Assembly (NCBI RefSeq): GCF_016526145.1
Contig: NZ_JADDUE010000001.1
Location: 806,001 to 870,000 of the forward strand
DNA: 64,000 nucleotides
Source of the DNA: Saccharopolyspora galaxeae
GTDB lineage: Bacteria > Actinomycetota > Actinomycetes > Mycobacteriales > Pseudonocardiaceae
Direction: 5' to 3'
The translations under genes were made by a program, and so were the position numbers. The number at the start of each line of letters is the position of its first letter. Positions within the stretch are counted from its first letter, which is position 1. The notes beneath the pieces are model-generated. The model searched no databases. It saw nothing but the letters and a program-made list of their open reading frames with translations, and was not told where the DNA came from. Shown here piece after piece: positions 1 to 64,000 of this stretch.

Positions 1-86
1 TCCTACGCCATCCATCCGAAAGACCTCGACGTGTCCGACGCTACCCCGCCGGCCGGGTTCGGCCGCCCTGACCTGACCGCCTTCGC
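1..86 (+). pseudogene. ISL3-family transposase, 5' fragment (truncated copy)
   Basis: These 86 bases match 2422-2507 of the complete element further right with one mismatch, so they are the leader and first 18 codons (GTG at 31) of the same transposase. The match stops abruptly at 86, where a sequence identical to an inverted right terminus of the element begins. The rest of this copy is absent or lies outside the window, so it cannot encode an active transposase. It marks the left edge as mobile-element rich. Confidence 0.85.
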
Positions 87-101
87 GGCTCATCCCAATC
101 G
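87..101. repeat. Solo ISL3-type terminal inverted repeat
   Basis: GGCTCATCCCAATCG here is the exact reverse complement of the right terminus at 3766-3780. The following sequence does not match that element, so this is either the end of a related element or a rearranged end next to the truncated transposase. No partner end is seen before 2342. Confidence 0.6.
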
Positions 102-314
102 ACCCTGATCGGGTCTGCTGACCCCCTCGACGAGAACGCAGCGACATCACAGCCACCCAACCCCGACCGTCCGGGAAGCCGGGGCACGTCACATGGCCTG
201 TGCTGCGGGCGTGTCGAGTGGGTCGTCCAGGGGCGACGCAGGAGCGTCGACGCGACGTGCTGAGAGGTGGTTCCAACCGAGCGCTAGGACACCGGCTACA
301 GGCATGGCGATAGG

Positions 315-1256
315 TCAGGAACGGCGTCGCTCCCTGCGCAGGAGGGAGCGCAGAGTCTCGGCGTTCGCGTAGCCGACCCGTCGCGCGATCTCGGCGGAGG
401 TGAGGTCCGTGGTTGCTGAGAGGTGCCGAGCTCGTTCGATGCGAAGCCGTTGGACGAAGCCGAGCGGAGTGAGGTTGAGCGCCGCACGGACTCGTCGTTC
501 GAGGGTGCGCCGGCTGGTGCCGAGCGACTGCGCGACGAAGGCGACGTTGAACGGTTCGTCCAGGCGGACGCGCACGAAGCGTTCGAACTCGACGACGATC
601 GAGTCCTCGTGCCGGAGATGTTCGTAGGCGACGAAGGCCGCCTGCGACGGGCGCTCGTCGATGATGAGGAGCTTGGCGACATGTTGGGCCAGGTCGTGGC
701 TGATCGATCGCACGAGTGAGAGCGCGAGGTCGATGTGGGCGAAGGCGGCGCCGGCGGTGACGAGGTTCCCGTCGACCACGACCATGGTGTCGAGATCGAG
801 GGCGACGGTCGGATAGCGCTTCAGGAACTCCGGCCCCAGGAACCAGCTGGTCGTCGCCCGCCGATGATGCATCCGTCCGGTCTCGGCGACGGCGAACACG
901 CCGGTGCACGCCGCGGCGATCCGGGTGGTCGCGTCGTCGAGGCGCCCGAGTGAGGCGATGACCGAACGAGCATCTCGGCTCTGGAGGGCGTCGTGGGTCG
1001 CGGCGGCCGTGAGGGTTCCAAGCGCAGGGACGACGACCACGTCGAACTCTCCGGACTCCGACAGCGGGTGGTCCACCGACAGGGTCATCGATGCCGTCGT
1101 GGTCACTCGCCGTTTCGGTCCGAGGATGGCGAGTTCGATCGGGTCGATCCGCGGGTCGACATCGCCGCGGGCTCCGTCGGCCACCCGCACGATGTCGATG
1201 ACCGACGCGACCGCCGAACCGAAGCAGCCGTCGATCGCGATCAGTCCGATACGCAT
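315..1256 (-). CDS. GlxA-type AraC family transcriptional regulator
   Basis: About 313 residues. The N-terminal half is a DJ-1/PfpI-like (class I amidotransferase fold) domain: MRIGLIAIDG start, a strand FDVVVVPALG, and an AAACTGVFA nucleophile-elbow-like segment. The C-terminal 100 residues form a double helix-turn-helix AraC domain (SRRTLERRVRA, then EIARRVGYANAETLRSLLRR). GlxA-type proteins are DNA-binding regulators with a non-catalytic or sensory amidotransferase domain. The ATG at 1256 is chosen because it begins the first strand of the domain; an upstream in-frame ATG would add 14 poorly supported residues. It is transcribed divergently from the small monooxygenase at 1364, which it probably controls; that link is inferred from position only. 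Confidence 0.85.
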   Translation of the reverse strand: MRIGLIAIDGCFGSAVASVIDIVRVADGARGDVDPRIDPIELAILGPKRRVTTTASMTLSVDHPLSESGEFDVVVVPALGTLTAAATHDALQSRDARSVIASLGRLDDATTRIAAACTGVFAVAETGRMHHRRATTSWFLGPEFLKRYPTVALDLDTMVVVDGNLVTAGAAFAHIDLALSLVRSISHDLAQHVAKLLIIDERPSQAAFVAYEHLRHEDSIVVEFERFVRVRLDEPFNVAFVAQSLGTSRRTLERRVRAALNLTPLGFVQRLRIERARHLSATTDLTSAEIARRVGYANAETLRSLLRRERRRS

Positions 1257-1363
1257 GGCGCGAACAATAGCAATACTGCCGTATACGCCACTCCCCACCG
1301 GCCCTCGCTCGTCATACGCTGAACTCGCCCCACGAAGAACCCCGACTTCAAGGAGAACCCCTC

Positions 1364-1675
1364 ATGTCCACACCCGCATCACTTCCGTATGCCTTCGTCG
1401 CCAAGATCGTCGCGGCTGATGGACAGCACGACGCGCTCGCCGATCTGCTCGCCGGCGCTGTCGCACTCGCCAACGAAGAAGTAGGAACGATTGTCTGGTT
1501 CGCGGCTAGGACCCACGCCGACACCTTCTGGATCTTCGATGCATTCCCCGACGAGGCCGCTCGCGACGCCCACGCCAACGGCGCCATCGTCGCAGCCCTG
1601 ATGGCCAACCAGCACCTCCTCGGCGCAGCACCCGAGATCATGGCGGCCGACGTCCTCGCGTCCAAGCTCCCGTAG
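1364..1675 (+). CDS. Putative quinol monooxygenase, ABM domain
   Basis: 103 residues, the usual size of a single antibiotic-biosynthesis-monooxygenase (ABM, ferredoxin-like) domain. A first strand (YAFVAKIVA) is followed by a helix, a central TIVWFAARTHADTFWIFDAF stretch and a DEAARDAHANG helix, the usual order in YgiN/quinol monooxygenase-like proteins. These act on quinols or polycyclic phenols without cofactors, but the substrate here is unknown. The start has a good upstream AAGGAG. It lies 107 bp from the divergent GlxA-type regulator start, making a regulator/enzyme pair. Confidence 0.8.
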   Translation: MSTPASLPYAFVAKIVAADGQHDALADLLAGAVALANEEVGTIVWFAARTHADTFWIFDAFPDEAARDAHANGAIVAALMANQHLLGAAPEIMAADVLASKLP

Positions 1676-2291
1676 TCCGCCAACGCACGAGACGATCGCG
1701 CCCCGCCGAGCCGTCGGACCCGACCGCCTCGACACCCGCACCACGTTGACGATCCCCGACGGGCCGATCACGAGGAGGCCAGGCAACACCAGGCGCAAGC
1801 CTGGAGCGGCACTGTTTCACCGGTGGTCATCGAGAGAGCCAGCGCGGTTCCATGGCAGCGCAACTGTGTCAACTTGCCCTCCGTCCCGCGAGGCGCCGTG
1901 GGCGGATCGTGGTTGCGATCCGTTGCCGTGACGGGAGACGCGTTGCGCGTCGCAGCGATGACGGGTCGTTGGCGTTCCGGGGCGTTGCGTTCGTGCGCGC
2001 CGCGCGTGCGGCATGGAGCATCTCGCTGCGCACACAACGATCGCTGCGCCGACGCACCGTTGACACCTCGCACGTCCAGGTCGCGACACAACGCCACGCT
2101 GCGTTGCCGAGCGGAGCGAGGCATATCGGCACACGGACAGGATGCCGGCCGCGAGCGCTCAGCCGGCGAGGGGTCCGTCGCAGAGGAGAGCGACGTCGGT
2201 GTCGGGCAGAGCCGTGAGGCCAGCGCATTGCGCGACCACCAGAACCGAACCGCCCCTGCCCTGCGTTTGCGCAGGTCAGGGGCTGTTCGCC
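1676..2291. other. Intergenic stretch without a convincing gene
   Basis: About 600 bp between the monooxygenase and a tRNA fragment. Open frames exist on both strands, but they overlap one another, are Arg-rich, and show no domain or start signal that I recognise. It lies inside the decayed island and probably holds remnants of deleted genes. Confidence 0.5.
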
Positions 2292-2328
2292 GGAGCCGCC
2301 TGTCGGAATCGAACCGACGACCTAATCA
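2292..2328 (-). other. 3' fragment of a tRNA gene (Thr-like), probable attachment site
   Basis: On the minus strand a perfect T-arm is present: GTCGG, loop TTCGATT, CCGAC. It is preceded by AGGTC (variable loop) and followed by AGGCGGC-T-CC, matching the 3' acceptor strand of actinobacterial tRNA-Thr. The anticodon loop and 5' half are missing, and the ISL3 element begins 14 bp away. Such 3' tRNA fragments are what tyrosine integrases leave as att sites. The isotype is inferred from the acceptor and T-arm only. Confidence 0.6.
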
Positions 2329-2341
2329 CGTCGGCTTTGCG

Positions 2342-3780
2342 GGCTCTTCCCAGATGAGGGTGTAGGTCGGCCGGGCGCGTCGGTCCGCAGATAGACGTCG
2401 AGGTCTCCCGACGATGGAGGTTCCTACGCCATCCATCCGAAAGACCTCGACGTGTCCGACGCTACCCCGCCGGCCGGCTTCGGCCGCCCTGACCTGACCG
2501 CCTTCGCTCGACTCGACGGCCTCGGTCTGAGCGTGACCGGGCAACGACTTGAACCGGATCGTGCGGTCCTCGCGTGCCGCGTGGTGGAACCAGATCAGTC
2601 TTGCCGACGGTGCGGCAGCGAAGGCGCTGCTCGTGACACCGTGATCCGGCGGTTGGCCTACGAGCCGCTGGGCTGGCGACCGACCGTGCTGGAAGTTGTA
2701 GTGCGCCGCTACCGCTGTGCCGACTGCGGACACGTGTGGCGCCAAGACACCAGCGCCGCGGCGGAGCCACGCGCGAAGCTCTCGCGCACCGGGTTGCGGT
2801 GGGCGCTGGAAGGGATCGTGGTCGCACACCTCACCGTCGCCTGTGTCGCCGAGGGACTCGGGGTCGCGTGGGACACCGCCAACAACGCGGTCCTGGCCGA
2901 AGGCAATCGGCTGCTGATCAACGACCCCACGCGGTTCGAGGGCGTGAAGGTCATTGGCGTCGATGAGCACGTCTGGCGCCACACCAGGCGTGGCGACAAG
3001 TACGTCACCGTGATCATCGACCTCACCCCGGTCCGCGATGGCGCCGGCCCAGCAAGGCTGCTGGACATGGTCGAGGGCCGGTCGAAGGCGGCGTTCAAGA
3101 CCTGGCTCGCCGACCGCGACGACGCCTTCCGTGACGCGGTCGAGGTGGTCGCGATGGACGGCTTCACCGGGTTCAAGACCGCCGCTGCGGAGGAGATCCC
3201 GGACGCGGTCACGGTGATGGATCCCTTCCACGTCGTGCGCCTGGCCGGTGACGCCCTCGACAGGTGCCGGCGCCGGGTCCAACTCGCGATCCACGGGCAC
3301 CGTGGGTTCAGGGACGACCCGCTCTACAAGTCGCGGCGCACGCTGCACACCGGCGCGGACCTGCTCACCGACAAGCAGAGCGACAGGCTACGCGCGCTGT
3401 TCGTTGATGACGCTCACGTCGAGGTCGAGGCGACCTGGGGTGTCTACCAGCGCATGATCGCCGCCTATCGCCACGAGGACCGGCAACGTGGCCGCGAGCT
3501 CATGGAGAAGCTGATCACCGACCTCAGCGCCGGCGTCCCCAAGGTGCTCACCGAGCTCACCACCCTGGGCCGGACCCTGAAGAAGCGAGCCGCCGACGTG
3601 CTCGCCTACTTCGAACGACCCGGCACCAGCAACGGGCCGACCGAGGCGCTCAACGGACGGCTCGAACACCTGCGCGGCTCCGCGCTCGGGTTCCGCAACC
3701 TGACCAACTACATCGCCCGAAGCCTGCTCGAGACCGGCGGCTTCAGACCCCAACTCCTACACCCCCGATTGGGATGAGCC
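2342..3780 (+). mobile_element. ISL3-family insertion sequence, complete
   Basis: About 1.44 kb bounded by imperfect inverted repeats: GGCTCTTCCCAGATGAGGG on the left, and GGCTCATCCCAATCGGGGG reading inward from the right. It carries one transposase whose stop codon lies three bases from the right end. It has cut into the 3' end of the integrase pseudogene on its right. Clear target duplications could not be defined by eye. Confidence 0.85.
2452..3777 (+). CDS. ISL3-family transposase
   Basis: 441 residues, the usual length for ISL3 transposases. An N-terminal zinc-binding region has CRRCG and CADCGH pairs. DDE catalytic-core landmarks are VIGVDEHVW (first Asp), VVAMDGFTGF (second Asp) and the late Glu in TEALNGRLEHLRG. 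The protein moves the element by cut-and-paste. The GTG start at 2452 is shared with the truncated copy at 31. The frame is intact from start to stop, so the element may be active. Confidence 0.92.
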   Translation: MSDATPPAGFGRPDLTAFARLDGLGLSVTGQRLEPDRAVLACRVVEPDQSCRRCGSEGAARDTVIRRLAYEPLGWRPTVLEVVVRRYRCADCGHVWRQDTSAAAEPRAKLSRTGLRWALEGIVVAHLTVACVAEGLGVAWDTANNAVLAEGNRLLINDPTRFEGVKVIGVDEHVWRHTRRGDKYVTVIIDLTPVRDGAGPARLLDMVEGRSKAAFKTWLADRDDAFRDAVEVVAMDGFTGFKTAAAEEIPDAVTVMDPFHVVRLAGDALDRCRRRVQLAIHGHRGFRDDPLYKSRRTLHTGADLLTDKQSDRLRALFVDDAHVEVEATWGVYQRMIAAYRHEDRQRGRELMEKLITDLSAGVPKVLTELTTLGRTLKKRAADVLAYFERPGTSNGPTEALNGRLEHLRGSALGFRNLTNYIARSLLETGGFRPQLLHPRLG

Positions 3781-4545
3781 TGACCGGGTGCCGGGGTGCT
3801 GGGTGGGTTGGTGGTGCGGGTTCGGTGGAGTGCGGTGAGGGCGGTGTTGTGGGTGTGGGGGAGGGTGTGGAGGTAGCGCTCGGTGGCGCGGAGGCTGCGG
3901 TGGCCGAGGCGTTCGCGGATGGTTTCGAGGTCGGCGCCGCCGGCGAGCATCCAGGATGCGTTGGTGTGGCGGAGGTCGTGGATGCGGGCCGGGTGGGTGA
4001 GGCCGGCGTTGGCTAGTGCGTGGTACCAGATGTTTCTGCGGAACCAGCTGCGGTCGAGGTGTTGGTCGTGGCGGGTGCGTCGGTGGCGGGTGGGGCGGTC
4101 GTGTCCGTGGGCTCGGCGGTGGCGGCGGTAGGTGGCGATGGCGGTGCGGCAGTGCTGGCAGCGGCATCCGGTGTTGTAGCGGGTGGCGGTGCCGTGCCCG
4201 GCGGTGCCGTGCCCGGCGGTGCCGTGCCCGGCGGTGCCGTGCCCGGCGGGTGTCGGGGTGGTGGCGGTGGCGGTGGCGGTTTCTGTGTGGGGGTTGGGGG
4301 TCATGGTGGGGGTGCCGAAGAGGAGATCGTCGGCGACGAGGTCGGTGTTGGGTAATGTGGTGTTGGAGGGCGGTGGTGAGTTCGTGGGTGAGGTGGAGTT
4401 GGCGGTATTCGGTGATTTTGGGGTAGTGCTTGACGACGAATCGTGTTCCGTCGGTGTTGGGTTGGTTGAGTTCGACGACGGCTCGGCTGATGGTCGCGAC
4501 ATGGAGGATCTCGTAGTGGATCGTGGCGATACCGGTACTCCGTGA
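3781..4545 (-). pseudogene. Tyrosine site-specific recombinase (phage/ICE integrase), frameshifted
   Basis: The C-terminal catalytic region is readable on the minus strand: a HDLRHTNASWMLAGG block (Arg-box His and Arg), GHRSLRATERYLH with the terminal catalytic Tyr, and an upstream RSWFRRNIWYHAL helix. An earlier part (ISRAVVELNQ, then FVVKHYPK) lies in a different frame, so a frameshift near 4340 breaks the gene. The N-terminal core-binding half is missing and the C-terminus is truncated by the ISL3 element. It was probably the integrase of the element that used one of the tRNA sites nearby. Confidence 0.8.
4186..4245. repeat. Four tandem copies of a 15-bp unit
   Basis: The unit GCGGTGCCGTGCCCG is repeated four times without interruption inside the integrase remnant. 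In the integrase frame it encodes an AGHGT-like pentapeptide repeat. Being in-frame, it is not itself the frameshift, but it shows slippage-type expansion in a gene no longer under selection. Confidence 0.9.
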
Positions 4546-4599
4546 CGTGCGCCCGTTCTGCTGTCCGATGGTCGGACTTGTCAGGCAGAATTCAGCATT

Positions 4600-6444
4600 G
4601 TGCCTCACTCAAGACCATCTCCGCTGAGCATGACCGGATGGCTCCGCACGGAGTCGGGATCGGCGGTGCTCCTCACCGTCGTCACAGCGGTCGCGCTCAT
4701 CTGGGCGAACTCGCCGCTCTCCTCTTCCTACTTCGAGCTGTGGCATCAGGGCCTGGGCTTCGACGTCGGCCCGTTCGGGCTGCACATGGACCTGCACCAC
4801 TGGATTAACGACGGCCTGATGGTCGTGTTCTTCTTCGTCGTTGGGCTCGAGGTGCGTCAGGAGTTCGCCCACGGGGCGCTGAGGGACACCAGCCGTGCCC
4901 GTCTCGCCGTGATCGCCGGGGTCGCGAGTGTGGCTCTCCCCGCGCTGGTGTACGTCCTCGTCGTCGGTGCGGCCGGTGCCGAGGGCATCGAAGGCTGGGG
5001 AGCTGTGGTCGGCACCGACACCGCGTTCATGCTGGGCGCGCTCGCGATCGTCGGCCCTCGCCTGTCCGGTCAGCTGCGCGTCTTCCTCCTTACCCTGACG
5101 GTGGTCGACGACTTCCTCGCGGTGTCGATCATCGGCATCTTCTACAGCGAGGAGATCCGCATCGTCCCGCTGCTGGTCGCCCTCGCGTGCCTTCTCGCGC
5201 TGTGGCTGCTCGGACGCTCCCGCCAATGGAGCGCGGCTCCGTACGTGCTGATTGTCCTCGGGCTATGGCTGGCCACGCTCTCCTCAGGCGTCCACGCATC
5301 GCTCGCGGGGATGATCGCTGGCCTCCTCATCCCCGCGTACCCGACGCGGCGGCACAAGGTGGTCGCCGCCCGGCAGCTGTTCCGCGACTTCTGGCAATCG
5401 CCGAGCGCGTCTTCGGCCCGTGCCGTCGGCCGGGGGCTGTCTCGGGGCGTCTCGGTCAATGAGCGCCTGCACGAGTACCTCCGGCTGCCCACCGCGCTGC
5501 TGGTTGTGCCGATCTTCGCCCTGGCCAACGCAGGGGTGGACCTGCGGGGCGGGCTGCTCGTCGACTCGCTCGGCTCGCCGGTCACGTGGGGCGTCGTCGC
5601 GGGGCTCGTGCTCGGCAAGCTCTTGGGGATCGGGCTCGCGACGCTTTTGGCCGTCCGACTGGGTGCGGGGCGCCTGCCGGAAGGCGTCGGGATGGGCAGC
5701 GTGTTCGGGGGCGCGGCGCTGTCGGGCATTGGTTTCACCGTGTCACTGCTGATCATCGGGCTCGCCTTCGGCACCACCTCCGACCTCGGCCGTCAGGCGA
5801 CTCTCGGCGTGTTCGTTGCTATGGTGCTCGCTTACGTGCTGGGGTGGGCGATCTTCAAGGTCGCCGCCCGCAGGTGGGGCGAGGAGACCGCGGATCTGCC
5901 GATGACGCTGGAGCCGCCGGTGGATCCGGAGGTCGACCACATCCGCGGCCCGGAGGACGCCCAGCTCACGCTCGTGGAGTTCGTGGACTTCGAGTGCCCG
6001 TTCTGCGCGCACGCCACCGGCTCTTGGGAGGATCTGCACGAGCGCTTCGGCGACGACCTGCGCTACGTGGTGCGCCATCTTCCGCACCACCCGCACGGGC
6101 CGATCGCCGCCAGGGCGGCCGAGGCGGCGGCGAATCAAGGCATGTTCTGGCCGTGGCTCGACTTCGTGTTCACCCGCCAGCACGCCCTGGAGCGCGACAA
6201 CCTCGTCGACTACGCGGTCGAGCTCGGCCTCGACGTCGAGACATTCACCGAGGACCTCGACAGCGCGGAGGTCGCCAAGCGAGTCGAGCGAGACGCCGCG
6301 AGCGCGGCGGACAGCGGCGCGCACGCCACTCCGACCTTCTTCGTGGAGGGCTGCCGCCTGCTGGGCAGCTACGACGCGCGCACCCTGACGGCGATGCTGG
6401 AGTCCAGCCGCCGTGGCACCCGCACCCAGGAGATCCCGGCCTGA
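4600..6444 (+). CDS. nhaA: NhaA Na+/H+ antiporter fused to a DsbA-like thioredoxin domain
   Basis: 614 residues. Residues 1 to about 425 are an NhaA-type sodium/proton antiporter with about 11-12 membrane segments. The paired aspartates of the ion-binding site are in the TVVDDFLAVSII segment, and VVGTDTAFMLGALA and GIGFTVSLLIIGLAFG are typical NhaA blocks. Residues about 440-605 form a soluble DsbA/thioredoxin-like domain with a CPFC active site in VDFECPFCAH and a cis-Pro loop in HATPTFFVEG. NhaA expels Na+ for inward H+; the added domain suggests thiol-disulfide activity at the membrane, on a side not determined here. The start could be GTG 4600 or ATG 4630. A strong terminator follows. This architecture is known in actinobacteria. 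Confidence 0.92.
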   Translation: MPHSRPSPLSMTGWLRTESGSAVLLTVVTAVALIWANSPLSSSYFELWHQGLGFDVGPFGLHMDLHHWINDGLMVVFFFVVGLEVRQEFAHGALRDTSRARLAVIAGVASVALPALVYVLVVGAAGAEGIEGWGAVVGTDTAFMLGALAIVGPRLSGQLRVFLLTLTVVDDFLAVSIIGIFYSEEIRIVPLLVALACLLALWLLGRSRQWSAAPYVLIVLGLWLATLSSGVHASLAGMIAGLLIPAYPTRRHKVVAARQLFRDFWQSPSASSARAVGRGLSRGVSVNERLHEYLRLPTALLVVPIFALANAGVDLRGGLLVDSLGSPVTWGVVAGLVLGKLLGIGLATLLAVRLGAGRLPEGVGMGSVFGGAALSGIGFTVSLLIIGLAFGTTSDLGRQATLGVFVAMVLAYVLGWAIFKVAARRWGEETADLPMTLEPPVDPEVDHIRGPEDAQLTLVEFVDFECPFCAHATGSWEDLHERFGDDLRYVVRHLPHHPHGPIAARAAEAAANQGMFWPWLDFVFTRQHALERDNLVDYAVELGLDVETFTEDLDSAEVAKRVERDAASAADSGAHATPTFFVEGCRLLGSYDARTLTAMLESSRRGTRTQEIPA

Positions 6445-6455
6445 GCGCCGGACGA

Positions 6456-6490
6456 GAGGGGACGACCTGCGCACCGCAGGTGGTCCCCTC
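6456..6490. terminator. Bidirectional hairpin terminator
   Basis: GAGGGGACgACCTGCG pairs with CGCAGGTgGTCCCCTC across a three-base loop, between the convergent nhaA fusion and the DUF4186 gene. No long T-tract follows. Confidence 0.75.
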
Positions 6491-6501
6491 ACCGAAGGCT
6501 C

Positions 6502-6957
6502 TCAGAACAGGGTCGGAGGCGGTGGCGGGGCACGAGTCGAGCCCGCCTGACTCTCGAGCTCGATCCACCTGCAGATGACGTGGACGACGTATTCCCGCTC
6601 ACGCTCGCTGAGCTCGTGCCCCCGGATGATCTCGTGGTTGATCTGCAAGCACTTCCTGCAGCAGGTCGCGGTGGCGTGCTGGGCGCGGAAGACGGGGTGT
6701 CCGCCCCAGGGGGTCTGTCTGCCGTCCTTCTGCGGGTGCGCCGGGGCGAGCCGCGCGTCGATGAGCTCCTTCGCGTGCCGAGCGATGGTCTCCGGTCCGC
6801 GCGACGCGGCATAGGCGAGCTCGGGAGGGCGCAGGTGGAACTTCGCGCGGAAGGGGATCCGGGCGATGCGCGCCAGCCGAGCGTCCAGCCGGTCCTGGTC
6901 AATGGCCGTGCCGACATGCTCCGAAGCGTCGCCGGGATCGTGCGCACCCTCGGTCAT
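6502..6957 (-). CDS. DUF4186 family protein
   Basis: About 151 residues. The central and C-terminal parts carry landmarks I associate with DUF4186: FRAKFHL, IARHAKELIDARLAP, the GGHPVFRAQHATATCCR block with a Cys pair, and a C-terminal REREYVVHVICRWI helix. The His/Cys pattern suggests metal or nucleic-acid binding, but no function is established to my knowledge. The ATG at 6957 is the last upstream start before the conserved region and fits the family length. It converges on the NhaA fusion across a shared terminator. Confidence 0.75.
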   Translation of the reverse strand: MTEGAHDPGDASEHVGTAIDQDRLDARLARIARIPFRAKFHLRPPELAYAASRGPETIARHAKELIDARLAPAHPQKDGRQTPWGGHPVFRAQHATATCCRKCLQINHEIIRGHELSEREREYVVHVICRWIELESQAGSTRAPPPPPTLF

Positions 6958-7044
6958 GAGCCAGGTTCCGAGGCGGCCTGGGCCGGCGTCCCTTCCAAAG
7001 CGGCGATCTCCCGGTACTCGCCTGACAAGGGCGATACCGGCCAA

Positions 7045-7785
7045 GTGGGCGGGCAGAACAAGTGCGACTTCGTGATCGGGAACAAGAACGCGGACAACAG
7101 CACTTCGATCCGGGACATAGCCAGGGATCTCGCCAACTACATCCACGACAACTACAGCCCGGGTAATCCCGTCGACATCGTGGCGCATTCGATGGGAGGG
7201 CTGATCACGCGTGTCGCGGTGCTCGGCACTTACGAGCACTGGGAGGGGTTTCCGGAGAGCGTGTTCGTACAGGACATCGTGACACTCGGCACGCCGCACC
7301 AGGGCGTGCGAGGTGGGTGCCCGGAAGACAGTTGGGCCTCGGACGGTGATCCGTGCAGGCAGTGGAACCAAATGGTGCCCAGCGACGCCGGCGGCTCGGG
7401 GTTCATCGACAAGCTGCACGAGTCCGAGCCCGGTGCTGGTGACCGCGGCCTTGACGACGCGTGGGCATCTGGCATCGACTGGAGCTTGGTCGGCTCGGAG
7501 GAGGATCCCACGGTGTCCTACCGCTCGGCGATCGATCAGGGCTACTTCGCCAACCAGAAGTACGGCTACGACGAAGACCGCAACAACAACGGGAGCCAGG
7601 ACTGCTGGTCACCGGAGGAAGTGGACCACCAAACGATCCGAGAGCTCACCGGATCCGGAGGCTTCTGCCTGCGCTACTGGCACGACGGTAGCGACGGAGG
7701 TCCCTACACCACCGACAACGGGTGGTCTCCGCTGAAAACGGCCTTTAAGGCCGCTACCCACGATGGAGACGACTTGCCGAGATGA
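7045..7785 (+). pseudogene. Alpha/beta-hydrolase (lipase-like) C-terminal fragment
   Basis: The frame contains a lipase nucleophile elbow AHSMGGLITR after NPVDIV, then DIVTLGTPHQGVRGG, typical of triacylglycerol-lipase/PGAP1-like hydrolases. A late CLRYWHDGSDGG region could hold the catalytic His. The N-terminal strands with the oxyanion-hole segment are missing, and the frame runs back into the antisense 5' end of the DUF4186 gene. No good ribosome-binding site precedes GTG 7045. It is best read as a truncated gene, although a short active hydrolase cannot be excluded. Confidence 0.6.
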
Positions 7786-7845
7786 CCTCACAGAAGGGGG
7801 GATGCCGCCGGTGGGCTCCCCCTTGGGTGTGGACACCCTGATTCT

Positions 7846-7899
7846 GGGTCCTGTGGGTCCTGTGGGTCCTGTGGGTCCTGTGGGTCCTGTGGGTCCTGT
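7846..7899. repeat. Six tandem copies of a 9-bp unit
   Basis: GGGTCCTGT is repeated six times exactly, immediately upstream of the IS3-type remnant. It is open as a Gly-Pro-Val repeat on one strand and Thr-Gly-Pro on the other, but no gene context supports translation. It looks like a slippage-prone minisatellite. Confidence 0.9.
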
Positions 7900-7915
7900 G
7901 GAGGAAGTGTCCTTG

Positions 7916-8000
7916 GTGGCACGGAAGTCGAAGTTTCGCGAGGAGTTCAAGCGGGACGCGGTGGCGATTCGGAGAACCTTGAGTCGATGGGCTCGTTGAT
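7916..8000 (+). pseudogene. IS3-family orfA remnant
   Basis: From GTG 7916 the frame reads VARKSKFREEFKRDAVAI, the characteristic N-terminus of IS3-family orfA (helix-turn-helix) proteins, and then loses similarity and terminates. Further weak orfA-like sequence with stops continues to about 8090. Only a relic remains, just inside the tRNA-Val fragment. Confidence 0.65.
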
Positions 8001-8214
8001 CACTGAGGAGTAGGAACTGGGGGCCGAGCTCGCCGGACGGGCTGCGCGCGAGTTGTGCGCCCTGAAGCGCTCTCCATTGTCGTGGGAGCAGAAATCTGGG
8101 AGGATTTTGGGAGGATAGATGTGCGTCGAACTGTACTCAACCGGATATGAGCGGTCGCAACAGCGTTGTTTCCACCTGCGGATTCTCGATTTTCGCAGGT
8201 CGGGCGGCTGCGGC

Positions 8215-8267
8215 TGTCTACCTTGACACGGTAGAGGTCACTGGTTCGATCCCAGTATCGCGCACCA
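8215..8267 (+). other. 3' fragment of tRNA-Val(GAC), probable integration site scar
   Basis: The 3' part of a tRNA is complete: anticodon stem CTACC/GGTAG around loop TTGACAC (anticodon GAC), variable AGGTC, T-arm ACTGG-TTCGATC-CCAGT, acceptor strand ATCGCGC, discriminator A and encoded CCA at 8265-8267. The matching 5' acceptor (GCGCGAT) and D-arm are not present upstream. It is therefore a displaced 3' end, as generated by integration into a tRNA gene. It separates the decayed mobile region on the left from ordinary sequence on the right. Confidence 0.8.
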
Positions 8268-8434
8268 TTTTGTTGCCGGTCGGCGGTGTGGCCAATGATT
8301 TTGGTGGTCCGAGCACGGGTGCGTGTTCAGTTGACCGTGATTCGACCCCTGGACGTGCTGCAAATTTGGGAAGCACTCGCCCACCAGTTTCCGGAGCTGA
8401 TCGCACCGCGGAAAGACGCACAGGTGAGGTGATC

Positions 8435-8463
8435 CGGGCAGGACCCGTTGCCCGAACGGACAA
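8435..8463. repeat. Hairpin repeat, copy 1
   Basis: CGGGCA pairs with TGCCCG, followed by AACGGACAA. The block CGTTGCCCGAACGGACAA recurs at 8584-8601. Confidence 0.7.
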
Positions 8464-8570
8464 GGCCGCCGACGCGAGCAGCTCTCGCTGCGCAATCCCC
8501 GCTGCTCAGCCGGAATGGAGAGGGGTCCGACCGGCAGCGGCGGCACCGCGGCAAGGCGCTCGGGCGACGC

Positions 8571-8601
8571 GTTCGGGCAGCATCGTTGCCCGAACGGACA
8601 A
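8571..8601. repeat. Hairpin repeat, copy 2
   Basis: GTTCGGGCA pairs with TGCCCGAAC (nine base pairs, seven-base loop), followed by GGACAA. It shares 18 contiguous bases with copy 1. Confidence 0.75.
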
Positions 8602-9045
8602 CGGAGATCGGCGCGACCGGTGGAAGTTGCGGGCAGGGGTTCGGTCATCGGGCCCGTCGCGGACCTGGATCGGCGCAGGTGGCGGTTCGGTGGTGCGGTG
8701 CTGCGGTGAACGTCCGGGCCAAAAGAGGTTTTCCCTATTCGTGCCGTATCCCTTGGTGGCCCGGCGCGGCGGTGTCGATCGGTCATCGGCGGCTTCTAGG
8801 CGGTGTGAGCTGGGCTGATCGAGGTTGCGGGGCCGTGCGGGACAGTGCTCCGACGGAATTCGGTGGTCTGCGAGGTCCCGTAGGGTGCGGGACGCGCTTT
8901 CTCGCACAACCCGATTTCATTCGGGGTGGTCCTTGTGGCGGCCACTGGTTGAGTTCCTGTGACGTGATTCATGGTCGGTCAACCTGGGGGCGAGTGCAGC
9001 GTCCTACGGACGAATACTTGGAACGCGGTTTTTGGGGAGAGAACG

Positions 9046-9342
9046 ATGCGTAAGGCGTTGATCACCGGCGCGATCATTGCGGGGCTGGGGCTTTCCGGGG
9101 CGGCCTGCGGAACCAGCGGCGAATCGGCACCCGATCCTGGTCAAGCGGCCGTGAAGAAGCTGCCGTCGCAGGTGGAGCCGGGTTCGCCGGGTGACGAGAA
9201 CGGCAATGGTCAGCTGGACTCGAGTGAGACTCCGGATAACCCGGATGCGTTGCCGTCGCAGGTGGAGCCGGGTTCGCCGGGTGACGAGAACGGGAACGGT
9301 CAGCTGGACTCGAGCGAGACCCCGGACAACCCGGACGCATGA
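9046..9342 (+). CDS. Small exported lipoprotein with two EF-hand loops
   Basis: 98 residues. A signal peptide (MRKALITGAIIAGLGLSG) ends at a lipobox-like GAAC, predicting a membrane-anchored exported protein. After a short linker the mature part is two identical 30-residue units (9160-9249 and 9250-9339), each containing DENGNGQLDSSE. This fits the canonical 12-residue EF-hand calcium loop: D1, N3, N5, G6, Leu8, D9, E12. Each unit ends in a Pro/Asp-rich linker. Flanking helices are too short for a classical EF-hand, so it resembles dockerin-like or excalibur-like bare loops. GGGGAGAG precedes the ATG, and a strong terminator follows. Calcium binding is inferred. Confidence 0.8.
   Translation: MRKALITGAIIAGLGLSGAACGTSGESAPDPGQAAVKKLPSQVEPGSPGDENGNGQLDSSETPDNPDALPSQVEPGSPGDENGNGQLDSSETPDNPDA
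9160..9339 (+). repeat. Two 90-bp direct repeats inside the lipoprotein gene
   Basis: The two 90-bp units encode identical peptides and differ at only a few synonymous positions, indicating a fairly recent in-frame duplication of the calcium-loop unit. Confidence 0.9.
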
Positions 9343-9402
9343 TCGGTTTTCTCAGTCGCGGGTAATCCGGTGTTCGCGAACACCGGGACCGCGAGTTCGC
9401 GG

Positions 9403-9437
9403 ATCCGCTGCCGACACCACGTCGGCAGCGGATTTTT
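9403..9437 (+). terminator. Rho-independent terminator after the EF-hand lipoprotein
   Basis: ATCCGCTGCCGAC pairs with GTCGGCAGCGGAT across a short ACCAC-type loop, followed directly by TTTTT. It is one of the clearest intrinsic terminators in the window. Confidence 0.9.
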
Positions 9438-9948
9438 GCGTTTGGTGCCCTCCTGCGGCAGCGGTTCCGGACGGCAAGACGGTCCTTGGCGAATTCCCCC
9501 CCGTCCGGATCACGCCGGAGTCGCGCGCCTGCGGGGTTTCCGCGCACCCACCGAGTTGAGGTTCACGACGCAGCGGCCGGTGGGTTGTTCCAGGCGGAAC
9601 GGCTCAACGGCGGGCCGCCGCGCGCATCCGCCGCCGGCCGAACCGGACAGCAGCACGGGCGTGGCGATCGTGGCGGTGCGGAGGGTTCCGATGGAGTCGC
9701 GCGGTCGCAGTGCCGCGCAGCAACATGTACGGCACTCGGGAGTTCATGGCTGCTTCCGCGAATGCTTGTAGTGGCCGATAGCGCGCGAGCCGTTCCGTTC
9801 CGGCTTGAGGAAGGGCACCGCTCCGCGGCCGGCCATCGCAGATCACCGGGCCATCGCTCCGGTGGTAGCGCTCGGCCGACGCGTTCACTCCGGCACCGGC
9901 CGATTCCCGTCGCCCCGACGAATCAGCCGGGAACGGCGCCGCGGACAC
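9438..9948. other. Intergenic stretch, no gene seen
   Basis: About 510 bp between two terminators. The frames on both strands are Arg/Ala-rich, lack ribosome-binding sites and match nothing I recognise. Confidence 0.5.
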
Positions 9949-9984
9949 AACGAACCCCCACCGGTCGCCCGGTGGGGGTTCGTT
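9949..9984 (-). terminator. Hairpin terminator of the DUF4232 lipoprotein gene
   Basis: AACGAACCCCCACCG pairs with CGGTGGGGGTTCGTT just downstream of the minus-strand lipoprotein stop. The core ACCCCCACCG/CGGTGGGGGT is shared with the terminator at 13191-13227. Confidence 0.8.
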
Positions 9985-9996
9985 GTGCGGCGCGGC

Positions 9997-10602
9997 TCAG
10001 AGGCCGACGTTCAAGCCCTGATCGACCGGCTGCATGGTGCCGACGCGGACGCCCTTGACCGGAAGGCTCGTGCCGGTCTCCGGGTCGCTGGGCGAGATCT
10101 CGGCCACGTTGCTGCCCGGACCGTTCATGTTCGAAGCCTTCGCGTTGAAGCCCGTGGCGACCATGGCGTTCGGGTCCGACTTGTCGGTGAGCTCGAACTT
10201 CACACCGGCGTAGGCGCTCTTGCCCGGGTCCACCACGAACTCCTTCGGCGCACCGGGGACGTCGGCGTCCTGGCTCGGCACCTTGAACTCCTCGTCGTCC
10301 ATGGACTTCGGCGTCAGCACCGGGTAGCCGTCCACCTGGCAGGGCTTGTCCGAGGTGTTCTTCATGCTCAGCACGTACGACCCCGGCGCGTGCTGCGGCT
10401 GCGCATCGAGCCGGTAGGCGAAGTCCGCAGCCGTGCAGTCGCTGGACTTGCCGATGTCCACGGCACCCGGGGCGTCTCCTTGCTGGCTCTCCGGCGCCAC
10501 CGCGGAGTTCGTGGCCGCCTGGCCGCTGCATCCGGCCAGCAGCAGCGCCCCACCGACCAGTGCCGCCGCCGCGCTTGCCGTACGAGTCCGCTTCACCATC
10601 AT
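9997..10602 (-). CDS. DUF4232-type lipoprotein
   Basis: About 201 residues. A signal peptide rich in Ala/Leu ends at the lipobox LLAGC, so the protein is exported and lipid-anchored. A short Ser/Ala/Gln linker leads to a beta-rich domain: SDCTAADFAYRL, YVLSMKNTSDKPCQVDGYPVL, then FVVDPGKSAYAGVKFELTD. This is the arrangement of actinobacterial DUF4232 proteins, with two Cys that could form a disulfide. Function is unknown. The start is the first of two tandem ATGs (10602 and 10599), with GGAAAGG five bases upstream. It faces away from the amidase gene across a 500-bp spacer. Confidence 0.82.
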   Translation of the reverse strand: MMVKRTRTASAAAALVGGALLLAGCSGQAATNSAVAPESQQGDAPGAVDIGKSSDCTAADFAYRLDAQPQHAPGSYVLSMKNTSDKPCQVDGYPVLTPKSMDDEEFKVPSQDADVPGAPKEFVVDPGKSAYAGVKFELTDKSDPNAMVATGFNAKASNMNGPGSNVAEISPSDPETGTSLPVKGVRVGTMQPVDQGLNVGL

Positions 10603-11103
10603 CAAAACCTTTCCGGAGTGTGCGAGCGCGGTGTTCCCTTGCGCTTTTCTAACCGTAAGACGGCTGCTTCCCGATGAGGTTGCGCATCGCCCGAAAAAAC
10701 TTGGAAAAGGATCTGTCCTGCACAGACGACGGTTCCGGTAAGGTTGAGCCGGAGTTGCGGAAGTCACTCCGAGGAATTGGAGCGGCGGTTCGTGAGGGGT
10801 TTCCCTGAGGGGCGCGGAAAGGCTGGCGGAGTTGTTGAGCACGGCCCCTGCCGGCATTTAGCCGCGTGCGCGGTTCATTTTGTGCACATCACTTGCCCGT
10901 TCGGGTCGCAAAACCGTTCGGCGGGTGCGAAATCCTTGCCGAGATCGCTAAGGTGCGGCCTGCGGCCTGCCGATCCCGGTGGCCGCGCGCGGGCGCCGCA
11001 CATCCGAGCGGCCCCGCAGCACCAGGTCCGCGCGCCGGTGGACGCGAATTCGCCGTGGCCCCGCGCGCGTCCGAGCATCCGCACGCGAACCGCGAGGGAC
11101 GAT
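10603..11103. other. Divergent intergenic region
   Basis: 500 bp between the divergent lipoprotein and amidase starts. It must hold both promoters, but I cannot assign -35/-10 boxes with confidence. An open frame continues upstream of the amidase start through this region; its composition is not protein-like. Confidence 0.4.
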
Positions 11104-13161
11104 GTGATCACTCCAAGACGCCGCTGGGCGCGGTCGGTGGTGGCGGCAGCGCTCGCCGCCGGGCTGCTGACCGGCGCGAGCCATTCCGCGTTCGGCGAGC
11201 CGCGCACCGCGCAGGCTCCGAACACCGAAGAACAACGCGCGTTCGAGTCCGCCGCCGAGGAATTCGGGGTGCCCACCCCGCTGCTGATGGCGGTCTCGTA
11301 CCAGCTGACCAGGTGGGAGAACCACCACGGCGAGCAGAGCAAGGCCGGCGGGTACGGCCCGATGCACCTGACCGACGTGCGCCCGGAGCAGCTGCGCGCC
11401 GACAACCCGAAGCTGCTCGAGCAGGCCGCCGACAACCCGCGGCTGCACACCCTGCAGAAGGCCGCCGGCCTGGTCGGCTCCGACGCGGATCAGGTCAAGC
11501 GGGACATGGCGCAGAACATCCGCGCCGGTGCCGCGCTGCTGGCCGACCGCGCCGAGGAACTCGACGGCGGGAAGCTGCCGGAGAACATCGGCGGCTGGTA
11601 CCCGGCGGTCGCCGAGCTCAGCGGCAGCCCGCAGGCCAGCGGTGCGCGCTCGTTCGCCGAGGACGTCTACGACGTGCTCGGGCAGGGCCGCAAGCGCACC
11701 ACCTCCACCGGTCAGGAGCTTGCCTACCCCAAGGTCGCGGACGTGCGGCCGGATCGGGACCTCGCGGGCACCGGGCTGGAAGGCACCGGAGAAGAAGGCA
11801 CCGGAGCGGAAGGCACCGAAGAGGCGCCGTCTGCGGAACCAAGCACGAGCCAGGACCCGGCGGGTGACCGCTCGCAGACCGGGCAGGACTCCGCCCGGAC
11901 GTCCGAGCAGCCCAGCTCGTCGCAGCAGAACTCGGACCGGCAGGCGGAGTGCCCCGACGACGTCGACTGCCGCTACGTCCCGGCCGCCTACGAGCCCACG
12001 GACCCGGAAAAGCCCGCGGGCTCCTACGGCAACTACGACACCGCGAACCGGCCGCAGGACGTCAAGATCGACTCGATCGTGCTGCACAACACCGAGCTTT
12101 CGTACCAGGCGACGATCTCGGCGTTCCAGAACCCGGCCAACGCCAGCGCATCGCACTACGTGGTGCGGTCATCGGACGGCCAGATCACGCAGATGGTGCC
12201 GACCAAGGACATGCCGTGGCACGCGGGCAGCTGGGACCGCAACATCCGCTCCATCGGCATCGAGCACGAGGGCTGGGCCGCCGAGGGCGGCACCTGGTAC
12301 ACGGAGCAGATGTACCGGTCGTCGGCGAAGCTGGTGAAGTACTTGGCGGACAAGTACGACATCCCGCTGGACCGCACGCACATCCTCGGCCACGACGAGG
12401 TCACCGCGGAAACGCCGAAGAAGGCGGGCCTGGAGCACTACGATCCCGGCCCGTTCTGGGACTGGGCGCACTACATGAACCTGCTCGGTTCGCCGCTGGA
12501 CGATGCCAGCGGCGGCGCTGAAGAAGATGTCGTGACGATCTTCCCGAACTTCGCCGAGAACCGTCCCGAGGTGCAGAACTGCCCGGACGGCAACTGCGAG
12601 GTGCTGCCGAAGCAGGGCGCCAACTTCCTGCCGTTGCGCACCGAACCGCGCGCCGACGCGCCGCTGCTGACCTCGGAGGTGGTGCACCCGGACGGTTCTG
12701 CGGGCAGCACCCGGATCGAGGACTGGGGCAACAAGGCGGCCACCGGCAGGCAGTACGCGGTCGCCGAGCGCTCCGGCGAGTGGCTGGCGATCTGGTTCGA
12801 CGGCAAGAAGGCGTGGCTGCACGACCCCGACGGCAAGAACACCGCGCCAGCCGATGACGCCGAGCTGGTGCGCGCCAAGCGGGATCGGATACCGACCTAC
12901 GGGCGCGCGGCGCCGACCGCCGAGGAGTACCCGGAGGGCGTCGAGCCGACCGAGCTGGAGCCGTTGCCGTACGAGGTCCCGGCTGGGCAGGCCTACGTCA
13001 AGGGCCCGGACGCGAAGGCGAAGGACTACCACGTGGCCTTCGACGGGGCGGACGACCCGAACAACCACAAGGTGGTCAACGGGTCGGAGGAGTTCGTCCA
13101 GATCTCGTTCAACCACCGCTGGGTCTATGTGAAGAAGGCGGACCTGCAGGCCGCTTCCTGA
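11104..13161 (+). CDS. Secreted N-acetylmuramoyl-L-alanine amidase with N-terminal lysozyme-like domain
   Basis: About 685 residues. A Sec signal peptide follows GTG 11104 (RRRWARSVVAAALAAGLLTG...). Residues about 40-200 look like a lysozyme/transglycosylase-like helical domain (AAEEFGVPTPLLMAVSYQL, GGYGPMHL). A Glu/Thr/Ser/Gln-rich linker follows, then an Amidase_2/PGRP-type zinc domain: IVLHNTE (first His ligand), HYVVRSSDGQITQMV, SIGIEHEG, GHDEV and EHYDPGPFWDW. The remainder resembles SH3-like wall-binding segments (FLPLRTEPRADAPLL, RSGEWLAIWFDGKKAWLHD). It should cleave the glycan-peptide amide of peptidoglycan outside the cell. The start was placed at the signal peptide, with GAGGGAC upstream. 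Confidence 0.85.
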   Translation: MITPRRRWARSVVAAALAAGLLTGASHSAFGEPRTAQAPNTEEQRAFESAAEEFGVPTPLLMAVSYQLTRWENHHGEQSKAGGYGPMHLTDVRPEQLRADNPKLLEQAADNPRLHTLQKAAGLVGSDADQVKRDMAQNIRAGAALLADRAEELDGGKLPENIGGWYPAVAELSGSPQASGARSFAEDVYDVLGQGRKRTTSTGQELAYPKVADVRPDRDLAGTGLEGTGEEGTGAEGTEEAPSAEPSTSQDPAGDRSQTGQDSARTSEQPSSSQQNSDRQAECPDDVDCRYVPAAYEPTDPEKPAGSYGNYDTANRPQDVKIDSIVLHNTELSYQATISAFQNPANASASHYVVRSSDGQITQMVPTKDMPWHAGSWDRNIRSIGIEHEGWAAEGGTWYTEQMYRSSAKLVKYLADKYDIPLDRTHILGHDEVTAETPKKAGLEHYDPGPFWDWAHYMNLLGSPLDDASGGAEEDVVTIFPNFAENRPEVQNCPDGNCEVLPKQGANFLPLRTEPRADAPLLTSEVVHPDGSAGSTRIEDWGNKAATGRQYAVAERSGEWLAIWFDGKKAWLHDPDGKNTAPADDAELVRAKRDRIPTYGRAAPTAEEYPEGVEPTELEPLPYEVPAGQAYVKGPDAKAKDYHVAFDGADDPNNHKVVNGSEEFVQISFNHRWVYVKKADLQAAS

Positions 13162-13190
13162 CCGCTCCGGCCCGGCTGGGCGGCATCGCT

Positions 13191-13227
13191 GGAGAACCCC
13201 CACCGGCATTGCCGGTGGGGGTTCTCC
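13191..13227 (+). terminator. Perfect hairpin terminator after the amidase
   Basis: GGAGAACCCCCACCGGC pairs without mismatch with GCCGGTGGGGGTTCTCC around a three-base loop. A short GTTGTT follows rather than a U-run. Confidence 0.85.
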
Positions 13228-13264
13228 GTTGTTCGGGGCGGCCGCCTCTTCTCCCTCGGGGCAG

Positions 13265-13314
13265 GTACTTGCCTGCCGGGAAAGTGCCCGTGTACTTTCC
13301 TTGTAGGCAAGTAC
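13265..13314. promoter_or_regulatory. Nested palindromic operator upstream of the membrane protein/regulator operon
   Basis: Outer arms GTACTTGCCT (13265-13274) and AGGCAAGTAC (13305-13314) are perfect inverted repeats. Inside them GGAAAGT (13279-13285) and ACTTTCC (13294-13300) form a second perfect inverted repeat on almost the same axis. The block ends 59 bp before the start at 13374 and is AT-rich relative to its surroundings. It is the likely binding site of the winged-helix regulator encoded by the second gene of the operon. TTGCCT and TACTTT inside the block could be overlapping promoter boxes; that is a guess. Confidence 0.7.
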
Positions 13315-13373
13315 ATGAGACGGCGGCAAAGTCCGGACTTCGCGGGCATCCGCCGACCGAGACGGGAGTGGCG

Positions 13374-13859
13374 ATGATGGCGACCGAACCGACCCCGCAA
13401 GAAGCCTCCGACGCGCTGCGCGAGATCTCCGCGCGCAAGCAGCAGGTGACCGGCCGGAACTCGCAGCCGAAGTGGGTGCTGTGGGCGACGGCGGCGCTGG
13501 TGCTCGCGCTCGGGCTCACCTCGGACCTGAGCCCGCAGCTGCGGACGCCGGTGTCCTACCTGGTACTGGCGTTCGTGCTGGTGGTGTCCATCTTGTCGCG
13601 CTGGAAGCGCCTTGGTTCCGCGATCGGATACCAGCGATCGCCCAGCGTCCGCCCGGCGATGTCGGTGCGCACCCGGCTGCTGAACATCCTCGTGCTGCTG
13701 GTGATGATCGTGCTCGTGCTCGGGGCTTCGGCGCTGCTGCGCGATTCGGAGGTGCCGTACCCGGGCACCATCGCCGGCGTGCTGATCGTCGCGACGATGC
13801 CGCTGTGGCAGCGGTTCTTCGGCCACCGGATGCGCGGGTCGCGAGCGGATCATGGCTGA
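13374..13859 (+). CDS. Small membrane protein, four predicted membrane helices
   Basis: 161 residues. A charged N-terminal helix (EASDALREISARKQQV) is followed by four hydrophobic segments: WVLWATAALVLALGL, PVSYLVLAFVLVVSI, LLNILVLLVMIVLVL and TIAGVLIVATMPLW. A basic RWKRLGSAIGYQR loop lies between the second and third. No enzyme motif is seen. It overlaps the next gene by eight bases, so it is co-translated with the winged-helix regulator, a layout common for regulators paired with small membrane proteins. GGGAG lies five bases before the ATG. Confidence 0.8.
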   Translation: MMATEPTPQEASDALREISARKQQVTGRNSQPKWVLWATAALVLALGLTSDLSPQLRTPVSYLVLAFVLVVSILSRWKRLGSAIGYQRSPSVRPAMSVRTRLLNILVLLVMIVLVLGASALLRDSEVPYPGTIAGVLIVATMPLWQRFFGHRMRGSRADHG

Positions 13860-14181
13860 GCAGGGCGAACTGGACCAGGCGCTGCTGGATCCGACGCGGC
13901 TGTCGATCGTGTCGCTGCTGGCGGCCACGCACTGGGCGGAGTTCGGCTACGTGCGGGAATCGGTGCGGCTGTCCGACTCCGCACTGTCCAAACAGGTCAG
14001 TTCGCTGGAGAAGCTGGGCTACGTCGAGGTGGACAAGGGCTACGTCGGCAAGCGGCCGCGCACCTGGCTCAACCTCAGCCGCACCGGCCGGGAGGTGCTG
14101 ACCGGGCACATCGCCGCGCTGCAGCGGATCGCCGCCGACGCGGGGGAGACCGGGGCGCGGCATCAGCGGCAGGCCGATTAG
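13852..14181 (+). CDS. Winged-helix (HTH_34/MarR-like) transcriptional regulator
   Basis: 109 residues forming a single winged-helix domain: DPTRLSIVSLLAA helix, VRESVRLSDSALSKQVSSLEKLGYV recognition region, and the wing VDKGYVGKRPRTWLNLSRTGRE. This pattern is typical of small ArsR/MarR-like regulators classed as HTH_34 or winged-helix DNA-binding proteins. It probably autoregulates its operon through the nested palindrome at 13265. There are no Cys or His clusters for metal sensing. The start ATG overlaps the upstream gene and a terminator follows. Confidence 0.87.
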   Translation: MAEQGELDQALLDPTRLSIVSLLAATHWAEFGYVRESVRLSDSALSKQVSSLEKLGYVEVDKGYVGKRPRTWLNLSRTGREVLTGHIAALQRIAADAGETGARHQRQAD

Positions 14182-14317
14182 CGGCGCGGAAATCTGCCCG
14201 GCCGTTTAGTTCTCGGCTGTTCGCGGATAGCCGGATTCCGTCGGCGGTGGCGCCGGTTCGTAGCCGATGTCGGCGGCGCGGACTCCGCGTCGTTGCGGCT
14301 TCGCGCAGTGCGTGCGG

Positions 14318-14351
14318 CCCGGGATTCCCGTCGAGGGGAATCCCGGGTTTT
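14318..14351 (+). terminator. Rho-independent terminator
   Basis: CCCGGGATTCCC pairs with GGGAATCCCGGG, followed by TTTT. It ends the membrane protein/winged-helix operon. Confidence 0.9.
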
Positions 14352-14476
14352 GCCGGACGGTGGCGGTGCTCGCGCACCGGTCGGTATGCGTGCGCATAAA
14401 CTCCCGAATGGGGTGATTCCGAGTGCGGTTCGCGGAAACGCCGAGAACTCGGAACGCGAGTGCGAGGGGAGCGCGA

Positions 14477-15157
14477 ATGTCGACCGAAGCCGGCCCGGAC
14501 ACTTCTCCGGGAGCAATGCCCGCCGCGCCGGAATCGAAACCGCGCACCCGGGTGTCGGTGTGGGCGCCGGATCCGCTCACGCTGCTCGGGCTGACCGAAG
14601 CGCTGCTGGGCTCGTTCGAGGTGTTCGTGCCGGACGATCGCGATGCCGAAGCCGACGTGCTGGTCTTCGCCGCCGACCAGGTCACCGACCGGGTGGTGGC
14701 GAACATGCGCCGCGCCGCGGCCGGGTCCGCAGCGCCCGCGGTGCTGGTGGCGGGTGAGCTCGAAGCGTCCCGCCTGATGAGCGTGGTGGAGTGCCGGGTG
14801 GTCGCGGTGGTCTCGCGGGCGGCGGCCACCGAGCGCAGGCTCGGCGCGGCGATCGCCGCGGCCGCCGCGGGTGGTGGCGTGCTGCCGCCGAACCTGCTGG
14901 GTGAGCTGCTGCGGCAGGTGCAGGAGCTGCAGCGGGACGTGCTGGCGCCGCGCGGGCTGGACTCGGTCGGGCTGACCGCGCGGGAGGTCGAGGTCGTGCG
15001 GCTGCTGGCGGAGGGGTGCGACACCGAGGAGATCGGTTCGCGGCTGAGCTACTCGGAACGCACGGTCAAGAACATCGTCCGCGTCATGATGCGCAATCTC
15101 GACGTGCGCAATCGTCCGCAACTGGTCGCGCACGCGCTGCGCTCCGGACTCATCTGA
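14477..15157 (+). CDS. LuxR-family DNA-binding response-regulator-like protein
   Basis: 226 residues. The C-terminal third is a clear LuxR/GerE helix-turn-helix: LTAREVEVVRLLAEGCDTEEIGSRLS, then YSERTVKNIVRVMM. The N-terminal part has a receiver-like strand/helix succession (VSVWAPDPLTLLGLTEAL, DVLVFAA), but the usual acidic pocket and phosphorylated Asp are not recognisable, so it may be an atypical, phosphorylation-independent receiver. GAGGGGA precedes ATG 14477. It lies alone before the first divergent LuxR-ATPase pair and no kinase adjoins it. Confidence 0.83.
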   Translation: MSTEAGPDTSPGAMPAAPESKPRTRVSVWAPDPLTLLGLTEALLGSFEVFVPDDRDAEADVLVFAADQVTDRVVANMRRAAAGSAAPAVLVAGELEASRLMSVVECRVVAVVSRAAATERRLGAAIAAAAAGGGVLPPNLLGELLRQVQELQRDVLAPRGLDSVGLTAREVEVVRLLAEGCDTEEIGSRLSYSERTVKNIVRVMMRNLDVRNRPQLVAHALRSGLI

Positions 15158-15369
15158 GCGTTCCGGGTTCGCGCCGGAATCGCTAGGAGTGAAGGTCGCC
15201 CCCATTCTGCCGGGCGGCCCGCGCTCCGATGCTCGGCGAGAAATGGGATGCTCGGCGATGAATGGGGAGTGTGCCGGCCCGCCCGCTCGGCTACCGAATG
15301 GAGCCGAGCGGTTCCGGACGCGGGTCCCCGTCATCCCGATCATTCGCAGCGCTGTCGAATACTGCGGTC

Positions 15370-18141
15370 TCACGTCGGTTCGACGGAGAAATCGCCGTGC
15401 AGCAAAGCCGTCGCCAGTTCGGCGCGGGACCGGAAACCGGCCCGCTGGAACAGCCGGGTGAGCCGTCCTTCGATCCCTTTCTCGCTGGTGCCCAGGATCG
15501 TCGCGAGCTGCGCGTTGGTCAGGCCCTCGGCGATCAACGTGGCCAGCAGCCGCTCGTTCTCGGCGACCGTGGTGCCGCGCCCGGGGACGGTGACCTTGCG
15601 TTCCCGCATCAGCAGCCGCAGCCGCGCGCGCGGGATGAGCGCGTCGAGCTCGCCGAACAACTCGTAGGCGGTGCGCAGCATCGTGCCGCTACCGGCCGCG
15701 GAGCCGCCCACGGTGGCCAAAGTGCGGGCGAGTTCGCAGGGGCGCTGCCGGGACTCGGCGAGCTCGATCGCCTCCGCCGCGGCCGCGGTGTCGCCGTGCA
15801 CCAGGACCCGGCCCAGCAGGTCGTTTCGGCGAGCAGCGGAGTCGTCCAGCCGCGCCGCGACCTGTTCCAGCCGCGCGGCGTGCTCCCGAGCAGCCGCGTG
15901 GTCACCGCACCGCGTTTCCAGTTCGACCAGGGCGCGCAGCAGTTCGTCGGTGCCGATGAGCACGCCGTCGGCGTCCGCGGCCCGCAACGCCGAGGTCAGG
16001 TGCGCGCGAGCTCGGTCGGTCGCACCGGTGGTGCTTTCCAGCTCGGCTTCCGGGATGGCCAGCAGGTGCGGGAGCAGCAGGTGCTGTTCGCGGGCCTCCG
16101 CGATGATGGTGCGCGCTCGCTGCAGCTGTCCGCGGGCGACGAAGATGTCGGCCATTTGCCGGAACAACGCGGTGTGTCCGGGTGTGCCGCCCCACGCGGC
16201 GGCGGTGGCCAGGCCGGAACGGGCGTGCTCCAGCGCCTCGTCCCACCGGCCCGCGTGTCCGAAGTGGACCGCCCGCTCGGCCGCCACCTGCGCTCCCTGC
16301 GCCGGTTCGCGCAGTCCGCCGAACAACGTCAACGCCCGGGTCAGAATCCGGAGCACGTCCGCGGTGGTGCCGCGCCCCCGCGCCGAGCCGCTCCAGCGGG
16401 AGCGGCCCAGCACCGCCGCCGCCGAATCCAGCAGCACCCGGCCGAACATGCCGTTGGTGGACTCGGACGAGGACCACAGCGGAAGGTCCTCGACGAGCTC
16501 GTCGTGCGCCTGCGCCCACCGCCCGAGCAGGCACAGCCCGGCGGCCCGGGTGACCACGGTGGACGGAGAGCGTTCGGGGACGAGCTCACCCAGCGCACCG
16601 GTGCCCGCGGCCGCGACCAACCGCACGATCCGCAGTTCCTGCGCGGAATCCGGGCTCAGCTGCTGCGGATGGTCGCGCAGCACCTCGTCCGCGCTTTCCG
16701 CGGCCGACTCGAACCGCATGTGCAGTGCGCTGGTCACCGCATGGCGGTGCAGCACCTCGGCGCGCTGCCCGCTCTCGGTGCACAACCGCGCCGCGGCGCG
16801 GCCCCAATGGTCGGCGAGGTCCCCGCGCTCCGGCGGTGTCCGGCCGCTGAGCTGCACAAGCTCCGCCGCGGCCCGGTTCGGGTCGACCAGCCTGCCCGCG
16901 GTCGCCAGCCGCTCCGCCAAGTACTCCGGATCAGCGCAGGTCGCCGCGCCGTTCCACAGCGCGAGCACCGCGAGCTCGCTGACCCGCCGCCGCTCGTACG
17001 GGCCGAGGCAGGTCGTGAGCAGCGCACCCAGCGCGGGCACCCGGAACCGCCACTCGCCGGTCAGCACACCGGTCGCGCGCAGCGCTTTGAGCGCTTCGAG
17101 CACCTGGTGCTCTGGCAGGTCGGTCGCTCGGGCGATCAGCTCCGGGACGTTGCCGCGCAGCGGGTGCAGCACGGCCAGCGCCTTGAGCACCGGCCAGCAC
17201 GGCGAACCCAGCTCGCTCAGCCCGGCGAACAGCGGGTGCGTGATCCGCACGGCGGGCCCCCGGCCACCGACCGGGCAGACCCGCTGGTCCACGATCCGCA
17301 GGCAGCCGGCTTCGCGGTAGCCGTCGAGCAGCGCGTGCGCGAAAGCGGGCAGCCCGCGGCTGTTCCGGCGCACCGCGCGCACCAGCTGCGGCGCCGGTTC
17401 GGCTTGCAGGTCGTCGGTGAGCAGCGCGCGCATCGCGGATTCGTCCAGCGGGCGCAGCCGTTCCTCGTGCACGAGTCCGGCGTCGCGCAGCCGCGCGAGT
17501 TCGGCGGGTGCGCCCGCGGCGGGGGTGCGGAATGCGCAGACGAAAGTGACCCGGTGGCAGTTCTGCGGATTCACCATGCGGGCGAGTTCGGCCAGGCAGC
17601 CCGGCGCGATCCGCTGCGCGTCGTCGACGATCACCACCAGCGGCCCGTGCTGTTCGGTGTGCTGGGCGAGCAGTCGCGTCAGCGGGACGCGCACGGCTTC
17701 GCGCGGGTCCTTGCCGAGTTCGTCGGCGAGCCGGGCGGCGAGGTGCGCCACGTCGTGCTCCTCGCGGGTGATCCGGAGTTGCACGGGGCGCAGGTGGTGC
17801 GCTTCCACCCTCGCGCGCAGCCGCGCGAGCAGCGCGCTGCGGCCGGATCCCGACGGGCCGAGCAGCGCCACCACGGGGGCGCTCGCCGCGGCGCGGCAGA
17901 TGTCCAGCAGCCGTCCGACGATCTCTTCGCGGCCGGGCAACGGGGCGTCGGCGTGGTGCGCGAGTCCCAACGGCGTCACCCGCGGCGCGGCGGGCGCGGC
18001 CGAGCGCGTGATCCGGCGGGCCGGTGGCATCGAAGTCGAAGTGAGCACGTCACCAGTATTGCCATCGGGGCCGCAGGAAGCTGTATGCAAAGAATGAAGA
18101 CTTCTTACGGATTCCTTAACCGCGGGTGCGATATTACGCAT
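15370..18141 (-). CDS. Large LuxR-family regulator with N-terminal ATPase (type A, pair 1)
   Basis: 923 residues from ATG 18141; ATG 18030 would give about 886 and may be the true start. A P-loop ATPase domain has Walker A LLGPSGSGRSALL and Walker B PLVVIVDDAQRI. A long helical, TPR-like middle follows, and a C-terminal LuxR HTH is visible in IAEGLTNAQLATILGTSEKG and EGRLTRLFQRAGFRSR. This is the LAL (large ATP-binding LuxR) architecture of pathway-specific activators. Its HTH is closest within the window to that of the protein at 38814. It is divergent from the 456-residue regulator at 18258 with 116 bp between. Confidence 0.87.
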   Translation of the reverse strand: MRNIAPAVKESVRSLHSLHTASCGPDGNTGDVLTSTSMPPARRITRSAAPAAPRVTPLGLAHHADAPLPGREEIVGRLLDICRAAASAPVVALLGPSGSGRSALLARLRARVEAHHLRPVQLRITREEHDVAHLAARLADELGKDPREAVRVPLTRLLAQHTEQHGPLVVIVDDAQRIAPGCLAELARMVNPQNCHRVTFVCAFRTPAAGAPAELARLRDAGLVHEERLRPLDESAMRALLTDDLQAEPAPQLVRAVRRNSRGLPAFAHALLDGYREAGCLRIVDQRVCPVGGRGPAVRITHPLFAGLSELGSPCWPVLKALAVLHPLRGNVPELIARATDLPEHQVLEALKALRATGVLTGEWRFRVPALGALLTTCLGPYERRRVSELAVLALWNGAATCADPEYLAERLATAGRLVDPNRAAAELVQLSGRTPPERGDLADHWGRAAARLCTESGQRAEVLHRHAVTSALHMRFESAAESADEVLRDHPQQLSPDSAQELRIVRLVAAAGTGALGELVPERSPSTVVTRAAGLCLLGRWAQAHDELVEDLPLWSSSESTNGMFGRVLLDSAAAVLGRSRWSGSARGRGTTADVLRILTRALTLFGGLREPAQGAQVAAERAVHFGHAGRWDEALEHARSGLATAAAWGGTPGHTALFRQMADIFVARGQLQRARTIIAEAREQHLLLPHLLAIPEAELESTTGATDRARAHLTSALRAADADGVLIGTDELLRALVELETRCGDHAAAREHAARLEQVAARLDDSAARRNDLLGRVLVHGDTAAAAEAIELAESRQRPCELARTLATVGGSAAGSGTMLRTAYELFGELDALIPRARLRLLMRERKVTVPGRGTTVAENERLLATLIAEGLTNAQLATILGTSEKGIEGRLTRLFQRAGFRSRAELATALLHGDFSVEPT

Positions 18142-18257
18142 CTCTTAAATGAGTGCTTCGGTATTCTTGGCGGGCCCCGATTCCGCCGTTTGCGCCCGTA
18201 GGGTCCGGGCCATCGCAGCGAACACGCGGGCGCTGCCCGGAACGGGAACGGACGGCT

Positions 18258-19628
18258 ATGGGTCGGGAACAGATCGCAGGTAGGAGCAGTGCGCTGGCGG
18301 CTCTGCGCGCTGCTTGGCGGGACGGGGCTTGGCAAGGCACGGCCACCCGCTGCCACGGGCGGCTGGTGCTGCTGCGCGGGCCCGCCGGGATCGGCAAGAC
18401 CCGGCTGATGGACGCGCTGGTCCGCCCGCGGCGGGCCGAGCAGCAGCGGGTGTGGGTGGACGGCCGTGCGGCCACCGACGCGCGCGGCCTGGACGTGGTG
18501 CTGGACGCGCTGCGCGAGGACTTCGACCGGTTCGGGCGCCGGGGGCTGGTCGACGCGGTCGACGCGCTGGCGCGGCTGCGCGCCCGCCCGGAATCGCCGG
18601 TCTCCACCGTGATCGGGGAGCTGACCAAGGTGTTCTCCCAGGCAGGCGCGCCGGGAGTGCTCGTCGACGACGCGCTGGAGATCATCGATCCGGCGCCGTT
18701 GCTGATCGCGGCTCGCCGGGCCGGTTGCGCGGTGGTCGCCGCGGTGCGCGACGACGCCGCGTCCGTCCCGATGGCGGCGGAACTGGCTGCGCTGGCCGAC
18801 GAGGTGATCGACCTCGAACCGCTGAGCGCCGAGCAGACCAGGACCGCGGTGGGCGGCGATCTGCACGAGGACGTGCACCGGGCGTTGCAGGAGGCGTTGG
18901 GGCCGCTGTACGGCAATCCCGGCGCTGCGCTCGGTGCCGCCCGGATGCTGCGCGCGAGCGGCCGCCTGGTGCCCTCCGGCGACGGATTGCGGCTGGCCGA
19001 CGCCGCGATGCCCGTGCTGCTGCCGCCGGAGCACGAGCTGCTGCAGCGGATCCGCCCGCTCGGCCGCCTCGCGAGCAAGCTGCTGGCCGCGGCAGGCGTG
19101 CTCGGCGTGCTCGACGTGGACGAACTGCCGCAGGTGGCAGCCGCACTGCGCGAGGACGCCGGGGAGTGCGGCAGGCTGGTCGACCAGCTGGTGGCGCTGG
19201 GTGCGCTGGTCGGTGACGAGTGGGGCCGGTTCGGCTGCCTGTGCCCCGCGCTAGCGGCGAGCGCCGCGGCTGAGGAGCCGGCCGTGGTCCGGCGGATGCG
19301 CGTCGGCACCGTGGTGCGCCCGATGCAGCCGCGCGTGCCCGCGCGGTCGCGGTGCACGGCGGGCGAAGCCGTGCGGCCCGAACGGGGCTGGCCGGGACGG
19401 GACCGGTCGGATCGGGGATGGTCTGCCATCGAGGTGCGGATGGTCGAACTGATCGGCAGCGGCTGCACCAACCGCCGCATCGCCAGCGAGTTCGGGGTCA
19501 GCGAGAAGACCGTCGAAGCGCACCTGACAAGGCTCTTCGCCAAGACCGGCTGCCGCAGCCGGGTCGAGCTGGTGGCGGCGAACCTGCACGGACGCGCAGG
19601 CGCCCCGGTGACCGATCGCGCGGTATGA
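18258..19628 (+). CDS. Short LuxR-family ATPase regulator (type B, pair 1)
   Basis: 456 residues. N-terminal Walker A is LLRGPAGIGKTRLMDAL; a degenerate Walker B is VLVDDALEI. The segment ALQEALGPLYGNPGAAL aligns with ALRTALGPLFGNPGTLL in the 938-residue protein ending at 35761. The C-terminal HTH (GSGCTNRRIASEFGVSEKTV, then HLTRLFAKTGCRSRVEL) is also closest to that protein. The long TPR-like middle found there is absent, so this is a shortened version joining ATPase and HTH through a basic linker of about 40 residues. It is divergent from the type A gene at 15370-18141. An upstream GGGAACGGAC serves ATG 18258. Confidence 0.87.
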   Translation: MGREQIAGRSSALAALRAAWRDGAWQGTATRCHGRLVLLRGPAGIGKTRLMDALVRPRRAEQQRVWVDGRAATDARGLDVVLDALREDFDRFGRRGLVDAVDALARLRARPESPVSTVIGELTKVFSQAGAPGVLVDDALEIIDPAPLLIAARRAGCAVVAAVRDDAASVPMAAELAALADEVIDLEPLSAEQTRTAVGGDLHEDVHRALQEALGPLYGNPGAALGAARMLRASGRLVPSGDGLRLADAAMPVLLPPEHELLQRIRPLGRLASKLLAAAGVLGVLDVDELPQVAAALREDAGECGRLVDQLVALGALVGDEWGRFGCLCPALAASAAAEEPAVVRRMRVGTVVRPMQPRVPARSRCTAGEAVRPERGWPGRDRSDRGWSAIEVRMVELIGSGCTNRRIASEFGVSEKTVEAHLTRLFAKTGCRSRVELVAANLHGRAGAPVTDRAV

Positions 19629-19719
19629 CCCAGCCCGGACTTCGACGTCCGAGGCGACCCGGCTGCGCGCGCACCGTCCGCGGCGGCGAGGAACAACCGC
19701 AAGCTTTGCGAGGAACAAC

Positions 19720-19971
19720 GTGACGCAGCCGGGCAGCATCGCCACGCCGACTCAGCGCAGCATCGCCACGCCGACTCAGCGGCGACGAGTCCTTCCGCGC
19801 GAATGCTCGCGCTACGGGACCGGCCGCCGGGCTCGGCGCCGCGCGGGCTTTCCGCAGGGTGCGCCGAGCAACCCGCGCAGTTCGACCCGAGTGAACGGAC
19901 TGTTCGTCCGAATAGATTGGGCGATCAGTCCGTTCGCTCCGGAAGAGCCGACCCGTGCGGCGCTGTCATGA
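19720..19971 (+). CDS. Doubtful small ORF ahead of the orphan sensor kinase
   Basis: 83 codons from GTG 19720, which follows GAGGAAC, to a stop overlapping the kinase ATG (ATGA at 19968). The start signal and overlap argue for translation. The content argues against it: two copies of a 24-bp repeat and the 51-bp palindrome (translated as VNGLFVRIDWA) make up most of it, and the rest is Arg-rich. It may serve only as a translated leader coupling to the kinase, which lacks its own ribosome-binding site. Confidence 0.25.
   Translation: MTQPGSIATPTQRSIATPTQRRRVLPRECSRYGTGRRARRRAGFPQGAPSNPRSSTRVNGLFVRIDWAISPFAPEEPTRAALS
19733..19780. repeat. Two tandem copies of a 24-bp unit
   Basis: GCAGCATCGCCACGCCGACT plus CAGC is repeated exactly twice, directly upstream of the orphan kinase region. 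Confidence 0.9.
19889..19939. repeat. 51-bp palindromic element, copy 1
   Basis: Arms GAGTGAACGGACTG and CAGTCCGTTCGCTC (one G-T wobble) extend inward to a stem of about 21 pairs with loop GAATAGATT. The same 51-bp element occurs twice more, in the opposite orientation, at 35273 and 35336. It is not flanked by a transposase here. Confidence 0.9.
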
Positions 19972-21047
19972 ACTGCTCTCCGTTGCAGGCCGTGCTGATC
20001 GCCGCTTGTGAGTCGAGCGGGGTGGGGCTGCTCGGCGCCGCGGTGCTGCGGTCGCTGCGCGGCCGCCGGGTCGAGCACCAGCTGGCCGCCGTGCTGGGCA
20101 CGACCGTGGCCGCGTTGATCGTGAGCACCGTCGCGGCCTTGCTGATGGCGCGTCCCGCACCCGACGCGGAGGTCGCGGTGCTGGTGGTGTGCGCGTCCGG
20201 CGTGGTCTCGACCGGCATCGGGCTGCTGCTCGGCCGCTCGGTGCTGCGCGGACCCGATGCCCGCGGTTGCGACGGGCGGACCTCCGCGCTGGCCCGGCAG
20301 CTGGTCGCGGCCAACGCCGAACTCGCCGAGGCCAGGCAGCACCGGCGCGCCGCGGAAGACGCCCGGCGCCAGCTGGTCAGCTGGTTCGCGCACGACCTGC
20401 GCACCCCGCTGGCGCGGCTGCGGGCGATCGCGGAGTCCGCGCAGGAAGGCGTGCTCGTCGACCGATCCCGGTACTTGGGGCAGGTGCAGAACGAGGTGCG
20501 GCGGCTGACCACCCTGGTGGACGACCTGTTCGAGCTCTCCCGCATCCAGGCGGGCGCGGTGACGCTGACCCCGGCGGACGCGGCGCTGGACGATTTCGTC
20601 AGCGACGCCGTGGCCGAACTCGGCGATGCCGCGGCCGAAGGCGGCGTGCAGCTCTCGGCAGGACGGATGGAACCGGTGGTGGCGGTGGTCGATCACAAGG
20701 CGATGGCGCGGGTGATGCGCGAGCTGCTCACCAACGCGATCCGGCACGGCGGCGCAGCGGTCTCGATCGACACCTGGCGCGAGAGCGGTGGCTCCGCCGG
20801 GCAGCGGTGGGCGGTCGTGTCGATCAGCGACGAATGCGGCGGGATCCCCGAGCAGGACCTGGATTCGGTGTTCGAGGTGGGCTGGCGCGGCGGGCAGGTC
20901 CGCGAGGACGAGGGCGGCGGGCTCGGGCTCGCGATCGCGCACGGGCTCGTCGTGGCGCAGCGCGGGGAGATCGCGGTGCGCAACAGCGGCGGCGGATGCT
21001 GCTTCGAGGTCCGCGTCCCGCTCAGCGGCCCCGACCGCTCCGGATGA
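19968..21047 (+). CDS. Orphan sensor histidine kinase
   Basis: 359 residues. Three N-terminal hydrophobic segments (AVLIAACESSGVGLLGAAVL, LGTTVAALIVSTVAALLMA, VLVVCASGVVSTGIGLLLG) leave almost no extracellular sensor loop. A HAMP-like/coiled region leads to the H-box SWFAHDLRTPLARLR with the phospho-accepting His. The N-box MRELLTNAIRHGG, D-box SDECGGIPEQDL and G-box GGGLGLAIAHGLV complete the ATPase domain. It is clearly paralogous to the kinase at 22879-24003 (shared CES(S/A)G(V/I)GL segment, DDLFELSRIQAG, DECGGIP) but has no adjacent response regulator. It may signal to the paralogue's regulator at 24000; that is inference. Confidence 0.9.
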   Translation: MNCSPLQAVLIAACESSGVGLLGAAVLRSLRGRRVEHQLAAVLGTTVAALIVSTVAALLMARPAPDAEVAVLVVCASGVVSTGIGLLLGRSVLRGPDARGCDGRTSALARQLVAANAELAEARQHRRAAEDARRQLVSWFAHDLRTPLARLRAIAESAQEGVLVDRSRYLGQVQNEVRRLTTLVDDLFELSRIQAGAVTLTPADAALDDFVSDAVAELGDAAAEGGVQLSAGRMEPVVAVVDHKAMARVMRELLTNAIRHGGAAVSIDTWRESGGSAGQRWAVVSISDECGGIPEQDLDSVFEVGWRGGQVREDEGGGLGLAIAHGLVVAQRGEIAVRNSGGGCCFEVRVPLSGPDRSG

Positions 21048-21263
21048 CGCGACAACTCCGGATCACCCGAGCGCTCCGGATGACCCGAGCGCTCCGGATC
21101 ACCCGGCCGTTCCGGGCGACCTGGCTGCTCCGGGCGATCCGGCCGTGCCGGGCGCCCCGGCCGCTCCGGGCGATCCGGCCGCGCCGGACAACCCGAGCGC
21201 TCCGGACGACTCGACTGCTCCGGACGACCCGGCCGCTCCGGACCATCCGTCCACTTCGGACGC
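21048..21263. other. Low-complexity spacer between convergent genes
   Basis: An irregular 15-30 bp periodicity built on GCTCCGGATGACCCG and GCTCCGGGCGATCCG fills the space between the kinase and the beta-propeller gene. Read on the minus strand it stays open for 54 codons (21102-21263) in frame with the beta-propeller gene, immediately after that gene's TGA, and encodes a Gly-x-x collagen-like tail (SPGAAGAPGTAGSPGAA). Confidence 0.7.
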
Positions 21264-22631
21264 TCAGGGAGAGCTCGACTGCTCCTGCGGGAACGTGCCG
21301 CCGAAGCTGTGCATCCAGCCCTTCCACGGGCCTCCCGCGCGCTTGGTCTGGTAGTTCTGCTCCATCGCACCGTTGATGCCGATGCCGAACACCACCATGT
21401 GCCCGTTGACGTCCGGCGCCACGGCTTCCAGCTGGGTGAGGCTGCCGAGCAGCGTGAACGGCTCCGCCCAGCCTTTTTTCGCCATACCGACCTGGAAGCT
21501 GTGCATCAGCGACCCGTCCGCCTTGTTGATGGCGTAAACGCCCACCGTGTTGTGCGGGTCCGCGGCGACGAGCGGTTCGCCGGTGAACTGCCCCTTCCCG
21601 CCGAGCGGGCGCCAGTCGACCCACTCGCCGGAGGCGGGGCCGGTTTCGTTGGTGTGCCACAACGCCCCGTCGATGCCGACGGTGAACACTTGCAGCCGCC
21701 CCTGGCCGTCGCAGGCCACCGCGGGCGAGGATCCGGCGACCGCCCCCGGGAGCCGGTCGCCGGCATAGGTGTCGGGTCCGGTCTCGGTCAGCGTGTGCAC
21801 CGCACCGCCCTCCCCGAGGGCGAACACCCGCAGCTTGTCGTGGATGTCCCGGAAAACCACCGGATCGCCCTGCACGGGCGGCAAGTCCAACCGCTGCGAC
21901 TTGCTCCAATCCGCACCGGCGGGCGCGAGCTGGTGCGTCTCCCAGAGCGCCCCGTCGACGTCCCTGGCGAACACGACGAACCTGCCGTCCTGGGCCTGCA
22001 TCGCGGCGGGAGTGCCCTGCAGCCGCTGACCGGGCAGCTCCCGCCATTCCGGCAGGTGCGCCGCGGTCGACGAGATGTCGCCCGCGAACAGCGGGCGGCC
22101 GTCCGTGCTGATCGCGAAGCCGGACATCTTGCCGTCCGCGCTCTTGGCGAGCACCGGTTGACCGACGATCTTGCGGCCCGGTGGCGTGTCCGCGGGGTGC
22201 CAGTCGACCGGTTGACTCCCGGGTTCGCGCTGGAAGGTGCGCTGGACCTCGCCGTTCCAGCCGCGGGCCAGCACCACCAGCCGGTTCGTGCTGTCCAGGT
22301 TCGCCGGCGCGGCGGGCATCGGTTCGGACAGCTGCGCGGGCGGCATCGGCGGTTCGGCCGGACCGCCGGCGGGGACACCGGGCGACCCGCTGCCGGGTAA
22401 GGAAGATCCCAGCGGGCGCAGGACGGTGAACAGCAGCGGCGGCAGCAGGATCAGCACCAACCCGCTGACGCAAGCCAGCACCAGGAGTTTCCGGTCGCTC
22501 CAGCGGCCCTGCCGGGGTCGGCGGATGGGCATGGTGTGGTCGTTCGACCAGTCCGGCCGGTCGGCGGGCTGTTCGGCACGCCCAGCGGATCGGCCCCCTG
22601 GCTCCTCATCGTGCGCGGAGAACGACGGCAC
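21264..22631 (-). CDS. Membrane-anchored beta-propeller (PLL/tectonin-like) protein
   Basis: About 455 residues. A Pro/Arg-rich cytoplasmic N-terminus leads to a single membrane helix (LLVLACVSGLVLILLPPLLF), a Pro/Gly/Ala linker, and about 320 residues of repeated blades. Each blade has a strand such as RLVVLARGWNGEVQRTF, RFVVFARDVDGALWETHQ, RLQVFTVGIDGALWHTNE or HMVVFGIGINGAMEQNYQ. This repeat (hydrophobic strand, then DGxLWxT) is that of PLL-like lectin or DUF346 propellers, so extracellular sugar or surface binding is likely. GTG 22631 was chosen because GGGGGTG precedes it and the preceding frame is not protein-like. It is convergent with the orphan kinase. Confidence 0.78.
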   Translation of the reverse strand: MPSFSAHDEEPGGRSAGRAEQPADRPDWSNDHTMPIRRPRQGRWSDRKLLVLACVSGLVLILLPPLLFTVLRPLGSSLPGSGSPGVPAGGPAEPPMPPAQLSEPMPAAPANLDSTNRLVVLARGWNGEVQRTFQREPGSQPVDWHPADTPPGRKIVGQPVLAKSADGKMSGFAISTDGRPLFAGDISSTAAHLPEWRELPGQRLQGTPAAMQAQDGRFVVFARDVDGALWETHQLAPAGADWSKSQRLDLPPVQGDPVVFRDIHDKLRVFALGEGGAVHTLTETGPDTYAGDRLPGAVAGSSPAVACDGQGRLQVFTVGIDGALWHTNETGPASGEWVDWRPLGGKGQFTGEPLVAADPHNTVGVYAINKADGSLMHSFQVGMAKKGWAEPFTLLGSLTQLEAVAPDVNGHMVVFGIGINGAMEQNYQTKRAGGPWKGWMHSFGGTFPQEQSSSP

Positions 22632-22878
22632 CGGGCCACCCCCACTCTGCGACTTAGCTGTGCGACACGTTACCGGGAGCGGGAATCTGCCCGGCGAGAA
22701 CCTCGCCGTCCGCGCGAGTGCCACCGCCTGGTCTTCGTCTTGTGCCTGCTGATCGCTGGTACGCGACGTACCTTGATCGTAACAGTGCGCCTGCGCGCCG
22801 GTCATCGTTTCCTGCGGCACATGCGGAAGGCGCACGCCTGCCCGCGCGGCGAGATCAGTCGAAGGCCGCTCGAAGCGG

Positions 22879-24003
22879 TCAGGCGGTCACCAGCGGGAGC
22901 TGAACCTGGAAGCAGCAGCCGCCGGGGACGTTGTGCACCGACACCCGGCCCCGGTGCGCCTGCACGACGCCCTGCACGATCGCCAGCCCGAGGCCGCCGC
23001 CCTTGTTGTTGCCGGAGCGTTGCGCCGAGTTGCCGCGCCAGCCCATGTCGAACACCGAACCCAGGTTCTCCGGCGGAATGCCACCGCACTCGTCGGCGAC
23101 CGAGACCGTCGCCCAGCCGCCGTCCGCCCGCACGTCGAGGGAGACGGTGGTGCCCTCCGGGCTGTAGTGCATCGCGTTGTTCAGCAGGTTGTTGAACGCG
23201 CGGCTCATCGTGCGCTCGTCCACCGAGACGGTCACCTGGTCGATCCGCGCGGGCCGCAGCGTCACGTTGCGCTGCCCGGCGAGCACCTCCTGCCCGGCCA
23301 CCACGTCGCTGATCAGATCGTCCAGCGCGAGCCGCTGCGGTTGCAGCGGCAGCGTGCCCGCCTGGATGCGGGAGAGCTCGAACAGGTCGTCCACCATCTC
23401 GGCCAGCCGGTCCGCGTCCGCCCGGATCTGGGCGACGTAGCGCGGCAGGTCGGTGGCGACCCCGTCCTGCACCGACTCGGTCATGGCCCGCATCCGCGCG
23501 AGCGGGCTGCGCAGGTCGTGCGAGATCCACGCGACGAGCCGCCTGCGGGACGCCTCGGCGGTCTGCTCGCGCCGCCGCGACTCGGCGAGCTTGTCGCTGG
23601 TGATGCGCAGTTCCCTGGCCAGTTCGGCCAGTTCCGCGGTCGGCGGGTCCTCCGGCGGCCGGAACTGCTGCGCGGTGCCGAACTCGCGGGTGGCGCTGGC
23701 CAGCCGGGCGCTGCCCGCCATCACCGACCGGCCCAGCATCAGGCCGATCCCGATGGAGACCGCACCGGCCACGCAGCTGGCGAGCAGGTCCACCCCGGCG
23801 GGCAGCTGCGCCGAGCGGGTCGCCAGCATCATGGTCAGCAGGCTGGTGTTCATCGCCAGCACCGTGATCACCACGACCGCGATCAGCGACACCCCGAGCG
23901 AGTAGCGCCGCAGCAGCCGCAGCACGACCATGCCGATCAGCCCGATGCCCGCCGATTCGCACAGCGAGATCAGCACGATCAGGGCGATCTGCCAGGCGTT
24001 CAT
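22879..24003 (-). CDS. Sensor histidine kinase of a two-component system
   Basis: 374 residues with three or four short membrane segments and little external sequence, then the H-box AWISHDLRSPLARMR, N-box FNNLLNNAMHYSPEG, D-box VADECGGIPPENL and G-box NKGGGLGLAIVQGVV. Start ATG 24003 overlaps the stop of the upstream response regulator by four bases (ATGA), so the pair is translationally coupled. It is a paralogue of the orphan kinase about 1.8 kb away. The stimulus is unknown; the intramembrane-type N-terminus suggests envelope sensing. Confidence 0.92.
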   Translation of the reverse strand: MNAWQIALIVLISLCESAGIGLIGMVVLRLLRRYSLGVSLIAVVVITVLAMNTSLLTMMLATRSAQLPAGVDLLASCVAGAVSIGIGLMLGRSVMAGSARLASATREFGTAQQFRPPEDPPTAELAELARELRITSDKLAESRRREQTAEASRRRLVAWISHDLRSPLARMRAMTESVQDGVATDLPRYVAQIRADADRLAEMVDDLFELSRIQAGTLPLQPQRLALDDLISDVVAGQEVLAGQRNVTLRPARIDQVTVSVDERTMSRAFNNLLNNAMHYSPEGTTVSLDVRADGGWATVSVADECGGIPPENLGSVFDMGWRGNSAQRSGNNKGGGLGLAIVQGVVQAHRGRVSVHNVPGGCCFQVQLPLVTA

Positions 24004-24740
24004 CGCGCCTCGGCGGGCGGGTCGAACCGGTAGCCGACGCCCCAGACGGTCACCAGCACCAGCGGGCGCGACGGGTTGTCCTCGATCTTCTCCCGCAGCC
24101 GCCGCACGTGGACGGTGACGGTGGAGGCGTCGCCGATGTCGTGCGACCACACCTCGCGCATCAGCTCGTCGCGGCGGAACACCTGGCCGGGGTGGTCGAT
24201 CAGGTACGCCAGCAGCTCGAATTCCTTGTTCGTCAGCGTCAGCTCGCGGCCCGCCTTGGTGACCACGCGGGCGTTCTGGTCCACCACCAGGTCGCCCGCC
24301 CGGCGCGGTGCCGCGGCCTGCTGCGGCGGCATCGCCATGGTGCGGCGCAGCACCGACTGCACGCGCATCACCAGCTCGCGCGGGCTGAACGGTTTGGTGA
24401 GGTAGTCGTCCGCGCCCGCTTCCAGGCCGCGCAGCCGGTCCTCCTCCTCGCCCAGCGCCGTCAGCATGATCACGGGGGTGCTGCTGGTGCCGCGCAGTCT
24501 GCGGCAGAACTCGATCCCGCCGATGCCGGGAAGCCCCAGGTCCAGCACGATCAGATCGGGCCCGAGCTGGTGCGCCAGCTGCAGGCCGATGCCGCCGTCG
24601 GAGGCGACGACCGTGGTGTGGCCCGCCCGGTGCAGGTATCCGGTGATCACCTCGACGACCGTGGGGTCGTCGTCCACCACCAGGATGCGCGGTCCTGCGG
24701 TGGGCGGTGCGCCGTCCGGTCCGCTTCCCGGCTGCGTCAT
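24000..24740 (-). CDS. OmpR/PhoB-family response regulator
   Basis: 246 residues. The receiver domain has the acidic pair in LVVDDDPTV, the phosphorylated Asp in LIVLDLGLPG, Thr in IMLTALGEE and Lys in YLTKPFSPRE. The C-terminal winged helix carries LTLTNKEFELLAYLIDHPGQVF and the recognition helix DASTVTVHVRRLREKIED, then VWGVGYRF. It is the first gene of the two-component operon and overlaps the kinase start. It could also be the partner of the orphan kinase at 19968. Confidence 0.94.
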   Translation of the reverse strand: MTQPGSGPDGAPPTAGPRILVVDDDPTVVEVITGYLHRAGHTTVVASDGGIGLQLAHQLGPDLIVLDLGLPGIGGIEFCRRLRGTSSTPVIMLTALGEEEDRLRGLEAGADDYLTKPFSPRELVMRVQSVLRRTMAMPPQQAAAPRRAGDLVVDQNARVVTKAGRELTLTNKEFELLAYLIDHPGQVFRRDELMREVWSHDIGDASTVTVHVRRLREKIEDNPSRPLVLVTVWGVGYRFDPPAEAR

Positions 24741-24854
24741 CTCCCGGTCCGTCCTGTCCCGCGTTCGATCCTCGGTTCGAGCACACTGCTGTCGATCATG
24801 CGGCGTTCGATCATGCTGCCAGCGCAGCCTACTCGGCCCTCGTAGCTCCGCTTC

Positions 24855-24885
24855 GCCCGATTCGGCGAGGCTTGCCGAATCGGGC
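24855..24885 (-). terminator. Hairpin terminator after the Mut7-C gene
   Basis: GCCCGATTCGGC pairs perfectly with GCCGAATCGGGC across a seven-base loop, five bases past the Mut7-C stop on the minus strand and before the response regulator promoter. Confidence 0.8.
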
Positions 24886-24890
24886 TGCTC

Positions 24891-25592
24891 TCACCGGCCG
24901 GGAACGGCCGCGCGGATCATCTTCTCGATGCGGCGCGAGTGGGCGCCGCGCCAGTACACCCGGCCGCAGTCGGGGCAGCGGGCGTAGCGGTCGTAGTTGC
25001 GCCGGGTGCCCGGCTGGATCTCGCCGGTGACCGACGTCTTGGGCACCGCGCGCAGCACGCCGTTGCACGCGGTGCAGCGCGTCCACGGTGCCAGCGGTGG
25101 TGCGAACCGGTCGAGCACGTCGGCGAGCTGGTCGTCCGGATCGCTGCCGCGCACGAACGCCCCGATGCGCACCGCCCTGCGGTGCAGGATGCCGCGGTCC
25201 TGGGTGAGCAGCACGCGGTCGTCCCGGGCCGCTTCGGCGATCAGCTCGTCGTCGGCCGCGTCGTTTCGGTAGCCGGTGTCGATGCCCAGCAGCCGCATCC
25301 GCCGCGCGAGCTTGCCGAAGTGCACGTCGAGCTGGAACCGCGGCGGAGCGGGCTGCGGCCGCGGCACCGGCGGGACGTCGATGACCGAGCCCGCTGCCGG
25401 GCGGTGCGCGGCCGGGACCGGTTCGCCGTCCACCCGCAGCTCGCCGGTCTCGGTCAGCGGCACACCGAGCGAGCGCACGACGTGCCCGGTGCTGGCGGTG
25501 CCGTCGTGCGTGCTGCGCACGCAGTGGGCGCGGCGCTTGGACGGCAGGAAGAACCGCAGCTCGGCGGCTACCCGCACGGTCACTTCGGGCAT
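24891..25592 (-). CDS. Mut7-C family protein (ubiquitin-like plus PIN-like RNase domain)
   Basis: 233 residues. The N-terminal 85 residues look like the ubiquitin-fold domain found ahead of Mut7-C in bacteria (VTVRVAAELRFFLP, GSVIDVPP). The rest is the Mut7-C domain: FQLDVHFGKLARRMRLLGIDT with the acidic first motif, DDELIAEAARDDRVLLTQDRG, and a zinc ribbon of two pairs, CTACN and CPDCGRVYW. PIN-like folds of this kind are presumed ribonucleases. It is monocistronic, with its own terminator. Confidence 0.9.
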   Translation of the reverse strand: MPEVTVRVAAELRFFLPSKRRAHCVRSTHDGTASTGHVVRSLGVPLTETGELRVDGEPVPAAHRPAAGSVIDVPPVPRPQPAPPRFQLDVHFGKLARRMRLLGIDTGYRNDAADDELIAEAARDDRVLLTQDRGILHRRAVRIGAFVRGSDPDDQLADVLDRFAPPLAPWTRCTACNGVLRAVPKTSVTGEIQPGTRRNYDRYARCPDCGRVYWRGAHSRRIEKMIRAAVPGR

Positions 25593-25683
25593 CGCCGCAG
25601 ATGGTCCGCCCCGGCTGCGCGGCTGTCCAAACGCCGCCGGCTCCGGCCGCCGGCCCGGGCTGCGACGGCCGGAGTCCGGCCGT

Positions 25684-26889
25684 TCAGCCCAGCAGCAGCG
25701 GCAGTTCGCGGAAGCCGTTCATGAGCGTGCTGGTGCCCCTGCGCAGCTCGTCGTCGGGCACGGCCAGCCGCGCGTCCGGGAACCGGCTGGTGAGCGCGGC
25801 GAACGCTTCGGCTCCTTCCAGGCGCGCCAGCGGCGCCCCGAGGCAGTGGTGGATGCCGTAGCCGAACGTGAGGTGCCCGGTCTGCCCGCGCTCCAGTTCC
25901 AGCTCGTCGGGCCGCTCGAAGCGCGCCGCGTCCCGGTTCGCCGAAGTGATGTTGATCAGCACGATCTCGCCCGCCGGGATGGTCACGTCGCCGATCGTCA
26001 CCGGTTCCGTCGTGAACCGCCGCGTGCTGGTGCGCAGCGGCCCGTCGAAACGCAGCAGTTCTTCGACCGCGCCCGGTACCTGGTCCGGCTGCGCGCCCAG
26101 CGCCGCCCAGCGCTGCGGTTCCTGCAGCAGCGCCCGCGTGCCGTTGCCGATCAGGTTCACCGTGGTCTCGTGCCCGGCGACGATCAGCAGGAACGCGGTG
26201 CTGAGCAGTTCGCCTGCGCTGAGCCGGTCGCCGTCGTCGGAGGCGATGGTCAGCGCGGACAGCAGGTCGTCGGCGGGCGCGGCGCGCTTGTCCTCGATCA
26301 GGCCGGTGAAGTACTCCGCCATCTCGCGGGAAGCGATCCGGGGCTGTTCCTCGCTCTGCGGGTCCATCAAGGCGCCGGTCCATCCGCGCAGCGGGCCGCG
26401 GTCGGCCTCCGGCACGCCCATGAGCTCGCAGATCACCGTGATCGGCAGCGGGAAGGCGAACCGGTCGATGAGGTCCACCGGCTCGTCGCGGGGCAGGTCG
26501 CGCAGCAGGTCGTCGATCAGTTCGCGCACCCGCGGGCGCAGGTTCTCGACGCGGCGGGAGGTGAAGTCGCGGGCGAGCAGTTTGCGCAGCCGGGTGTGGT
26601 CCGGCGGGTCGGCGTTGAGCATGTCCCGTCCGACCATCTCGGGAATCTCCGCCACACCGCGCGGGCTGAGCTTGTCCAGCATCCGCTCCCGCAGCTGTTC
26701 GGCGTCCTTGGCCAGCCGCGGATCGGCCAGCGCCGCGCGGGCGTCGGCGTAGCGGCTGATCACCCAGACCGGCAGGCCGTAGCGGGCGTACGCGGTGTGC
26801 ACCGGGGCCCGCTCGCGCAGCTCCCGCTCCACTTCCAGGGCGTTCTGCCAGTAGTCGGCATCGAACAACATCGGTTTCGCGTCCGTCAC
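25684..26889 (-). CDS. Cytochrome P450
   Basis: 401 residues, the standard bacterial P450 length. The I-helix oxygen-activation motif is LLIVAGHETTVNLI, the K-helix pair is EELLRF, and the heme-binding loop is FGYGIHHCLGAPLARLE with the axial Cys. The fold belongs to the soluble bacterial CYP105/107-like group that needs a ferredoxin and reductase; neither is adjacent. The GTG at 26889 is preceded by GGGCGGA. It is divergent from the PabAB gene. The substrate is unknown; tailoring of a secondary metabolite is plausible given the TEII and PabAB neighbours, but no core synthase is present. Confidence 0.93.
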   Translation of the reverse strand: MTDAKPMLFDADYWQNALEVERELRERAPVHTAYARYGLPVWVISRYADARAALADPRLAKDAEQLRERMLDKLSPRGVAEIPEMVGRDMLNADPPDHTRLRKLLARDFTSRRVENLRPRVRELIDDLLRDLPRDEPVDLIDRFAFPLPITVICELMGVPEADRGPLRGWTGALMDPQSEEQPRIASREMAEYFTGLIEDKRAAPADDLLSALTIASDDGDRLSAGELLSTAFLLIVAGHETTVNLIGNGTRALLQEPQRWAALGAQPDQVPGAVEELLRFDGPLRTSTRRFTTEPVTIGDVTIPAGEIVLINITSANRDAARFERPDELELERGQTGHLTFGYGIHHCLGAPLARLEGAEAFAALTSRFPDARLAVPDDELRRGTSTLMNGFRELPLLLG

Positions 26890-27144
26890 TCCGCCCAGTG
26901 TGCCGCCGATCACCGGCCGGCGGCGACAGCCGAAAGAAGTAGTCCCCGGTGCTGCCAGGGGGATCCGGTGGTCGGCCTGCTTCGTCGAGCACCACGAAGG
27001 CAGCTGAAGATCGACGCGCCGGGGCGGATCGGCTCGACGGCTCCGTGCTCCCGGCCCGTTCGGTTCGCGGGACCGGCGACGGCCGGATGTGGGGTTGGCC
27101 GCTGTGCGGGGCCGGTGCGCCGGGTGAGCTGGGAACATGGCCTC

Positions 27145-29292
27145 GTGCGCACGTTGCTGATCGACAACTACGACTCCTACACGTTCAACCTGTGCCATCT
27201 GTTGGCCGAGGTGAACGGGCGGGAGCCGGTCGTGGTGGCACACGACGCCGCGGAGGTCGGCGAACTGGACCTGGACCGCTACGAGGCCGTGGTGATCTCG
27301 CCCGGTGCCGGTGACCCGCGGCGTGCGCGGGACTTCGGGGTGTGCCGGGACGTGCTGCTGAAGACGAACCTGCCGGTGCTGGGGGTGTGCCTGGGGCACC
27401 AGGGGATCGCGGTGGCCGAAGGCGGCGGCGTGGTCCGCGCCCCGCAGGCCAGGCACGGGTACGTCACGCGGGTCGAGCACGGCGGGGAGGAGCTGTTCGC
27501 GGGCATCCCGTCCGGGTTCGGCGCGGTGCGCTACCACTCGCTGTGCGTGGCCGAGCCGTTGCCGCCGGAATTGGCGGTCACCGCCCGCGCCGAGGACGGC
27601 GTGGTGATGGCGCTGCGGCACCAGCGGTTGCCGCGCTGGGGTGTGCAGTTCCACCCGGAGTCGATCGAGACGGAGTTCGGGTGCAGGCTGCTGGAGAACT
27701 TCCGCGCGCTGGCGCTCGGGCGCGCGGCGGCTGAGCCTTCCGCGGCCGGTCCGCTCGCGTCCGGCGTGCAGCATCCGGCGCCCGCGCACTTCGACATCAG
27801 CGACACGGCTTCGTCGCAGCGCACCAAGGCCCTGCGGGGTGAGACCGCGGACCCGGCCCGCACCGGATCCGCGAACCCGAACCGCACTGGAACCCCGGCC
27901 CGCACCGGAACCCCGGCGCCCACCGCACCGCCACTCCACTACACCGCGCACGTCCGCGAACTCCCCGGCGCCATCGACGCCGATGCGGCGTTCACGCGGC
28001 TGTTCGCCGCATCGGAAACCGCGTTCTGGCTGGACTCCTCGCGGGTCGAGCCGGGTATGGCGCGGTTCTCGTTCTTCGGCGACGGTTCCGGCCCGCTGGC
28101 GGAAACGGTGCGCCACCGGGTCGGCGAGTCCCCGCCGCTGTTCGACGAGCTGCGCGCGCAGCTGGCGCGCCGGGAGGTGTCCGCGCCTCCGCTGCCGTTC
28201 GATTTCGTCGGCGGCTACGTGGGCTATTTCGGCTACGAGCTCAAAGCCGAGTGCGGCGGTGACGCCCGGCACCGCGCCGAGACTCCGGACGCTCGCTGGC
28301 TGTTCGCCGACCGCTTCGTCGCCGTGGACCACGAGCAGGACGCGACGTACCTGGTCGCGCTGAGCATCGGCGCGGAAACCGCCCGCGACGCCACCGCCTG
28401 GCTGGACGAGACCGGCCGTGCATTGCGCACGCTCCCGGCATCGCCGGATCCGCTGGCCGGGCACCGCGGCACGTCCGCGGTCGAACCGGACCGCGAGAGC
28501 TACCTCGCCGCCGTCGAGCACTGCCGGGAATCGTTGCTGGCGGGGGAGAGCTACGAGATCTGCCTGACCACCGGCGCGGAATTCGCGGCCGTGGACGGTG
28601 GATTCGAGACCTACCGGCGGCTGCGGACGTTGAATCCCGCGCCGTACTCGGCTTTCCTGCGCTTCGACGACGTGGAGGTGGCCTGTTCGTCGCCGGAGCG
28701 CTTCTTGAAGGTCAGCGGCGGCGTGGCCGAGGCGAAGCCCATCAAGGGCACCGCGCCGCGCGGTGACAGCCCTGAATCCGACGCCCGGTTGCGCGCCGAT
28801 CTCGCCGCGGATCCCAAGTGCCGCGCGGAAAACCTGATGATCGTGGACCTGCTGCGCAACGACCTCGGCCGGGTGTGCAGGCCGGGTTCGGTGCACGTCC
28901 CGGTCCTGATGGAGGTGCAGAGCTACCAGACGGTGCATCAGCTCGTCTCCACCGTCCGCGGGGAGATCGACGACGGCCGGGACGCGGTGGAATGCGTGCG
29001 GGCCTGCTTCCCCGGCGGTTCGATGACCGGCGCGCCGAAGCGGCGCACGATGGAACTCATCGACGACGTGGAGCAGCGGGCGCGCGGCGTCTACTCCGGT
29101 GCACTGGGCTTCTTGAGCCTCAACGGCGCCGCGGACCTCAACATCGTCATCCGCACTTTGGTGCGCAGCGGCGGGAAATGGCGCACCGGAGCGGGCGGCG
29201 CGATCGTGCTCGGCTCGGATCCGGCGGCGGAGTACGAGGAGATGCTGCTGAAGGCGGCCGCACCGGCACCTGCTCTATCCACAGTGGACTGA
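27145..29292 (+). CDS. pabAB: Fused aminodeoxychorismate synthase (PabA-PabB)
   Basis: 715 residues. Residues 1-190 are the glutamine amidotransferase: LIDNYDSYTFNL, ISPGAGDP, nucleophile Cys in LGVCLGHQGIA, and catalytic His/Glu in FHPESIETE. A low-complexity linker (about 200-270, with PARTGTPAPT-type repeats) joins the chorismate-binding synthase domain. That domain carries EAKPIKGTAPR with the PabB-type Lys, FPGGSMTGAPKRRTMELID, and GAGGAIVLGSDPAAEYEE. It makes 4-amino-4-deoxychorismate for p-aminobenzoate. Fused PabAB forms often belong to antibiotic pathways rather than folate supply. GTG 27145 starts exactly at the conserved first strand. It heads a run of four + strand genes. Confidence 0.94.
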   Translation: MRTLLIDNYDSYTFNLCHLLAEVNGREPVVVAHDAAEVGELDLDRYEAVVISPGAGDPRRARDFGVCRDVLLKTNLPVLGVCLGHQGIAVAEGGGVVRAPQARHGYVTRVEHGGEELFAGIPSGFGAVRYHSLCVAEPLPPELAVTARAEDGVVMALRHQRLPRWGVQFHPESIETEFGCRLLENFRALALGRAAAEPSAAGPLASGVQHPAPAHFDISDTASSQRTKALRGETADPARTGSANPNRTGTPARTGTPAPTAPPLHYTAHVRELPGAIDADAAFTRLFAASETAFWLDSSRVEPGMARFSFFGDGSGPLAETVRHRVGESPPLFDELRAQLARREVSAPPLPFDFVGGYVGYFGYELKAECGGDARHRAETPDARWLFADRFVAVDHEQDATYLVALSIGAETARDATAWLDETGRALRTLPASPDPLAGHRGTSAVEPDRESYLAAVEHCRESLLAGESYEICLTTGAEFAAVDGGFETYRRLRTLNPAPYSAFLRFDDVEVACSSPERFLKVSGGVAEAKPIKGTAPRGDSPESDARLRADLAADPKCRAENLMIVDLLRNDLGRVCRPGSVHVPVLMEVQSYQTVHQLVSTVRGEIDDGRDAVECVRACFPGGSMTGAPKRRTMELIDDVEQRARGVYSGALGFLSLNGAADLNIVIRTLVRSGGKWRTGAGGAIVLGSDPAAEYEEMLLKAAAPAPALSTVD

Positions 29293-29434
29293 TCGGTGCC
29301 GGCCGGTAACTCCGTCGCGCGGCGGCACGGCCCCGAACCACTCGGTCGTGCGACTCCAGCGGCGCGCCCGGCTCGGCCAGGGTGGAGGGGTGCTCGCACC
29401 GGGCACGAAGGCACCGCAGACAGGGAGGAAAGCG

Positions 29435-30025
29435 ATGGAGCGAGTGGTTCTGCTCGACGAGGACGGGCGAGCCGTGGGCACCACCGACAAGGCCACCGTG
29501 CACCACGAGGAAACACCGCTGCACCTGGCCTTTTCCTGCTACCTGTTCAACCCGCGCGGCGAGCTGCTGCTGACCCGGCGGGCGCTGAGCAAGCCGACTT
29601 GGCCGGGCGTGTGGACGAACACCTGCTGCGGCCATCCCGGTCCGGCGGAGACGCCGCGGGACGCGGTGCTGCGCAGGCTTTCCGATGAGCTCGGCATCGA
29701 GTTGGCCGATGTCGAACTGGTGCTGCCCGGCTTCCGCTACCGCGCGGTGATGGGCAACGGCGTGGTGGAGAACGAGATGTGCCCGGTGTTCCGGGCGATC
29801 ACCGAGGTCACCGCGCACCCGAATCCGGCTGAGGTGGAAGAGGTGCGCTGGGTCTCGTGGGCGCAGCTGACCGCGGATGTGGCCGGGGGGACCGCGGAGA
29901 TCTCGCCGTGGGCGAAGCTGCAGATCGACGAGCTCACCGGCCTTGGAACGGACCCGTCCCGCTGGCCGCTCGGCGATCCGGTGGACCTGCCGCCCGCCGC
30001 GCGGGAACCGATGAACGCGGCCTGA
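29435..30025 (+). CDS. idi: Isopentenyl-diphosphate delta-isomerase, type I
   Basis: 196 residues with the Nudix-like isomerase fold. The catalytic Cys lies in WTNTCCGHP and the Glu motif in GVVENEMCPVF; LHLAFSCYLFNPRGELLLTRRA and WPGVWTN are hallmark blocks. It interconverts isopentenyl and dimethylallyl diphosphate, feeding isoprenoid synthesis. GGGAGGAA stands seven bases before ATG 29435. It lies 142 bp after pabAB in the same direction; no terminator is obvious between them. Confidence 0.95.
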   Translation: MERVVLLDEDGRAVGTTDKATVHHEETPLHLAFSCYLFNPRGELLLTRRALSKPTWPGVWTNTCCGHPGPAETPRDAVLRRLSDELGIELADVELVLPGFRYRAVMGNGVVENEMCPVFRAITEVTAHPNPAEVEEVRWVSWAQLTADVAGGTAEISPWAKLQIDELTGLGTDPSRWPLGDPVDLPPAAREPMNAA

Positions 30026-30157
30026 AACCGGCCGTGCTCCCGTTTCCCGGAATGGACGTGGTGCGTACGTGGTTGCTGATCGGTGGGGGCCGACGCGTTC
30101 GCCCTCGGGCGGCGAGCGGCGCCGCTGGAACCCGATCACGCTCCAGGGAGGCCGGAT

Positions 30158-31126
30158 ATGAAGGCGGCGGTGTACTCCGAGAACGGCGGTCCCGAGGTCC
30201 TGCGCTACGAGGATGTACCGGACCCGCGAGTGCGGGCCGGTGAGGTGCTGCTGCGGGTCGCCGCCGTCAGCGTCCAGGGCGGTGATCTGCTGCACCGGCA
30301 GCTGGTGCCGTTCGAGACCGCGCCGCACATCGTCGGCTACCAGGCCGCCGGAACCGTCGCGGCCGTCGGCGAGGGCGTCACGTCGGTGCGCGAGGGGCAG
30401 CGGGTGGTCGCGTTCATGCCCGAGGGCTCGCACGCCGAGCTGGCCACGGCAGCCGAAGGGCACGTGTACCCGGTGCCGGACGAGCTGGACCTGCGGCTCG
30501 CCGCGGGCATCCCGGTCGAGTTCGGCACCGCCGACGAGTGCCTGTTCGAGTTCGGCGGGTTGCGCGCGGGGGAGACGGTGCTGGTGCAGGCCGCGTCCAG
30601 CGGTGTGGGCTTGGCCGCTGTGCAGCTCGCGAAGGCCGCCGGTGCGACGGTTCTCGGCACCGCCTCCAGCGACAACAAGCTCGCCCGGCTCGCCGATTAC
30701 GGCCTCGACCACGGGATCAACTACAGGAGCTCCGATGTCGTCGCCGAGGTCATGCGCCGCACCGGCGATCGCGGGGTCGACTTGGTCGTCGATCCGGTCG
30801 GCGGGCGCACCTTGGAAGGCAGCGTCGGCGCGCTCGCCTACCGGGGCCGGATCAGCTGGGTCGGCCAGGCCGGCCGGGACGAGCAGCAGCCGCAGCTCGC
30901 GCCGCTGATGTTCAAGAACGCTTCGCTAAACGGCGTCTACCTGGGCGGCGAGTTCGAGCACGCTCCGGAGCGCACGAGGTCGGTCGTCGAACGGCTCATC
31001 GGCCGGGTCGCGGCCGGGGAGCTCACCGTCGTGCTGGACCGGGAGTTCCCGCTCGCCGAGGCCGCCGCGGCACACCGCTACATCGAGAGCCGTGCCGCGT
31101 TCGGACGGGTCCTGCTCATCCCCTGA
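30158..31126 (+). CDS. Zinc-independent quinone oxidoreductase (MDR superfamily)
   Basis: 322 residues. The N-terminal GroES-like domain (KAAVYSENGGPEVLRYEDV, HIVGYQAAGTVAAVGEGV) precedes a Rossmann domain with VLVQAASSGVGLAAVQLAKAAGATVLGT, and then DLVVDPVGGRTLEGS. It lacks the structural zinc Cys cluster, fitting the NADPH:quinone reductase/zeta-crystallin branch. CAGGGAGG precedes ATG 30158. It follows idi by 132 bp on the same strand. Confidence 0.9.
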   Translation: MKAAVYSENGGPEVLRYEDVPDPRVRAGEVLLRVAAVSVQGGDLLHRQLVPFETAPHIVGYQAAGTVAAVGEGVTSVREGQRVVAFMPEGSHAELATAAEGHVYPVPDELDLRLAAGIPVEFGTADECLFEFGGLRAGETVLVQAASSGVGLAAVQLAKAAGATVLGTASSDNKLARLADYGLDHGINYRSSDVVAEVMRRTGDRGVDLVVDPVGGRTLEGSVGALAYRGRISWVGQAGRDEQQPQLAPLMFKNASLNGVYLGGEFEHAPERTRSVVERLIGRVAAGELTVVLDREFPLAEAAAAHRYIESRAAFGRVLLIP

Positions 31127-31259
31127 GTGCTCGACTCTTTCCCCTGCGGAGTCGCCGGAACGTCCCGTGAAGTCCCGCTCTTTCAGGGTTTTCCGGCCCG
31201 CCGCGTTGATAGCGTCCTGATCCGAAACGAGAGCCGGCGAGCCGAGCGGCAGGAGCGCG

Positions 31260-32009
31260 ATGACCGGGATCACCGACGACACCGACCGATGGCTGCGGCG
31301 CTTCCGCCCTTCGCCGGACGCCACCGCGCGGCTGGCCTGCTTCCCGTACGCCGGTGGCGCGGCCCCGTACTTCGTCCCGGTCGCGAAGATGCTCGCGCCC
31401 TCGATCGACGTGCTCGCGGTGCAGTACCCGGGCAGGCAGGACCGCCGCGGCGAGGACTGCCTGGGCAGCGTCGAGGAGATCGCCGAACAGGTGCTCCCGG
31501 GCCTGCGCCGGTGGGCGGACGATTCGCTCGCGCTGTTCGGGCACAGCATGGGCGCCAGCGTCGCCTTCGAGGTGGCCCGCCGGTTGGAGGCCGAAGGCAC
31601 ACCGCCGCGCGCGCTGTTCGTTTCCGGCAGGCCCGCGCCCACCCGCAACCGCGATGAAGGAATCCACTCGCTCGGCGACGACGCTTTCATCGCCGAGCTG
31701 CGGAAACTCGGCGCAGCCGCCGCGGCCGCCCTCGCCGACGAGGAGCTGCGGCGGATGGCGATGCCGTCGCTGCGCGCCGACTACCGCGCCGCCGAGACCT
31801 ACACGTACCGGCCGGGCACCGACCTGACCTGCCCGGTGCACGCCCTGATCGGCGTGGACGACCCGGTGGTCACCGAGGACGAGGCCCAGGATTGGCAGCA
31901 CCGCACCAGCGGCCCGTTCACGCTGCACAAATACCCCGGCGGCCACTTCTACCTGGACACCGAGACCGATGACGTCCTCGCGCTGCTGCGGCGAACCCTG
32001 GAGGTGTGA
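31260..32009 (+). CDS. Type II thioesterase
   Basis: 249 residues. The family N-terminus LACFPYAGGAAPYF, the nucleophile elbow LFGHSMGASVAFEVAR, the Asp-bearing LIGVDDPVV and the catalytic His in YPGGHFYL are all present. These stand-alone alpha/beta hydrolases clear misprimed acyl groups from polyketide or nonribosomal peptide carrier domains. No such synthase lies in the window, so it must act in trans or is a cluster remnant. CAGGAGC precedes ATG 31260; a strong hairpin follows. Confidence 0.93.
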   Translation: MTGITDDTDRWLRRFRPSPDATARLACFPYAGGAAPYFVPVAKMLAPSIDVLAVQYPGRQDRRGEDCLGSVEEIAEQVLPGLRRWADDSLALFGHSMGASVAFEVARRLEAEGTPPRALFVSGRPAPTRNRDEGIHSLGDDAFIAELRKLGAAAAAALADEELRRMAMPSLRADYRAAETYTYRPGTDLTCPVHALIGVDDPVVTEDEAQDWQHRTSGPFTLHKYPGGHFYLDTETDDVLALLRRTLEV

Positions 32010-32055
32010 CCGCGGCCGGGTTTCGTCGAGGTCGGAGCTGGACTGATGACGAGCC

Positions 32056-32096
32056 GAGTGCGAGCGGATTCCCGCCCGGGGAACCCGCTCGCACTC
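32056..32096. terminator. Hairpin terminator between convergent genes
   Basis: GAGTGCGAGCGG plus TTCCC pairs with GGGAA plus CCGCTCGCACTC, one mismatch on each arm, between the thioesterase and the crystallin-like gene. Confidence 0.85.
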
Positions 32097-32169
32097 GATC
32101 ATTTCCAGATGTGTTCCGGGATCGGCGATCAGCGCGCAGCGCCGTTCCGGGAAAGGGGTCGTCGACCCG

Positions 32170-32523
32170 TCACTTGATTTCGATGGCGTCGATCTTCGCC
32201 GGGGTGTTCCGGACGAGCGTCTTGCCCGGGTCGACCTTGAGCACGTCGCCGTTGTGGTCGTAGAGGTACAGCGTGTTGTTGCCCGCGTAGGCCTTGTCGA
32301 CCCACCAGCCGCCGAAGTCCATCTTCCCGCCGTTCGCGTAGCAGTCGGTGCTGTCCTCGCCGCCGCTGCTGTGCGACCAGATCTGCGAGAAGTTCTCGTC
32401 GGGGTTGCACTCCACCTTGTTGATGGCGAAACCGGTCGCGGCCGGTCCGACCATGGTGAACGTGGCGGCCGCGATGATCGCGGCGGCCGCGCCGCGCGCC
32501 GTCTTCTTCGTGTTCATGACCAT
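32170..32523 (-). CDS. Secreted beta/gamma-crystallin-like (killer-toxin-like) protein
   Basis: About 117 residues. A signal peptide (MNTKKTARGAAAAIIAAATF...) is followed by about 80 residues with two Cys: VECNPDENFSQIWSH, STDCYANGGKMDFGGWWVDK and NNTLYLYDHNGD. The block CYANGGKMDFGGWWVD resembles the single-domain beta/gamma-crystallin proteins of Streptomyces called killer-toxin-like (SKLP). Those are extracellular and reported to be antimicrobial. A disulfide between the two Cys is likely. GAGGAGGAATT precedes ATG 32523. Assignment is by motif resemblance only. Confidence 0.65.
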   Translation of the reverse strand: MVMNTKKTARGAAAAIIAAATFTMVGPAATGFAINKVECNPDENFSQIWSHSSGGEDSTDCYANGGKMDFGGWWVDKAYAGNNTLYLYDHNGDVLKVDPGKTLVRNTPAKIDAIEIK

Positions 32524-32952
32524 AATTCCTCCTCGGAGAGAATCCAGAACCCATGAGCGCACTTCGCGACTTCTCGAGTGCGTCGTGCAGAACAACAGTC
32601 TCAGCGGGCGCAGCCGACGGCAATTGTTGAAACGTTTTCCGGGGTCGCTTCTGCACTCTTTTGCATTGCGCGTGTCCGTTGGAGAAAAACCCGCACCAGG
32701 TCCGATCGCGTCCCTTCTGCGCAGGTAGGCGGCTTGCTGCGGTCGGCGGAATATGACCAAGCGCCCGATTTTGTTGCGCGTTCACGAGTTCCGGGAATTG
32801 AAATCCCGGCGGATCGCGTCGGGGTTCGTGAGTCGTGTTCAGGCGTCGAAGCGGCCGGTGCGAGTCGGTTCGCCGGAGGAAAACCCCGAGGCCGGCGCGC
32901 CGGGCGGTGCGGGCGGGCGCGTCGTGCGGTGGCGGATGGTGCAGTGCCGATC
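32524..32952. other. Intergenic region
   Basis: About 430 bp between divergent genes. It is less GC-rich than its surroundings (for example 32620-32680), as expected for promoters, and contains no supported ORF. Confidence 0.45.
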
Positions 32953-33366
32953 ATGGTCGGTTGGAAGAAGGCGCTCGCGCTGCTGGTGGCGGCGTTCGGG
33001 ATTGCAGCGGTGGGCGTGTACGCGCAGGAAATACTCCCGGACGTCGTGCCGGACGCGGTCCTGTTCTGGACGTACGTGGTGGGAATGACCGCGATCCCCG
33101 GTGTGGTCACCTATTTGCGCACTCGGCCGGATTTCGGCGATCGGGGCGTGGCGCTGGCGACCGCGGTGAGCGTCGTGGCAGGGGGTGCGGCCGCGGTTTG
33201 CACCTTCGTTTTCGGGCTGTTCGCCTTCCTCGTCGTCGCAGCGCTGCACTTGGTGCTGCGACGGTTCCTCCGGGCCGTTCCGGCCCTCGCCGTGTCGGCG
33301 GTCGTCCTGGCCGCGGGACTCGGATACGCGACGCTGGTCACGACGGAATTCCTGAACCGGATGTGA
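32953..33366 (+). CDS. Small membrane protein of unknown function
   Basis: 137 residues with four hydrophobic helices: ALALLVAAFGIAAVGVYA, AVLFWTYVVGMTAIPGVV, VALATAVSVVAGGAAAVCTFVFGLFAFLVVAALHLVL and AVSAVVLAAGLGYATLV. No conserved motif is recognised. It is followed by a long hairpin terminator shared with the convergent DUF397 gene. The start region has no strong ribosome-binding site. Confidence 0.65.
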   Translation: MVGWKKALALLVAAFGIAAVGVYAQEILPDVVPDAVLFWTYVVGMTAIPGVVTYLRTRPDFGDRGVALATAVSVVAGGAAAVCTFVFGLFAFLVVAALHLVLRRFLRAVPALAVSAVVLAAGLGYATLVTTEFLNRM

Positions 33367-33370
33367 TGAA

Positions 33371-33413
33371 CGACGACGAGCCCGGCGCGTCCTGCCGCCG
33401 GGCTCGTCGTCGA
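33371..33413. terminator. Bidirectional hairpin terminator
   Basis: CGACGACGAGCCCGGCG pairs perfectly with CGCCGGGCTCGTCGTCG, nine-base loop, between convergent genes. Confidence 0.85.
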
Positions 33414-33421
33414 GTGATCCT

Positions 33422-33616
33422 TCAGGCGTCGTAGCGTCCGGTTTTGACGGCGCTGAGGAAGGCGGTCCACTGGGCGGGCGTGGTGGTGAAGTAGCCGGCG
33501 GAACGGTTCTTGGTGTCGCGGACTGCGGTGCCGTCGGCCGTTCGGCCGACCTCCACGCAACTCGTCTGCTTGCCCGACCTGCTCGACTTGTGCCACCCGT
33601 AGGGGGTTGTGCTCAT
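33422..33616 (-). CDS. DUF397 domain protein
   Basis: 64 residues, the classic single DUF397 domain: WHKSSRSGKQTSCVEVGRT, VRDTKNRS, and a C-terminal WTAFLSAVKTGRYD. These small proteins are always found next to an XRE/DUF5753 regulator in actinomycetes and act with it, often as an antagonist or toxin-antitoxin-like partner (WhiJ-type systems). It overlaps the upstream regulator's stop by four bases, so it is translated with it. Confidence 0.93.
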   Translation of the reverse strand: MSTTPYGWHKSSRSGKQTSCVEVGRTADGTAVRDTKNRSAGYFTTTPAQWTAFLSAVKTGRYDA

Positions 33617-34479
33617 GCTGTCTTCTCCAATTCGCTGATTCGCCGGTTGATGACCTTCGCGGAATCTTCGGCGGTCATCGCCGACTTCGAGATGCTTTCG
33701 ATCGCATCCCGGTAGACCTGCACATCAGCGGACTCGTAGAGGAACGCCGAGGCGCTCAAGTGCTCCAAGTGGACGATCGGCGCCGCCTTGGGAAACTCGA
33801 AGTAGATGAACATCCCGATGAGCGCGTCGTGCCACGTCGTCAGGTCATGCGGAATGATCTGGACAGTGACGTTCGGGCGCTCAGCCATCGCGGTGATGTG
33901 GTGCAGCTGATCGAGCATCACCCCGACACCTCCAACGGACCTCTGCAAGACCGTCTCATCAATAATCGCACGGAAGTTCGGTGCATCGGAACGTCGCGTG
34001 AGAACGTCTCGCCTTCCGAGCCGCATCGCGACCCGTGCTTCCACCTCGTGCGGCGGCATCTCCGTCATGACCGCGCGGGCGTAGCCGGAACTCTGCAAGA
34101 GTCCTGGGATCGCCAGCGGCGCGACATCGGTGATCCCCGAAGCGGTCCGCTCGAACTCCATCAGGTCCGTCAGCTCGTGGGCGATGCCGAGGGTTCCGGC
34201 CGAGCCGGGTTTGAGCCAGTTGCCGTCGCTGCCCTGCTCGCGGGCGAGCTCGGTGAGGCGGTCGCGGTCGGCCTCCGGGGCGCCGAGCACGGTGAGGATC
34301 GCGGCCACCTCCTCCGGCGCGGGGCGTCGTTCGCCTAATTCGTTCCTGGCGTAGCGCGAATGATGACCGCCGAGGTGCTGCGACAAGTCGCGGACTGTCA
34401 TTTGCGCGTTTTTGCGGAATTCGCGCAGCTCGGCGCCGAGGGCGCGATTGCGGGGTGATCCAGCCTGGTCGCGGTTCAT
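33613..34479 (-). CDS. XRE-family HTH regulator with DUF5753 domain (WhiJ-like)
   Basis: 288 residues. An N-terminal XRE helix-turn-helix (LGAELREFRKNAQMTVRDLS, SRYARNELGERRPAPEEV) is followed by a DUF5753 domain: IPGLLQSSGYARAVMT, FRAIIDETVLQRSVGG, VTVQIIPHD, and IVHLEHLSASAFLYES. This pairing with a downstream DUF397 gene is the WhiJ-type regulatory unit that affects development and antibiotic production in streptomycetes. ATG 34479 lies directly before the HTH; upstream codons are unlikely to be coding. Confidence 0.92.
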   Translation of the reverse strand: MNRDQAGSPRNRALGAELREFRKNAQMTVRDLSQHLGGHHSRYARNELGERRPAPEEVAAILTVLGAPEADRDRLTELAREQGSDGNWLKPGSAGTLGIAHELTDLMEFERTASGITDVAPLAIPGLLQSSGYARAVMTEMPPHEVEARVAMRLGRRDVLTRRSDAPNFRAIIDETVLQRSVGGVGVMLDQLHHITAMAERPNVTVQIIPHDLTTWHDALIGMFIYFEFPKAAPIVHLEHLSASAFLYESADVQVYRDAIESISKSAMTAEDSAKVINRRISELEKTA

Positions 34480-34618
34480 GCGACGGAATGGTAATCCCCG
34501 GCTGACCTGCGAAGACAACTCACCTGATCGGGTCATTCCCAGCTTGTCGCCGGTCCCATTAAATTCACCGCGACATCTCACCGAGGGTGCGAACGTCGGC
34601 GAACAAGAGAGGTGCGGA

Positions 34619-34744
34619 ATGTCCTGCTGGCCGAATCCATCAGCGCGATCCGAATTCGCAGTTTCCGCTAAGCGACTGCCGAGTGCCGCGCGTCCGGAGC
34701 CGTGCAGAGCCCGGCCGCGGCGGATGGCGGTGGTTCAGCTATGA
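34619..34744 (+). CDS. Possible 41-residue leader ORF
   Basis: ATG 34619 follows AGAGAGGTG at a good distance, and the stop TGA at 34742 overlaps the next gene's ATG at 34741. The peptide (MSCWPNPSARSEF...) is basic with no known motif. The spacing supports translational coupling, but the composition is uninformative. Confidence 0.35.
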   Translation: MSCWPNPSARSEFAVSAKRLPSAARPEPCRARPRRMAVVQL

Positions 34745-35001
34745 ACGCCCCGGACTACCCGGTGCGCGTGCGCTACCGCTCGGGCGTGGTCGGCGAGGCC
34801 AAGCGGGTGGTGCACATCGCGATGTCGTTGCCCGGCGGGGACTTCCTCGGCTTGTGCGAGTTGCGGCTGGCGGGTGCGGACACCGAGTTGATCTCGGACT
34901 TGCTGGGGATGCCGTGCATGGTGTGCACCCGGCTGCTGGCGATGCGCTCGCGGGTGCGGGACTCCGCCGGGTTCGCCGGGCCGCGGGAGGTCGGCGGGTG
35001 A
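34741..35001 (+). CDS. Small hypothetical protein with CxxC
   Basis: 86 residues. A beta-rich first half (YPVRVRYRSGVVGEAKRVVHIAMS, GDFLGLCELRL) precedes MPCMVCTRLLAMR, a CxxC that could bind zinc with Cys 40 or a partner. It overlaps the next gene by four bases (GTGA). The two appear to be a co-translated pair of unknown function, frequently seen near XRE/DUF397 units in actinomycetes. Confidence 0.65.
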   Translation: MNAPDYPVRVRYRSGVVGEAKRVVHIAMSLPGGDFLGLCELRLAGADTELISDLLGMPCMVCTRLLAMRSRVRDSAGFAGPREVGG

Positions 35002-35417
35002 CCGCGTGGATGACCTCGGAGTGGTGCTCGACGTGGCACGTGGTCGACCGGGGCGCGTGCGGGCGGATCGTGGTCGCCACCTGCGGGCATCCGCTGACCG
35101 GCCGGTTGTCGCGCGTCCTGCGCGGACCGTTGCCCGCGGACTCGCGGCAGGTGTGCCAGGCGTGCGTGGCGCTGGTCGGTGCCCGCGCGGCGGACAGCAC
35201 GCAGGCCGCGGTGTTCGCGACCGCCCTCGGCGCACTGACCGACCGCCGCTCGCTCACCCCGCCTTCCTCCGAGAGTGAACGGACCGTTCGTCCAATCTAT
35301 TCGGACCAACAGTCCGTTCACTCGGAGACGGTTTTGAGCGAACGGACCGTTTGCCCAATCTATTCGGACGAACAGTCCGTTCACTCGGAGGCTGTGCTCG
35401 TCGCAGCTCTCAGTTGA
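34998..35417 (+). CDS. Small Cys/His-rich hypothetical protein with palindrome-encoded tail
   Basis: 139 residues from a GTG overlapping the previous stop. The first 85 residues have CSTWHVVDRGACG, CGHPLTGR and CQACVAL, a likely zinc-binding pattern. The last 50 residues are encoded by two tandem copies of the 51-bp palindromic element and read as two similar SERTV(R/C)PIYSD(Q/E)QSVHSE blocks. The original gene probably ended near 35270 and gained this tail by insertion of the elements. Confidence 0.6.
   Translation: MTAWMTSEWCSTWHVVDRGACGRIVVATCGHPLTGRLSRVLRGPLPADSRQVCQACVALVGARAADSTQAAVFATALGALTDRRSLTPPSSESERTVRPIYSDQQSVHSETVLSERTVCPIYSDEQSVHSEAVLVAALS
35273..35323. repeat. 51-bp palindromic element, copy 2
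   Basis: Same element as at 19889-19939 in reverse orientation; arms GAGTGAACGGACCGTT and AACAGTCCGTTCACTC around TCCAATCTATTCGG. Confidence 0.9.
35336..35386. repeat. 51-bp palindromic element, copy 3
   Basis: Twelve bases after copy 2 and in the same orientation. Its reverse complement differs from copy 1 at only about three positions, all in one arm. Confidence 0.9.
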
Positions 35418-35760
35418 GGAACCGGGTCCGCCGCTGCGCCCCCAGCGGCGGTGGACCGCGCCCCGCCGGTGTCGCTCGCGCCCCCGTAGGCGAGCGCCCC
35501 GGCGGGGCAACGGAAACCGGCGCCCGACTCCCTCCCTGCGGGTGCCGGCGGGCCGGGCAACGGACTCCCGAACTCCCCACCGTTGCCCGGCCTCCCCGAA
35601 ACCGGCCGCGCGGTGTCCCCGTACCGCGCGGCCGTACCGGAAAGCCCGGCCGTACCGGAAAGCACAGCCGCGCCGAAACCCGGGCCGCGAACCCCGGCTG
35701 CGAACCCCGGCTGCGAACTCCGGCCAGCACGCACCGCCGGAAAGCACCGCCGGACCGGCC
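35418..35760. other. Intergenic region with short degenerate repeats
   Basis: About 340 bp with repeats of CCGTACCGGAAAGC and of CGAACCCCGGCTG (three tandem units near 35685-35720). No supported gene. Confidence 0.55.
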
Positions 35761-38577
35761 CTACGAGCCGGATTTCGCGGGCAACCTGCCCTCCAGCGAC
35801 GCCGCCGCCAGCTCCACCCGCGACCGGCAGCCGGTGCGGGCGAACAGCTTGGTCAGATGGCTCTCCACCGTCTTCTCGCTGACCTGCACGGCCATCGCGA
35901 TCTGCCGGTTGGTGCAGCCGTCGCTGACCAGGTCGATGATGCGGATCTCGGTGCTGGAGAACGGTTCCCGCCTGCTGCGCGAGCGCGGCGGAGCGACCCC
36001 GCGCGCCCGCATCAGCTCCTGCGAAGTGGTGCGGGCGACGTGCCAGCCGAGCTGCTTGGCCAGCGCGTAGGCCTCGTGCAACCAGTCCGCCGGATCGTCG
36101 GTCAGATCCGCCAGCAGCAAGAACAACCCGCCGCGCGCGGGCAGATCGCCGCGTCGCCGAGCCAGCGCGAGCGCCTGCTCGGCGTGCTCGGGGCTGCGGT
36201 AGGTGCGGGCTTGCGCGGTCAGCAGCTGCTCGCGGCTGCTCGCCGAGCACAACTGCGCGTCCAACTCGGCGAGTTCGGCCAGCGCGCGTTCGGCGAACTC
36301 GGTCCGGCCCTCCCGGTGCGCCAGCTCGACCAGCCGTCCCAGCAGCCGCTCCAGCCCGGCCGGCGAACCGCGGTCGCGGTATTGCAGGTAGTCCTGCCAG
36401 CCCTCGTCGAGCGCTTCGCCGGTCGCGCCTTCCTGGTAGCGCACGCCGAGCCGCACCCACGCCGAGACGTGACCGCCGTCCATCACCCGCGGCGAGCGGT
36501 GCAGCCACTCGCTCGCCCGCCGCAGCTCGCCGCGCGCCGAGCAGATCTCGGCGGCCACGGCCCTGGCGAGGTAGCGGGCAGGCGCGCTGCGCTGCGCGGG
36601 CAGCTCCGTCTCCATCCGCCTGGCCAGCGACAACGCGGTGTCCCACGCGCCGCCGAGGTAGGCGCGCAGCACCTCCTGGTAGCGCAGCACGCTGCCGCGG
36701 CTCGGGCGTCCGTAGTCGTCGCCGAGGATGAGTTCCAACGCGGTCGCGTAGTCGGTCATCGCACCCGCCTCGCGCAACCGCTCCGGATCCGCGACGGCCG
36801 GAACCGGAGTCGAACAACGCCGCTGCCACAGCGACCAGGCGTGCTGGAAATCCTCGTGGTGGCCGCAGATCGCGTTCAGCAGCAGCAGCACCTCGCCGAG
36901 CTCGATGAACCCGCCGGGCTCGCCGACCTCGTCGGAATCCAGGTTGAACAGGGCGTTGAGCAGCGCGGCGGCCTCGTCCAGCCGACCGTCGAACAACGCC
37001 GAGGAGAACCGGCGGATCTCCGCGTCGAACCGGGAACCACCGCCGAACGCGGCGAACATGCCCGCGGGCTCCGGATGCGCGCGCTCGTCGTGCAGCAGCG
37101 CCGACAGCCAGCACATCCCGACCGTCACCAGCAGCGTCCGGCGTTCCCGCAGCGCCTCGCCGGTGCCGGAAGCGGCCGGGGCGAGCAGCCCGATGTCCTC
37201 GGTCAGCTCGCGGTACTGGCCCAGCGAAGTGCGCAGCCGCAGCAGCGTGCGCAGCAGATCCGGCCAGCGCTCGTCATCGGTGGCCAGCTGGCGCAGCGCC
37301 GCGTGGTACCAGGTGGCCGCCCACGACGGGGCGGTGTCGGGGACGCGGTCGGCTTCCTCGATGAGCACCTGCGCGCCGAGCGAGCTGTCGAAATCCGGGC
37401 CGGTGCGCACCAAGTGGTAGGCGAGCGTCGGCCGATCCACCGCACCACCCCGCTGCAACTGCGCCAGCATCCGCCGGGCCAGCGCCGCGTGCAGCGACCA
37501 CGCCCGCTCCGGACCGGCGCGGCGGCGCAGCGTCGCGGCCAGCGCGGGTACCGCGAACCGCACCTCGTCCTGGACGTCGACCACCAGCACACCGCGCGCG
37601 ACCAGCCGGTCCAGGTCCTGGCCGGACGGTTCCAGCCCGACAGCGGCGGCCGCGGTCAGCATCGGCAGGTCGTCCACCCGCACCCGATCTTGCAGCGCCA
37701 GCACGGAAGCCAGCCGTTCGGTGTCGTCGCCGTCCTCGACGACCGCTTGCACCAGGGCGTGCTGCTCCGGCAGCGCCACCGGCTCGGTCAGCGGGGACAG
37801 GCAGAAGTGCTCGTCCACCACGGTCAGCCGCCCGCGCTCGCGCAGATCGTGCAGCGTCGACAGCAGCGTGCCCGGATTGCCGAACAGCGGGCCGAGCGCG
37901 GTGCGCAGCGCCTCCACCACCGTCTGGTCCAGCTTCGCCCGGCCGTGCGCGGCGCACCAGCGGGTCAGCAGCGCGGTGACGTCCCGGTCGGCCAGCGGCC
38001 CGAGCTCCACTACCCGGTCGGCCAGCGAGATCAGCTGCCAGGTGCTGCTGGCGGCGAACGAGTGCGTGCGGGTGGAGAACACGATCGCGCAGCCGACCGC
38101 GCGCAGCCGCTGCACCAGCGGGCACAGGGCCACCGACAGCAGCGGGCCGCAGCGGTCCACGTCCTCGATGATGATCACGGTGTGGGCGCGGGCGGCGATG
38201 ACGCCGAGCGCGCGGGCCAGCTCGTGCACCATCGGCAGCAGCGCGCGCTGCGGCTGCTGGTCCAGCTCGCTGCGCCGCCGCGCGGCCGCGGCCACCGCGT
38301 CCAGCAGCTGCGGATCCCAGCCGCGCTCCAAGAACTGCCGCGCGCCGTCGAGCAGCGCGTCGATCGCGGCGCGGCCGTCGCCGTCCGCGGCATCGGCCAG
38401 CAGCACGTGGCCGCCGTGGCGCTGCGAGTTCGCCGCGGCCGCCTCCAGCAGCGCGGTCTTGCCTTCCCCCGGCTTGCCGTGCAGCGCCAGCAGCTCCCCC
38501 GAGCCGCGGCCGCAGGCAGCACTGATCTCGGCCCACTGCTCGTCCCGGCCGAACACCGGCCCGCTGTCCCGAGCCAT
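35761..38577 (-). CDS. Large LuxR-family regulator with N-terminal ATPase (type B, pair 2)
   Basis: 938 residues. Walker A is LHGKPGEGKTALLEAA and Walker B VIIIEDVDRCG. A long TPR-like helical region follows, and the C-terminal LuxR HTH is STEIRIIDLVSDGCTNRQIA, then VSEKTVESHLTKLFARTGCR. The short regulator at 18258 is its closest relative here. ATG 38577 is preceded by GAGAGAGGAAGA. It is divergent from the type A gene at 38814 across 236 bp that must contain both promoters. Position next to the secretion locus makes it a candidate regulator of that locus. Confidence 0.9.
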   Translation of the reverse strand: MARDSGPVFGRDEQWAEISAACGRGSGELLALHGKPGEGKTALLEAAAANSQRHGGHVLLADAADGDGRAAIDALLDGARQFLERGWDPQLLDAVAAAARRRSELDQQPQRALLPMVHELARALGVIAARAHTVIIIEDVDRCGPLLSVALCPLVQRLRAVGCAIVFSTRTHSFAASSTWQLISLADRVVELGPLADRDVTALLTRWCAAHGRAKLDQTVVEALRTALGPLFGNPGTLLSTLHDLRERGRLTVVDEHFCLSPLTEPVALPEQHALVQAVVEDGDDTERLASVLALQDRVRVDDLPMLTAAAAVGLEPSGQDLDRLVARGVLVVDVQDEVRFAVPALAATLRRRAGPERAWSLHAALARRMLAQLQRGGAVDRPTLAYHLVRTGPDFDSSLGAQVLIEEADRVPDTAPSWAATWYHAALRQLATDDERWPDLLRTLLRLRTSLGQYRELTEDIGLLAPAASGTGEALRERRTLLVTVGMCWLSALLHDERAHPEPAGMFAAFGGGSRFDAEIRRFSSALFDGRLDEAAALLNALFNLDSDEVGEPGGFIELGEVLLLLNAICGHHEDFQHAWSLWQRRCSTPVPAVADPERLREAGAMTDYATALELILGDDYGRPSRGSVLRYQEVLRAYLGGAWDTALSLARRMETELPAQRSAPARYLARAVAAEICSARGELRRASEWLHRSPRVMDGGHVSAWVRLGVRYQEGATGEALDEGWQDYLQYRDRGSPAGLERLLGRLVELAHREGRTEFAERALAELAELDAQLCSASSREQLLTAQARTYRSPEHAEQALALARRRGDLPARGGLFLLLADLTDDPADWLHEAYALAKQLGWHVARTTSQELMRARGVAPPRSRSRREPFSSTEIRIIDLVSDGCTNRQIAMAVQVSEKTVESHLTKLFARTGCRSRVELAAASLEGRLPAKSGS

Positions 38578-38813
38578 TCTTCCTCTCTCCAATCGACTGC
38601 TCGCGGCCGGGCGCACCCCACCGCAAGCCTCCCCCTCGCCCTTCCTATTGCCCGGCCGTGCGCGAGCGGTGGTCCGGTGATTGCGCGGACCTAGATCGAG
38701 GGACATCCCTCGGCTGGACCACAATGGGGCATTCGGCGCGGCCGGCGTCGACCGGCCCGCGTGCGGACATGGAGCCGTGGCGAGCTTTCCGGGCAACGGA
38801 CTCAGGAAGGAGT

Positions 38814-41675
38814 GTGGAGTGGTTCGCGCAGAACGTCGCTTTTCGGCCGAATCTCCCGCTGTGGCCGGTTCCGTCCCGGACGGCCCTGGGCAGTGCCGTG
38901 GCTGAGCGCACATCGGCCGAACAGGATCCGGTTGGCGCGCGGCTGGCCGGCCGCGACGACGTGCTCGCCGAAGTGCTCAGAACCGTGCAGGCCAAGGACG
39001 TTCCCGTGACGTTGCTGAGCGGTGCCGCCGGCTCCGGGCGCACGGCGGTGCTCGCGGAAGTGCGCGATCGCTGCACCGCCGCCGGTGCGCGAGTGCTGGA
39101 GATGCGGGCCACGGAGCCGGACCGCTCGACTCCGTACGGTGCGCTGTACCGGCTGTTGTCGGAAGTGGGCGAACTCGCTCCCGCGGCCGGGGAGGCGCGC
39201 GGATCGGTGCTCGCGCTGGTGGCCAAGCTCAGCGCCGCGCCGGACCCGGCCACCTCGCAGCCCATCGCGGCGCAGCTGGCCGGTGCGCTGCACGCGGCGA
39301 CCCGCAACATGCGGCCGCTGGTGGTGCTGGCCGACGACGCGCAGTGGCTCGACGATGCCACCGCCGCGCTGCTGGAGCCGCTGGTGCAGCGGATGAACGG
39401 CAATTCGTTCTCGATCGTGCTGTCCGCTCGGTCCGATGTGGACTCCGGTAGGGGAGTTGCGGCGCTGCGGCGGCTGCGCGCGGCCGGGCTGGTGCGCACG
39501 GTGACGCTGCGCCCGCTGACCAGGCTGCACAGCGCCCGGCTGATCGCCCGGACATTGCAGGCGAAACCGGACGCGGAAGTCGTCGACATGCTGCACGGCG
39601 CGGCCCGCGGACTGCCCGCGGCGCTGGAGGCGGGCATCGACGCCTACCGGCGCGCCGAGGCGCTGAGCATCGTGGACCGGCACGCCTACCTGGTCTCGCA
39701 CGAGGAACGTCCTGCGCTGGACGATCGGCATCCGCTGCTGGCTCCGGTGCGCGACGCAGGCGGGCAGTCCTGGGCGGTGGCGCGCGCGATGAGCCTGCTC
39801 GCGCCGCTGGGCGAACAGGCGCCGCGGCTGGCCGGAGCGGCCATCGGGCTCGACCCGGAAACCGTGCGGGACGCGCTGGAACGACTCCGCGAGCGTCGCG
39901 TGCTGATCCGCTCCGGACGGCGTTGGCGGTTCCGGGTGCCGATGGTCGGCGTTGCGCTGGAAGCCGGGCTCGGACCGTTCGAGCGCCGCAACCTCGCGGC
40001 CGCGGCGGTCACCGCGATCTGGGACGGCTCGGCGCAAGCAGAAGACCCTGCTTACTTGCCGGACCGGCTGATCGACGCGGGCGCGCTGGTCGATCCGCAG
40101 CGCGCGGGGCGGGAACTGCTCGAAACGGGCGGACAGCGCATCTTCCAGGACACCGCGAACGCCTCGCGCTGGCTGCAAGCGGCCGCGGACAAGCTCGGCG
40201 ATCCGGCCTCGCGCGCCATGGCGCTGATGGGAAACGCCGCCGCGTGCACCTCGCGCAGCCGCTTGAGCGAGACCGCTGAGAACGCCCGCGACCTGCTCAG
40301 CAGGCACGCCGCCGAGCTGGAACCGCAGATGCTGCAGATGTCGGTGCTGTCCTACCTGTCCGTGATCGCCAGCATCAGTGACCACACGGCGCTGCGGCGC
40401 ATCGCCGAGGCGGAGACACCGATGCCGGGCGGGCGGGCGCAGCAACTCGTGGCGCAGGCGTTCGCGCTGGGCTGGCAGGACCAATGGGTGGCGGGCCGCC
40501 GCCTGCTGGACGAGAACCGCGAACTGTGGGCCGGGGCGGAACCGGTGCTGGAAGACCACGTGAACACCTACCGCAGCGGCGTCGCGCTGATGCAGGGCGA
40601 CACCACCGAGCTGTTCCGGTTCATCGAGGACCCGGCGCTGTGGCGCGGCGGCGACCTGCCGACGCAACGGCTCGAAACGGTCCGCTACGAAGTCAACATG
40701 CTGCTCGCGCTGGGCGAGTTGCAGCAGGCGACGGAACTGATGCGGCGCCACGAGCTGCCGCCGTCGCAGCTTTCGGAGATCGGCCGGTTCATCGTCGAGC
40801 ACAGCCGCGGCGACTGGCTGCACGCGCTGGACATCGCCCGGCGCTACATGGCCGCTCCGGTGCACCGCGTCGAGTCCGTCGGCTGGGCGATGCTGCACAT
40901 GGGCGCGGCGCAGGTGCACACCGAAGGCGGGATGCTCGCCCGCGCACGGCACATGACCCAGCGGGCCGGGGACGGATCGTTCGCGTACCTGTTCCGGTTC
41001 GCCGAAGCGCAGGTCTCGCGCGCCCTCGGCGAGCACGAGGACGCCGATGCCCTGCTGCGCGAAGCCGTGCGCATCTCCGAGGAGACCGGATTCGCAGTCG
41101 GCACCGAACTGCTGTGGGCCGAGGTCGCGCTGCGCGCCGAGCTGCGCGAAGACCACGTCGAGGCGCAGGAAGCGTTGGCACGGCTGGAAAAAATGGCGGC
41201 ACGACTCGGCACCGGCCGCGCCGAGCTGGCACTGCGGCTGACCGAGGCGCGGATGCACGGCGACCTGGCGGCCGCGGACGCTGCGGTGGCGCTGGCCCGC
41301 GAGCGCGGGCAGCGCTATGAACAGATCATCACCTTCAGCGGTGTCGCCAAAGCCGGGTTCCACACCGCGAAGCTGCTGCCGGAAGCCTACGAACTGGCGG
41401 GTGAACTGGGCTCGCTGCTGCAACGTTCGCGGCTGCGGCGGGCGATGCGCGAGCACGGCGTCCCGGTGCCCGACCGCACCACCGCGACCCGCGAGAACGA
41501 GCGGCTGCTGGCGGTGCTGGTGACCGAGGGCCTGACCAACCGGCAACTGGCCACTGTGCTCGGTGCCACGGAGAAGAGCGTGGAAGGGCGGCTCACCCGG
41601 ATGTTCGCCCGCATCGGCTACCGGTCCAGAGTGGAACTGGCCGCGGCGATGGTCACCGGCGAGTACCCGGGCTGA
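38814..41675 (+). CDS. Large LuxR-family regulator with N-terminal ATPase (type A, pair 2)
   Basis: About 953 residues from GTG 38814, which follows AGGAAGG; ATG 38769 is an alternative. Walker A is LLSGAAGSGRTAVLAEV and Walker B PLVVLADDAQWLDDAT. The helical middle resembles that of the protein at 15370-18141 (shared FRVP.(V/L)G strand and GLGPFERR(N/R)). The HTH is VTEGLTNRQLATVLGATEKS, then EGRLTRMFARIGYRSR. It is the gene nearest the secretion cluster on the same strand, ending 194 bp before the ART-domain gene, and may activate it. Confidence 0.9.
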   Translation: MEWFAQNVAFRPNLPLWPVPSRTALGSAVAERTSAEQDPVGARLAGRDDVLAEVLRTVQAKDVPVTLLSGAAGSGRTAVLAEVRDRCTAAGARVLEMRATEPDRSTPYGALYRLLSEVGELAPAAGEARGSVLALVAKLSAAPDPATSQPIAAQLAGALHAATRNMRPLVVLADDAQWLDDATAALLEPLVQRMNGNSFSIVLSARSDVDSGRGVAALRRLRAAGLVRTVTLRPLTRLHSARLIARTLQAKPDAEVVDMLHGAARGLPAALEAGIDAYRRAEALSIVDRHAYLVSHEERPALDDRHPLLAPVRDAGGQSWAVARAMSLLAPLGEQAPRLAGAAIGLDPETVRDALERLRERRVLIRSGRRWRFRVPMVGVALEAGLGPFERRNLAAAAVTAIWDGSAQAEDPAYLPDRLIDAGALVDPQRAGRELLETGGQRIFQDTANASRWLQAAADKLGDPASRAMALMGNAAACTSRSRLSETAENARDLLSRHAAELEPQMLQMSVLSYLSVIASISDHTALRRIAEAETPMPGGRAQQLVAQAFALGWQDQWVAGRRLLDENRELWAGAEPVLEDHVNTYRSGVALMQGDTTELFRFIEDPALWRGGDLPTQRLETVRYEVNMLLALGELQQATELMRRHELPPSQLSEIGRFIVEHSRGDWLHALDIARRYMAAPVHRVESVGWAMLHMGAAQVHTEGGMLARARHMTQRAGDGSFAYLFRFAEAQVSRALGEHEDADALLREAVRISEETGFAVGTELLWAEVALRAELREDHVEAQEALARLEKMAARLGTGRAELALRLTEARMHGDLAAADAAVALARERGQRYEQIITFSGVAKAGFHTAKLLPEAYELAGELGSLLQRSRLRRAMREHGVPVPDRTTATRENERLLAVLVTEGLTNRQLATVLGATEKSVEGRLTRMFARIGYRSRVELAAAMVTGEYPG

Positions 41676-41869
41676 GCCGGGCATGGCAAGATCAGCCGCA
41701 GCGGGCCTCCGGGATGAACCCGCGCTTCACCGCGGGAAGTGAGGGATACCCCGCCAGCAGCCTGTCCCCGCCCGATGCTGCGCGTGGACCGTTGGCGCAA
41801 CGGTGATACTCCGGCGGTCGGACCCGTAGAAGCGTCACTTCGAGCCACTTGTGCTCGATGGGAGTGGAG

Positions 41870-44800
41870 ATGCAGCAGGCGTCAGCAGGTCAGTCGCGCG
41901 GTTCGCTGGTAACCGAGCGGTGCGGTTCGCACGTGCTCGTCCGGCGCCGGGACGAGACCGCGACCGAGCGGGCCTTCTTGGCGCAGCTACCGGCCACCCC
42001 GAACGAGCTGTTCGTAGCCGTTTCCCGTGCGGCGCAGCAGGTTCCCGAGCTGCCCGGAGAACTGCCCGCACTGCTCGGGCCGGTGGTGAAGGCCGCGGAG
42101 CAGGCTCCGCGCGTGCTGTGGCTCACCGCTCTCGGCGGCCGCGCCGAGCTGGCGGGCCGGCTTTCCCAGCAGCTCGGCATCGACGTGGTGCTGCCGGACG
42201 TGCAACCCGCGACGGCGCCCGGCACCGGCGCCTACGCCGGACGTGCCGCGGGTGGCAGCGGCTGGTACCGGTTCCGCGCGAACAACCGGCCCCTGCTGTT
42301 CAGCACCCGCTACCCGGTCCCGGGCTGGGAGCGGTCGATGCCCGCCCAGCGGCTGGTGCACGGATCCGCCGCCGTGGAACCGATGCCCGCGGGCGCACTG
42401 GTGCACGACGCGCGGAGATCGCCGCAGGCGGCCGCGCAGCTGGCGGCGCGGGTCGCGGTCTCCTCCCGGTTCCCGAAGCTGCTGCTCGGCGGGCAGGTCT
42501 CGCCGGAAGCGGTCGGCGGCGTGGTCAAGCAGCTGCCGGAGACCGCGCGGGCGGGGCTCATGCTGGTCCCGCTGGTCGCCGACGCGGGCAGGCACCAGTG
42601 GATGGCGGAACTGGCGCTGCGCCTGTCCAGGCCGCTCACCTTCACCGCGGGCGCGGAACTGGCAAACGCGGGCGGCGCCTGCGCGACGGTCCTGCTGGAG
42701 GCGTCCGGGCAGCAGCGGTTCCGCCCGTTCGCGACGGTGCTGCGCCAGCCCGCCGGGGCCGGTGACCAGGAAGTGCTCGACATCGCGGAGCCGCCGCCGG
42801 GCTGGCGGCGCTACGGGCCGCGCTCCTACCGCCTCGCCGCGGACACCGATGACAGCGGGGTGCTGGCCGATGTGGTGCCGTCCGGGATCGTGCTGCACGG
42901 GACCGGGTCGGAGCTGGCCCCGGAAACGGCCGCAAGGGCCGTGCCGTTCAGCCCGGACGAGTGGGTGCTGAACGTGGGCACCGCAGGGGAGGCGGTGGAC
43001 GATGCGCTGCTCACCGCCGTCGAAGCGCTGCTGAACAAGCTCGACCCGGGGCGGCGTGCGACCGTGCGGCTGCGTGCGCCGGGAAAGCTCGAGCACGACA
43101 CCGCGGCGCGGCTGCGCAAGATCGGCTCCGCGGCCGGGGTGCGGATGGACCTCCCGGCCGAGACGCCTGCGCAGTCCACTTCGGACGGTTCGGTGGGTAA
43201 GCCGGAGGGCAGCACCGTCACCGGGACGGAATCCGGCGGTGGTGCGGCATCCGGTCGTGGCCAGGCCGACAGTGCTCGGTCCGGCGGCGCACCGGCCGGT
43301 GATGCGCAGTCGGAACCCGGGCTGTCGGGTTCCGGTGGCCCCCGGCCCGGTGTCGTGCAGCCCGGTGTCGTGCAGCCCGGCTCGGCCGAGTCCCCCGCCG
43401 AGCAGTCCGGGCCGGCGCAGCCGGGAACGGCCGCGCGATCGGATTCGGCTCAGCCCGGACCGGCGGGGACCGGCTCCGGGCAGGCGCCGGAATCTGCGCA
43501 GTCCGATCCGGCGTCCGCGGCCGGGCAGCCGCCGGGCGGCGCGCAATCCGGCACCGGGCGATCGCCTGCGGCCGAACCGCAGGTGCCCTCGGCCGGTCAG
43601 ACCCAGGCGCTCGGCAAGCCGGATGCGCAATCGCCGCAGGCGGCGCCGGCTGCGCCCATCGTGACGATGTCCGCCCCGCCGGTCTCGACCGTGTCCGGGG
43701 CGCCGTCCCGATCGGATTCCGCTGCGCGGGCAACGCCGCCCGATTCGCCCGAGTCCGCCGAGCAGTCGGAGCCCTCCGAACCGCAGGACCGGGAAACCCC
43801 GGAAAATCCGGACGTCACGCCGGAATCGGCGGAGTCCGATTCGGACGGTCCGGACGAGCCGACGAAGCAGAACCGCCCGGTCGGCGAGCCCCCGCAGACC
43901 GGTCCGGACGCGCCGACCGAGCAGAACCGTCCGGTCGGCCGGAATCCGCAGGCGGGTCCGGACGTTCCCGCGAGCCCGGTCGGCAGGCCGGGCCCGAACG
44001 GCCCGGCGACTCCGAACGGTCCCGCGAGCCCGGTCGGCCCAGCCGGTGCGGACCGCCCGATGAGCCGCAACAGCCCTGTCCGTCCCCACAATCCTCAGTC
44101 CCCCAATCCCGGGCATCCGCACAATCCCGCGAACGCCGCCGGTCGCCCGGTTCCGGGCGAGCCGCCGAATCGGGGCGGTTCGGCCAATCCCGCCGGTCCG
44201 GCCGCGCCGCAAGGTCCGGGTGCGGCGAACGGCCCGGCCGCGCCCAACGGTCCGGCCGCGCCCAACGGCCCGGCGAACCGGAACAGGCCGCCCGGCCCGA
44301 ACGTGCCGATCGAGCAGAACCGCCCGATCAACCAGCATCCGCCGAGCGGGCCGAATCCCGTGGCGACTCCGGGTGGTCCGGTCGCCCCGCATGGCCCGGC
44401 GCATCGGAACGGTCCGGCGGCGCCGAACAATCCGGGTGTTCCGAACAATCCGGTGGCGTCCCCGAACGCTGCGCCGAACCCGAACGCTGCGCCGAACCCG
44501 AACGGCCCGGTGACCCCGAACGGTCGCGCCAACCCGAGCGGCGGCCCGGCGGCTCCGAACGCGCCGACACCGCCGAACCCCGCGGGACATCCGAACGCCC
44601 AGCCGAGTCCCAACCCCCGGCCGAACCCGAACGCGCCCGCGCCTCCGGCAGCGCCCGGACCCGCGGGCCCGCGGAACCCGGCGGCTCCGGAAGCCGGACG
44701 CGCTGCCGAACCCCAGGTGCCCGGCGTCGTGAGCGGGCCGGGCCAGTCGACCACCGTGCGGCTGGACCCGGTCGGCGGCTCCGAGCAAGCGGCCGAGCAG

Positions 44801-45691
44801 GCCGCGCCCGTCGAAGAGGCCCCGCCGGATCCGGCTCAGGCGTCGAAGGTCAAGGACCGCAAGAGCACCACCGGCGAGCAGAACCGCTTCGCGGCGGCCG
44901 CGGGCGAGGCGTACTCCGACGCGCTGGCGACCGTGAACGCCGCCATGGCGACCTGGCCTTCGCTGCGCCACTCCGACGACTCCGGCGCCAAAGCCGACTA
45001 CGTCGCGGTGTGCCTGTACCTCGGACTCGGCGACGGCGGGGCGGGCGAACTCAACTCGGCGGTGCGCAGCGGCTCCGCCACCGCGCTGGAAAGCCACCTG
45101 CCATGCCTGGTCTCCGGGATGCGGCGGCTGCCGACGCACCGCAGGCCGGTGCTGCGGCAGTGCACCGTGGCGGACTCGGTCGAGGGGCGCTCCGAACCCG
45201 GCTCGCTGCTGGTGGAGCCGGGGTTCCTCAGCGCGAGCATGAACCTCGACGTGACCGTGCCCGGTGCGCACGTCGATGTGCTGATCTGGCCGTCCAAGGC
45301 GCGCCGCACCTCGGAGCTGGTGTTGAACCGTCCGGTGGACGAGGTCGTGTTCCTCGCGGGCACCCGGTTCAAGACGCTGGCCGTGCGCGAAGCAGCGGAA
45401 TCCGAGGACGGCATCGACGAGGACGACGGCCCGACGGCCCCGCGGGCCGCGGTGCTGTTCCGCGAACTCGCCCCGGACGAACGTTCCACCGGGTCCGAAT
45501 TGGACGAACGGGACCGGGCCGCTCTGTCCAAACTGGACCGGGCGCTGGCCAGGCGGCAGCGCGCCTCGCTGCGGCAGGTGGAGGACTCCGACGTGGTCGC
45601 CCGGCTCACCAGGTCGATGGTCGTGGCGCCCGAGGAGCACGCCGTGGACGAGCAGTTGGCCACCGCCGGAACTTCGGCGGGGCAGTCGTGA
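41870..45691 (+). CDS. Large ESX-associated protein with Pro-rich linker and C-terminal ADP-ribosyltransferase-like domain
   Basis: About 1273 residues. Residues 1-430 are a folded region that I do not recognise as a named family. Residues about 440-950 are a Pro/Asn/Gly/Ser linker (NGPAAPNGPA, EQNRPVG repeats). The last 300 residues contain an ART-like core: LRQC with R1096, GFLSAS with S1121/S1123, and DEVVFLAGTRFKTL with E1158, matching the R-S-E signature. The usual E/Q two residues before the Glu is Val. The preceding KADYVAVCLYLGLGDGGAGELN helix also fits actinobacterial ART-like domains. No signal peptide is seen. Its stop overlaps mycP (GTGA), tying it to the type VII locus as substrate, effector or regulator. 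Confidence 0.65.
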   Translation: MQQASAGQSRGSLVTERCGSHVLVRRRDETATERAFLAQLPATPNELFVAVSRAAQQVPELPGELPALLGPVVKAAEQAPRVLWLTALGGRAELAGRLSQQLGIDVVLPDVQPATAPGTGAYAGRAAGGSGWYRFRANNRPLLFSTRYPVPGWERSMPAQRLVHGSAAVEPMPAGALVHDARRSPQAAAQLAARVAVSSRFPKLLLGGQVSPEAVGGVVKQLPETARAGLMLVPLVADAGRHQWMAELALRLSRPLTFTAGAELANAGGACATVLLEASGQQRFRPFATVLRQPAGAGDQEVLDIAEPPPGWRRYGPRSYRLAADTDDSGVLADVVPSGIVLHGTGSELAPETAARAVPFSPDEWVLNVGTAGEAVDDALLTAVEALLNKLDPGRRATVRLRAPGKLEHDTAARLRKIGSAAGVRMDLPAETPAQSTSDGSVGKPEGSTVTGTESGGGAASGRGQADSARSGGAPAGDAQSEPGLSGSGGPRPGVVQPGVVQPGSAESPAEQSGPAQPGTAARSDSAQPGPAGTGSGQAPESAQSDPASAAGQPPGGAQSGTGRSPAAEPQVPSAGQTQALGKPDAQSPQAAPAAPIVTMSAPPVSTVSGAPSRSDSAARATPPDSPESAEQSEPSEPQDRETPENPDVTPESAESDSDGPDEPTKQNRPVGEPPQTGPDAPTEQNRPVGRNPQAGPDVPASPVGRPGPNGPATPNGPASPVGPAGADRPMSRNSPVRPHNPQSPNPGHPHNPANAAGRPVPGEPPNRGGSANPAGPAAPQGPGAANGPAAPNGPAAPNGPANRNRPPGPNVPIEQNRPINQHPPSGPNPVATPGGPVAPHGPAHRNGPAAPNNPGVPNNPVASPNAAPNPNAAPNPNGPVTPNGRANPSGGPAAPNAPTPPNPAGHPNAQPSPNPRPNPNAPAPPAAPGPAGPRNPAAPEAGRAAEPQVPGVVSGPGQSTTVRLDPVGGSEQAAEQAAPVEEAPPDPAQASKVKDRKSTTGEQNRFAAAAGEAYSDALATVNAAMATWPSLRHSDDSGAKADYVAVCLYLGLGDGGAGELNSAVRSGSATALESHLPCLVSGMRRLPTHRRPVLRQCTVADSVEGRSEPGSLLVEPGFLSASMNLDVTVPGAHVDVLIWPSKARRTSELVLNRPVDEVVFLAGTRFKTLAVREAAESEDGIDEDDGPTAPRAAVLFRELAPDERSTGSELDERDRAALSKLDRALARRQRASLRQVEDSDVVARLTRSMVVAPEEHAVDEQLATAGTSAGQS

Positions 45692-46971
45692 CCGGGCGCG
45701 CGCAGCGCACCGCCGTCTGCCTGGCGCTGGCGGGAGGACTGCTGCCCGCGGTGGCCGTTCCCGCTGCGGCGCAAGGCGATCCGCCGCCGCTGCCGAACTC
45801 GGGGCAGAACTGCATCCAGGCGCCGACGGTGACCTACGAGGGCACTCCGTGGGGCCAGCAGCTGCTGGCACCCGAGCGCATCTGGGACATCACCGAGGGC
45901 AAGGGCATCAAGGTCGCCGTGGTGGACACCGGTGTGGATGCGCGGACGCCGCAGCTCGCGGGCAAGGTGCTGCCCGGCGCGGACGTGATGGGCGGCCCGG
46001 CGAACGGGCCGGCCGCCGACGACTGCTTCGGGCACGGCACGTTCGTGGCCGGGATCATCGGCGCATCGCCCGCCGAAGGCACCGGGTTCACCGGCGTCGC
46101 ACCCGGCGTGCAGATCGTGCCGATCCGGGTGGCCACGGGTACCGAGGAGCAGACCGGCAACACCTTCACCCCTGCCGCGCTGGCCCGCGGCATCCGGGCG
46201 GCAGTGGATTCCGGCGCCCAGGTGATCAACGTCTCGGCGAGCTCCAACGCGCCGGATCCGCAACTGGCCGATGCGGTGCGCTACGCCGCCGAGCGGGACG
46301 TCTCGCTGATCGCCTCCGCCGCGAACGGTGCGCAGAAGGGCGACCCGGTCACTTATCCCGCGTCCTACCCAGGGGTGATCGCGGTGGGGGCGATCGATTC
46401 CGCAGGCAACCATGCGGCGTTCTCCCAGACCGGGCCGTACCTGTCGCTGGTGGCGCCGGGCGTGGACGTGGTCAGCACCGGGCCGCACGGGCCGGGGCAC
46501 TGGCAGGGCAGCGGCACCAGCTACGCGGCGCCGTTCGTGGCGGGCACCGCCGCGCTGGTGCGCGCGTACCACCCCGAGCTGAACGCCGCGCAGGTCAAGC
46601 AGCGGCTGGAGATGACGGCCAGCCATCCGGCGACGGCGCTGCCGGACCCGGCGCTGGGCTGGGGGACGGTGAACCCGACCGCCGCGGTCTCCTCGGTGGT
46701 GAACGGCGAAGGCGGCGTCGGGCGGACCGTGGTGCCGCCGTCGCCGAAACCGGCTTCGGCGCGGCTGGAAGACGATCTGGGGCCGCGACTGGCGCTGCTC
46801 GGTGGCGGTGCTGCCGTGGTGGTGATCCTGGCGCTGGTGCTCGTCTTCCGGCTCGGCGCGGCGGGCAACCGGCGCGGCTGGAGCCCGGCGCGGGTGGTGC
46901 GGGTGCGTCCGGACCGTTCCGAAACCGAACCGGACGCCGAGCAGCAGCCGGTCTCCACCCCCAGCGGCTGA
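45688..46971 (+). CDS. mycP: Type VII secretion mycosin (subtilisin-like serine protease)
   Basis: 427 residues. A signal peptide (CLALAGGLLPAVAVPAAAQ) leads to a subtilase domain with catalytic Asp in VAVVDTGVD, His in CFGHGTFVAGIIG and Ser in GTSYAAPFVAGTAALVR. A C-terminal membrane helix (LALLGGGAAVVVILALVLVFRL) and short basic tail follow. Mycosins sit on the outer face of the membrane and are required for ESX complex stability and substrate processing. The GTG start overlaps the ART-domain gene stop. Confidence 0.95.
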   Translation: MTGRAQRTAVCLALAGGLLPAVAVPAAAQGDPPPLPNSGQNCIQAPTVTYEGTPWGQQLLAPERIWDITEGKGIKVAVVDTGVDARTPQLAGKVLPGADVMGGPANGPAADDCFGHGTFVAGIIGASPAEGTGFTGVAPGVQIVPIRVATGTEEQTGNTFTPAALARGIRAAVDSGAQVINVSASSNAPDPQLADAVRYAAERDVSLIASAANGAQKGDPVTYPASYPGVIAVGAIDSAGNHAAFSQTGPYLSLVAPGVDVVSTGPHGPGHWQGSGTSYAAPFVAGTAALVRAYHPELNAAQVKQRLEMTASHPATALPDPALGWGTVNPTAAVSSVVNGEGGVGRTVVPPSPKPASARLEDDLGPRLALLGGGAAVVVILALVLVFRLGAAGNRRGWSPARVVRVRPDRSETEPDAEQQPVSTPSG

Positions 46972-47000
46972 CCGCCCGCCCGCTGCATTCGGAACCGAGC

Positions 47001-47039
47001 GAGCGGGCCGCTCACCCGCAACGGGTGGGCGGCCCGCTC
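47001..47039. terminator. Bidirectional hairpin between mycP and eccC
   Basis: GAGCGGGCCGC and CACCCG pair with CGGGTG and GCGGCCCGCTC, one unpaired base per arm, between the convergent genes. Confidence 0.85.
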
Positions 47040-47054
47040 ACTTCAAAGCACTCC

Positions 47055-50000
47055 CTAGTCCTTCGACTTCGGGTTGGTGCCCTCGGTCAGCGGGGTTTGG
47101 ACCAGGCGGACCGAGCGGCGGCGGTTGACGTACTGGGCGCGGCCCGGCAACAAGGTGCGCGGACGCAGGTTGCCCAGGAACATGCCCTCGTCCTTCGGGC
47201 AGGACAGCAGCAACCCCGGTGTCCCGAGCTCCCACATCCGCCGGATCACCGGGTTCGACATCGACCGCGCGGCACCGGACGTGCTGCGCGCGATGATCAC
47301 GTGCACCCCGATGTCCGCGCCGTGCGGGATCAGCGGCATCAGCGGTTCCAGCACCCCGCCGCCGAAACCGCTCTCGGCCAGCTGGAAGTCATCGATGATG
47401 ACGAACAGCCGGCCGCCCTGCCACCAGTCCCGCTTCGGCAACCGGCTCGGGCTGATCTCCGGCCCGGGGATGCGCTTCTCCAGCCCGACCGCGGCGCCCG
47501 CGATGGACTTGCCCAGCGCATCCGCACCGACCGCGTACTCGATCTGGTTCTCCGGCGGGATCGAGTCGTGCAGCTCGCGCTGGAAGTCGCCGAACATCAC
47601 CCGCGCCTCGCCCGGGCCGTAGGCGGCGGTGATCGAGCGGGCGATGTGCCGCAGGACGCTGGTCTTGCCGGTCTCCGCATCGCCGTAGACCAGCAGGTGC
47701 GGGCTGGCGTCGAAGTCGTACCACTGGGTGGACAGGCCGACGTCCTCGATGCCCAGCGGCACCCGGACGACCGCCTGCGGCGTCGGCCGCACCGGGTCGG
47801 GCAGGTCGCTCGCCGAGAGCATCGTCGGCAGCATCCGCACCTGCGGAGCCCGCGGCGCGCCCGGCTGGGCCAGCGCCTCGGACAGCTCGGTGGTGGCATC
47901 GGCGAGGTCTTCGGTGTCCGACGTCCCGTCGATGCGCGGCAGCGCCGCCAGGAAGTGCAGCTTGTCGGTGGTCAGCCCGCGGCCGGGAATGTTCGGCACG
48001 GTCGCGGCCAGCCTGCTGTTGACCTCCGAGTCGACCGGGTCGCCGAGCCGCAGCTCATACCGGGTGCCCAGCACGTCCCGCAGCCACGGCCGCATCTCCG
48101 ACCAGCGGTTGGTGGCGACCAGCAGGTGGATGCCGAAGCTCAGGCCGCGCGCGGCGAGCTCGGTGAACCGGTCCTCGAGCTCCTCGAAGTCCTGCCGGAT
48201 CGTGTACCAGCCGTCGACCACCAGGAACACGTCGCCGTACGGGTCGTCCTGGTGGAACCGGCCTTCCCGGCGAGCGCGCCGGTAGCTGGTCATCGAGTCG
48301 ATGTTGTGCTCGGCGAACAGCGCTTCCCGCCGGGCCAGCAGGTTCGTCATCTCCAGCACGGTGCGGGTGACGCGGTCCTTGTCCAGCCGGTTGGCCATGC
48401 TGCCCACGTGCGGCATCTTCGCCAGCGAGCTGAGCGTGCCGCCGAAGTCCAGGCAGTAGAACTGCACTTCAGCGGCGCTGTGCGTGAGCGCCAGCGAGCT
48501 GAGCATGGTGCGCAGCATCGTGCTCTTGCCGGTCTGCGGCCCGCCGACCACGGCCACGTTGCCCTTGCTGCCGGACAGGTCCGCTTCGAGCAGTTCGCGG
48601 CGCTGCTGCGCAGGCAGGTCCACCAGACCCGCCGGGATCTGCAGGCCCGCCGTCTCCAGGTCGCCGACCGGACGCGGCCCGAGCTCACCGTGGTCGACCA
48701 GCGGCGGCAGCAGCTGGTCCAGGGTCGGCGAGGTCTTCAGCGGCGGCAGCCAGACCTGGTGCGCACGGGGACCGATGTCGCGCAGCCGCTCGATCAGCAC
48801 TTCGAGCATGGACTGCGCGGGCTCGTCGGGTGCCGGCTCCGGTTCCGGCTCCTGCTGCGGTGCCGCGGTCGGTTCGACGTAGCCGGTGCCGAACGACACG
48901 ACCTGCTGTTCGGCCTTCGCCCGGGTGGTGCGCTGGCGCTTGCTCGACCGGTACGGGCCGGAGACGTAGGCGCCCTTGAACCGCACCAGATTCGTGGTGT
49001 CCGGACGCAGGTAGCCGTTGCCGGGGCTGGTCGGCAACTCGTAGGCGTCCGGCACCCCGAGCACGCTGCGGCTCTCCATCGCGGAGAAGGTGCGCAGCCC
49101 GATCTTGTAGGACAGGTGCGTCTCGATCTTGTGGATGCGGCCCTCGTCGAGCCGCTGCGAGGCCAGCAGCAGGTGCACCCCGAGGCTCCGGCCGAGCCGG
49201 CCGATCATCGCGAACACGTCGACGAACTCGGGTTTGCTGGAGAGCATCTCGCTGAACTCGTCGACCACGATGAACAGCGCGGGCATCGGTTCCAGCTGCG
49301 CACCCTGCGCGCGGGCCGCCTCGTAGTCGCGCCGCGAGGCGTAGTTGCCGGAGGCGCGCAGGTGCTCCTGGCGGCGGTTGAGCTCGCCGGTGAGCGCGTC
49401 CTGCATCCGGTCGACCAGCTCCAGCTCGTCGGCCAGGTTCGTGATCACCGCCGAGGTGTGCGGCAGCTGGTCGAACCCGAGGAACGCCGCACCGCCCTTG
49501 AAGTCGACGAGCACGAAGTTGAGCTCCTCCGAGGAATGCGTGGCTGCCAGCGCCGCCACCAGGGTCCGCAGCAGTTCGCTCTTGCCGGAGCCGGTCGCGC
49601 CGATGCACAGCCCGTGCGGGCCCATTCCGTCCTCAGCGGATTCCTTGATGTCCAGTTCCAGCGGAGCACCGCCGCCGCCGATGCCGATCGGCACCCGCAG
49701 CCTGCGCTTGGCGGTGGACCGCTCGCGGCGGTACTTGACCGGGTCGAAGGTGCGCACGTCGCCGATCCCGAGCAGTCCGGCCATGTCGTAGTCGCCGGTG
49801 AGCGGCTCGTCCGACTCGTTGGACGCTTCTCCGACGCGGTAGCGCGCCATGGTGCGCGCCAGCGCGGAGGAGCCGATGGTGCTGAGCCGGTCCGGTACGC
49901 ACAACTCGGTGTTGTGCGGCTTGCCGAGCCGGTCGAACGACACGGTGCTGACCAGCTCTTCCTCCACGTCCAGGAACAGCGCGCCCGGTTTCGCCTGCCA

Positions 50001-51050
50001 CGGCAGGGATTCCCCGACGTCGAGCACCACCGCGTTGCGGTAGCCCTCGTCCCCGGCCCGGTGGTCCGGGGGCAGCTGCACCCCGTCGAGGACGATCACC
50101 ACGAACGGTTCGTTCGCGGTGATCGGAGTGTCCGGTTCGAACCGCGGCCGCGAGGTGAACGCCCCGCCGCCGAGCAGTTCCTCCATCGCCCCGATGGATT
50201 CGGCGATCAGCCGCCGCGAACCGGCCGCGTCCCGGCTGTCCGGGGATTGGTTGTGCGGCAACCACTTCAGCCAGTCCCAGGCATCCTGGCGGTCCCCGCT
50301 GGCGCACAGCGCGACCTGCACGTCGCCGGGCGCGTGCGCGGTCGCCAGCTGCGCCAGCATCGCCCGCACCAGCCCGCGCACGTGCTGCGCGTCACCGCGG
50401 AACCGGATCTGCCCGAACCCGCGCAGGTAAACCGCGATCGGGGAGTGCGACAGCGTCGTGTAGGCGCGCAGGAACCGCCGCAGCGCGTGCGCCGCCAGCG
50501 GCTCCAGGTCCTCGACGGGTTTGCTGTCCGGCGGCGTCAGCTTCACCGACGACCGCTGCTTGCCCAGTCCCAGCCGGACTTCGCCGAAGTCGTCGTGCGC
50601 CGGGCGCCGCTCCCACAGCCGGTATCCCAGCGCCAGCGACCACAGCGACCGGGGCGACGGGTGGATCCAGCGCGCCGCCTGCTGCTGGGTGGCGAGCGCT
50701 TCGCGCACCCGGCGGCGGGTCTGCGACAGGTAGCGGATGTAGTCCCGCCGGTGCCCTTGGAGCTTCTGCTTGTGGGTGACCGAACTCCGCAGCATCTGCG
50801 AGACGATCATGCCGACCGCCGAGAGCGCCATCACGCCGCCGCCGATGTAGGCCATCGTGCCGGAACCCGGGCGCACGAACATCATGACCATCGCCAGCGA
50901 ACTCAGGCCCATCGGCGCGTACATCAGCACGCCGCTGAGCCCACCGTCGGTGGACTCGGGTACTGCGGGCGGCTCCTGGATCTCTATCTCTTCGCTCGGT
51001 GCGGTCGGCTTCGGGCGCCGGGACCGCCGAGCGAACAACACCGTGCTCAC
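47055..51050 (-). CDS. eccC: Type VII secretion FtsK/SpoIIIE-type ATPase EccC
   Basis: About 1331 residues, the full single-chain EccC length. An N-terminal pair of membrane helices (APMGLSSLAMVMMFV, MAYIGGGVMALSAVGMIV) is followed by three ATPase domains. Domain 1 has Walker A IGATGSGKSELLRTL and FVLVDFKGGAAFLGF; domain 2 has VGGPQTGKSTMLRTML; domain 3 has YGDAETGKTSVLRHI. EccC drives substrate export and recognises C-terminal signals of WXG100 proteins. The GTG start is preceded by GGGAGAG. It is on the opposite strand to the other core genes, so it is expressed from its own promoter in the 137-bp gap before eccD. Confidence 0.96.
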   Translation of the reverse strand: MSTVLFARRSRRPKPTAPSEEIEIQEPPAVPESTDGGLSGVLMYAPMGLSSLAMVMMFVRPGSGTMAYIGGGVMALSAVGMIVSQMLRSSVTHKQKLQGHRRDYIRYLSQTRRRVREALATQQQAARWIHPSPRSLWSLALGYRLWERRPAHDDFGEVRLGLGKQRSSVKLTPPDSKPVEDLEPLAAHALRRFLRAYTTLSHSPIAVYLRGFGQIRFRGDAQHVRGLVRAMLAQLATAHAPGDVQVALCASGDRQDAWDWLKWLPHNQSPDSRDAAGSRRLIAESIGAMEELLGGGAFTSRPRFEPDTPITANEPFVVIVLDGVQLPPDHRAGDEGYRNAVVLDVGESLPWQAKPGALFLDVEEELVSTVSFDRLGKPHNTELCVPDRLSTIGSSALARTMARYRVGEASNESDEPLTGDYDMAGLLGIGDVRTFDPVKYRRERSTAKRRLRVPIGIGGGGAPLELDIKESAEDGMGPHGLCIGATGSGKSELLRTLVAALAATHSSEELNFVLVDFKGGAAFLGFDQLPHTSAVITNLADELELVDRMQDALTGELNRRQEHLRASGNYASRRDYEAARAQGAQLEPMPALFIVVDEFSEMLSSKPEFVDVFAMIGRLGRSLGVHLLLASQRLDEGRIHKIETHLSYKIGLRTFSAMESRSVLGVPDAYELPTSPGNGYLRPDTTNLVRFKGAYVSGPYRSSKRQRTTRAKAEQQVVSFGTGYVEPTAAPQQEPEPEPAPDEPAQSMLEVLIERLRDIGPRAHQVWLPPLKTSPTLDQLLPPLVDHGELGPRPVGDLETAGLQIPAGLVDLPAQQRRELLEADLSGSKGNVAVVGGPQTGKSTMLRTMLSSLALTHSAAEVQFYCLDFGGTLSSLAKMPHVGSMANRLDKDRVTRTVLEMTNLLARREALFAEHNIDSMTSYRRARREGRFHQDDPYGDVFLVVDGWYTIRQDFEELEDRFTELAARGLSFGIHLLVATNRWSEMRPWLRDVLGTRYELRLGDPVDSEVNSRLAATVPNIPGRGLTTDKLHFLAALPRIDGTSDTEDLADATTELSEALAQPGAPRAPQVRMLPTMLSASDLPDPVRPTPQAVVRVPLGIEDVGLSTQWYDFDASPHLLVYGDAETGKTSVLRHIARSITAAYGPGEARVMFGDFQRELHDSIPPENQIEYAVGADALGKSIAGAAVGLEKRIPGPEISPSRLPKRDWWQGGRLFVIIDDFQLAESGFGGGVLEPLMPLIPHGADIGVHVIIARSTSGAARSMSNPVIRRMWELGTPGLLLSCPKDEGMFLGNLRPRTLLPGRAQYVNRRRSVRLVQTPLTEGTNPKSKD

Positions 51051-51187
51051 ACACTCTCCCTTTGGTGAAAGAAAACCCCAGACTCGCGGTCCCGGGTGCC
51101 GGAGCACCTCGCGTGCGCGCGCGGGCCGCGTACGTTCCTGGCCGGGTCACGGTCTCCAACCCTGGCAGGAAGGACCTCCGGCACCAG

Positions 51188-52594
51188 ATGGCGTTTTCGG
51201 AAGAGCAGACTCAGCATCGCACAACCGAGTCCGGGAGGCTACGGTTCGTCCTCGGCAAGCAGGCGACGGACGTGGCGCTGCCCACCGAAGTGCCGCTGGC
51301 CGACCTACTACCCGCGGTCCTGCCGCAATTCGGTGCGGAGTGGATCGAGCAGGGCGCCGACCACGAGGGCTGGATCGTCCAGCGCGTCGGCGAGCAAGCC
51401 CTGGACGAGGACCGCACGATCGCCGAGCTCGGGCTGCTGGACGGCGAAACCGTCCACTTGCGACCCCGCGCAGGCGAGCTCGCCCCGATCGACTACGACG
51501 ACCTGGTCGACGGCGTCGGTGAGCAGGTGTCGCGGGGCGCGGGCACCTGGAACCCGGAGCGCACCCGCTGGATGCTGCGCGCCGGCGCATTGTTGTTGCT
51601 GCTGCTGGGCTTTCCGCTGCTGATCGGTGCGGCGCCGGTGTTCCCGCAGTTCTCCATCGCCGGTGGCATCACGGTGCTGCTGCTCGGCGCGAGCGCGCTG
51701 GTGGCGCGGGGAGCGGCGAATCCGGTGGTCGCCACGTTGCTGGCCGGAGTCGGCGCCGGATATGCCGCGCTCACCGGAATTTCCTTGCTGCTGGCGCTGG
51801 ATCCGGTGGCCACGCCGGTCGTGATGCTGGCCTGCGGATGCGCCGGCGCGCTGGTCGCGCTGGTCGTCGGCGTGCTCGCGGTGGCCGATTCGGCGCTGCT
51901 GTTCACCGGTGCGATCACTTTCGTCACCGCGGTCGGCGGCACCGCGCTGATCGGCTCGACCGCTCCGGTGCAGCCGCACGCGGCGGGCGCGATCGGGCTG
52001 CTGCTGACGCTGGTCGCGGCGCTGTTCATCCCGTCGCTGTCGTTCCGGCTCTCCGGATTGTCGCTACCGATGCTGCCCGGCAACAGCAGCGAGCTCGGCG
52101 AGGACATCGAGCCGGTGCCGTACCAGCTGGTGGTGGACCGCGGGGCGCTGACCTTCGGCTACTCGAAGGCGCTCTACACCGGACTCGGCGCGGCGCAGAC
52201 GCTGCTGGTGCTCGCGCCGCTGACCGGTAGCGACGTGTGGACGCTGGTGTTCTTCGCGGTCACCGCGGTGCTGCTGTTCCTGCGCGCGCGGCACCCGGAA
52301 GGGGCGGTGCAGCGCTGGTCGCTCATCGTGCCGGGTGGGCTCAGCCTGGTGCTGGTGGTGCTGCTGCTGGCGTTCAGCCAGGAGTCGCTGCTGCGGCTGG
52401 TCGCGTTCTGGCTGCCGGTGCTGCTGGTCGGCACGCTGATGCTGGTGTTCGGTGAGTTCCTGCCCGGGCGGCGGCTGCGCCCGTACTGGGGCAGGGCCGC
52501 GGACATCTTCGAGACGCTGACCGCGGTGGCGGCGCTGCCACTGCTGCTCCAGGTGCTCAACGTCTTCTCGATGATGCGGGGGCTCGCGGGCTGA
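51188..52594 (+). CDS. eccD: Type VII secretion integral membrane protein EccD
   Basis: 468 residues. An N-terminal ubiquitin-like domain (LRFVLGKQATDVALPTEVPLADLL, DGETVHLRP) precedes about 11 hydrophobic helices starting at WMLRAGALLLLLLGFPLLIG. EccD forms the bulk of the membrane pore scaffold. ATG 51188 fits the ubiquitin fold; AGGAAGGA lies 11 bases upstream, a little far. Its stop overlaps the eccB start by one base (TGATG). Confidence 0.93.
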   Translation: MAFSEEQTQHRTTESGRLRFVLGKQATDVALPTEVPLADLLPAVLPQFGAEWIEQGADHEGWIVQRVGEQALDEDRTIAELGLLDGETVHLRPRAGELAPIDYDDLVDGVGEQVSRGAGTWNPERTRWMLRAGALLLLLLGFPLLIGAAPVFPQFSIAGGITVLLLGASALVARGAANPVVATLLAGVGAGYAALTGISLLLALDPVATPVVMLACGCAGALVALVVGVLAVADSALLFTGAITFVTAVGGTALIGSTAPVQPHAAGAIGLLLTLVAALFIPSLSFRLSGLSLPMLPGNSSELGEDIEPVPYQLVVDRGALTFGYSKALYTGLGAAQTLLVLAPLTGSDVWTLVFFAVTAVLLFLRARHPEGAVQRWSLIVPGGLSLVLVVLLLAFSQESLLRLVAFWLPVLLVGTLMLVFGEFLPGRRLRPYWGRAADIFETLTAVAALPLLLQVLNVFSMMRGLAG

Positions 52595-54033
52595 TGCAGT
52601 CGCGCAGGGATCAGGTCCAGGCATACTTCTTCGTCGTCGGGCGGCTGGTTTCGGCCGTGACGCACGGCAAACCGGACGCGCTGGAGATGCCGAACAAGCG
52701 GATCCGCAACGGCATCGTGTTCGGGGTGCTGGTGAGCGTCCTGCTGATGGCGATCTTCGGCATCCTCGGACTGTTCAAGCCCGGCAAGAGCACGGCCTGG
52801 CAGCAGGACGGCTCGATCGTGGTGAACAAGGACAGCGGCGCGCAGTTCGTCTACCTCGGCGGCCAGCTGCGCCCGGTGCTGAACTACTCATCGGCCCGGC
52901 TGGCCGCGGGCGACTCCGGCGGCACGGTGCAGTCGGTTTCGCAGCAGTCGCTGGAGGGAACCCCAGTCGGCCAGCCGATCGGCATTCCCGGCGCGCCGGA
53001 CTCGATCCCGACCGCGCAGACCCTGGAAACCGGGCCGTGGACGGTATGCGTGCAGCCGGGCGCGGCGCGCCCGAAGCCCACCGATCCGGTGGTGACGCTG
53101 AAGTTCGGCAACCGGCCAGGGAAGTCCACATCGGACGGGCAGGGGCTGCTGGTGAGCACCCCGGACAACGCCGTGCACCTGGTGTGGAACGGCAAGCGCT
53201 ACAAGGTCCCGGATCAGCGGACGCTGGACGCGCTGCCCTATGGCAACGTCACCCCGTTGCAGGTCTCGACGGCCTGGCTGGATCCGATTCCCGCCGGGCG
53301 CGACCTCGCGCTGCCCGCGATCGAGGGCGCGGGCTCGCCGGGACCGGTGATCGACGGCAAGCCGAGCAAGGTCGGGCAGGTCTACGAGGTGCGCAACCCG
53401 GCGACCGAATCCGACCAGTTCTACCTGGTGCGCGAGGACGGCAAGACGGCGCTGAACCGGACCAGCGCCGCGCTGGCCCTGGCGTCCCCGGCGGTGCAGT
53501 CCGCCTACCCGGGCGGGCAGGTGAGCGTGCTCCAGGCCGGTCCCACGGCGCTGACGAGCGTGCCCGATTCGGGCGGTCCGGACCTGGTCGGCGGTTTTCC
53601 GCCGGTGCCGCCGCAAGCCGTGGTGCCGCCCCCGGATGCGCAGCCCTGCGCCCGTTACTCCCCGTCCGGCACCGGGGATCTGAAGGTGACCGTGGAGATG
53701 CAGTCCACATCGGAGGTCGACGCGGGTTCAGTGGCGCTGGCCGAGCACGTTTCCGGGTCGATGGCGGACAAGATCTCGCTACCCGCGGGACGCGGTGTGC
53801 TGGCCAAGAGCCTGCCCGCACCCGGGGCGCAGCCGGGCGCTGCCTTCCTGATCACCGATACCGGGACGAAATACCCGCTCGCCGACGACAAGGTGGTGGA
53901 AGGACTCGGTTACTCGCCGACTTCAGCCGTGCAAATTCCGGATGAATTGCTGGACTTGTTGCCTGCGGGTCCGATGCTGACCAGCTCCGGTGCGGTCCAG
54001 GTCCAGACGCCGCAGCCGAATGAGCAGCCCTGA
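52594..54033 (+). CDS. eccB: Type VII secretion protein EccB
   Basis: 479 residues. A cytoplasmic N-terminus (MQSRRDQVQAYFFVVGRL) that is diagnostic of EccB is followed by one membrane helix (NGIVFGVLVSVLLMAIFGIL) and a large extracytoplasmic region with repeat-like segments (GQVYEVRNPATESDQFYLV, YLGGQLRPVLNYSSARL). EccB links the EccCDE membrane complex on the outside. Pro/Gln-rich C-terminus. It is translationally coupled to eccD. Confidence 0.95.
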   Translation: MQSRRDQVQAYFFVVGRLVSAVTHGKPDALEMPNKRIRNGIVFGVLVSVLLMAIFGILGLFKPGKSTAWQQDGSIVVNKDSGAQFVYLGGQLRPVLNYSSARLAAGDSGGTVQSVSQQSLEGTPVGQPIGIPGAPDSIPTAQTLETGPWTVCVQPGAARPKPTDPVVTLKFGNRPGKSTSDGQGLLVSTPDNAVHLVWNGKRYKVPDQRTLDALPYGNVTPLQVSTAWLDPIPAGRDLALPAIEGAGSPGPVIDGKPSKVGQVYEVRNPATESDQFYLVREDGKTALNRTSAALALASPAVQSAYPGGQVSVLQAGPTALTSVPDSGGPDLVGGFPPVPPQAVVPPPDAQPCARYSPSGTGDLKVTVEMQSTSEVDAGSVALAEHVSGSMADKISLPAGRGVLAKSLPAPGAQPGAAFLITDTGTKYPLADDKVVEGLGYSPTSAVQIPDELLDLLPAGPMLTSSGAVQVQTPQPNEQP

Positions 54034-54214
54034 CCCGTGCCGGAACTCGTCCGAAGCGGTCCCGAGGGAAGTCCCTAAAGGACGACGATCGGACGAGCAG
54101 CACGGCTTTCACCCGAGATCACCCGAATAAGCTGGCCGACGGTAGGAAGTCGACCTGTGTCCTGCGGCCGTCGGCTTCCGAAAACCGGATACCCCGCTTC
54201 ACCAGGAGGTTGTG

Positions 54215-54544
54215 GTGGCCAACAACGGCAACGTGAACATCGATCTGCCCGAGATCCAGCGGCAGGCTTCCCAGCACGACACGACCCGGCAGGACATCCA
54301 GACCGAGCTGGACCAGCTCAAGACCCGCATCGACAGCGTGCAGCAGGCCAGCAAGAACGAGATGACCGACGCGCTGCTGGAGCAGTACGAGCAGTCCGTG
54401 CAGAAGCTGAAGAACAGCGTGCTGGCCGACCTGGAGTCGATGGCGCAGCAGATGCGCAAGGTCTCCGGCGACCAGGACGAGCAGGACCGCTCCGCCAGCA
54501 AGCCGGTCCAGTCCGCGGACATGGCCAGCTTCATCCCCAGCTGA
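54215..54544 (+). CDS. WXG100-family ESX protein lacking the WxG motif
   Basis: 109 residues, helical. AGGAGG lies five bases before GTG 54215. Two predicted helices (LPEIQRQASQHDTTRQDIQT, and EMTDALLEQYEQSVQKLKNS) flank SVQQASKNEM at the place where the WxG turn would be. It immediately precedes a bona fide WXG100 protein 56 bp downstream, so the two probably form the secreted heterodimer, this one playing the EsxB/CFP-10-like partner role. Assignment rests on size, helicity and position. Confidence 0.75.
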   Translation: MANNGNVNIDLPEIQRQASQHDTTRQDIQTELDQLKTRIDSVQQASKNEMTDALLEQYEQSVQKLKNSVLADLESMAQQMRKVSGDQDEQDRSASKPVQSADMASFIPS

Positions 54545-54600
54545 CCGTTCCCGCCTGATCTCCGCTCAGGCCGTTCTCTCTCCAGGAAGGGTGTTTTCCC

Positions 54601-54900
54601 GTGGCTCCCAAGGTTTACGACTACGAGGCCCTGCAGCAGGCGCAGCAGGACATGAAGAAGACCGTCGACCACATCCGCGACGAGGCCAACAAGCTCATCA
54701 GCCAGGCCCAGCAGCTCCAGCAGAACGGCTGGACCGGTGAGTCCGCGCAGGGCTACAACGCCTCGGCGGAGAAGCTGAAGCAGTCCCTGAACGGCTTCGG
54801 CGAGTACCTCACGCAGCAGCAGCAGAACGTGAACAGCGGTACCGGCAACATGCAGGACACCGACAAGCAGGGCGGCAAGCAGATGGGCCAGTTCGCCTGA
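54601..54900 (+). CDS. WXG100-family ESX protein (EsxA-like)
   Basis: 99 residues, standard WXG100 length, with helix, WTG turn (QNGWTGESAQGYNASA) and second helix (LNGFGEYLTQQQQ). GTG start after CCAGGAAGG. These small helical-hairpin proteins are the core substrates of type VII secretion and are exported as dimers, here presumably with the product of the preceding gene. A hairpin follows 16 bp downstream. Confidence 0.9.
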   Translation: MAPKVYDYEALQQAQQDMKKTVDHIRDEANKLISQAQQLQQNGWTGESAQGYNASAEKLKQSLNGFGEYLTQQQQNVNSGTGNMQDTDKQGGKQMGQFA

Positions 54901-54915
54901 CTCGTCCGCCGCGGC

Positions 54916-54953
54916 GACGAGAGCCGGGCCGATGGTGGCTCGGCTTTCCTCGT
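54916..54953 (+). terminator. Hairpin after the WXG100 pair
   Basis: GACGAGAGCCG and GCC pair with GGC, TCGGCT and CCTCGTC around a six-base loop. It may terminate or attenuate transcription, giving higher expression of the two small genes than of the downstream genes. Confidence 0.65.
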
Positions 54954-55022
54954 CCGATTACCCCGGGACGCCGGTGCGTCCCACCGCAATTCCGGAACGC
55001 GCAGTGATCGGAGAGAATTACC

Positions 55023-55469
55023 GTGGCCGACGGCACCGCATTCGATTCCGAGGAAATCGACAAGGCCGCTAAGGAGATCGGCAAGCTCATGAGCGACATG
55101 AGCGCCTTCCAGTCGCTGAAGGAGCACTGGCCGAACGCAGGCAAGTTCGAGACCGCGCAGTGGCTGGAGCGGGTCGTCGACGACCGCCGCAACGGCCTGG
55201 TGGCGCACGCCGAGCGCATGAAGAACGTGCTCGAGGAAATGGAGACGCAGCTGTCCACGATTGCTCGTGATTTCGAGAACATGGACGGCGAGAACGCTGC
55301 GAAGATGAAGACCAAGGTCGATGACATGCAGCGCAACATCGACAGCTCGGTCGCGAGCCTGGACAAGGGCACCGAGAGCGAGCAGCACAACTTCAGCGAA
55401 GACCCGAACATCAAGCCCGAGGACAACGCGGGCGACGGTGACGGTTACAACGACACCTTGCAGGCCTGA
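55023..55469 (+). CDS. ESX-associated helical protein (WXG100-like, extended)
   Basis: 148 residues from GTG 55023. It is strongly helical: SEEIDKAAKEIGKLMSDM, WLERVVDDRRNGLVAHAERM, AAKMKTKVDDMQRNIDSSV. An HWPNAG segment stands where a WxG turn could lie. The acidic C-terminus (EDNAGDGDGYND) is unstructured. It resembles the 100-150-residue helical proteins that accompany large ESX substrates, possibly as a chaperone or dimer partner for the 911-residue protein that follows 66 bp later. Confidence 0.7.
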   Translation: MADGTAFDSEEIDKAAKEIGKLMSDMSAFQSLKEHWPNAGKFETAQWLERVVDDRRNGLVAHAERMKNVLEEMETQLSTIARDFENMDGENAAKMKTKVDDMQRNIDSSVASLDKGTESEQHNFSEDPNIKPEDNAGDGDGYNDTLQA

Positions 55470-55535
55470 CTCCGGTCCCGATCGATCACGAAGCTGCCGC
55501 CGGTGTCGCGGCCGCGCTGGTGAGGAACATTCGCT

Positions 55536-58271
55536 ATGGCGGAAGATCAGCAGAATTCCACGGTGGGCGTGTACAACGCCTCCGCGCCGTCGATGGCTGT
55601 CGATCAGTACGGCAGCTGGGAGGAAATCGACGCCGCCACGGCGGACATCACGCACAACGGTGCGGCCGACGGCGAGCACGCCGATCTTTCCGGCAACCGC
55701 GCGGCCGAGGACTGGTACAAGCTGGAAGACGCCTTCAACAAGGCCACCGAGCGGCTCGGTGAGATCAACGAGCAGTTCAACGGGCTGATCAAGCGGGTCG
55801 GCGACCACATGCAGGGCGAGGCCGGGGACGCGTTCAACAAGTACGCGACCGACCTGTTCAAGCAGAGCGAAGACCTCTACAACACGCTCAAGAGCCAGGC
55901 ATACGGCACCACGGTCGGCAACATCGGCCACGACATTCAGCTTTTCGCCGCGAACTGGTGGCAGGCGCTCAACGATGCGCACGAGGAGCTGGCCACCACC
56001 ACCGACGAGATCTCCAACAGCTATTCCGGCACGAACGCGGCCGAAGAGGGCGCCAGCAAGATCAACGAGGCGGTCGACGCGAGTGAGAAGGGCCTGCTCG
56101 AAGACCTCAAGAAGCTGCTGAGCGAGCTCGTCGACAAGTACAGCAACCGCGGCCAAGAGCTGCAGCCGCTGCACATCGCGTTGTCCACGGATGGGGCCGG
56201 GACTGGTTCGGGCGGCAATACCGGTGGGAACGATCAGTCCGGTGGGAACGACCAGTCCGGTGGGAACGACCAGTCCGGTGGCAATGATCAGTCTGGTGGG
56301 AATGACCAGTCCGGCGGCAATGACCAGTCCGGCGGGAACAACCAGTCCGGTGGCAATGATCAGTCTGGTGGTAACAACCAGACCGGTGGGAATGATCAGT
56401 CTGGTGGGAACAGCCAGTCCGGTGGCAACAACCAGACCGGTGGCAATGATCAGTCTGGTGGGAACAACCAGACAGGTGGCAACAACCAGACCGGTGGGAA
56501 TGACCAGTCCGGCGGGAACAGCCAGTCTGGTGGGAACAGCCAGTCTGGTGGGAATGACCAGTCCGGCGGGAACAGCCAGTCTGGTGGGAACGACCAGACC
56601 GGCGGCAATGACCAGTCCGGCGGGAACCAGCAGTCCGACGACCAGGCAAGGCAGCAGGCCAAGGCCGAGGCGGACGAAGCGATCAACGACATGGCGAACC
56701 AGGGCCCAGGTGGTTCGGAAGGCGGCTCCGGCGGCGGTAGTGATCAGTCCGGCGGGTCCGGCGGCGACCAGTCCGGTGGCGGTGCCGTTCCGACCGGGAT
56801 GGGCACCGGCGGTGGCCCGAACAGCACCGGCGGCAACCAGAGCGGCGGCAAGGGCAAGGGTCAGAGCCAGGGCAGCAGCGGCGGCCAGACCGGTGGCGGC
56901 CAGAACAACGAAAAGCTGGACCAGGCCCGCCAGTCCGCGAACGACGCGATCGACGAGATGCAGAACCCGAACACCGAGTCCGGCGGACCGGGCGGCGACT
57001 CCGGCGGGCAAGGCGGTGGTTCGGGCGGCGACAGCGGCGGCAAGGACGGCGGCAGCGGCGGCCAGGGCGACCAGAACGGCCAGAACAAGCAGGACGGCCA
57101 GAACAACCAGGACGACCAGGCGCTGGACGACGCACGCAACAGCGCCAACGAAGCGATCAACGACCTGAAGAACCCGACCACCGAGTCCGGCGGCCCCGGC
57201 GGCGACCAGCCCACCGGACAGGAAGCACAGCACGCCGCCACGGGCGCGATCGACGAAGCGATGTCCAAAACGGACGATCCGCAGGCGCAGCAGGCGTTGC
57301 AGGACGCGCGCCAGTCGGCGAACGAGGCGATCAAGGGCCTGGGCGAGGACGGCACGCCCGCGACCGCGCAGGAAGCGCAGCACGCCGTCGACAACTCGCT
57401 CGGCGAGGCGGCCGCGCAGGCGAGCGATCCGCAGGCGCAGCAGGCGTTGCAGGACGCGCGCCAGTCCGCGAACGAAGCGATCAAGGGCTTGTCCGACCAG
57501 GGCGGCGATCCCGGTGGTGCGACCGGTGCGGAGGCCCAGCGCTCCGCCAACGACGCGATCGGCGACGTGGCGGCGAAGACCACCGACCCGGCTGCGCAAC
57601 AAGCCCTCCAGAACGCGCACCAGTCCGCGAACGACGCGATCAACCAGCTGGGCCAGGACGGCACCCCGCCGACGCCGGAGGAAACCCAGCAAGCGCTGGA
57701 CAAAACCTTCAACGATGCCAAGCAGGACGCCGCGAACCCGGCCGCGCAGCAGGCGCTGGACGAGGCGCGCAAGTCCGCCGACGAAGCGATCAGCGGGCTC
57801 GGCGGCGGACCGTCCGCAATGGACGATTTCCTCGCGGGCGGTGATCCGGGCGGCGCCAGCGGCGGGGACAGCTCGGCGTTGGATTCGGCCCGCAAGTCCG
57901 CCGACGACGCGCTCTCCTCGATGGGCGGCGGCTCCGGTGGCGGCGCTGGCGGTGGTTCGGGTGGCGGTGCAGGCGGCTCGGGCGGGCCTGTCGCGCAGTT
58001 CGACACCGACATGGCAGGCAAGCAGGGCCTCGCCCCGCCCGGCGGGCAGCCCGCCGGGCCACCGGCCGGTGGCGGCACCGGTGGCGGTGCCGGGCAAGGC
58101 GGTGGCATGGGCGGCGGCGGGATGCCGATGTCGCCGATGGGCGGTATGGGCGGCGCCGGTGCCGGGCAGCAGGGCCAGGAACGCGAGCCGCAGATCTGGA
58201 TGAAGGCCGACGACGGCACCTGGGACGATCAGAACGAGGACAACCCCCCGCCGGTGATCGGACGGAGCTGA
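55536..58271 (+). CDS. Large repeat-rich ESX substrate
   Basis: 911 residues. Residues 1 to about 220 form an ESX-like helical domain (AEDWYKLEDAFNKATERLGE, GEAGDAFNKYATDLFKQ, then FAANWWQALNDAHEEL). Residues about 228-368 consist of roughly 22 hexapeptides of the form N-x-Q-(S/T)-G-G. A third region has about eight repeats built on ALxxARxSANxAIxxL helices separated by Gly/Pro linkers (QAQQALQDARQSANEAIKGL). The C-terminus is Gly/Met-rich and acidic. No enzyme domain is seen, so it looks like a cell-surface or spacer protein rather than a toxin. It lies five bases before the PPE-like gene. Confidence 0.75.
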   Translation: MAEDQQNSTVGVYNASAPSMAVDQYGSWEEIDAATADITHNGAADGEHADLSGNRAAEDWYKLEDAFNKATERLGEINEQFNGLIKRVGDHMQGEAGDAFNKYATDLFKQSEDLYNTLKSQAYGTTVGNIGHDIQLFAANWWQALNDAHEELATTTDEISNSYSGTNAAEEGASKINEAVDASEKGLLEDLKKLLSELVDKYSNRGQELQPLHIALSTDGAGTGSGGNTGGNDQSGGNDQSGGNDQSGGNDQSGGNDQSGGNDQSGGNNQSGGNDQSGGNNQTGGNDQSGGNSQSGGNNQTGGNDQSGGNNQTGGNNQTGGNDQSGGNSQSGGNSQSGGNDQSGGNSQSGGNDQTGGNDQSGGNQQSDDQARQQAKAEADEAINDMANQGPGGSEGGSGGGSDQSGGSGGDQSGGGAVPTGMGTGGGPNSTGGNQSGGKGKGQSQGSSGGQTGGGQNNEKLDQARQSANDAIDEMQNPNTESGGPGGDSGGQGGGSGGDSGGKDGGSGGQGDQNGQNKQDGQNNQDDQALDDARNSANEAINDLKNPTTESGGPGGDQPTGQEAQHAATGAIDEAMSKTDDPQAQQALQDARQSANEAIKGLGEDGTPATAQEAQHAVDNSLGEAAAQASDPQAQQALQDARQSANEAIKGLSDQGGDPGGATGAEAQRSANDAIGDVAAKTTDPAAQQALQNAHQSANDAINQLGQDGTPPTPEETQQALDKTFNDAKQDAANPAAQQALDEARKSADEAISGLGGGPSAMDDFLAGGDPGGASGGDSSALDSARKSADDALSSMGGGSGGGAGGGSGGGAGGSGGPVAQFDTDMAGKQGLAPPGGQPAGPPAGGGTGGGAGQGGGMGGGGMPMSPMGGMGGAGAGQQGQEREPQIWMKADDGTWDDQNEDNPPPVIGRS
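56217..56634 (+). repeat. Array of about 22 18-bp repeats inside the ESX substrate gene
   Basis: Each unit is a variant of GGTGGGAACGATCAGTCC. Units differ mainly at third positions and at the second residue (D, N or S). Length variation between strains is likely. Confidence 0.9.
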
Positions 58272-58275
58272 ACCG

Positions 58276-60327
58276 ATGGCAGGCGCGCAGCCGACTCCCG
58301 CCACCGACCCGTACCTGGAGCAGTTGAACTTCGAGCAATTGGCGCAGCTGGTGCACGGCAGCTCGCCGGAGGTCTTCTACCGGCAGGCCGGTGCGTTCGA
58401 CCGGGCCGCGGACCGGCTGCGCGAGGTGACCGACCGGTTCCGCGCGCAGTGGCGGGACATCGGCACGCACTCGTCCGGGCAGGCCATCGACCGCGCCGTG
58501 GCGGCGGGCGATCGGCTCGCCGCGGACAACGAGAAGGTCTTGGAAGCCACGTTGGCACCGGGTTATGCGCGGATGCTGCGCCGCGCCGGTGACGCGCTGG
58601 CCGAGGGGCAGCGCCGGATGCGGGACCTCGAACAGCAGCGCAGCGCGCAAGCCGCCGCGCAGCCGGGAGTTCCGGGGCAGCCTCCCGGAATTCCCGGGCA
58701 GGCGCCGGGAGTTCCGGGGCAGGCGCTGGGTGCTCCCGGGCGGGTGCCCGGAGGTCCGGGCCGGCCGTCGCCGGGGCAGCCATCCGGATTTCCCGGGCAG
58801 CAACAGGGCGGGCCCGGGCCGGGCCAAGCGCTCGGCGCTCCCGCACCGGACGCAGCGGGGAACGGTCCGCAGGCACCGCCGCCGGGCGACGAGGAGCGCA
58901 CCCAGCAGGCCCGGCAGATCGTCTACGACATCTCAGCGGTCTACAGCGACGTGGCCAAGTCCATGACGGCGATGCCCGGCAAGGGCGGTAGCACGCCTGG
59001 AGCGGCCGATCCGCTCGCGCTGCGCTCGGCGTCGTCCGGGTCCGGTGGCTGGAGCGCTTCCGGTTCCGGCGGCGCGCAGCAGGCCATGTACTTCTCGTCC
59101 GGCTCGGGTTCCGGCGCGATGACGGTCAGCGATTCTTCGGGCGGTTCCGGCGGATGGCAGGACACCGGGCGACCGCCGAACGCCGGTGGTGCATCGGAAT
59201 CCGGGGCATCGCCGACGGGCGCGCCGTGGCTCGCGGTCGCCGCGCAGAGCTCGCCCGCCGTGCTCGGCGGGCGATCCTCCGGGGGTTCGGCGGGCAAGCG
59301 CACCAGCGAGAAGTCCACTGAGGACTCTTCGGTGGGTGGCTGGCAGGCCGCGTCCGGCGTGCTCGGGCGGCAGTCGAACAACTCGGGTGGATGGTCGTCC
59401 GGTTCCGAGCGGAGTTCCCGGTCGGGCGAGAGCTCCGGATCGGACGAGAGCTCCAAGCCGGACAGCAGCTCGAAGTCGGACGAGAACTCGAAGTCGGACG
59501 AGAATTCCGAGTCGGGCTCGGACCGCCCGGAAACCGTGTCGCGCAAACAGGATTCGGACTCGTCCGCGTCCGAGGTGCGCACCTTCTCGGCGGAACCGCA
59601 GCACGCCCCGGCCCGGTCGATGCCGGCCCACGCGAGTGCACCTCCCCCGCAGACCGCGGCGGCCACCGCTCCCACCGCGGCGAGTGCGTCGGCCGCGAGC
59701 GCCCCCGCGCCGCCCCAGCCACCCGCGAATCCCGGTCCGGCACCGCAAACCGTGTCCGGTCCCGACCCCTCCGCGGCAGGCGGGCACGGGCACAGCAGTG
59801 CGCAGTCCTCCGCACCGGCCGGTTCCGCTCCGGCGACGTCTTCCGCAAGTTCCCCGCCGAGCAGCTCGGTCCCGCGCACTCCCGCGCCGTCCGCGTTGGA
59901 CCTGGGCCAGATGACCACACCGAACCCGTCGACCGGCGCGGGCACGCCGCCTGCCGCCGGGACGCACGGCGCGCCGGTGAACCTGAACACCGCCGGCTCC
60001 GGGCAGCCGATGACCGGCACCGCGCCCGCGGGCGGCACGGCACCACCGCCCGCGGGTGGAACCGGGCAGGCAGGCGGCCACCCGATGGGCCCGATGATGG
60101 GCGGGATGCCGCCTCAGCCGGGCCAGCAGCGCGACGACAACCAGATCCCGATCAACGCCGAGCGGACGGTTTGGGGCGAGCAACAGGGCGTGGCAGGCAG
60201 CCTCGGCAGGCCGGAGCAGCCGGAGGAACCGCCGGAGAATCCGGACGAGCCCACCGAAGCCGGCCCGGACCGCGCGCGAGCCGACGAGTTCCTGGAAAAG
60301 CTCCGGGAGAACAGGAGGATTCGATGA
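58276..60327 (+). CDS. PPE-like ESX protein with collagen-like and Ser/Pro-rich tail
   Basis: 683 residues. The N-terminal 130 residues form a helical domain (NFEQLAQLVHGSSPEVFYRQAG, RFRAQWRDIGTHSSGQAIDRA) similar to PPE/EspB-like substrates, with WRDIGTHSSG as the turn. A collagen-like GxPGQxP stretch follows at about 135-190, then a long Ser/Gly/Pro region and an acidic C-terminus (DEPTEAGPDRARADEFLEKL). It starts five bases after the repeat protein, and its stop overlaps the next gene (ATGA), so these genes form one operon. Confidence 0.7.
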   Translation: MAGAQPTPATDPYLEQLNFEQLAQLVHGSSPEVFYRQAGAFDRAADRLREVTDRFRAQWRDIGTHSSGQAIDRAVAAGDRLAADNEKVLEATLAPGYARMLRRAGDALAEGQRRMRDLEQQRSAQAAAQPGVPGQPPGIPGQAPGVPGQALGAPGRVPGGPGRPSPGQPSGFPGQQQGGPGPGQALGAPAPDAAGNGPQAPPPGDEERTQQARQIVYDISAVYSDVAKSMTAMPGKGGSTPGAADPLALRSASSGSGGWSASGSGGAQQAMYFSSGSGSGAMTVSDSSGGSGGWQDTGRPPNAGGASESGASPTGAPWLAVAAQSSPAVLGGRSSGGSAGKRTSEKSTEDSSVGGWQAASGVLGRQSNNSGGWSSGSERSSRSGESSGSDESSKPDSSSKSDENSKSDENSESGSDRPETVSRKQDSDSSASEVRTFSAEPQHAPARSMPAHASAPPPQTAAATAPTAASASAASAPAPPQPPANPGPAPQTVSGPDPSAAGGHGHSSAQSSAPAGSAPATSSASSPPSSSVPRTPAPSALDLGQMTTPNPSTGAGTPPAAGTHGAPVNLNTAGSGQPMTGTAPAGGTAPPPAGGTGQAGGHPMGPMMGGMPPQPGQQRDDNQIPINAERTVWGEQQGVAGSLGRPEQPEEPPENPDEPTEAGPDRARADEFLEKLRENRRIR

Positions 60328-60785
60328 CGGACCCGAAACCGGACCCGAAACCGGACGTGCCGACGGACATCGATTCCGCGATGTCCATGCTGGAGCGGGA
60401 GCGCGAGCGCGTCGCCGACGTCACCAAGCAGCAGCAGGGGCAGTCCACGACCGTGCAGGCCAAGGATCACTCGCTGGAAGCGACCTTCGACGGCAGCGGC
60501 GAGCTCACCGGCCTGAAGTTCAACGGGAACAAGTACCGCAGCATGGCGCCCGCGCAGCTGGCCAGCGTGATCGTCGAGACGATCCAGGCCGGGCGGACGC
60601 AGAGCATGACCAAGCTGACCGAGCAGATGTCCGGCGGCATGCTGCCGGGCGTCGACCTGGCGGGGATCGCCTCCGGCAAGGTCGACCCGAGCACGGTGCT
60701 CGACCAGCTGATGAAGCCGATCGTCGGAATGGCCGAGGAACTGCCGGGCGTCCCGCGCGAGAAGAAGGACCGCAGGGATGGCTGA
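60324..60785 (+). CDS. YbaB/EbfC-family protein (EspL-like)
   Basis: 153 residues. The central 100 residues match the YbaB/EbfC fold: HSLEATFDGSGELTGLKFN with the strand-turn-strand, then PAQLASVIVETIQAGRTQSM. In mycobacterial ESX-1 a YbaB-like protein (EspL) accompanies PPE-like substrates and stabilises them; the same role is likely here. It overlaps both neighbours (ATGA upstream, eight bases downstream). Confidence 0.82.
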   Translation: MTDPKPDPKPDVPTDIDSAMSMLERERERVADVTKQQQGQSTTVQAKDHSLEATFDGSGELTGLKFNGNKYRSMAPAQLASVIVETIQAGRTQSMTKLTEQMSGGMLPGVDLAGIASGKVDPSTVLDQLMKPIVGMAEELPGVPREKKDRRDG

Positions 60786-61104
60786 CGAGAACTTCCGCAT
60801 CGACCCCGACGCGCTCGAAGACATCAACAAGAAGCTGCGCGCGGTGGGCGAGGACCTCACGGCGAGCTTCAACGAGATGAAGACGACGCTCGAAGACCAT
60901 TGGGGCTGCTGGGGCAACGACGATATCGGTGAGGCGTTCATCAAGAACTTCGAAGAGCCGAACAAGAAGTTGCAAGAGGGCGCTGAGGCCATGAGCGGCG
61001 CCCCGAACGGCTTGGCCGACCAGATCGACAAGCAGATCGAGGTCGTCCGCAAACAGGACGCCGCGAACCGCGCCGCCATCGAGCAGAACGAATACGGAAA
61101 CTGA
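60778..61104 (+). CDS. WXG100-like protein paired with the downstream giant protein
   Basis: 108 residues with two helices (PDALEDINKKLRAVGEDLTA, and AFIKNFEEPNKKLQEGAEAM) around DHWGCWGNDDIGEAF, where the turn is WGN. It overlaps the YbaB-like gene and ends 68 bp before a large toxin-like gene. Small WXG100 proteins in this position usually dimerise with the N-terminal domain of the large substrate to target it for export. Confidence 0.82.
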   Translation: MADENFRIDPDALEDINKKLRAVGEDLTASFNEMKTTLEDHWGCWGNDDIGEAFIKNFEEPNKKLQEGAEAMSGAPNGLADQIDKQIEVVRKQDAANRAAIEQNEYGN

Positions 61105-61172
61105 ACGCAGGAGCATGGCCCGCTGACCAACGGGGGAAATGACCGGTCGCGCCCACGAGGAAGGAGGTCTCT

Positions 61173-64000
61173 GTGAGTGGTTATGACGAAACCAACGACT
61201 TGCCGGACGGCTTGCAGGACTTCCTCAAGGGCACGATCGGCATGGAGCTGCCGGAGGGCAATGAGTTCGGCCTTCGGAACATCAGCCAGGCGCTGATCCA
61301 GTACGCCGATACGTGCCGGGACACGGCGGACCGGTTGGATTCGTTGTCGGGGGAGATCGACGACGTCTTGGACGGCGAGTTCGCCAAGCAAGTGGTCGAC
61401 AAGCTGGGCACCACGTCGCCGGAGGCCCTGCGTGGGCAGGAGCAGTCGGCGCGCGATCTGGGCAGCCAGGCCAAGGATGCCGCGGCGGACATCGAGAAGA
61501 CGCGGATCATGTTCATCGCCATGACGATCATGGTCGCGGCGGAGGTCGCGTATCTGCTGTCGACCCTGATCCTGGCGCCGCTGGCGGGTGCCGTCATCGC
61601 TACTGCCCGCGGCGTGATGCAAGTCGGATTGCAGCAGCTGATCAAGCAGATCGCGTCGCGCACGGCATCGGTGGTCAGCAAGATCCCCACCGCGCTGCGA
61701 GGTGCGAGCACGCAGGGCGTGGCCAAGGAAATCGGCAAGCGCGCGTGGACGACGGCGAAGTACGCCGCGGGCGGTGCGGCTTTCGGTACGGCGTTCATGG
61801 CCGGGATGGACGGTGGTATTCAGCTCGATCAGAAGAACAAGGGAACCCGGGACAAGATCAACAAGGAGTCCATCAAGGGTTCCGCGATCGGCGGTGCGAT
61901 CGGTGGTGGTGCCGCAGGTGCGGCTGCTGGTGCGGCGCGGTCGGTGGCGGTGCGGGCCGAGGCGAAGCTGAGCCAGGGGCCGCGCGAGTTCAACAAGAAG
62001 ATCGACAGCTTCAACTCTCAGCACGGCACGAATTTCGCGAAGGTGCCGGAGCGGCCGAACGCGAAGAGCGTCCGCGAGTTCAACAAGAAGATCGACGACT
62101 TCAACTCCCAGCACGGCACGAATTTCGCGAAGAAGCAGGAAGGGGCGGACTGGCCCCCCGGGATGCGCAAGCTGGGCGGGATGGCGGATGCCTCGCTGCA
62201 GATGCTGTCGGTGCCCGCGAGCAACCCGCTGGTGTACCTGGCCACCGACGATCATCACGGTGGTGCTGCGGACGGCATGTTCGGTGCCTTCGCGCGAGGT
62301 GGCGCGGGCGGCCGAACGGGCGGGGCCTCGGGGGAGGCGTCGTCGCGTGCGGACGCGAGTGCGCAGGCCGCGCTGGATGCGACGAATGCGGTGACGCAGG
62401 ACGGGAAGTTGAAGATCCCGGAGGTGGCATCCTCCGGCGATGCGCTCAGCACGACCTCGAGCGACCTCAGCGGCTCGACGCTGGACGGTGGTTCGGACTT
62501 CTCCTCGGACGCCGAGACGCTGAACGGGGATGCGGATCGTGCTTCGACGGTTTTGCAGGGGCCTGACGACGGCGCGGTGAGTTCGCCCGGGGACGCGCCG
62601 GTGACGACGTCCTCGGACGGGGCAGGCACCGCCGACGGCGATCCCGGTGGCAGCACCGAGCCGAGCGGCTCGCCTTCGCGCTCGGTGAGCGATTTCCTCG
62701 GTGGCGCGAACACCGAGGACAGCACCGTCTCGTCCGGTCAGGGCGAGACGATTTCGTCCGCTGATGCTCCGCCGCCTTCGGGCGCGCACGAGCCGAGTCA
62801 GCAAGCCGGGGGCGTTGCTCCCGGTGCAGCGCACGGTGGCGCCGCGCCGGGTCAGGGCGGCGCTTCGGGTGCGGCTGCCGGCCCGGGCGCGCACGCACCC
62901 GGGAGGGGCGGCGCAGCTGTTGGCGGCGTGCCGCCAGCGAGTGCTGCCGGTCCCGCTGCGCCGAGTGCCGTTCCGCCGAGCACCTCGTCGACGGGCCCGG
63001 GGCCATCCGGCCAGTCGGTCCAGCCGGGTTCTGCCACCCAGTCCGGGCCTGCCACGCAGTCCGGTTCGCCCGCACCGTCCGGTCAGCAGCCCGGTGCGAC
63101 CCAGCCCGGTGCGACCCAGCCCGGTGCGACCCAGCCCGGTACGACCCAGCAGGCGCAGTCCGGCCGGCCGGAGGGCGACACCGCGAACGGACGGCAGCCG
63201 GACCACTCCGGCGAGCGACCGCAGAGCACCGAAACCGCCGAGGGAACCGCGACCGCGAACGAGCAAGCACGCCCGGACGATGCCGCTGCGCCCGGCCGTG
63301 CCGACGCGCAGCCGGACGCCGATAACCCGACGGGTGAGCAGGGCACCCTTCACTCGGCCGGGGAGGACGCGCCGACACCGGAGTCCGGCGATCGCCCCGA
63401 ACAGCCTGATGTTCCAGCGCGGGACGAAGAGGCCATATTGGACGGTGCGCCGCCGCTGGCGGAACGTCCCGAGAGCTCCGATGTTCAGCGCAGCGAGCCG
63501 GAGGCACCGGCACGAACCGATGAGTCCACATCGGATGGTGCGGTCCCGGACGGGGAGCGGCCCGCGGACCAGTACGGCCGCACCGACGACCGGGGCGAGC
63601 CGGTTCCGGGCGGCGAACCGCTGGAGAACGGTGAACCGGCGCCGACCGGCTCCGTGCCGGGTCAGTTCCACCAGTCGCCGCAGAATCCGGGCCAGCCGCC
63701 CGCAGGGCAGTCCGCCCGCGGCGGTACTCCCGATCCGGGTGTCGACCAGGGCCGCACCGCGCAGCAGGACCCGCGGGCAGCGTCGTCCCGGCCGGACACC
63801 ACGGTTCCGGGCCCGCGCACCGGCGGATCGGCCGACGCGCCCGCGGCGAACCAGCCGCGGCAGACCAGCTCCGGCCCTGCGTCCACATCGGACGCTTCGA
63901 ATCCGGCGACTTCTTCCCGCGGCCCCGCGGCCGACACCGCTCGGCGCGATGCCGCGGACGACGAGCAGGGCCCGAATCTGGTTCCGCCCGATTCCCGCGC
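61173..64000 (+). CDS. Giant polymorphic-toxin-like ESX substrate, N-terminal part (runs off the window)
   Basis: Open from GTG 61173 (AAGGAGG at 61161-61167) to the end, more than 940 residues. Residues 1-110 match the N-terminal domain of CpnT-like and other large T7SS toxins (LPDGLQDFLKGTIGMELPEG, a coiled helix, then a hydrophobic RIMFIAMTIMVAAEVAYLL segment). A second hydrophobic Gly/Ala-rich segment lies near 250. Two copies of a 20-residue REFNKKID-FNSQHGTNFAK unit follow at about 271-320. The rest is a Pro/Ser/Gly/Asp-rich linker. The C-terminal effector domain, expected from the family, is outside the window. Confidence 0.8.
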   Translation, partial: MSGYDETNDLPDGLQDFLKGTIGMELPEGNEFGLRNISQALIQYADTCRDTADRLDSLSGEIDDVLDGEFAKQVVDKLGTTSPEALRGQEQSARDLGSQAKDAAADIEKTRIMFIAMTIMVAAEVAYLLSTLILAPLAGAVIATARGVMQVGLQQLIKQIASRTASVVSKIPTALRGASTQGVAKEIGKRAWTTAKYAAGGAAFGTAFMAGMDGGIQLDQKNKGTRDKINKESIKGSAIGGAIGGGAAGAAAGAARSVAVRAEAKLSQGPREFNKKIDSFNSQHGTNFAKVPERPNAKSVREFNKKIDDFNSQHGTNFAKKQEGADWPPGMRKLGGMADASLQMLSVPASNPLVYLATDDHHGGAADGMFGAFARGGAGGRTGGASGEASSRADASAQAALDATNAVTQDGKLKIPEVASSGDALSTTSSDLSGSTLDGGSDFSSDAETLNGDADRASTVLQGPDDGAVSSPGDAPVTTSSDGAGTADGDPGGSTEPSGSPSRSVSDFLGGANTEDSTVSSGQGETISSADAPPPSGAHEPSQQAGGVAPGAAHGGAAPGQGGASGAAAGPGAHAPGRGGAAVGGVPPASAAGPAAPSAVPPSTSSTGPGPSGQSVQPGSATQSGPATQSGSPAPSGQQPGATQPGATQPGATQPGTTQQAQSGRPEGDTANGRQPDHSGERPQSTETAEGTATANEQARPDDAAAPGRADAQPDADNPTGEQGTLHSAGEDAPTPESGDRPEQPDVPARDEEAILDGAPPLAERPESSDVQRSEPEAPARTDESTSDGAVPDGERPADQYGRTDDRGEPVPGGEPLENGEPAPTGSVPGQFHQSPQNPGQPPAGQSARGGTPDPGVDQGRTAQQDPRAASSRPDTTVPGPRTGGSADAPAANQPRQTSSGPASTSDASNPATSSRGPAADTARRDAADDEQGPNLVPPDSR
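61983..62132 (+). repeat. Two 60-bp direct repeats inside the giant ESX gene
   Basis: Copies at 61983-62042 and 62073-62132, 90 bp apart start to start. They differ at about four positions and encode REFNKKID(S/D)FNSQHGTNFAK. Confidence 0.92.

Follow-up and report, generated by a model that had tools for sequence, protein, structure and literature searches.

The window analysed here, a 64,000-nucleotide stretch of the Saccharopolyspora galaxeae genome, carries an ESX-type (T7SS) secretion locus in which the gene of a 1273-residue protein directly precedes that of the mycosin MycP. The genes of this locus, along with the domains of the large protein, are the following:

41870..45691, + strand: full gene (ORF), 1273 aa, with a tandem-repeat N-terminal domain, a Pro/Ala/Asn-rich linker and an ART-fold domain
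41870..43189, + strand: N-terminal domain (about aa 1-440), a tandem repeat for which no known family was found
43190..44824, + strand: low-complexity linker (about aa 441-985), 23% Pro
44867..45565, + strand: ART-fold domain (about aa 1000-1232), from PDB profile matches to XopAI, Tre1 and Vis
45688..46971, + strand: mycosin MycP (TIGR03921, T7SS_mycosin, E 1.6e-95), whose start overlaps the stop of the ART gene by 4 nt
47055..51107, - strand: EccC ATPase, longest ORF (TIGR03924 and TIGR03925)
51188..52594, + strand: EccD (TIGR03920), start taken from gene calls
52594..54033, + strand: EccB (TIGR03919, PF05108)
54212..54544, + strand: WXG100-like protein (PF06013, E 2.5e-4, below the family cut-off)
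54601..54900, + strand: second small WXG-like protein (family F16), WXG-like by eye, with family members at the corresponding position of sister loci

The ORF at 41870-45691 is open and coding-like, with a GC3 of 0.87 versus 0.76 in a long antisense ORF (41987-45871), and translation could alternatively begin at an in-frame ATG at 41858. Its overlap with the mycosin gene, already proposed in the initial annotation, can be read directly in the sequence, where the TGA occupies 45689-45691 and the GTG of mycP begins at 45688.

That the N-terminal domain is a tandem repeat is supported by an hhalign comparison of its own halves, a pairwise alignment whose E-value is only indicative. No family could be assigned to residues 1-449, in agreement with the earlier reading of the sequence: NCBIfam returned no match up to an E-value of 1, and Pfam a single meaningless one (E 0.59). 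Caspase-like repeats were considered for this region and rejected after Pfam, NCBIfam and PDB searches proved empty, the best PDB match (E 0.0055) being a dehydratase activator. The long Pro/Asn linker described previously indeed contains 7.5% Asn besides its Pro, and linker length ranges from 24 to 672 aa across 74 family genes. With a limit of E 0.1, the full-length protein matches neither WXG nor any other Pfam family, and no WXG, LXG or WXG100_2 targeting family is among the Pfam matches of the N-terminus. A signal-like N-terminus is not apparent by eye, again as first noted, and nowhere in the 1273 residues is there a segment resembling a membrane helix, the mean hydropathy over 19 residues peaking at 1.16.

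The ART-fold domain and its catalytic positions

Relatives of the C-terminal domain were found at no fewer than 78 genome loci in one scan, and the solved structures matched by profiles of this domain are ART-fold proteins only. Specifically, the family profile matches XopAI (3e-21), Tre1 (1e-15) and Vis (4e-11) in the PDB, together with ExoT and VsdC, and the clade A profile alone still reaches XopAI (5.6e-5); the single window sequence retrieves just Vis and Tre1, with E-values of 1.4-2. Because the relatives are spread over so many loci and a profile free of known ARTs finds ART-fold proteins in the PDB, the relationship is not due to chance. At the level of sequence profiles, the prediction that the C-terminal domain is ART-like is supported; the profiles did not point to a non-ART fold, and the gene is present in related ESX loci.

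Four sites of this domain can be aligned with ART motifs:

45065..45067, + strand: R1066, an aliph-R-type residue (AVR), its position inferred from the Tre1/Vis alignment and the motif as defined in PMC6829252
45155..45157, + strand: R1096, aligned with the arom-R arginine of Tre1 and Vis
45230..45238, + strand: S1121-A-S1123, aligned with the STS motif
45335..45343, + strand: V1156-D-E1158, aligned with [QE]xE; the catalytic-Glu position is kept, the first Glu/Gln absent

The R-S-E signature put forward initially thus stands in so far as R1096, S1121 and E1158 sit on the catalytic columns of the Tre1/Vis alignment, but it is weakly kept: [QE]xE is absent, S1121 is variable, and a sister clade is without both R and E. 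R1091 had also been a candidate for the catalytic Arg, as RLP-x-x-R looked invariant in a four-sequence alignment, and was dropped because the arginine of Tre1 and Vis falls on R1096.

The extent of this variation was assessed in 72 aligned rows, comprising clade A (19; the window and 18 relatives), its sister clade B (26) and clade C (27). The arom-R motif ([YFL]-R-X) reads L1095-R1096-Q1097 in the window, and its arginine is kept in 16/19 clade A, 0/26 clade B and 26/27 clade C rows, with C as the replacement in the three Micromonosporaceae rows of clade A. Both serines of the STS motif (S-[TS]-[STQ]) are present in the window around a middle Ala; 12 clade A rows have S or T at position 1121, and the other seven V, C, N, D or I. 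The [QE]-X-E motif of the ARTT loop is missing in 71 of the 72 rows (VDE in the window), position 1156 being hydrophobic in 18 of the 19 clade A rows and Q in the exception, L023. E1158 is likewise kept in 18 of 19, with H in L080, where the gene order is unchanged, and clade B has R (23 rows) or Q (three) at this position. R1096 and E1158 occur together in 15/19 clade A and 22/27 clade C rows. Among the 215 columns of clade A, E1158 ranks 33rd in conservation, R1096 67th and S1121 129th; the R at position 1158 in clade B is strongly kept (rank 20 of 215). When rows are sorted by synteny, into classes that differ from clades A, B and C and hold the L002/L034 duplicate, the mycP class (19 rows including the window) has R1096 in 15, E1158 in 16 and R, S/T and E together in 12. 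The alignments thus reveal that the catalytic positions are eroded in part of the family. As for the domain as a whole, its identity to that of the window is 54-75% in 16 of the 18 clade A relatives and 40% and 43% in the remaining pair, and many non-catalytic residues are invariant.

Among solved structures, the top match is the Xanthomonas type III effector XopAI (PDB 6k93/6k94), whether the entire family is searched or clade A or clade B by itself. Like the family, XopAI has an altered ART site, and the middle STS residue is Ala in both XopAI and the window. However, XopAI has T in place of R1096, AAS instead of SAS, and a [QE]xE motif that the window protein is without; moreover, it is a plant-directed effector, whereas the window gene belongs to an ESX operon and encodes a different N-terminal domain. 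PMC6829252 describes the altered site of XopAI as unsuitable for NAD+ and as binding an arginine peptide. The second-best match, the type VI ADP-ribosyltransferase effector Tre1 (PDB 6dre/6drh), shares the ART fold and aligns its R, S and E with R1096, S1121 and E1158, but it reads STS and E-A-E in the alignment, against SAS and V-D-E in the window protein, which is without a recognised targeting domain.

Family architecture and gene neighbours

Across 84 loci and the window, 90 family genes were recovered, of which 74 combine the N-terminal domain with ART, 13 encode ART only and three the N-terminal domain only, each of the three with ART in a neighbouring ORF. In the same set, the N-terminal profile matches family genes only. 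In a plasmid search that started from the N-terminal domain, ART lay no more than 2 kb away, on the same strand, in 19 of 24 cases among the matches listed; no ART was detected in the remaining five, and the ones that were inspected stop shortly behind the N-terminal domain. Stand-alone N-terminal-domain genes are exemplified by L085 (468 aa) and L086 (435 aa). A variable C-terminal domain on a constant N-terminus was not seen in the 84 loci and the window, nor among the plasmid N-terminal-domain matches listed.

The association with ESX was observed in loci fetched by their ART domain. In clade A, mycP is the next gene in 13 of the 18 relatives, nine of which have a called 4-nt overlap, and it is accompanied by EccC, EccD and EccB in 10 of the 18; the gene is hence built into the secretion operon, as had been claimed from the window, and coupled to its neighbour. 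Clade B resides mostly in ESX loci, with EccB upstream in 18/26 rows, and the next gene in 18/26 rows encodes an EccA-like beta-helix AAA+ protein, with a 4-nt overlap in 14 of these. The same AAA+ family occurs at most three called genes upstream in nine of the 18 clade A loci (directly upstream in six). No member was seen in the vicinity of the window or of L007, its closest relative, and the fetched sequence of nine of the 18 clade A loci contains none either. In S. nigrescens plasmid SNP1, the family protein is fused in frame to the beta-helix AAA+ protein, an event counted once since L002 and L034 are one plasmid. EccA-type AAA+ chaperones of the T7SS (beta-helix subtype; a beta-helix in EccA is mentioned in PMC10659427) are therefore linked to the family as operon neighbours and once as fusion partner, not as homologues.

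Two further AAA fusions were considered and set aside. The frame of a 2155-codon ORF at L069 seems to shift within the ART domain, so it was left uncounted, and at L076 Pfam gives a papain-fold toxin domain instead; there, in Nocardia terrae, a related ART domain shares a long ORF with that toxin domain. In clade C, mycP, EccC, EccD and EccB are all absent from the fetched stretch in 23 of the 27 loci, and ricin-lectin family genes come next in 14 of the 27. Some clade C genes adjoin giant proteins and ricin-lectin proteins.

A proposed role in running the export machine

Given its conservation, its gene partners and its partly worn active site, the evidence suggests that the protein assists the export machine and is not itself a toxin exported by it, and it favours action inside the cell over export. 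We give a probability of about 0.5 to a cytosolic T7SS accessory protein that works with the EccA-like ATPase and uses its ART fold mainly for binding. Such a protein would be a cytosolic component of the actinomycete ESX (type VIIa) machine, with the tandem-repeat N-terminal domain as its presumptive family-defining part and a long flexible linker tethering an ART-fold domain that may have been taken over as a binding module. By analogy with the arginine-peptide cleft of XopAI, this module would probably recognise a peptide or nucleotide carried by substrates or by the machine. Synthesis of the protein would be coordinated with that of MycP in clade A and with that of the beta-helix EccA-like AAA+ ATPase in the sister clade; because of this coupling, and the one fusion, the protein would most likely serve as an adaptor for the ATPase or for its substrates. 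Catalysis may have been lost in the window's own copy as well, but this copy retains R1066, R1096, S1121, S1123 and E1158, so that NAD+ binding and turnover would be possible as far as these residues go. In clade C loci with ricin-lectin genes, a substrate role is conceivable.

EssB/YukC is a membrane protein with a different fold and from a different phylum. As the pseudokinase of T7SSb (PMC9600267), it nevertheless sets an example of a pseudoenzyme serving as part of a T7SS. A more specific picture is put forward tentatively and may well prove wrong: an unnamed cytosolic part of non-mycobacterial ESX systems, in which a tethered ex-ART fold reads substrates, perhaps through an arginine-bearing signal, and hands them to the beta-helix EccA ATPase, thereby filling the place of the mycobacterial substrate adaptor, one large branch having exchanged its catalytic Glu for Arg as a dedicated pseudo-ART. 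Being conserved, translationally coupled to mycP in clade A and tied to an EccA-like ATPase in clade B by coupling or, once, by fusion, the gene offers a direct handle on substrate choice by the T7SS outside mycobacteria and on the partners of EccA there, to our knowledge still an open question. Since the family spans a natural gradation of ART folds, from those that keep the triad to those without it, use of the fold as a binding module, as reported for XopAI, is testable in soil actinomycetes.

The accessory reading competes foremost with a working intracellular ADP-ribosyltransferase that would control the secretion machine through modification of one of its components or of a substrate, the R-for-E sister clade being a later pseudoenzyme branch. 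This has some appeal, as the window copy holds arom-R (LRQ), aliph-R (AVR), S-A-S and the catalytic Glu, the last of which nearly all clade A rows share, and as Vis is deposited as an ADP-ribosyltransferase and Tre1 so called in PMC6829252. It is rendered rather improbable by the hydrophobic first [QE]xE residue in all but one clade A row, the replacements of S1121 (7/19), R1096 (C in Micromonosporaceae) and E1158 (H in L080), and triad columns that are not among the most conserved.

We consider it unlikely that the protein is a secreted effector, i.e. an ART toxin that leaves the cell through the adjacent machine, even though its long low-complexity linker is effector-like, some clade C genes neighbour giant and ricin-lectin genes, L076 joins ART to a papain-fold toxin domain, and Tox-ART-RSE, an ART fold with R, S and E, is listed in PMC3482391 among the polymorphic toxin domains carried by the T7SS, one of their export routes. 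Unlike in such toxins, the N-terminal/ART pairing looks fixed, and no exchange of C-terminal domains behind a shared N-terminus was observed; mycP follows downstream, and none of the adjacent genes identified at the loci was recognised as an immunity gene; and the copies of clade B, 18/26 of them with EccB upstream, are without the catalytic residues. In addition, the protein has no WXG/LXG-like domain, whereas WXG100_2 is present in a candidate substrate encoded at 61173 of the window.

Finally, a decaying ART relic attached to an N-terminal domain on which the function rests is very improbable: stand-alone N-terminal-domain genes (L085, L086) and repeated loss of catalytic residues would fit it, but the ART domain stays similar among most clade A relatives, with many invariant non-catalytic residues, and the strong retention of R at position 1158 in clade B is not what decay would give.

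The ART-fold gene and its ESX locus

In the window, the type VII secretion (ESX/T7SS) locus contains a long ORF with a predicted ADP-ribosyltransferase (ART) domain at its C-terminal end:

41870–45691, + strand: ART-domain ORF, 1273 aa (ORF reading)

Read directly from the sequence, its stop and the GTG start downstream share four bases (GTGA, 45688–45691), and the gene that follows encodes the mycosin MycP (TIGR03921). EccD, EccB and, on the opposite strand, EccC lie around it, as do a pair of small WXG-like genes and more candidate substrates. Upstream of the ESX locus lies a divergent pair of AAA/LuxR-type regulators (35761–38577, − strand; 38724–41675, + strand), a family with 20 genes in 10 sources, several of them close to the ART gene.

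The 1273-aa protein shows no membrane-helix-like stretch over its whole sequence and, at E-values up to 0.1, matches nothing in Pfam. Searched singly, the window sequence is too distant for a significant PDB match, returning only Vis and Tre1 at E 1.4–2. Relatives were collected by scanning species genomes with a four-sequence alignment, yielding at least 78 loci, which together with six plasmid loci make 84. A profile of 75 domains (one from the window, the others from 74 of the 78 genome loci) matched XopAI (3.3e-21), Tre1 (1.3e-15), Vis (3.9e-11), ExoT (3.2e-4) and VsdC (3.5e-4) in the PDB, followed by HopU1 and a 65 kDa virulence protein (E 0.04–0.07); all 11 sequences up to E 10 were of the ADP-ribosyltransferase type, ExoT, VsdC and the 65 kDa protein included. 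Profiles of single clades of the ART tree gave the same leading matches, be it clade A, which holds the window protein (XopAI 5.6e-5, Tre1 1.4e-3, Vis 5.1e-3), or 22 sequences from clade B (XopAI 3.6e-15, Tre1 2.1e-8). The NCBIfam XopAI model matched 44 of the 75 members up to E 0.1 (best 2.4e-8, window 0.004), matches that, as far as shown, fall well short of its curated 300-bit cut-off or bear no relation to it, and none of the 75 matched a Pfam ART family. Taken together, the profiles argue for an ART fold of the C-terminal domain.

Active-site residues across three clades

The initial annotation had placed an R-S-E-type signature at R1096, S1121/S1123 and E1158, and correctly so: in the PDB alignment, R1096 lines up with the arginine of Tre1, S1121-A-S1123 with its STS motif and E1158 with its catalytic Glu. 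Following the motif definitions in the XopAI paper (PMC6829252), the window protein carries an arom-R motif (LRQ), AVR as its aliph-R-type motif and VDE in place of [QE]-X-E. Because R1066, R1096, S1121, S1123 and E1158 are all retained, catalysis by this protein is possible.

Retention varies across the family. The ART tree contains 83 domains, with a fragment (L077) and a duplicate (L002) omitted, and resolves into clade A (18 rows including the window, support 99/98; 19 with the weakly joining L023, 82/55), clade B (26 rows; support 93/94, for which the tool sets no star) and clade C (27 rows; support 99/92); 11 rows outside these clades were left out of the clade counts. Arg at 1096 is found in 16/19, 0/26 and 26/27 rows of clades A, B and C, and Glu at 1158 in 18/19, 0/26 and 22/27, clade B having Arg (23) or Gln (3) at the latter position. 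Since XopAI, Tre1 and Vis carry Glu there in the PDB alignment, clade B seems to have lost it secondarily. Mapped on the tree, the Glu state requires at least six changes and the Arg state three. Only one of 72 clade rows has Glu or Gln at 1156. Even within clade A, the triad positions fall outside the most conserved columns (ranks among 215: E1158, 33; R1096, 67; S1121, 129), the invariant ones being C1079, S1082, G1083, R1086, L1087, P1088, R1091, R1145 and F1161.

Two individual loci deserve mention. An 1859-codon ORF of Nocardia terrae (L076:7913–13492), whose row forms a very long branch, combines a related ART domain with a papain-fold toxin 1 domain further on, and in L069 the ART-domain reading frame appears to shift within the contig around 10500.

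Gene neighbourhoods and the N-terminal domain

In clade A, the ART gene is directly followed by mycP in 13 of 18 relatives (called four-base overlap in 9 of the 13), and mycP, EccC, EccD and EccB all occur within the fetched stretch in 10/18. The exceptions are L009, L010, L017, L021 and L022; in L009 and L010, the ART gene is followed by a small F11-family gene, whose L009 copy is WXG100-like, and then a protein of >3100 aa. The L009 giant (11389–20784; no fewer than 3132 aa, truncated where the stretch ends) has an N-terminal WXG100_2 domain as well as SecA-like domains; similar giants occur in L010 and L011, the domain scan covering the L009 copy.

Clade B loci have EccB upstream of the ART gene in 18/26, and in 18/26 the next gene belongs to F1, a family delimited by blastp clustering, with a four-base overlap in 14 of these 18. 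All four F1 members scanned (L002 piece, L004, L008, L013) contain Beta_helix, AAA and AAA_lid_6 domains, and an L069 piece assigned to F1 contains Beta_helix only. PMC10659427 mentions a beta-helix in EccA. On the S. nigrescens plasmid SNP1, ART protein and F1 ATPase form a single 2098-aa ORF. In 9/18 clade A loci, F1 is also found upstream of ART at a distance of up to three called genes (directly upstream in six), with none near the window or L007. In clade C, any of mycP, EccC, EccD or EccB falls within the fetched stretch in 4/27 loci (L029, L032, L071, L079), and in 14/27 the ART gene is followed by a member of family F15 or F17; two scanned members carry ricin-lectin domains.

The N-terminal domain has no convincing family match in Pfam, NCBIfam or the PDB, and hhalign aligns its two parts with one another (probability 98.1%, E 9e-14). 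Gene calls in the window and the 84 loci gave 74 genes carrying both domains, 13 with ART alone, some of which lie at contig ends, and three with the N-terminal domain alone, each time with ART in a neighbouring ORF; no called gene outside the family matched the N-terminal domain. As this set had been retrieved via ART, a reverse search was run on plasmids with two N-terminal queries, giving at least 24 distinct places. Of the 24 places listed, 19 lie no more than 2 kb from a same-strand ART, and none was detected at the other five, namely two stand-alone genes and a locus shared by three related plasmids, which adjoins transposases in the one plasmid inspected. ART gave no convincing profile match at the three ART-less loci inspected (best E 0.02). 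The N-terminal domain is thus able to exist without ART. Unlike polymorphic toxins with their mix-and-match domains, the plasmid places of this family do not show such a pattern. The stand-alone genes for this N-terminal repeat domain (L085:3791–5197, L086:3854–5161) have a giant gene and genes for RICIN-domain and beta-helix proteins as neighbours.

A proposed cytosolic accessory role

We favour a cytosolic accessory role in which the ART fold would serve as a binding module, because the architecture is near-fixed, the gene is coupled to MycP or an EccA-like ATPase with one fusion, export and immunity features were not recognised, and some of the family has lost catalytic residues. The closest precedent is XopAI, whose altered site is described as unsuitable for NAD+ and able to hold an arginine peptide (PMC6829252).

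No description of the family appeared in titles and abstract starts of open-licence PMC papers on ART with T7SS, mycosin, actinobacteria, Saccharopolyspora or EccA, nor in those on pseudoenzymes/ART folds or among the matches listed on Streptomyces T7SS; given this confinement to open-licence papers, it may be described elsewhere.

Elsewhere in the window, a YbaB-like gene, a small F11 gene and a WXG100_2 protein running past the window end (60324–61104 and 61173–64000) form a candidate T7SS substrate module.
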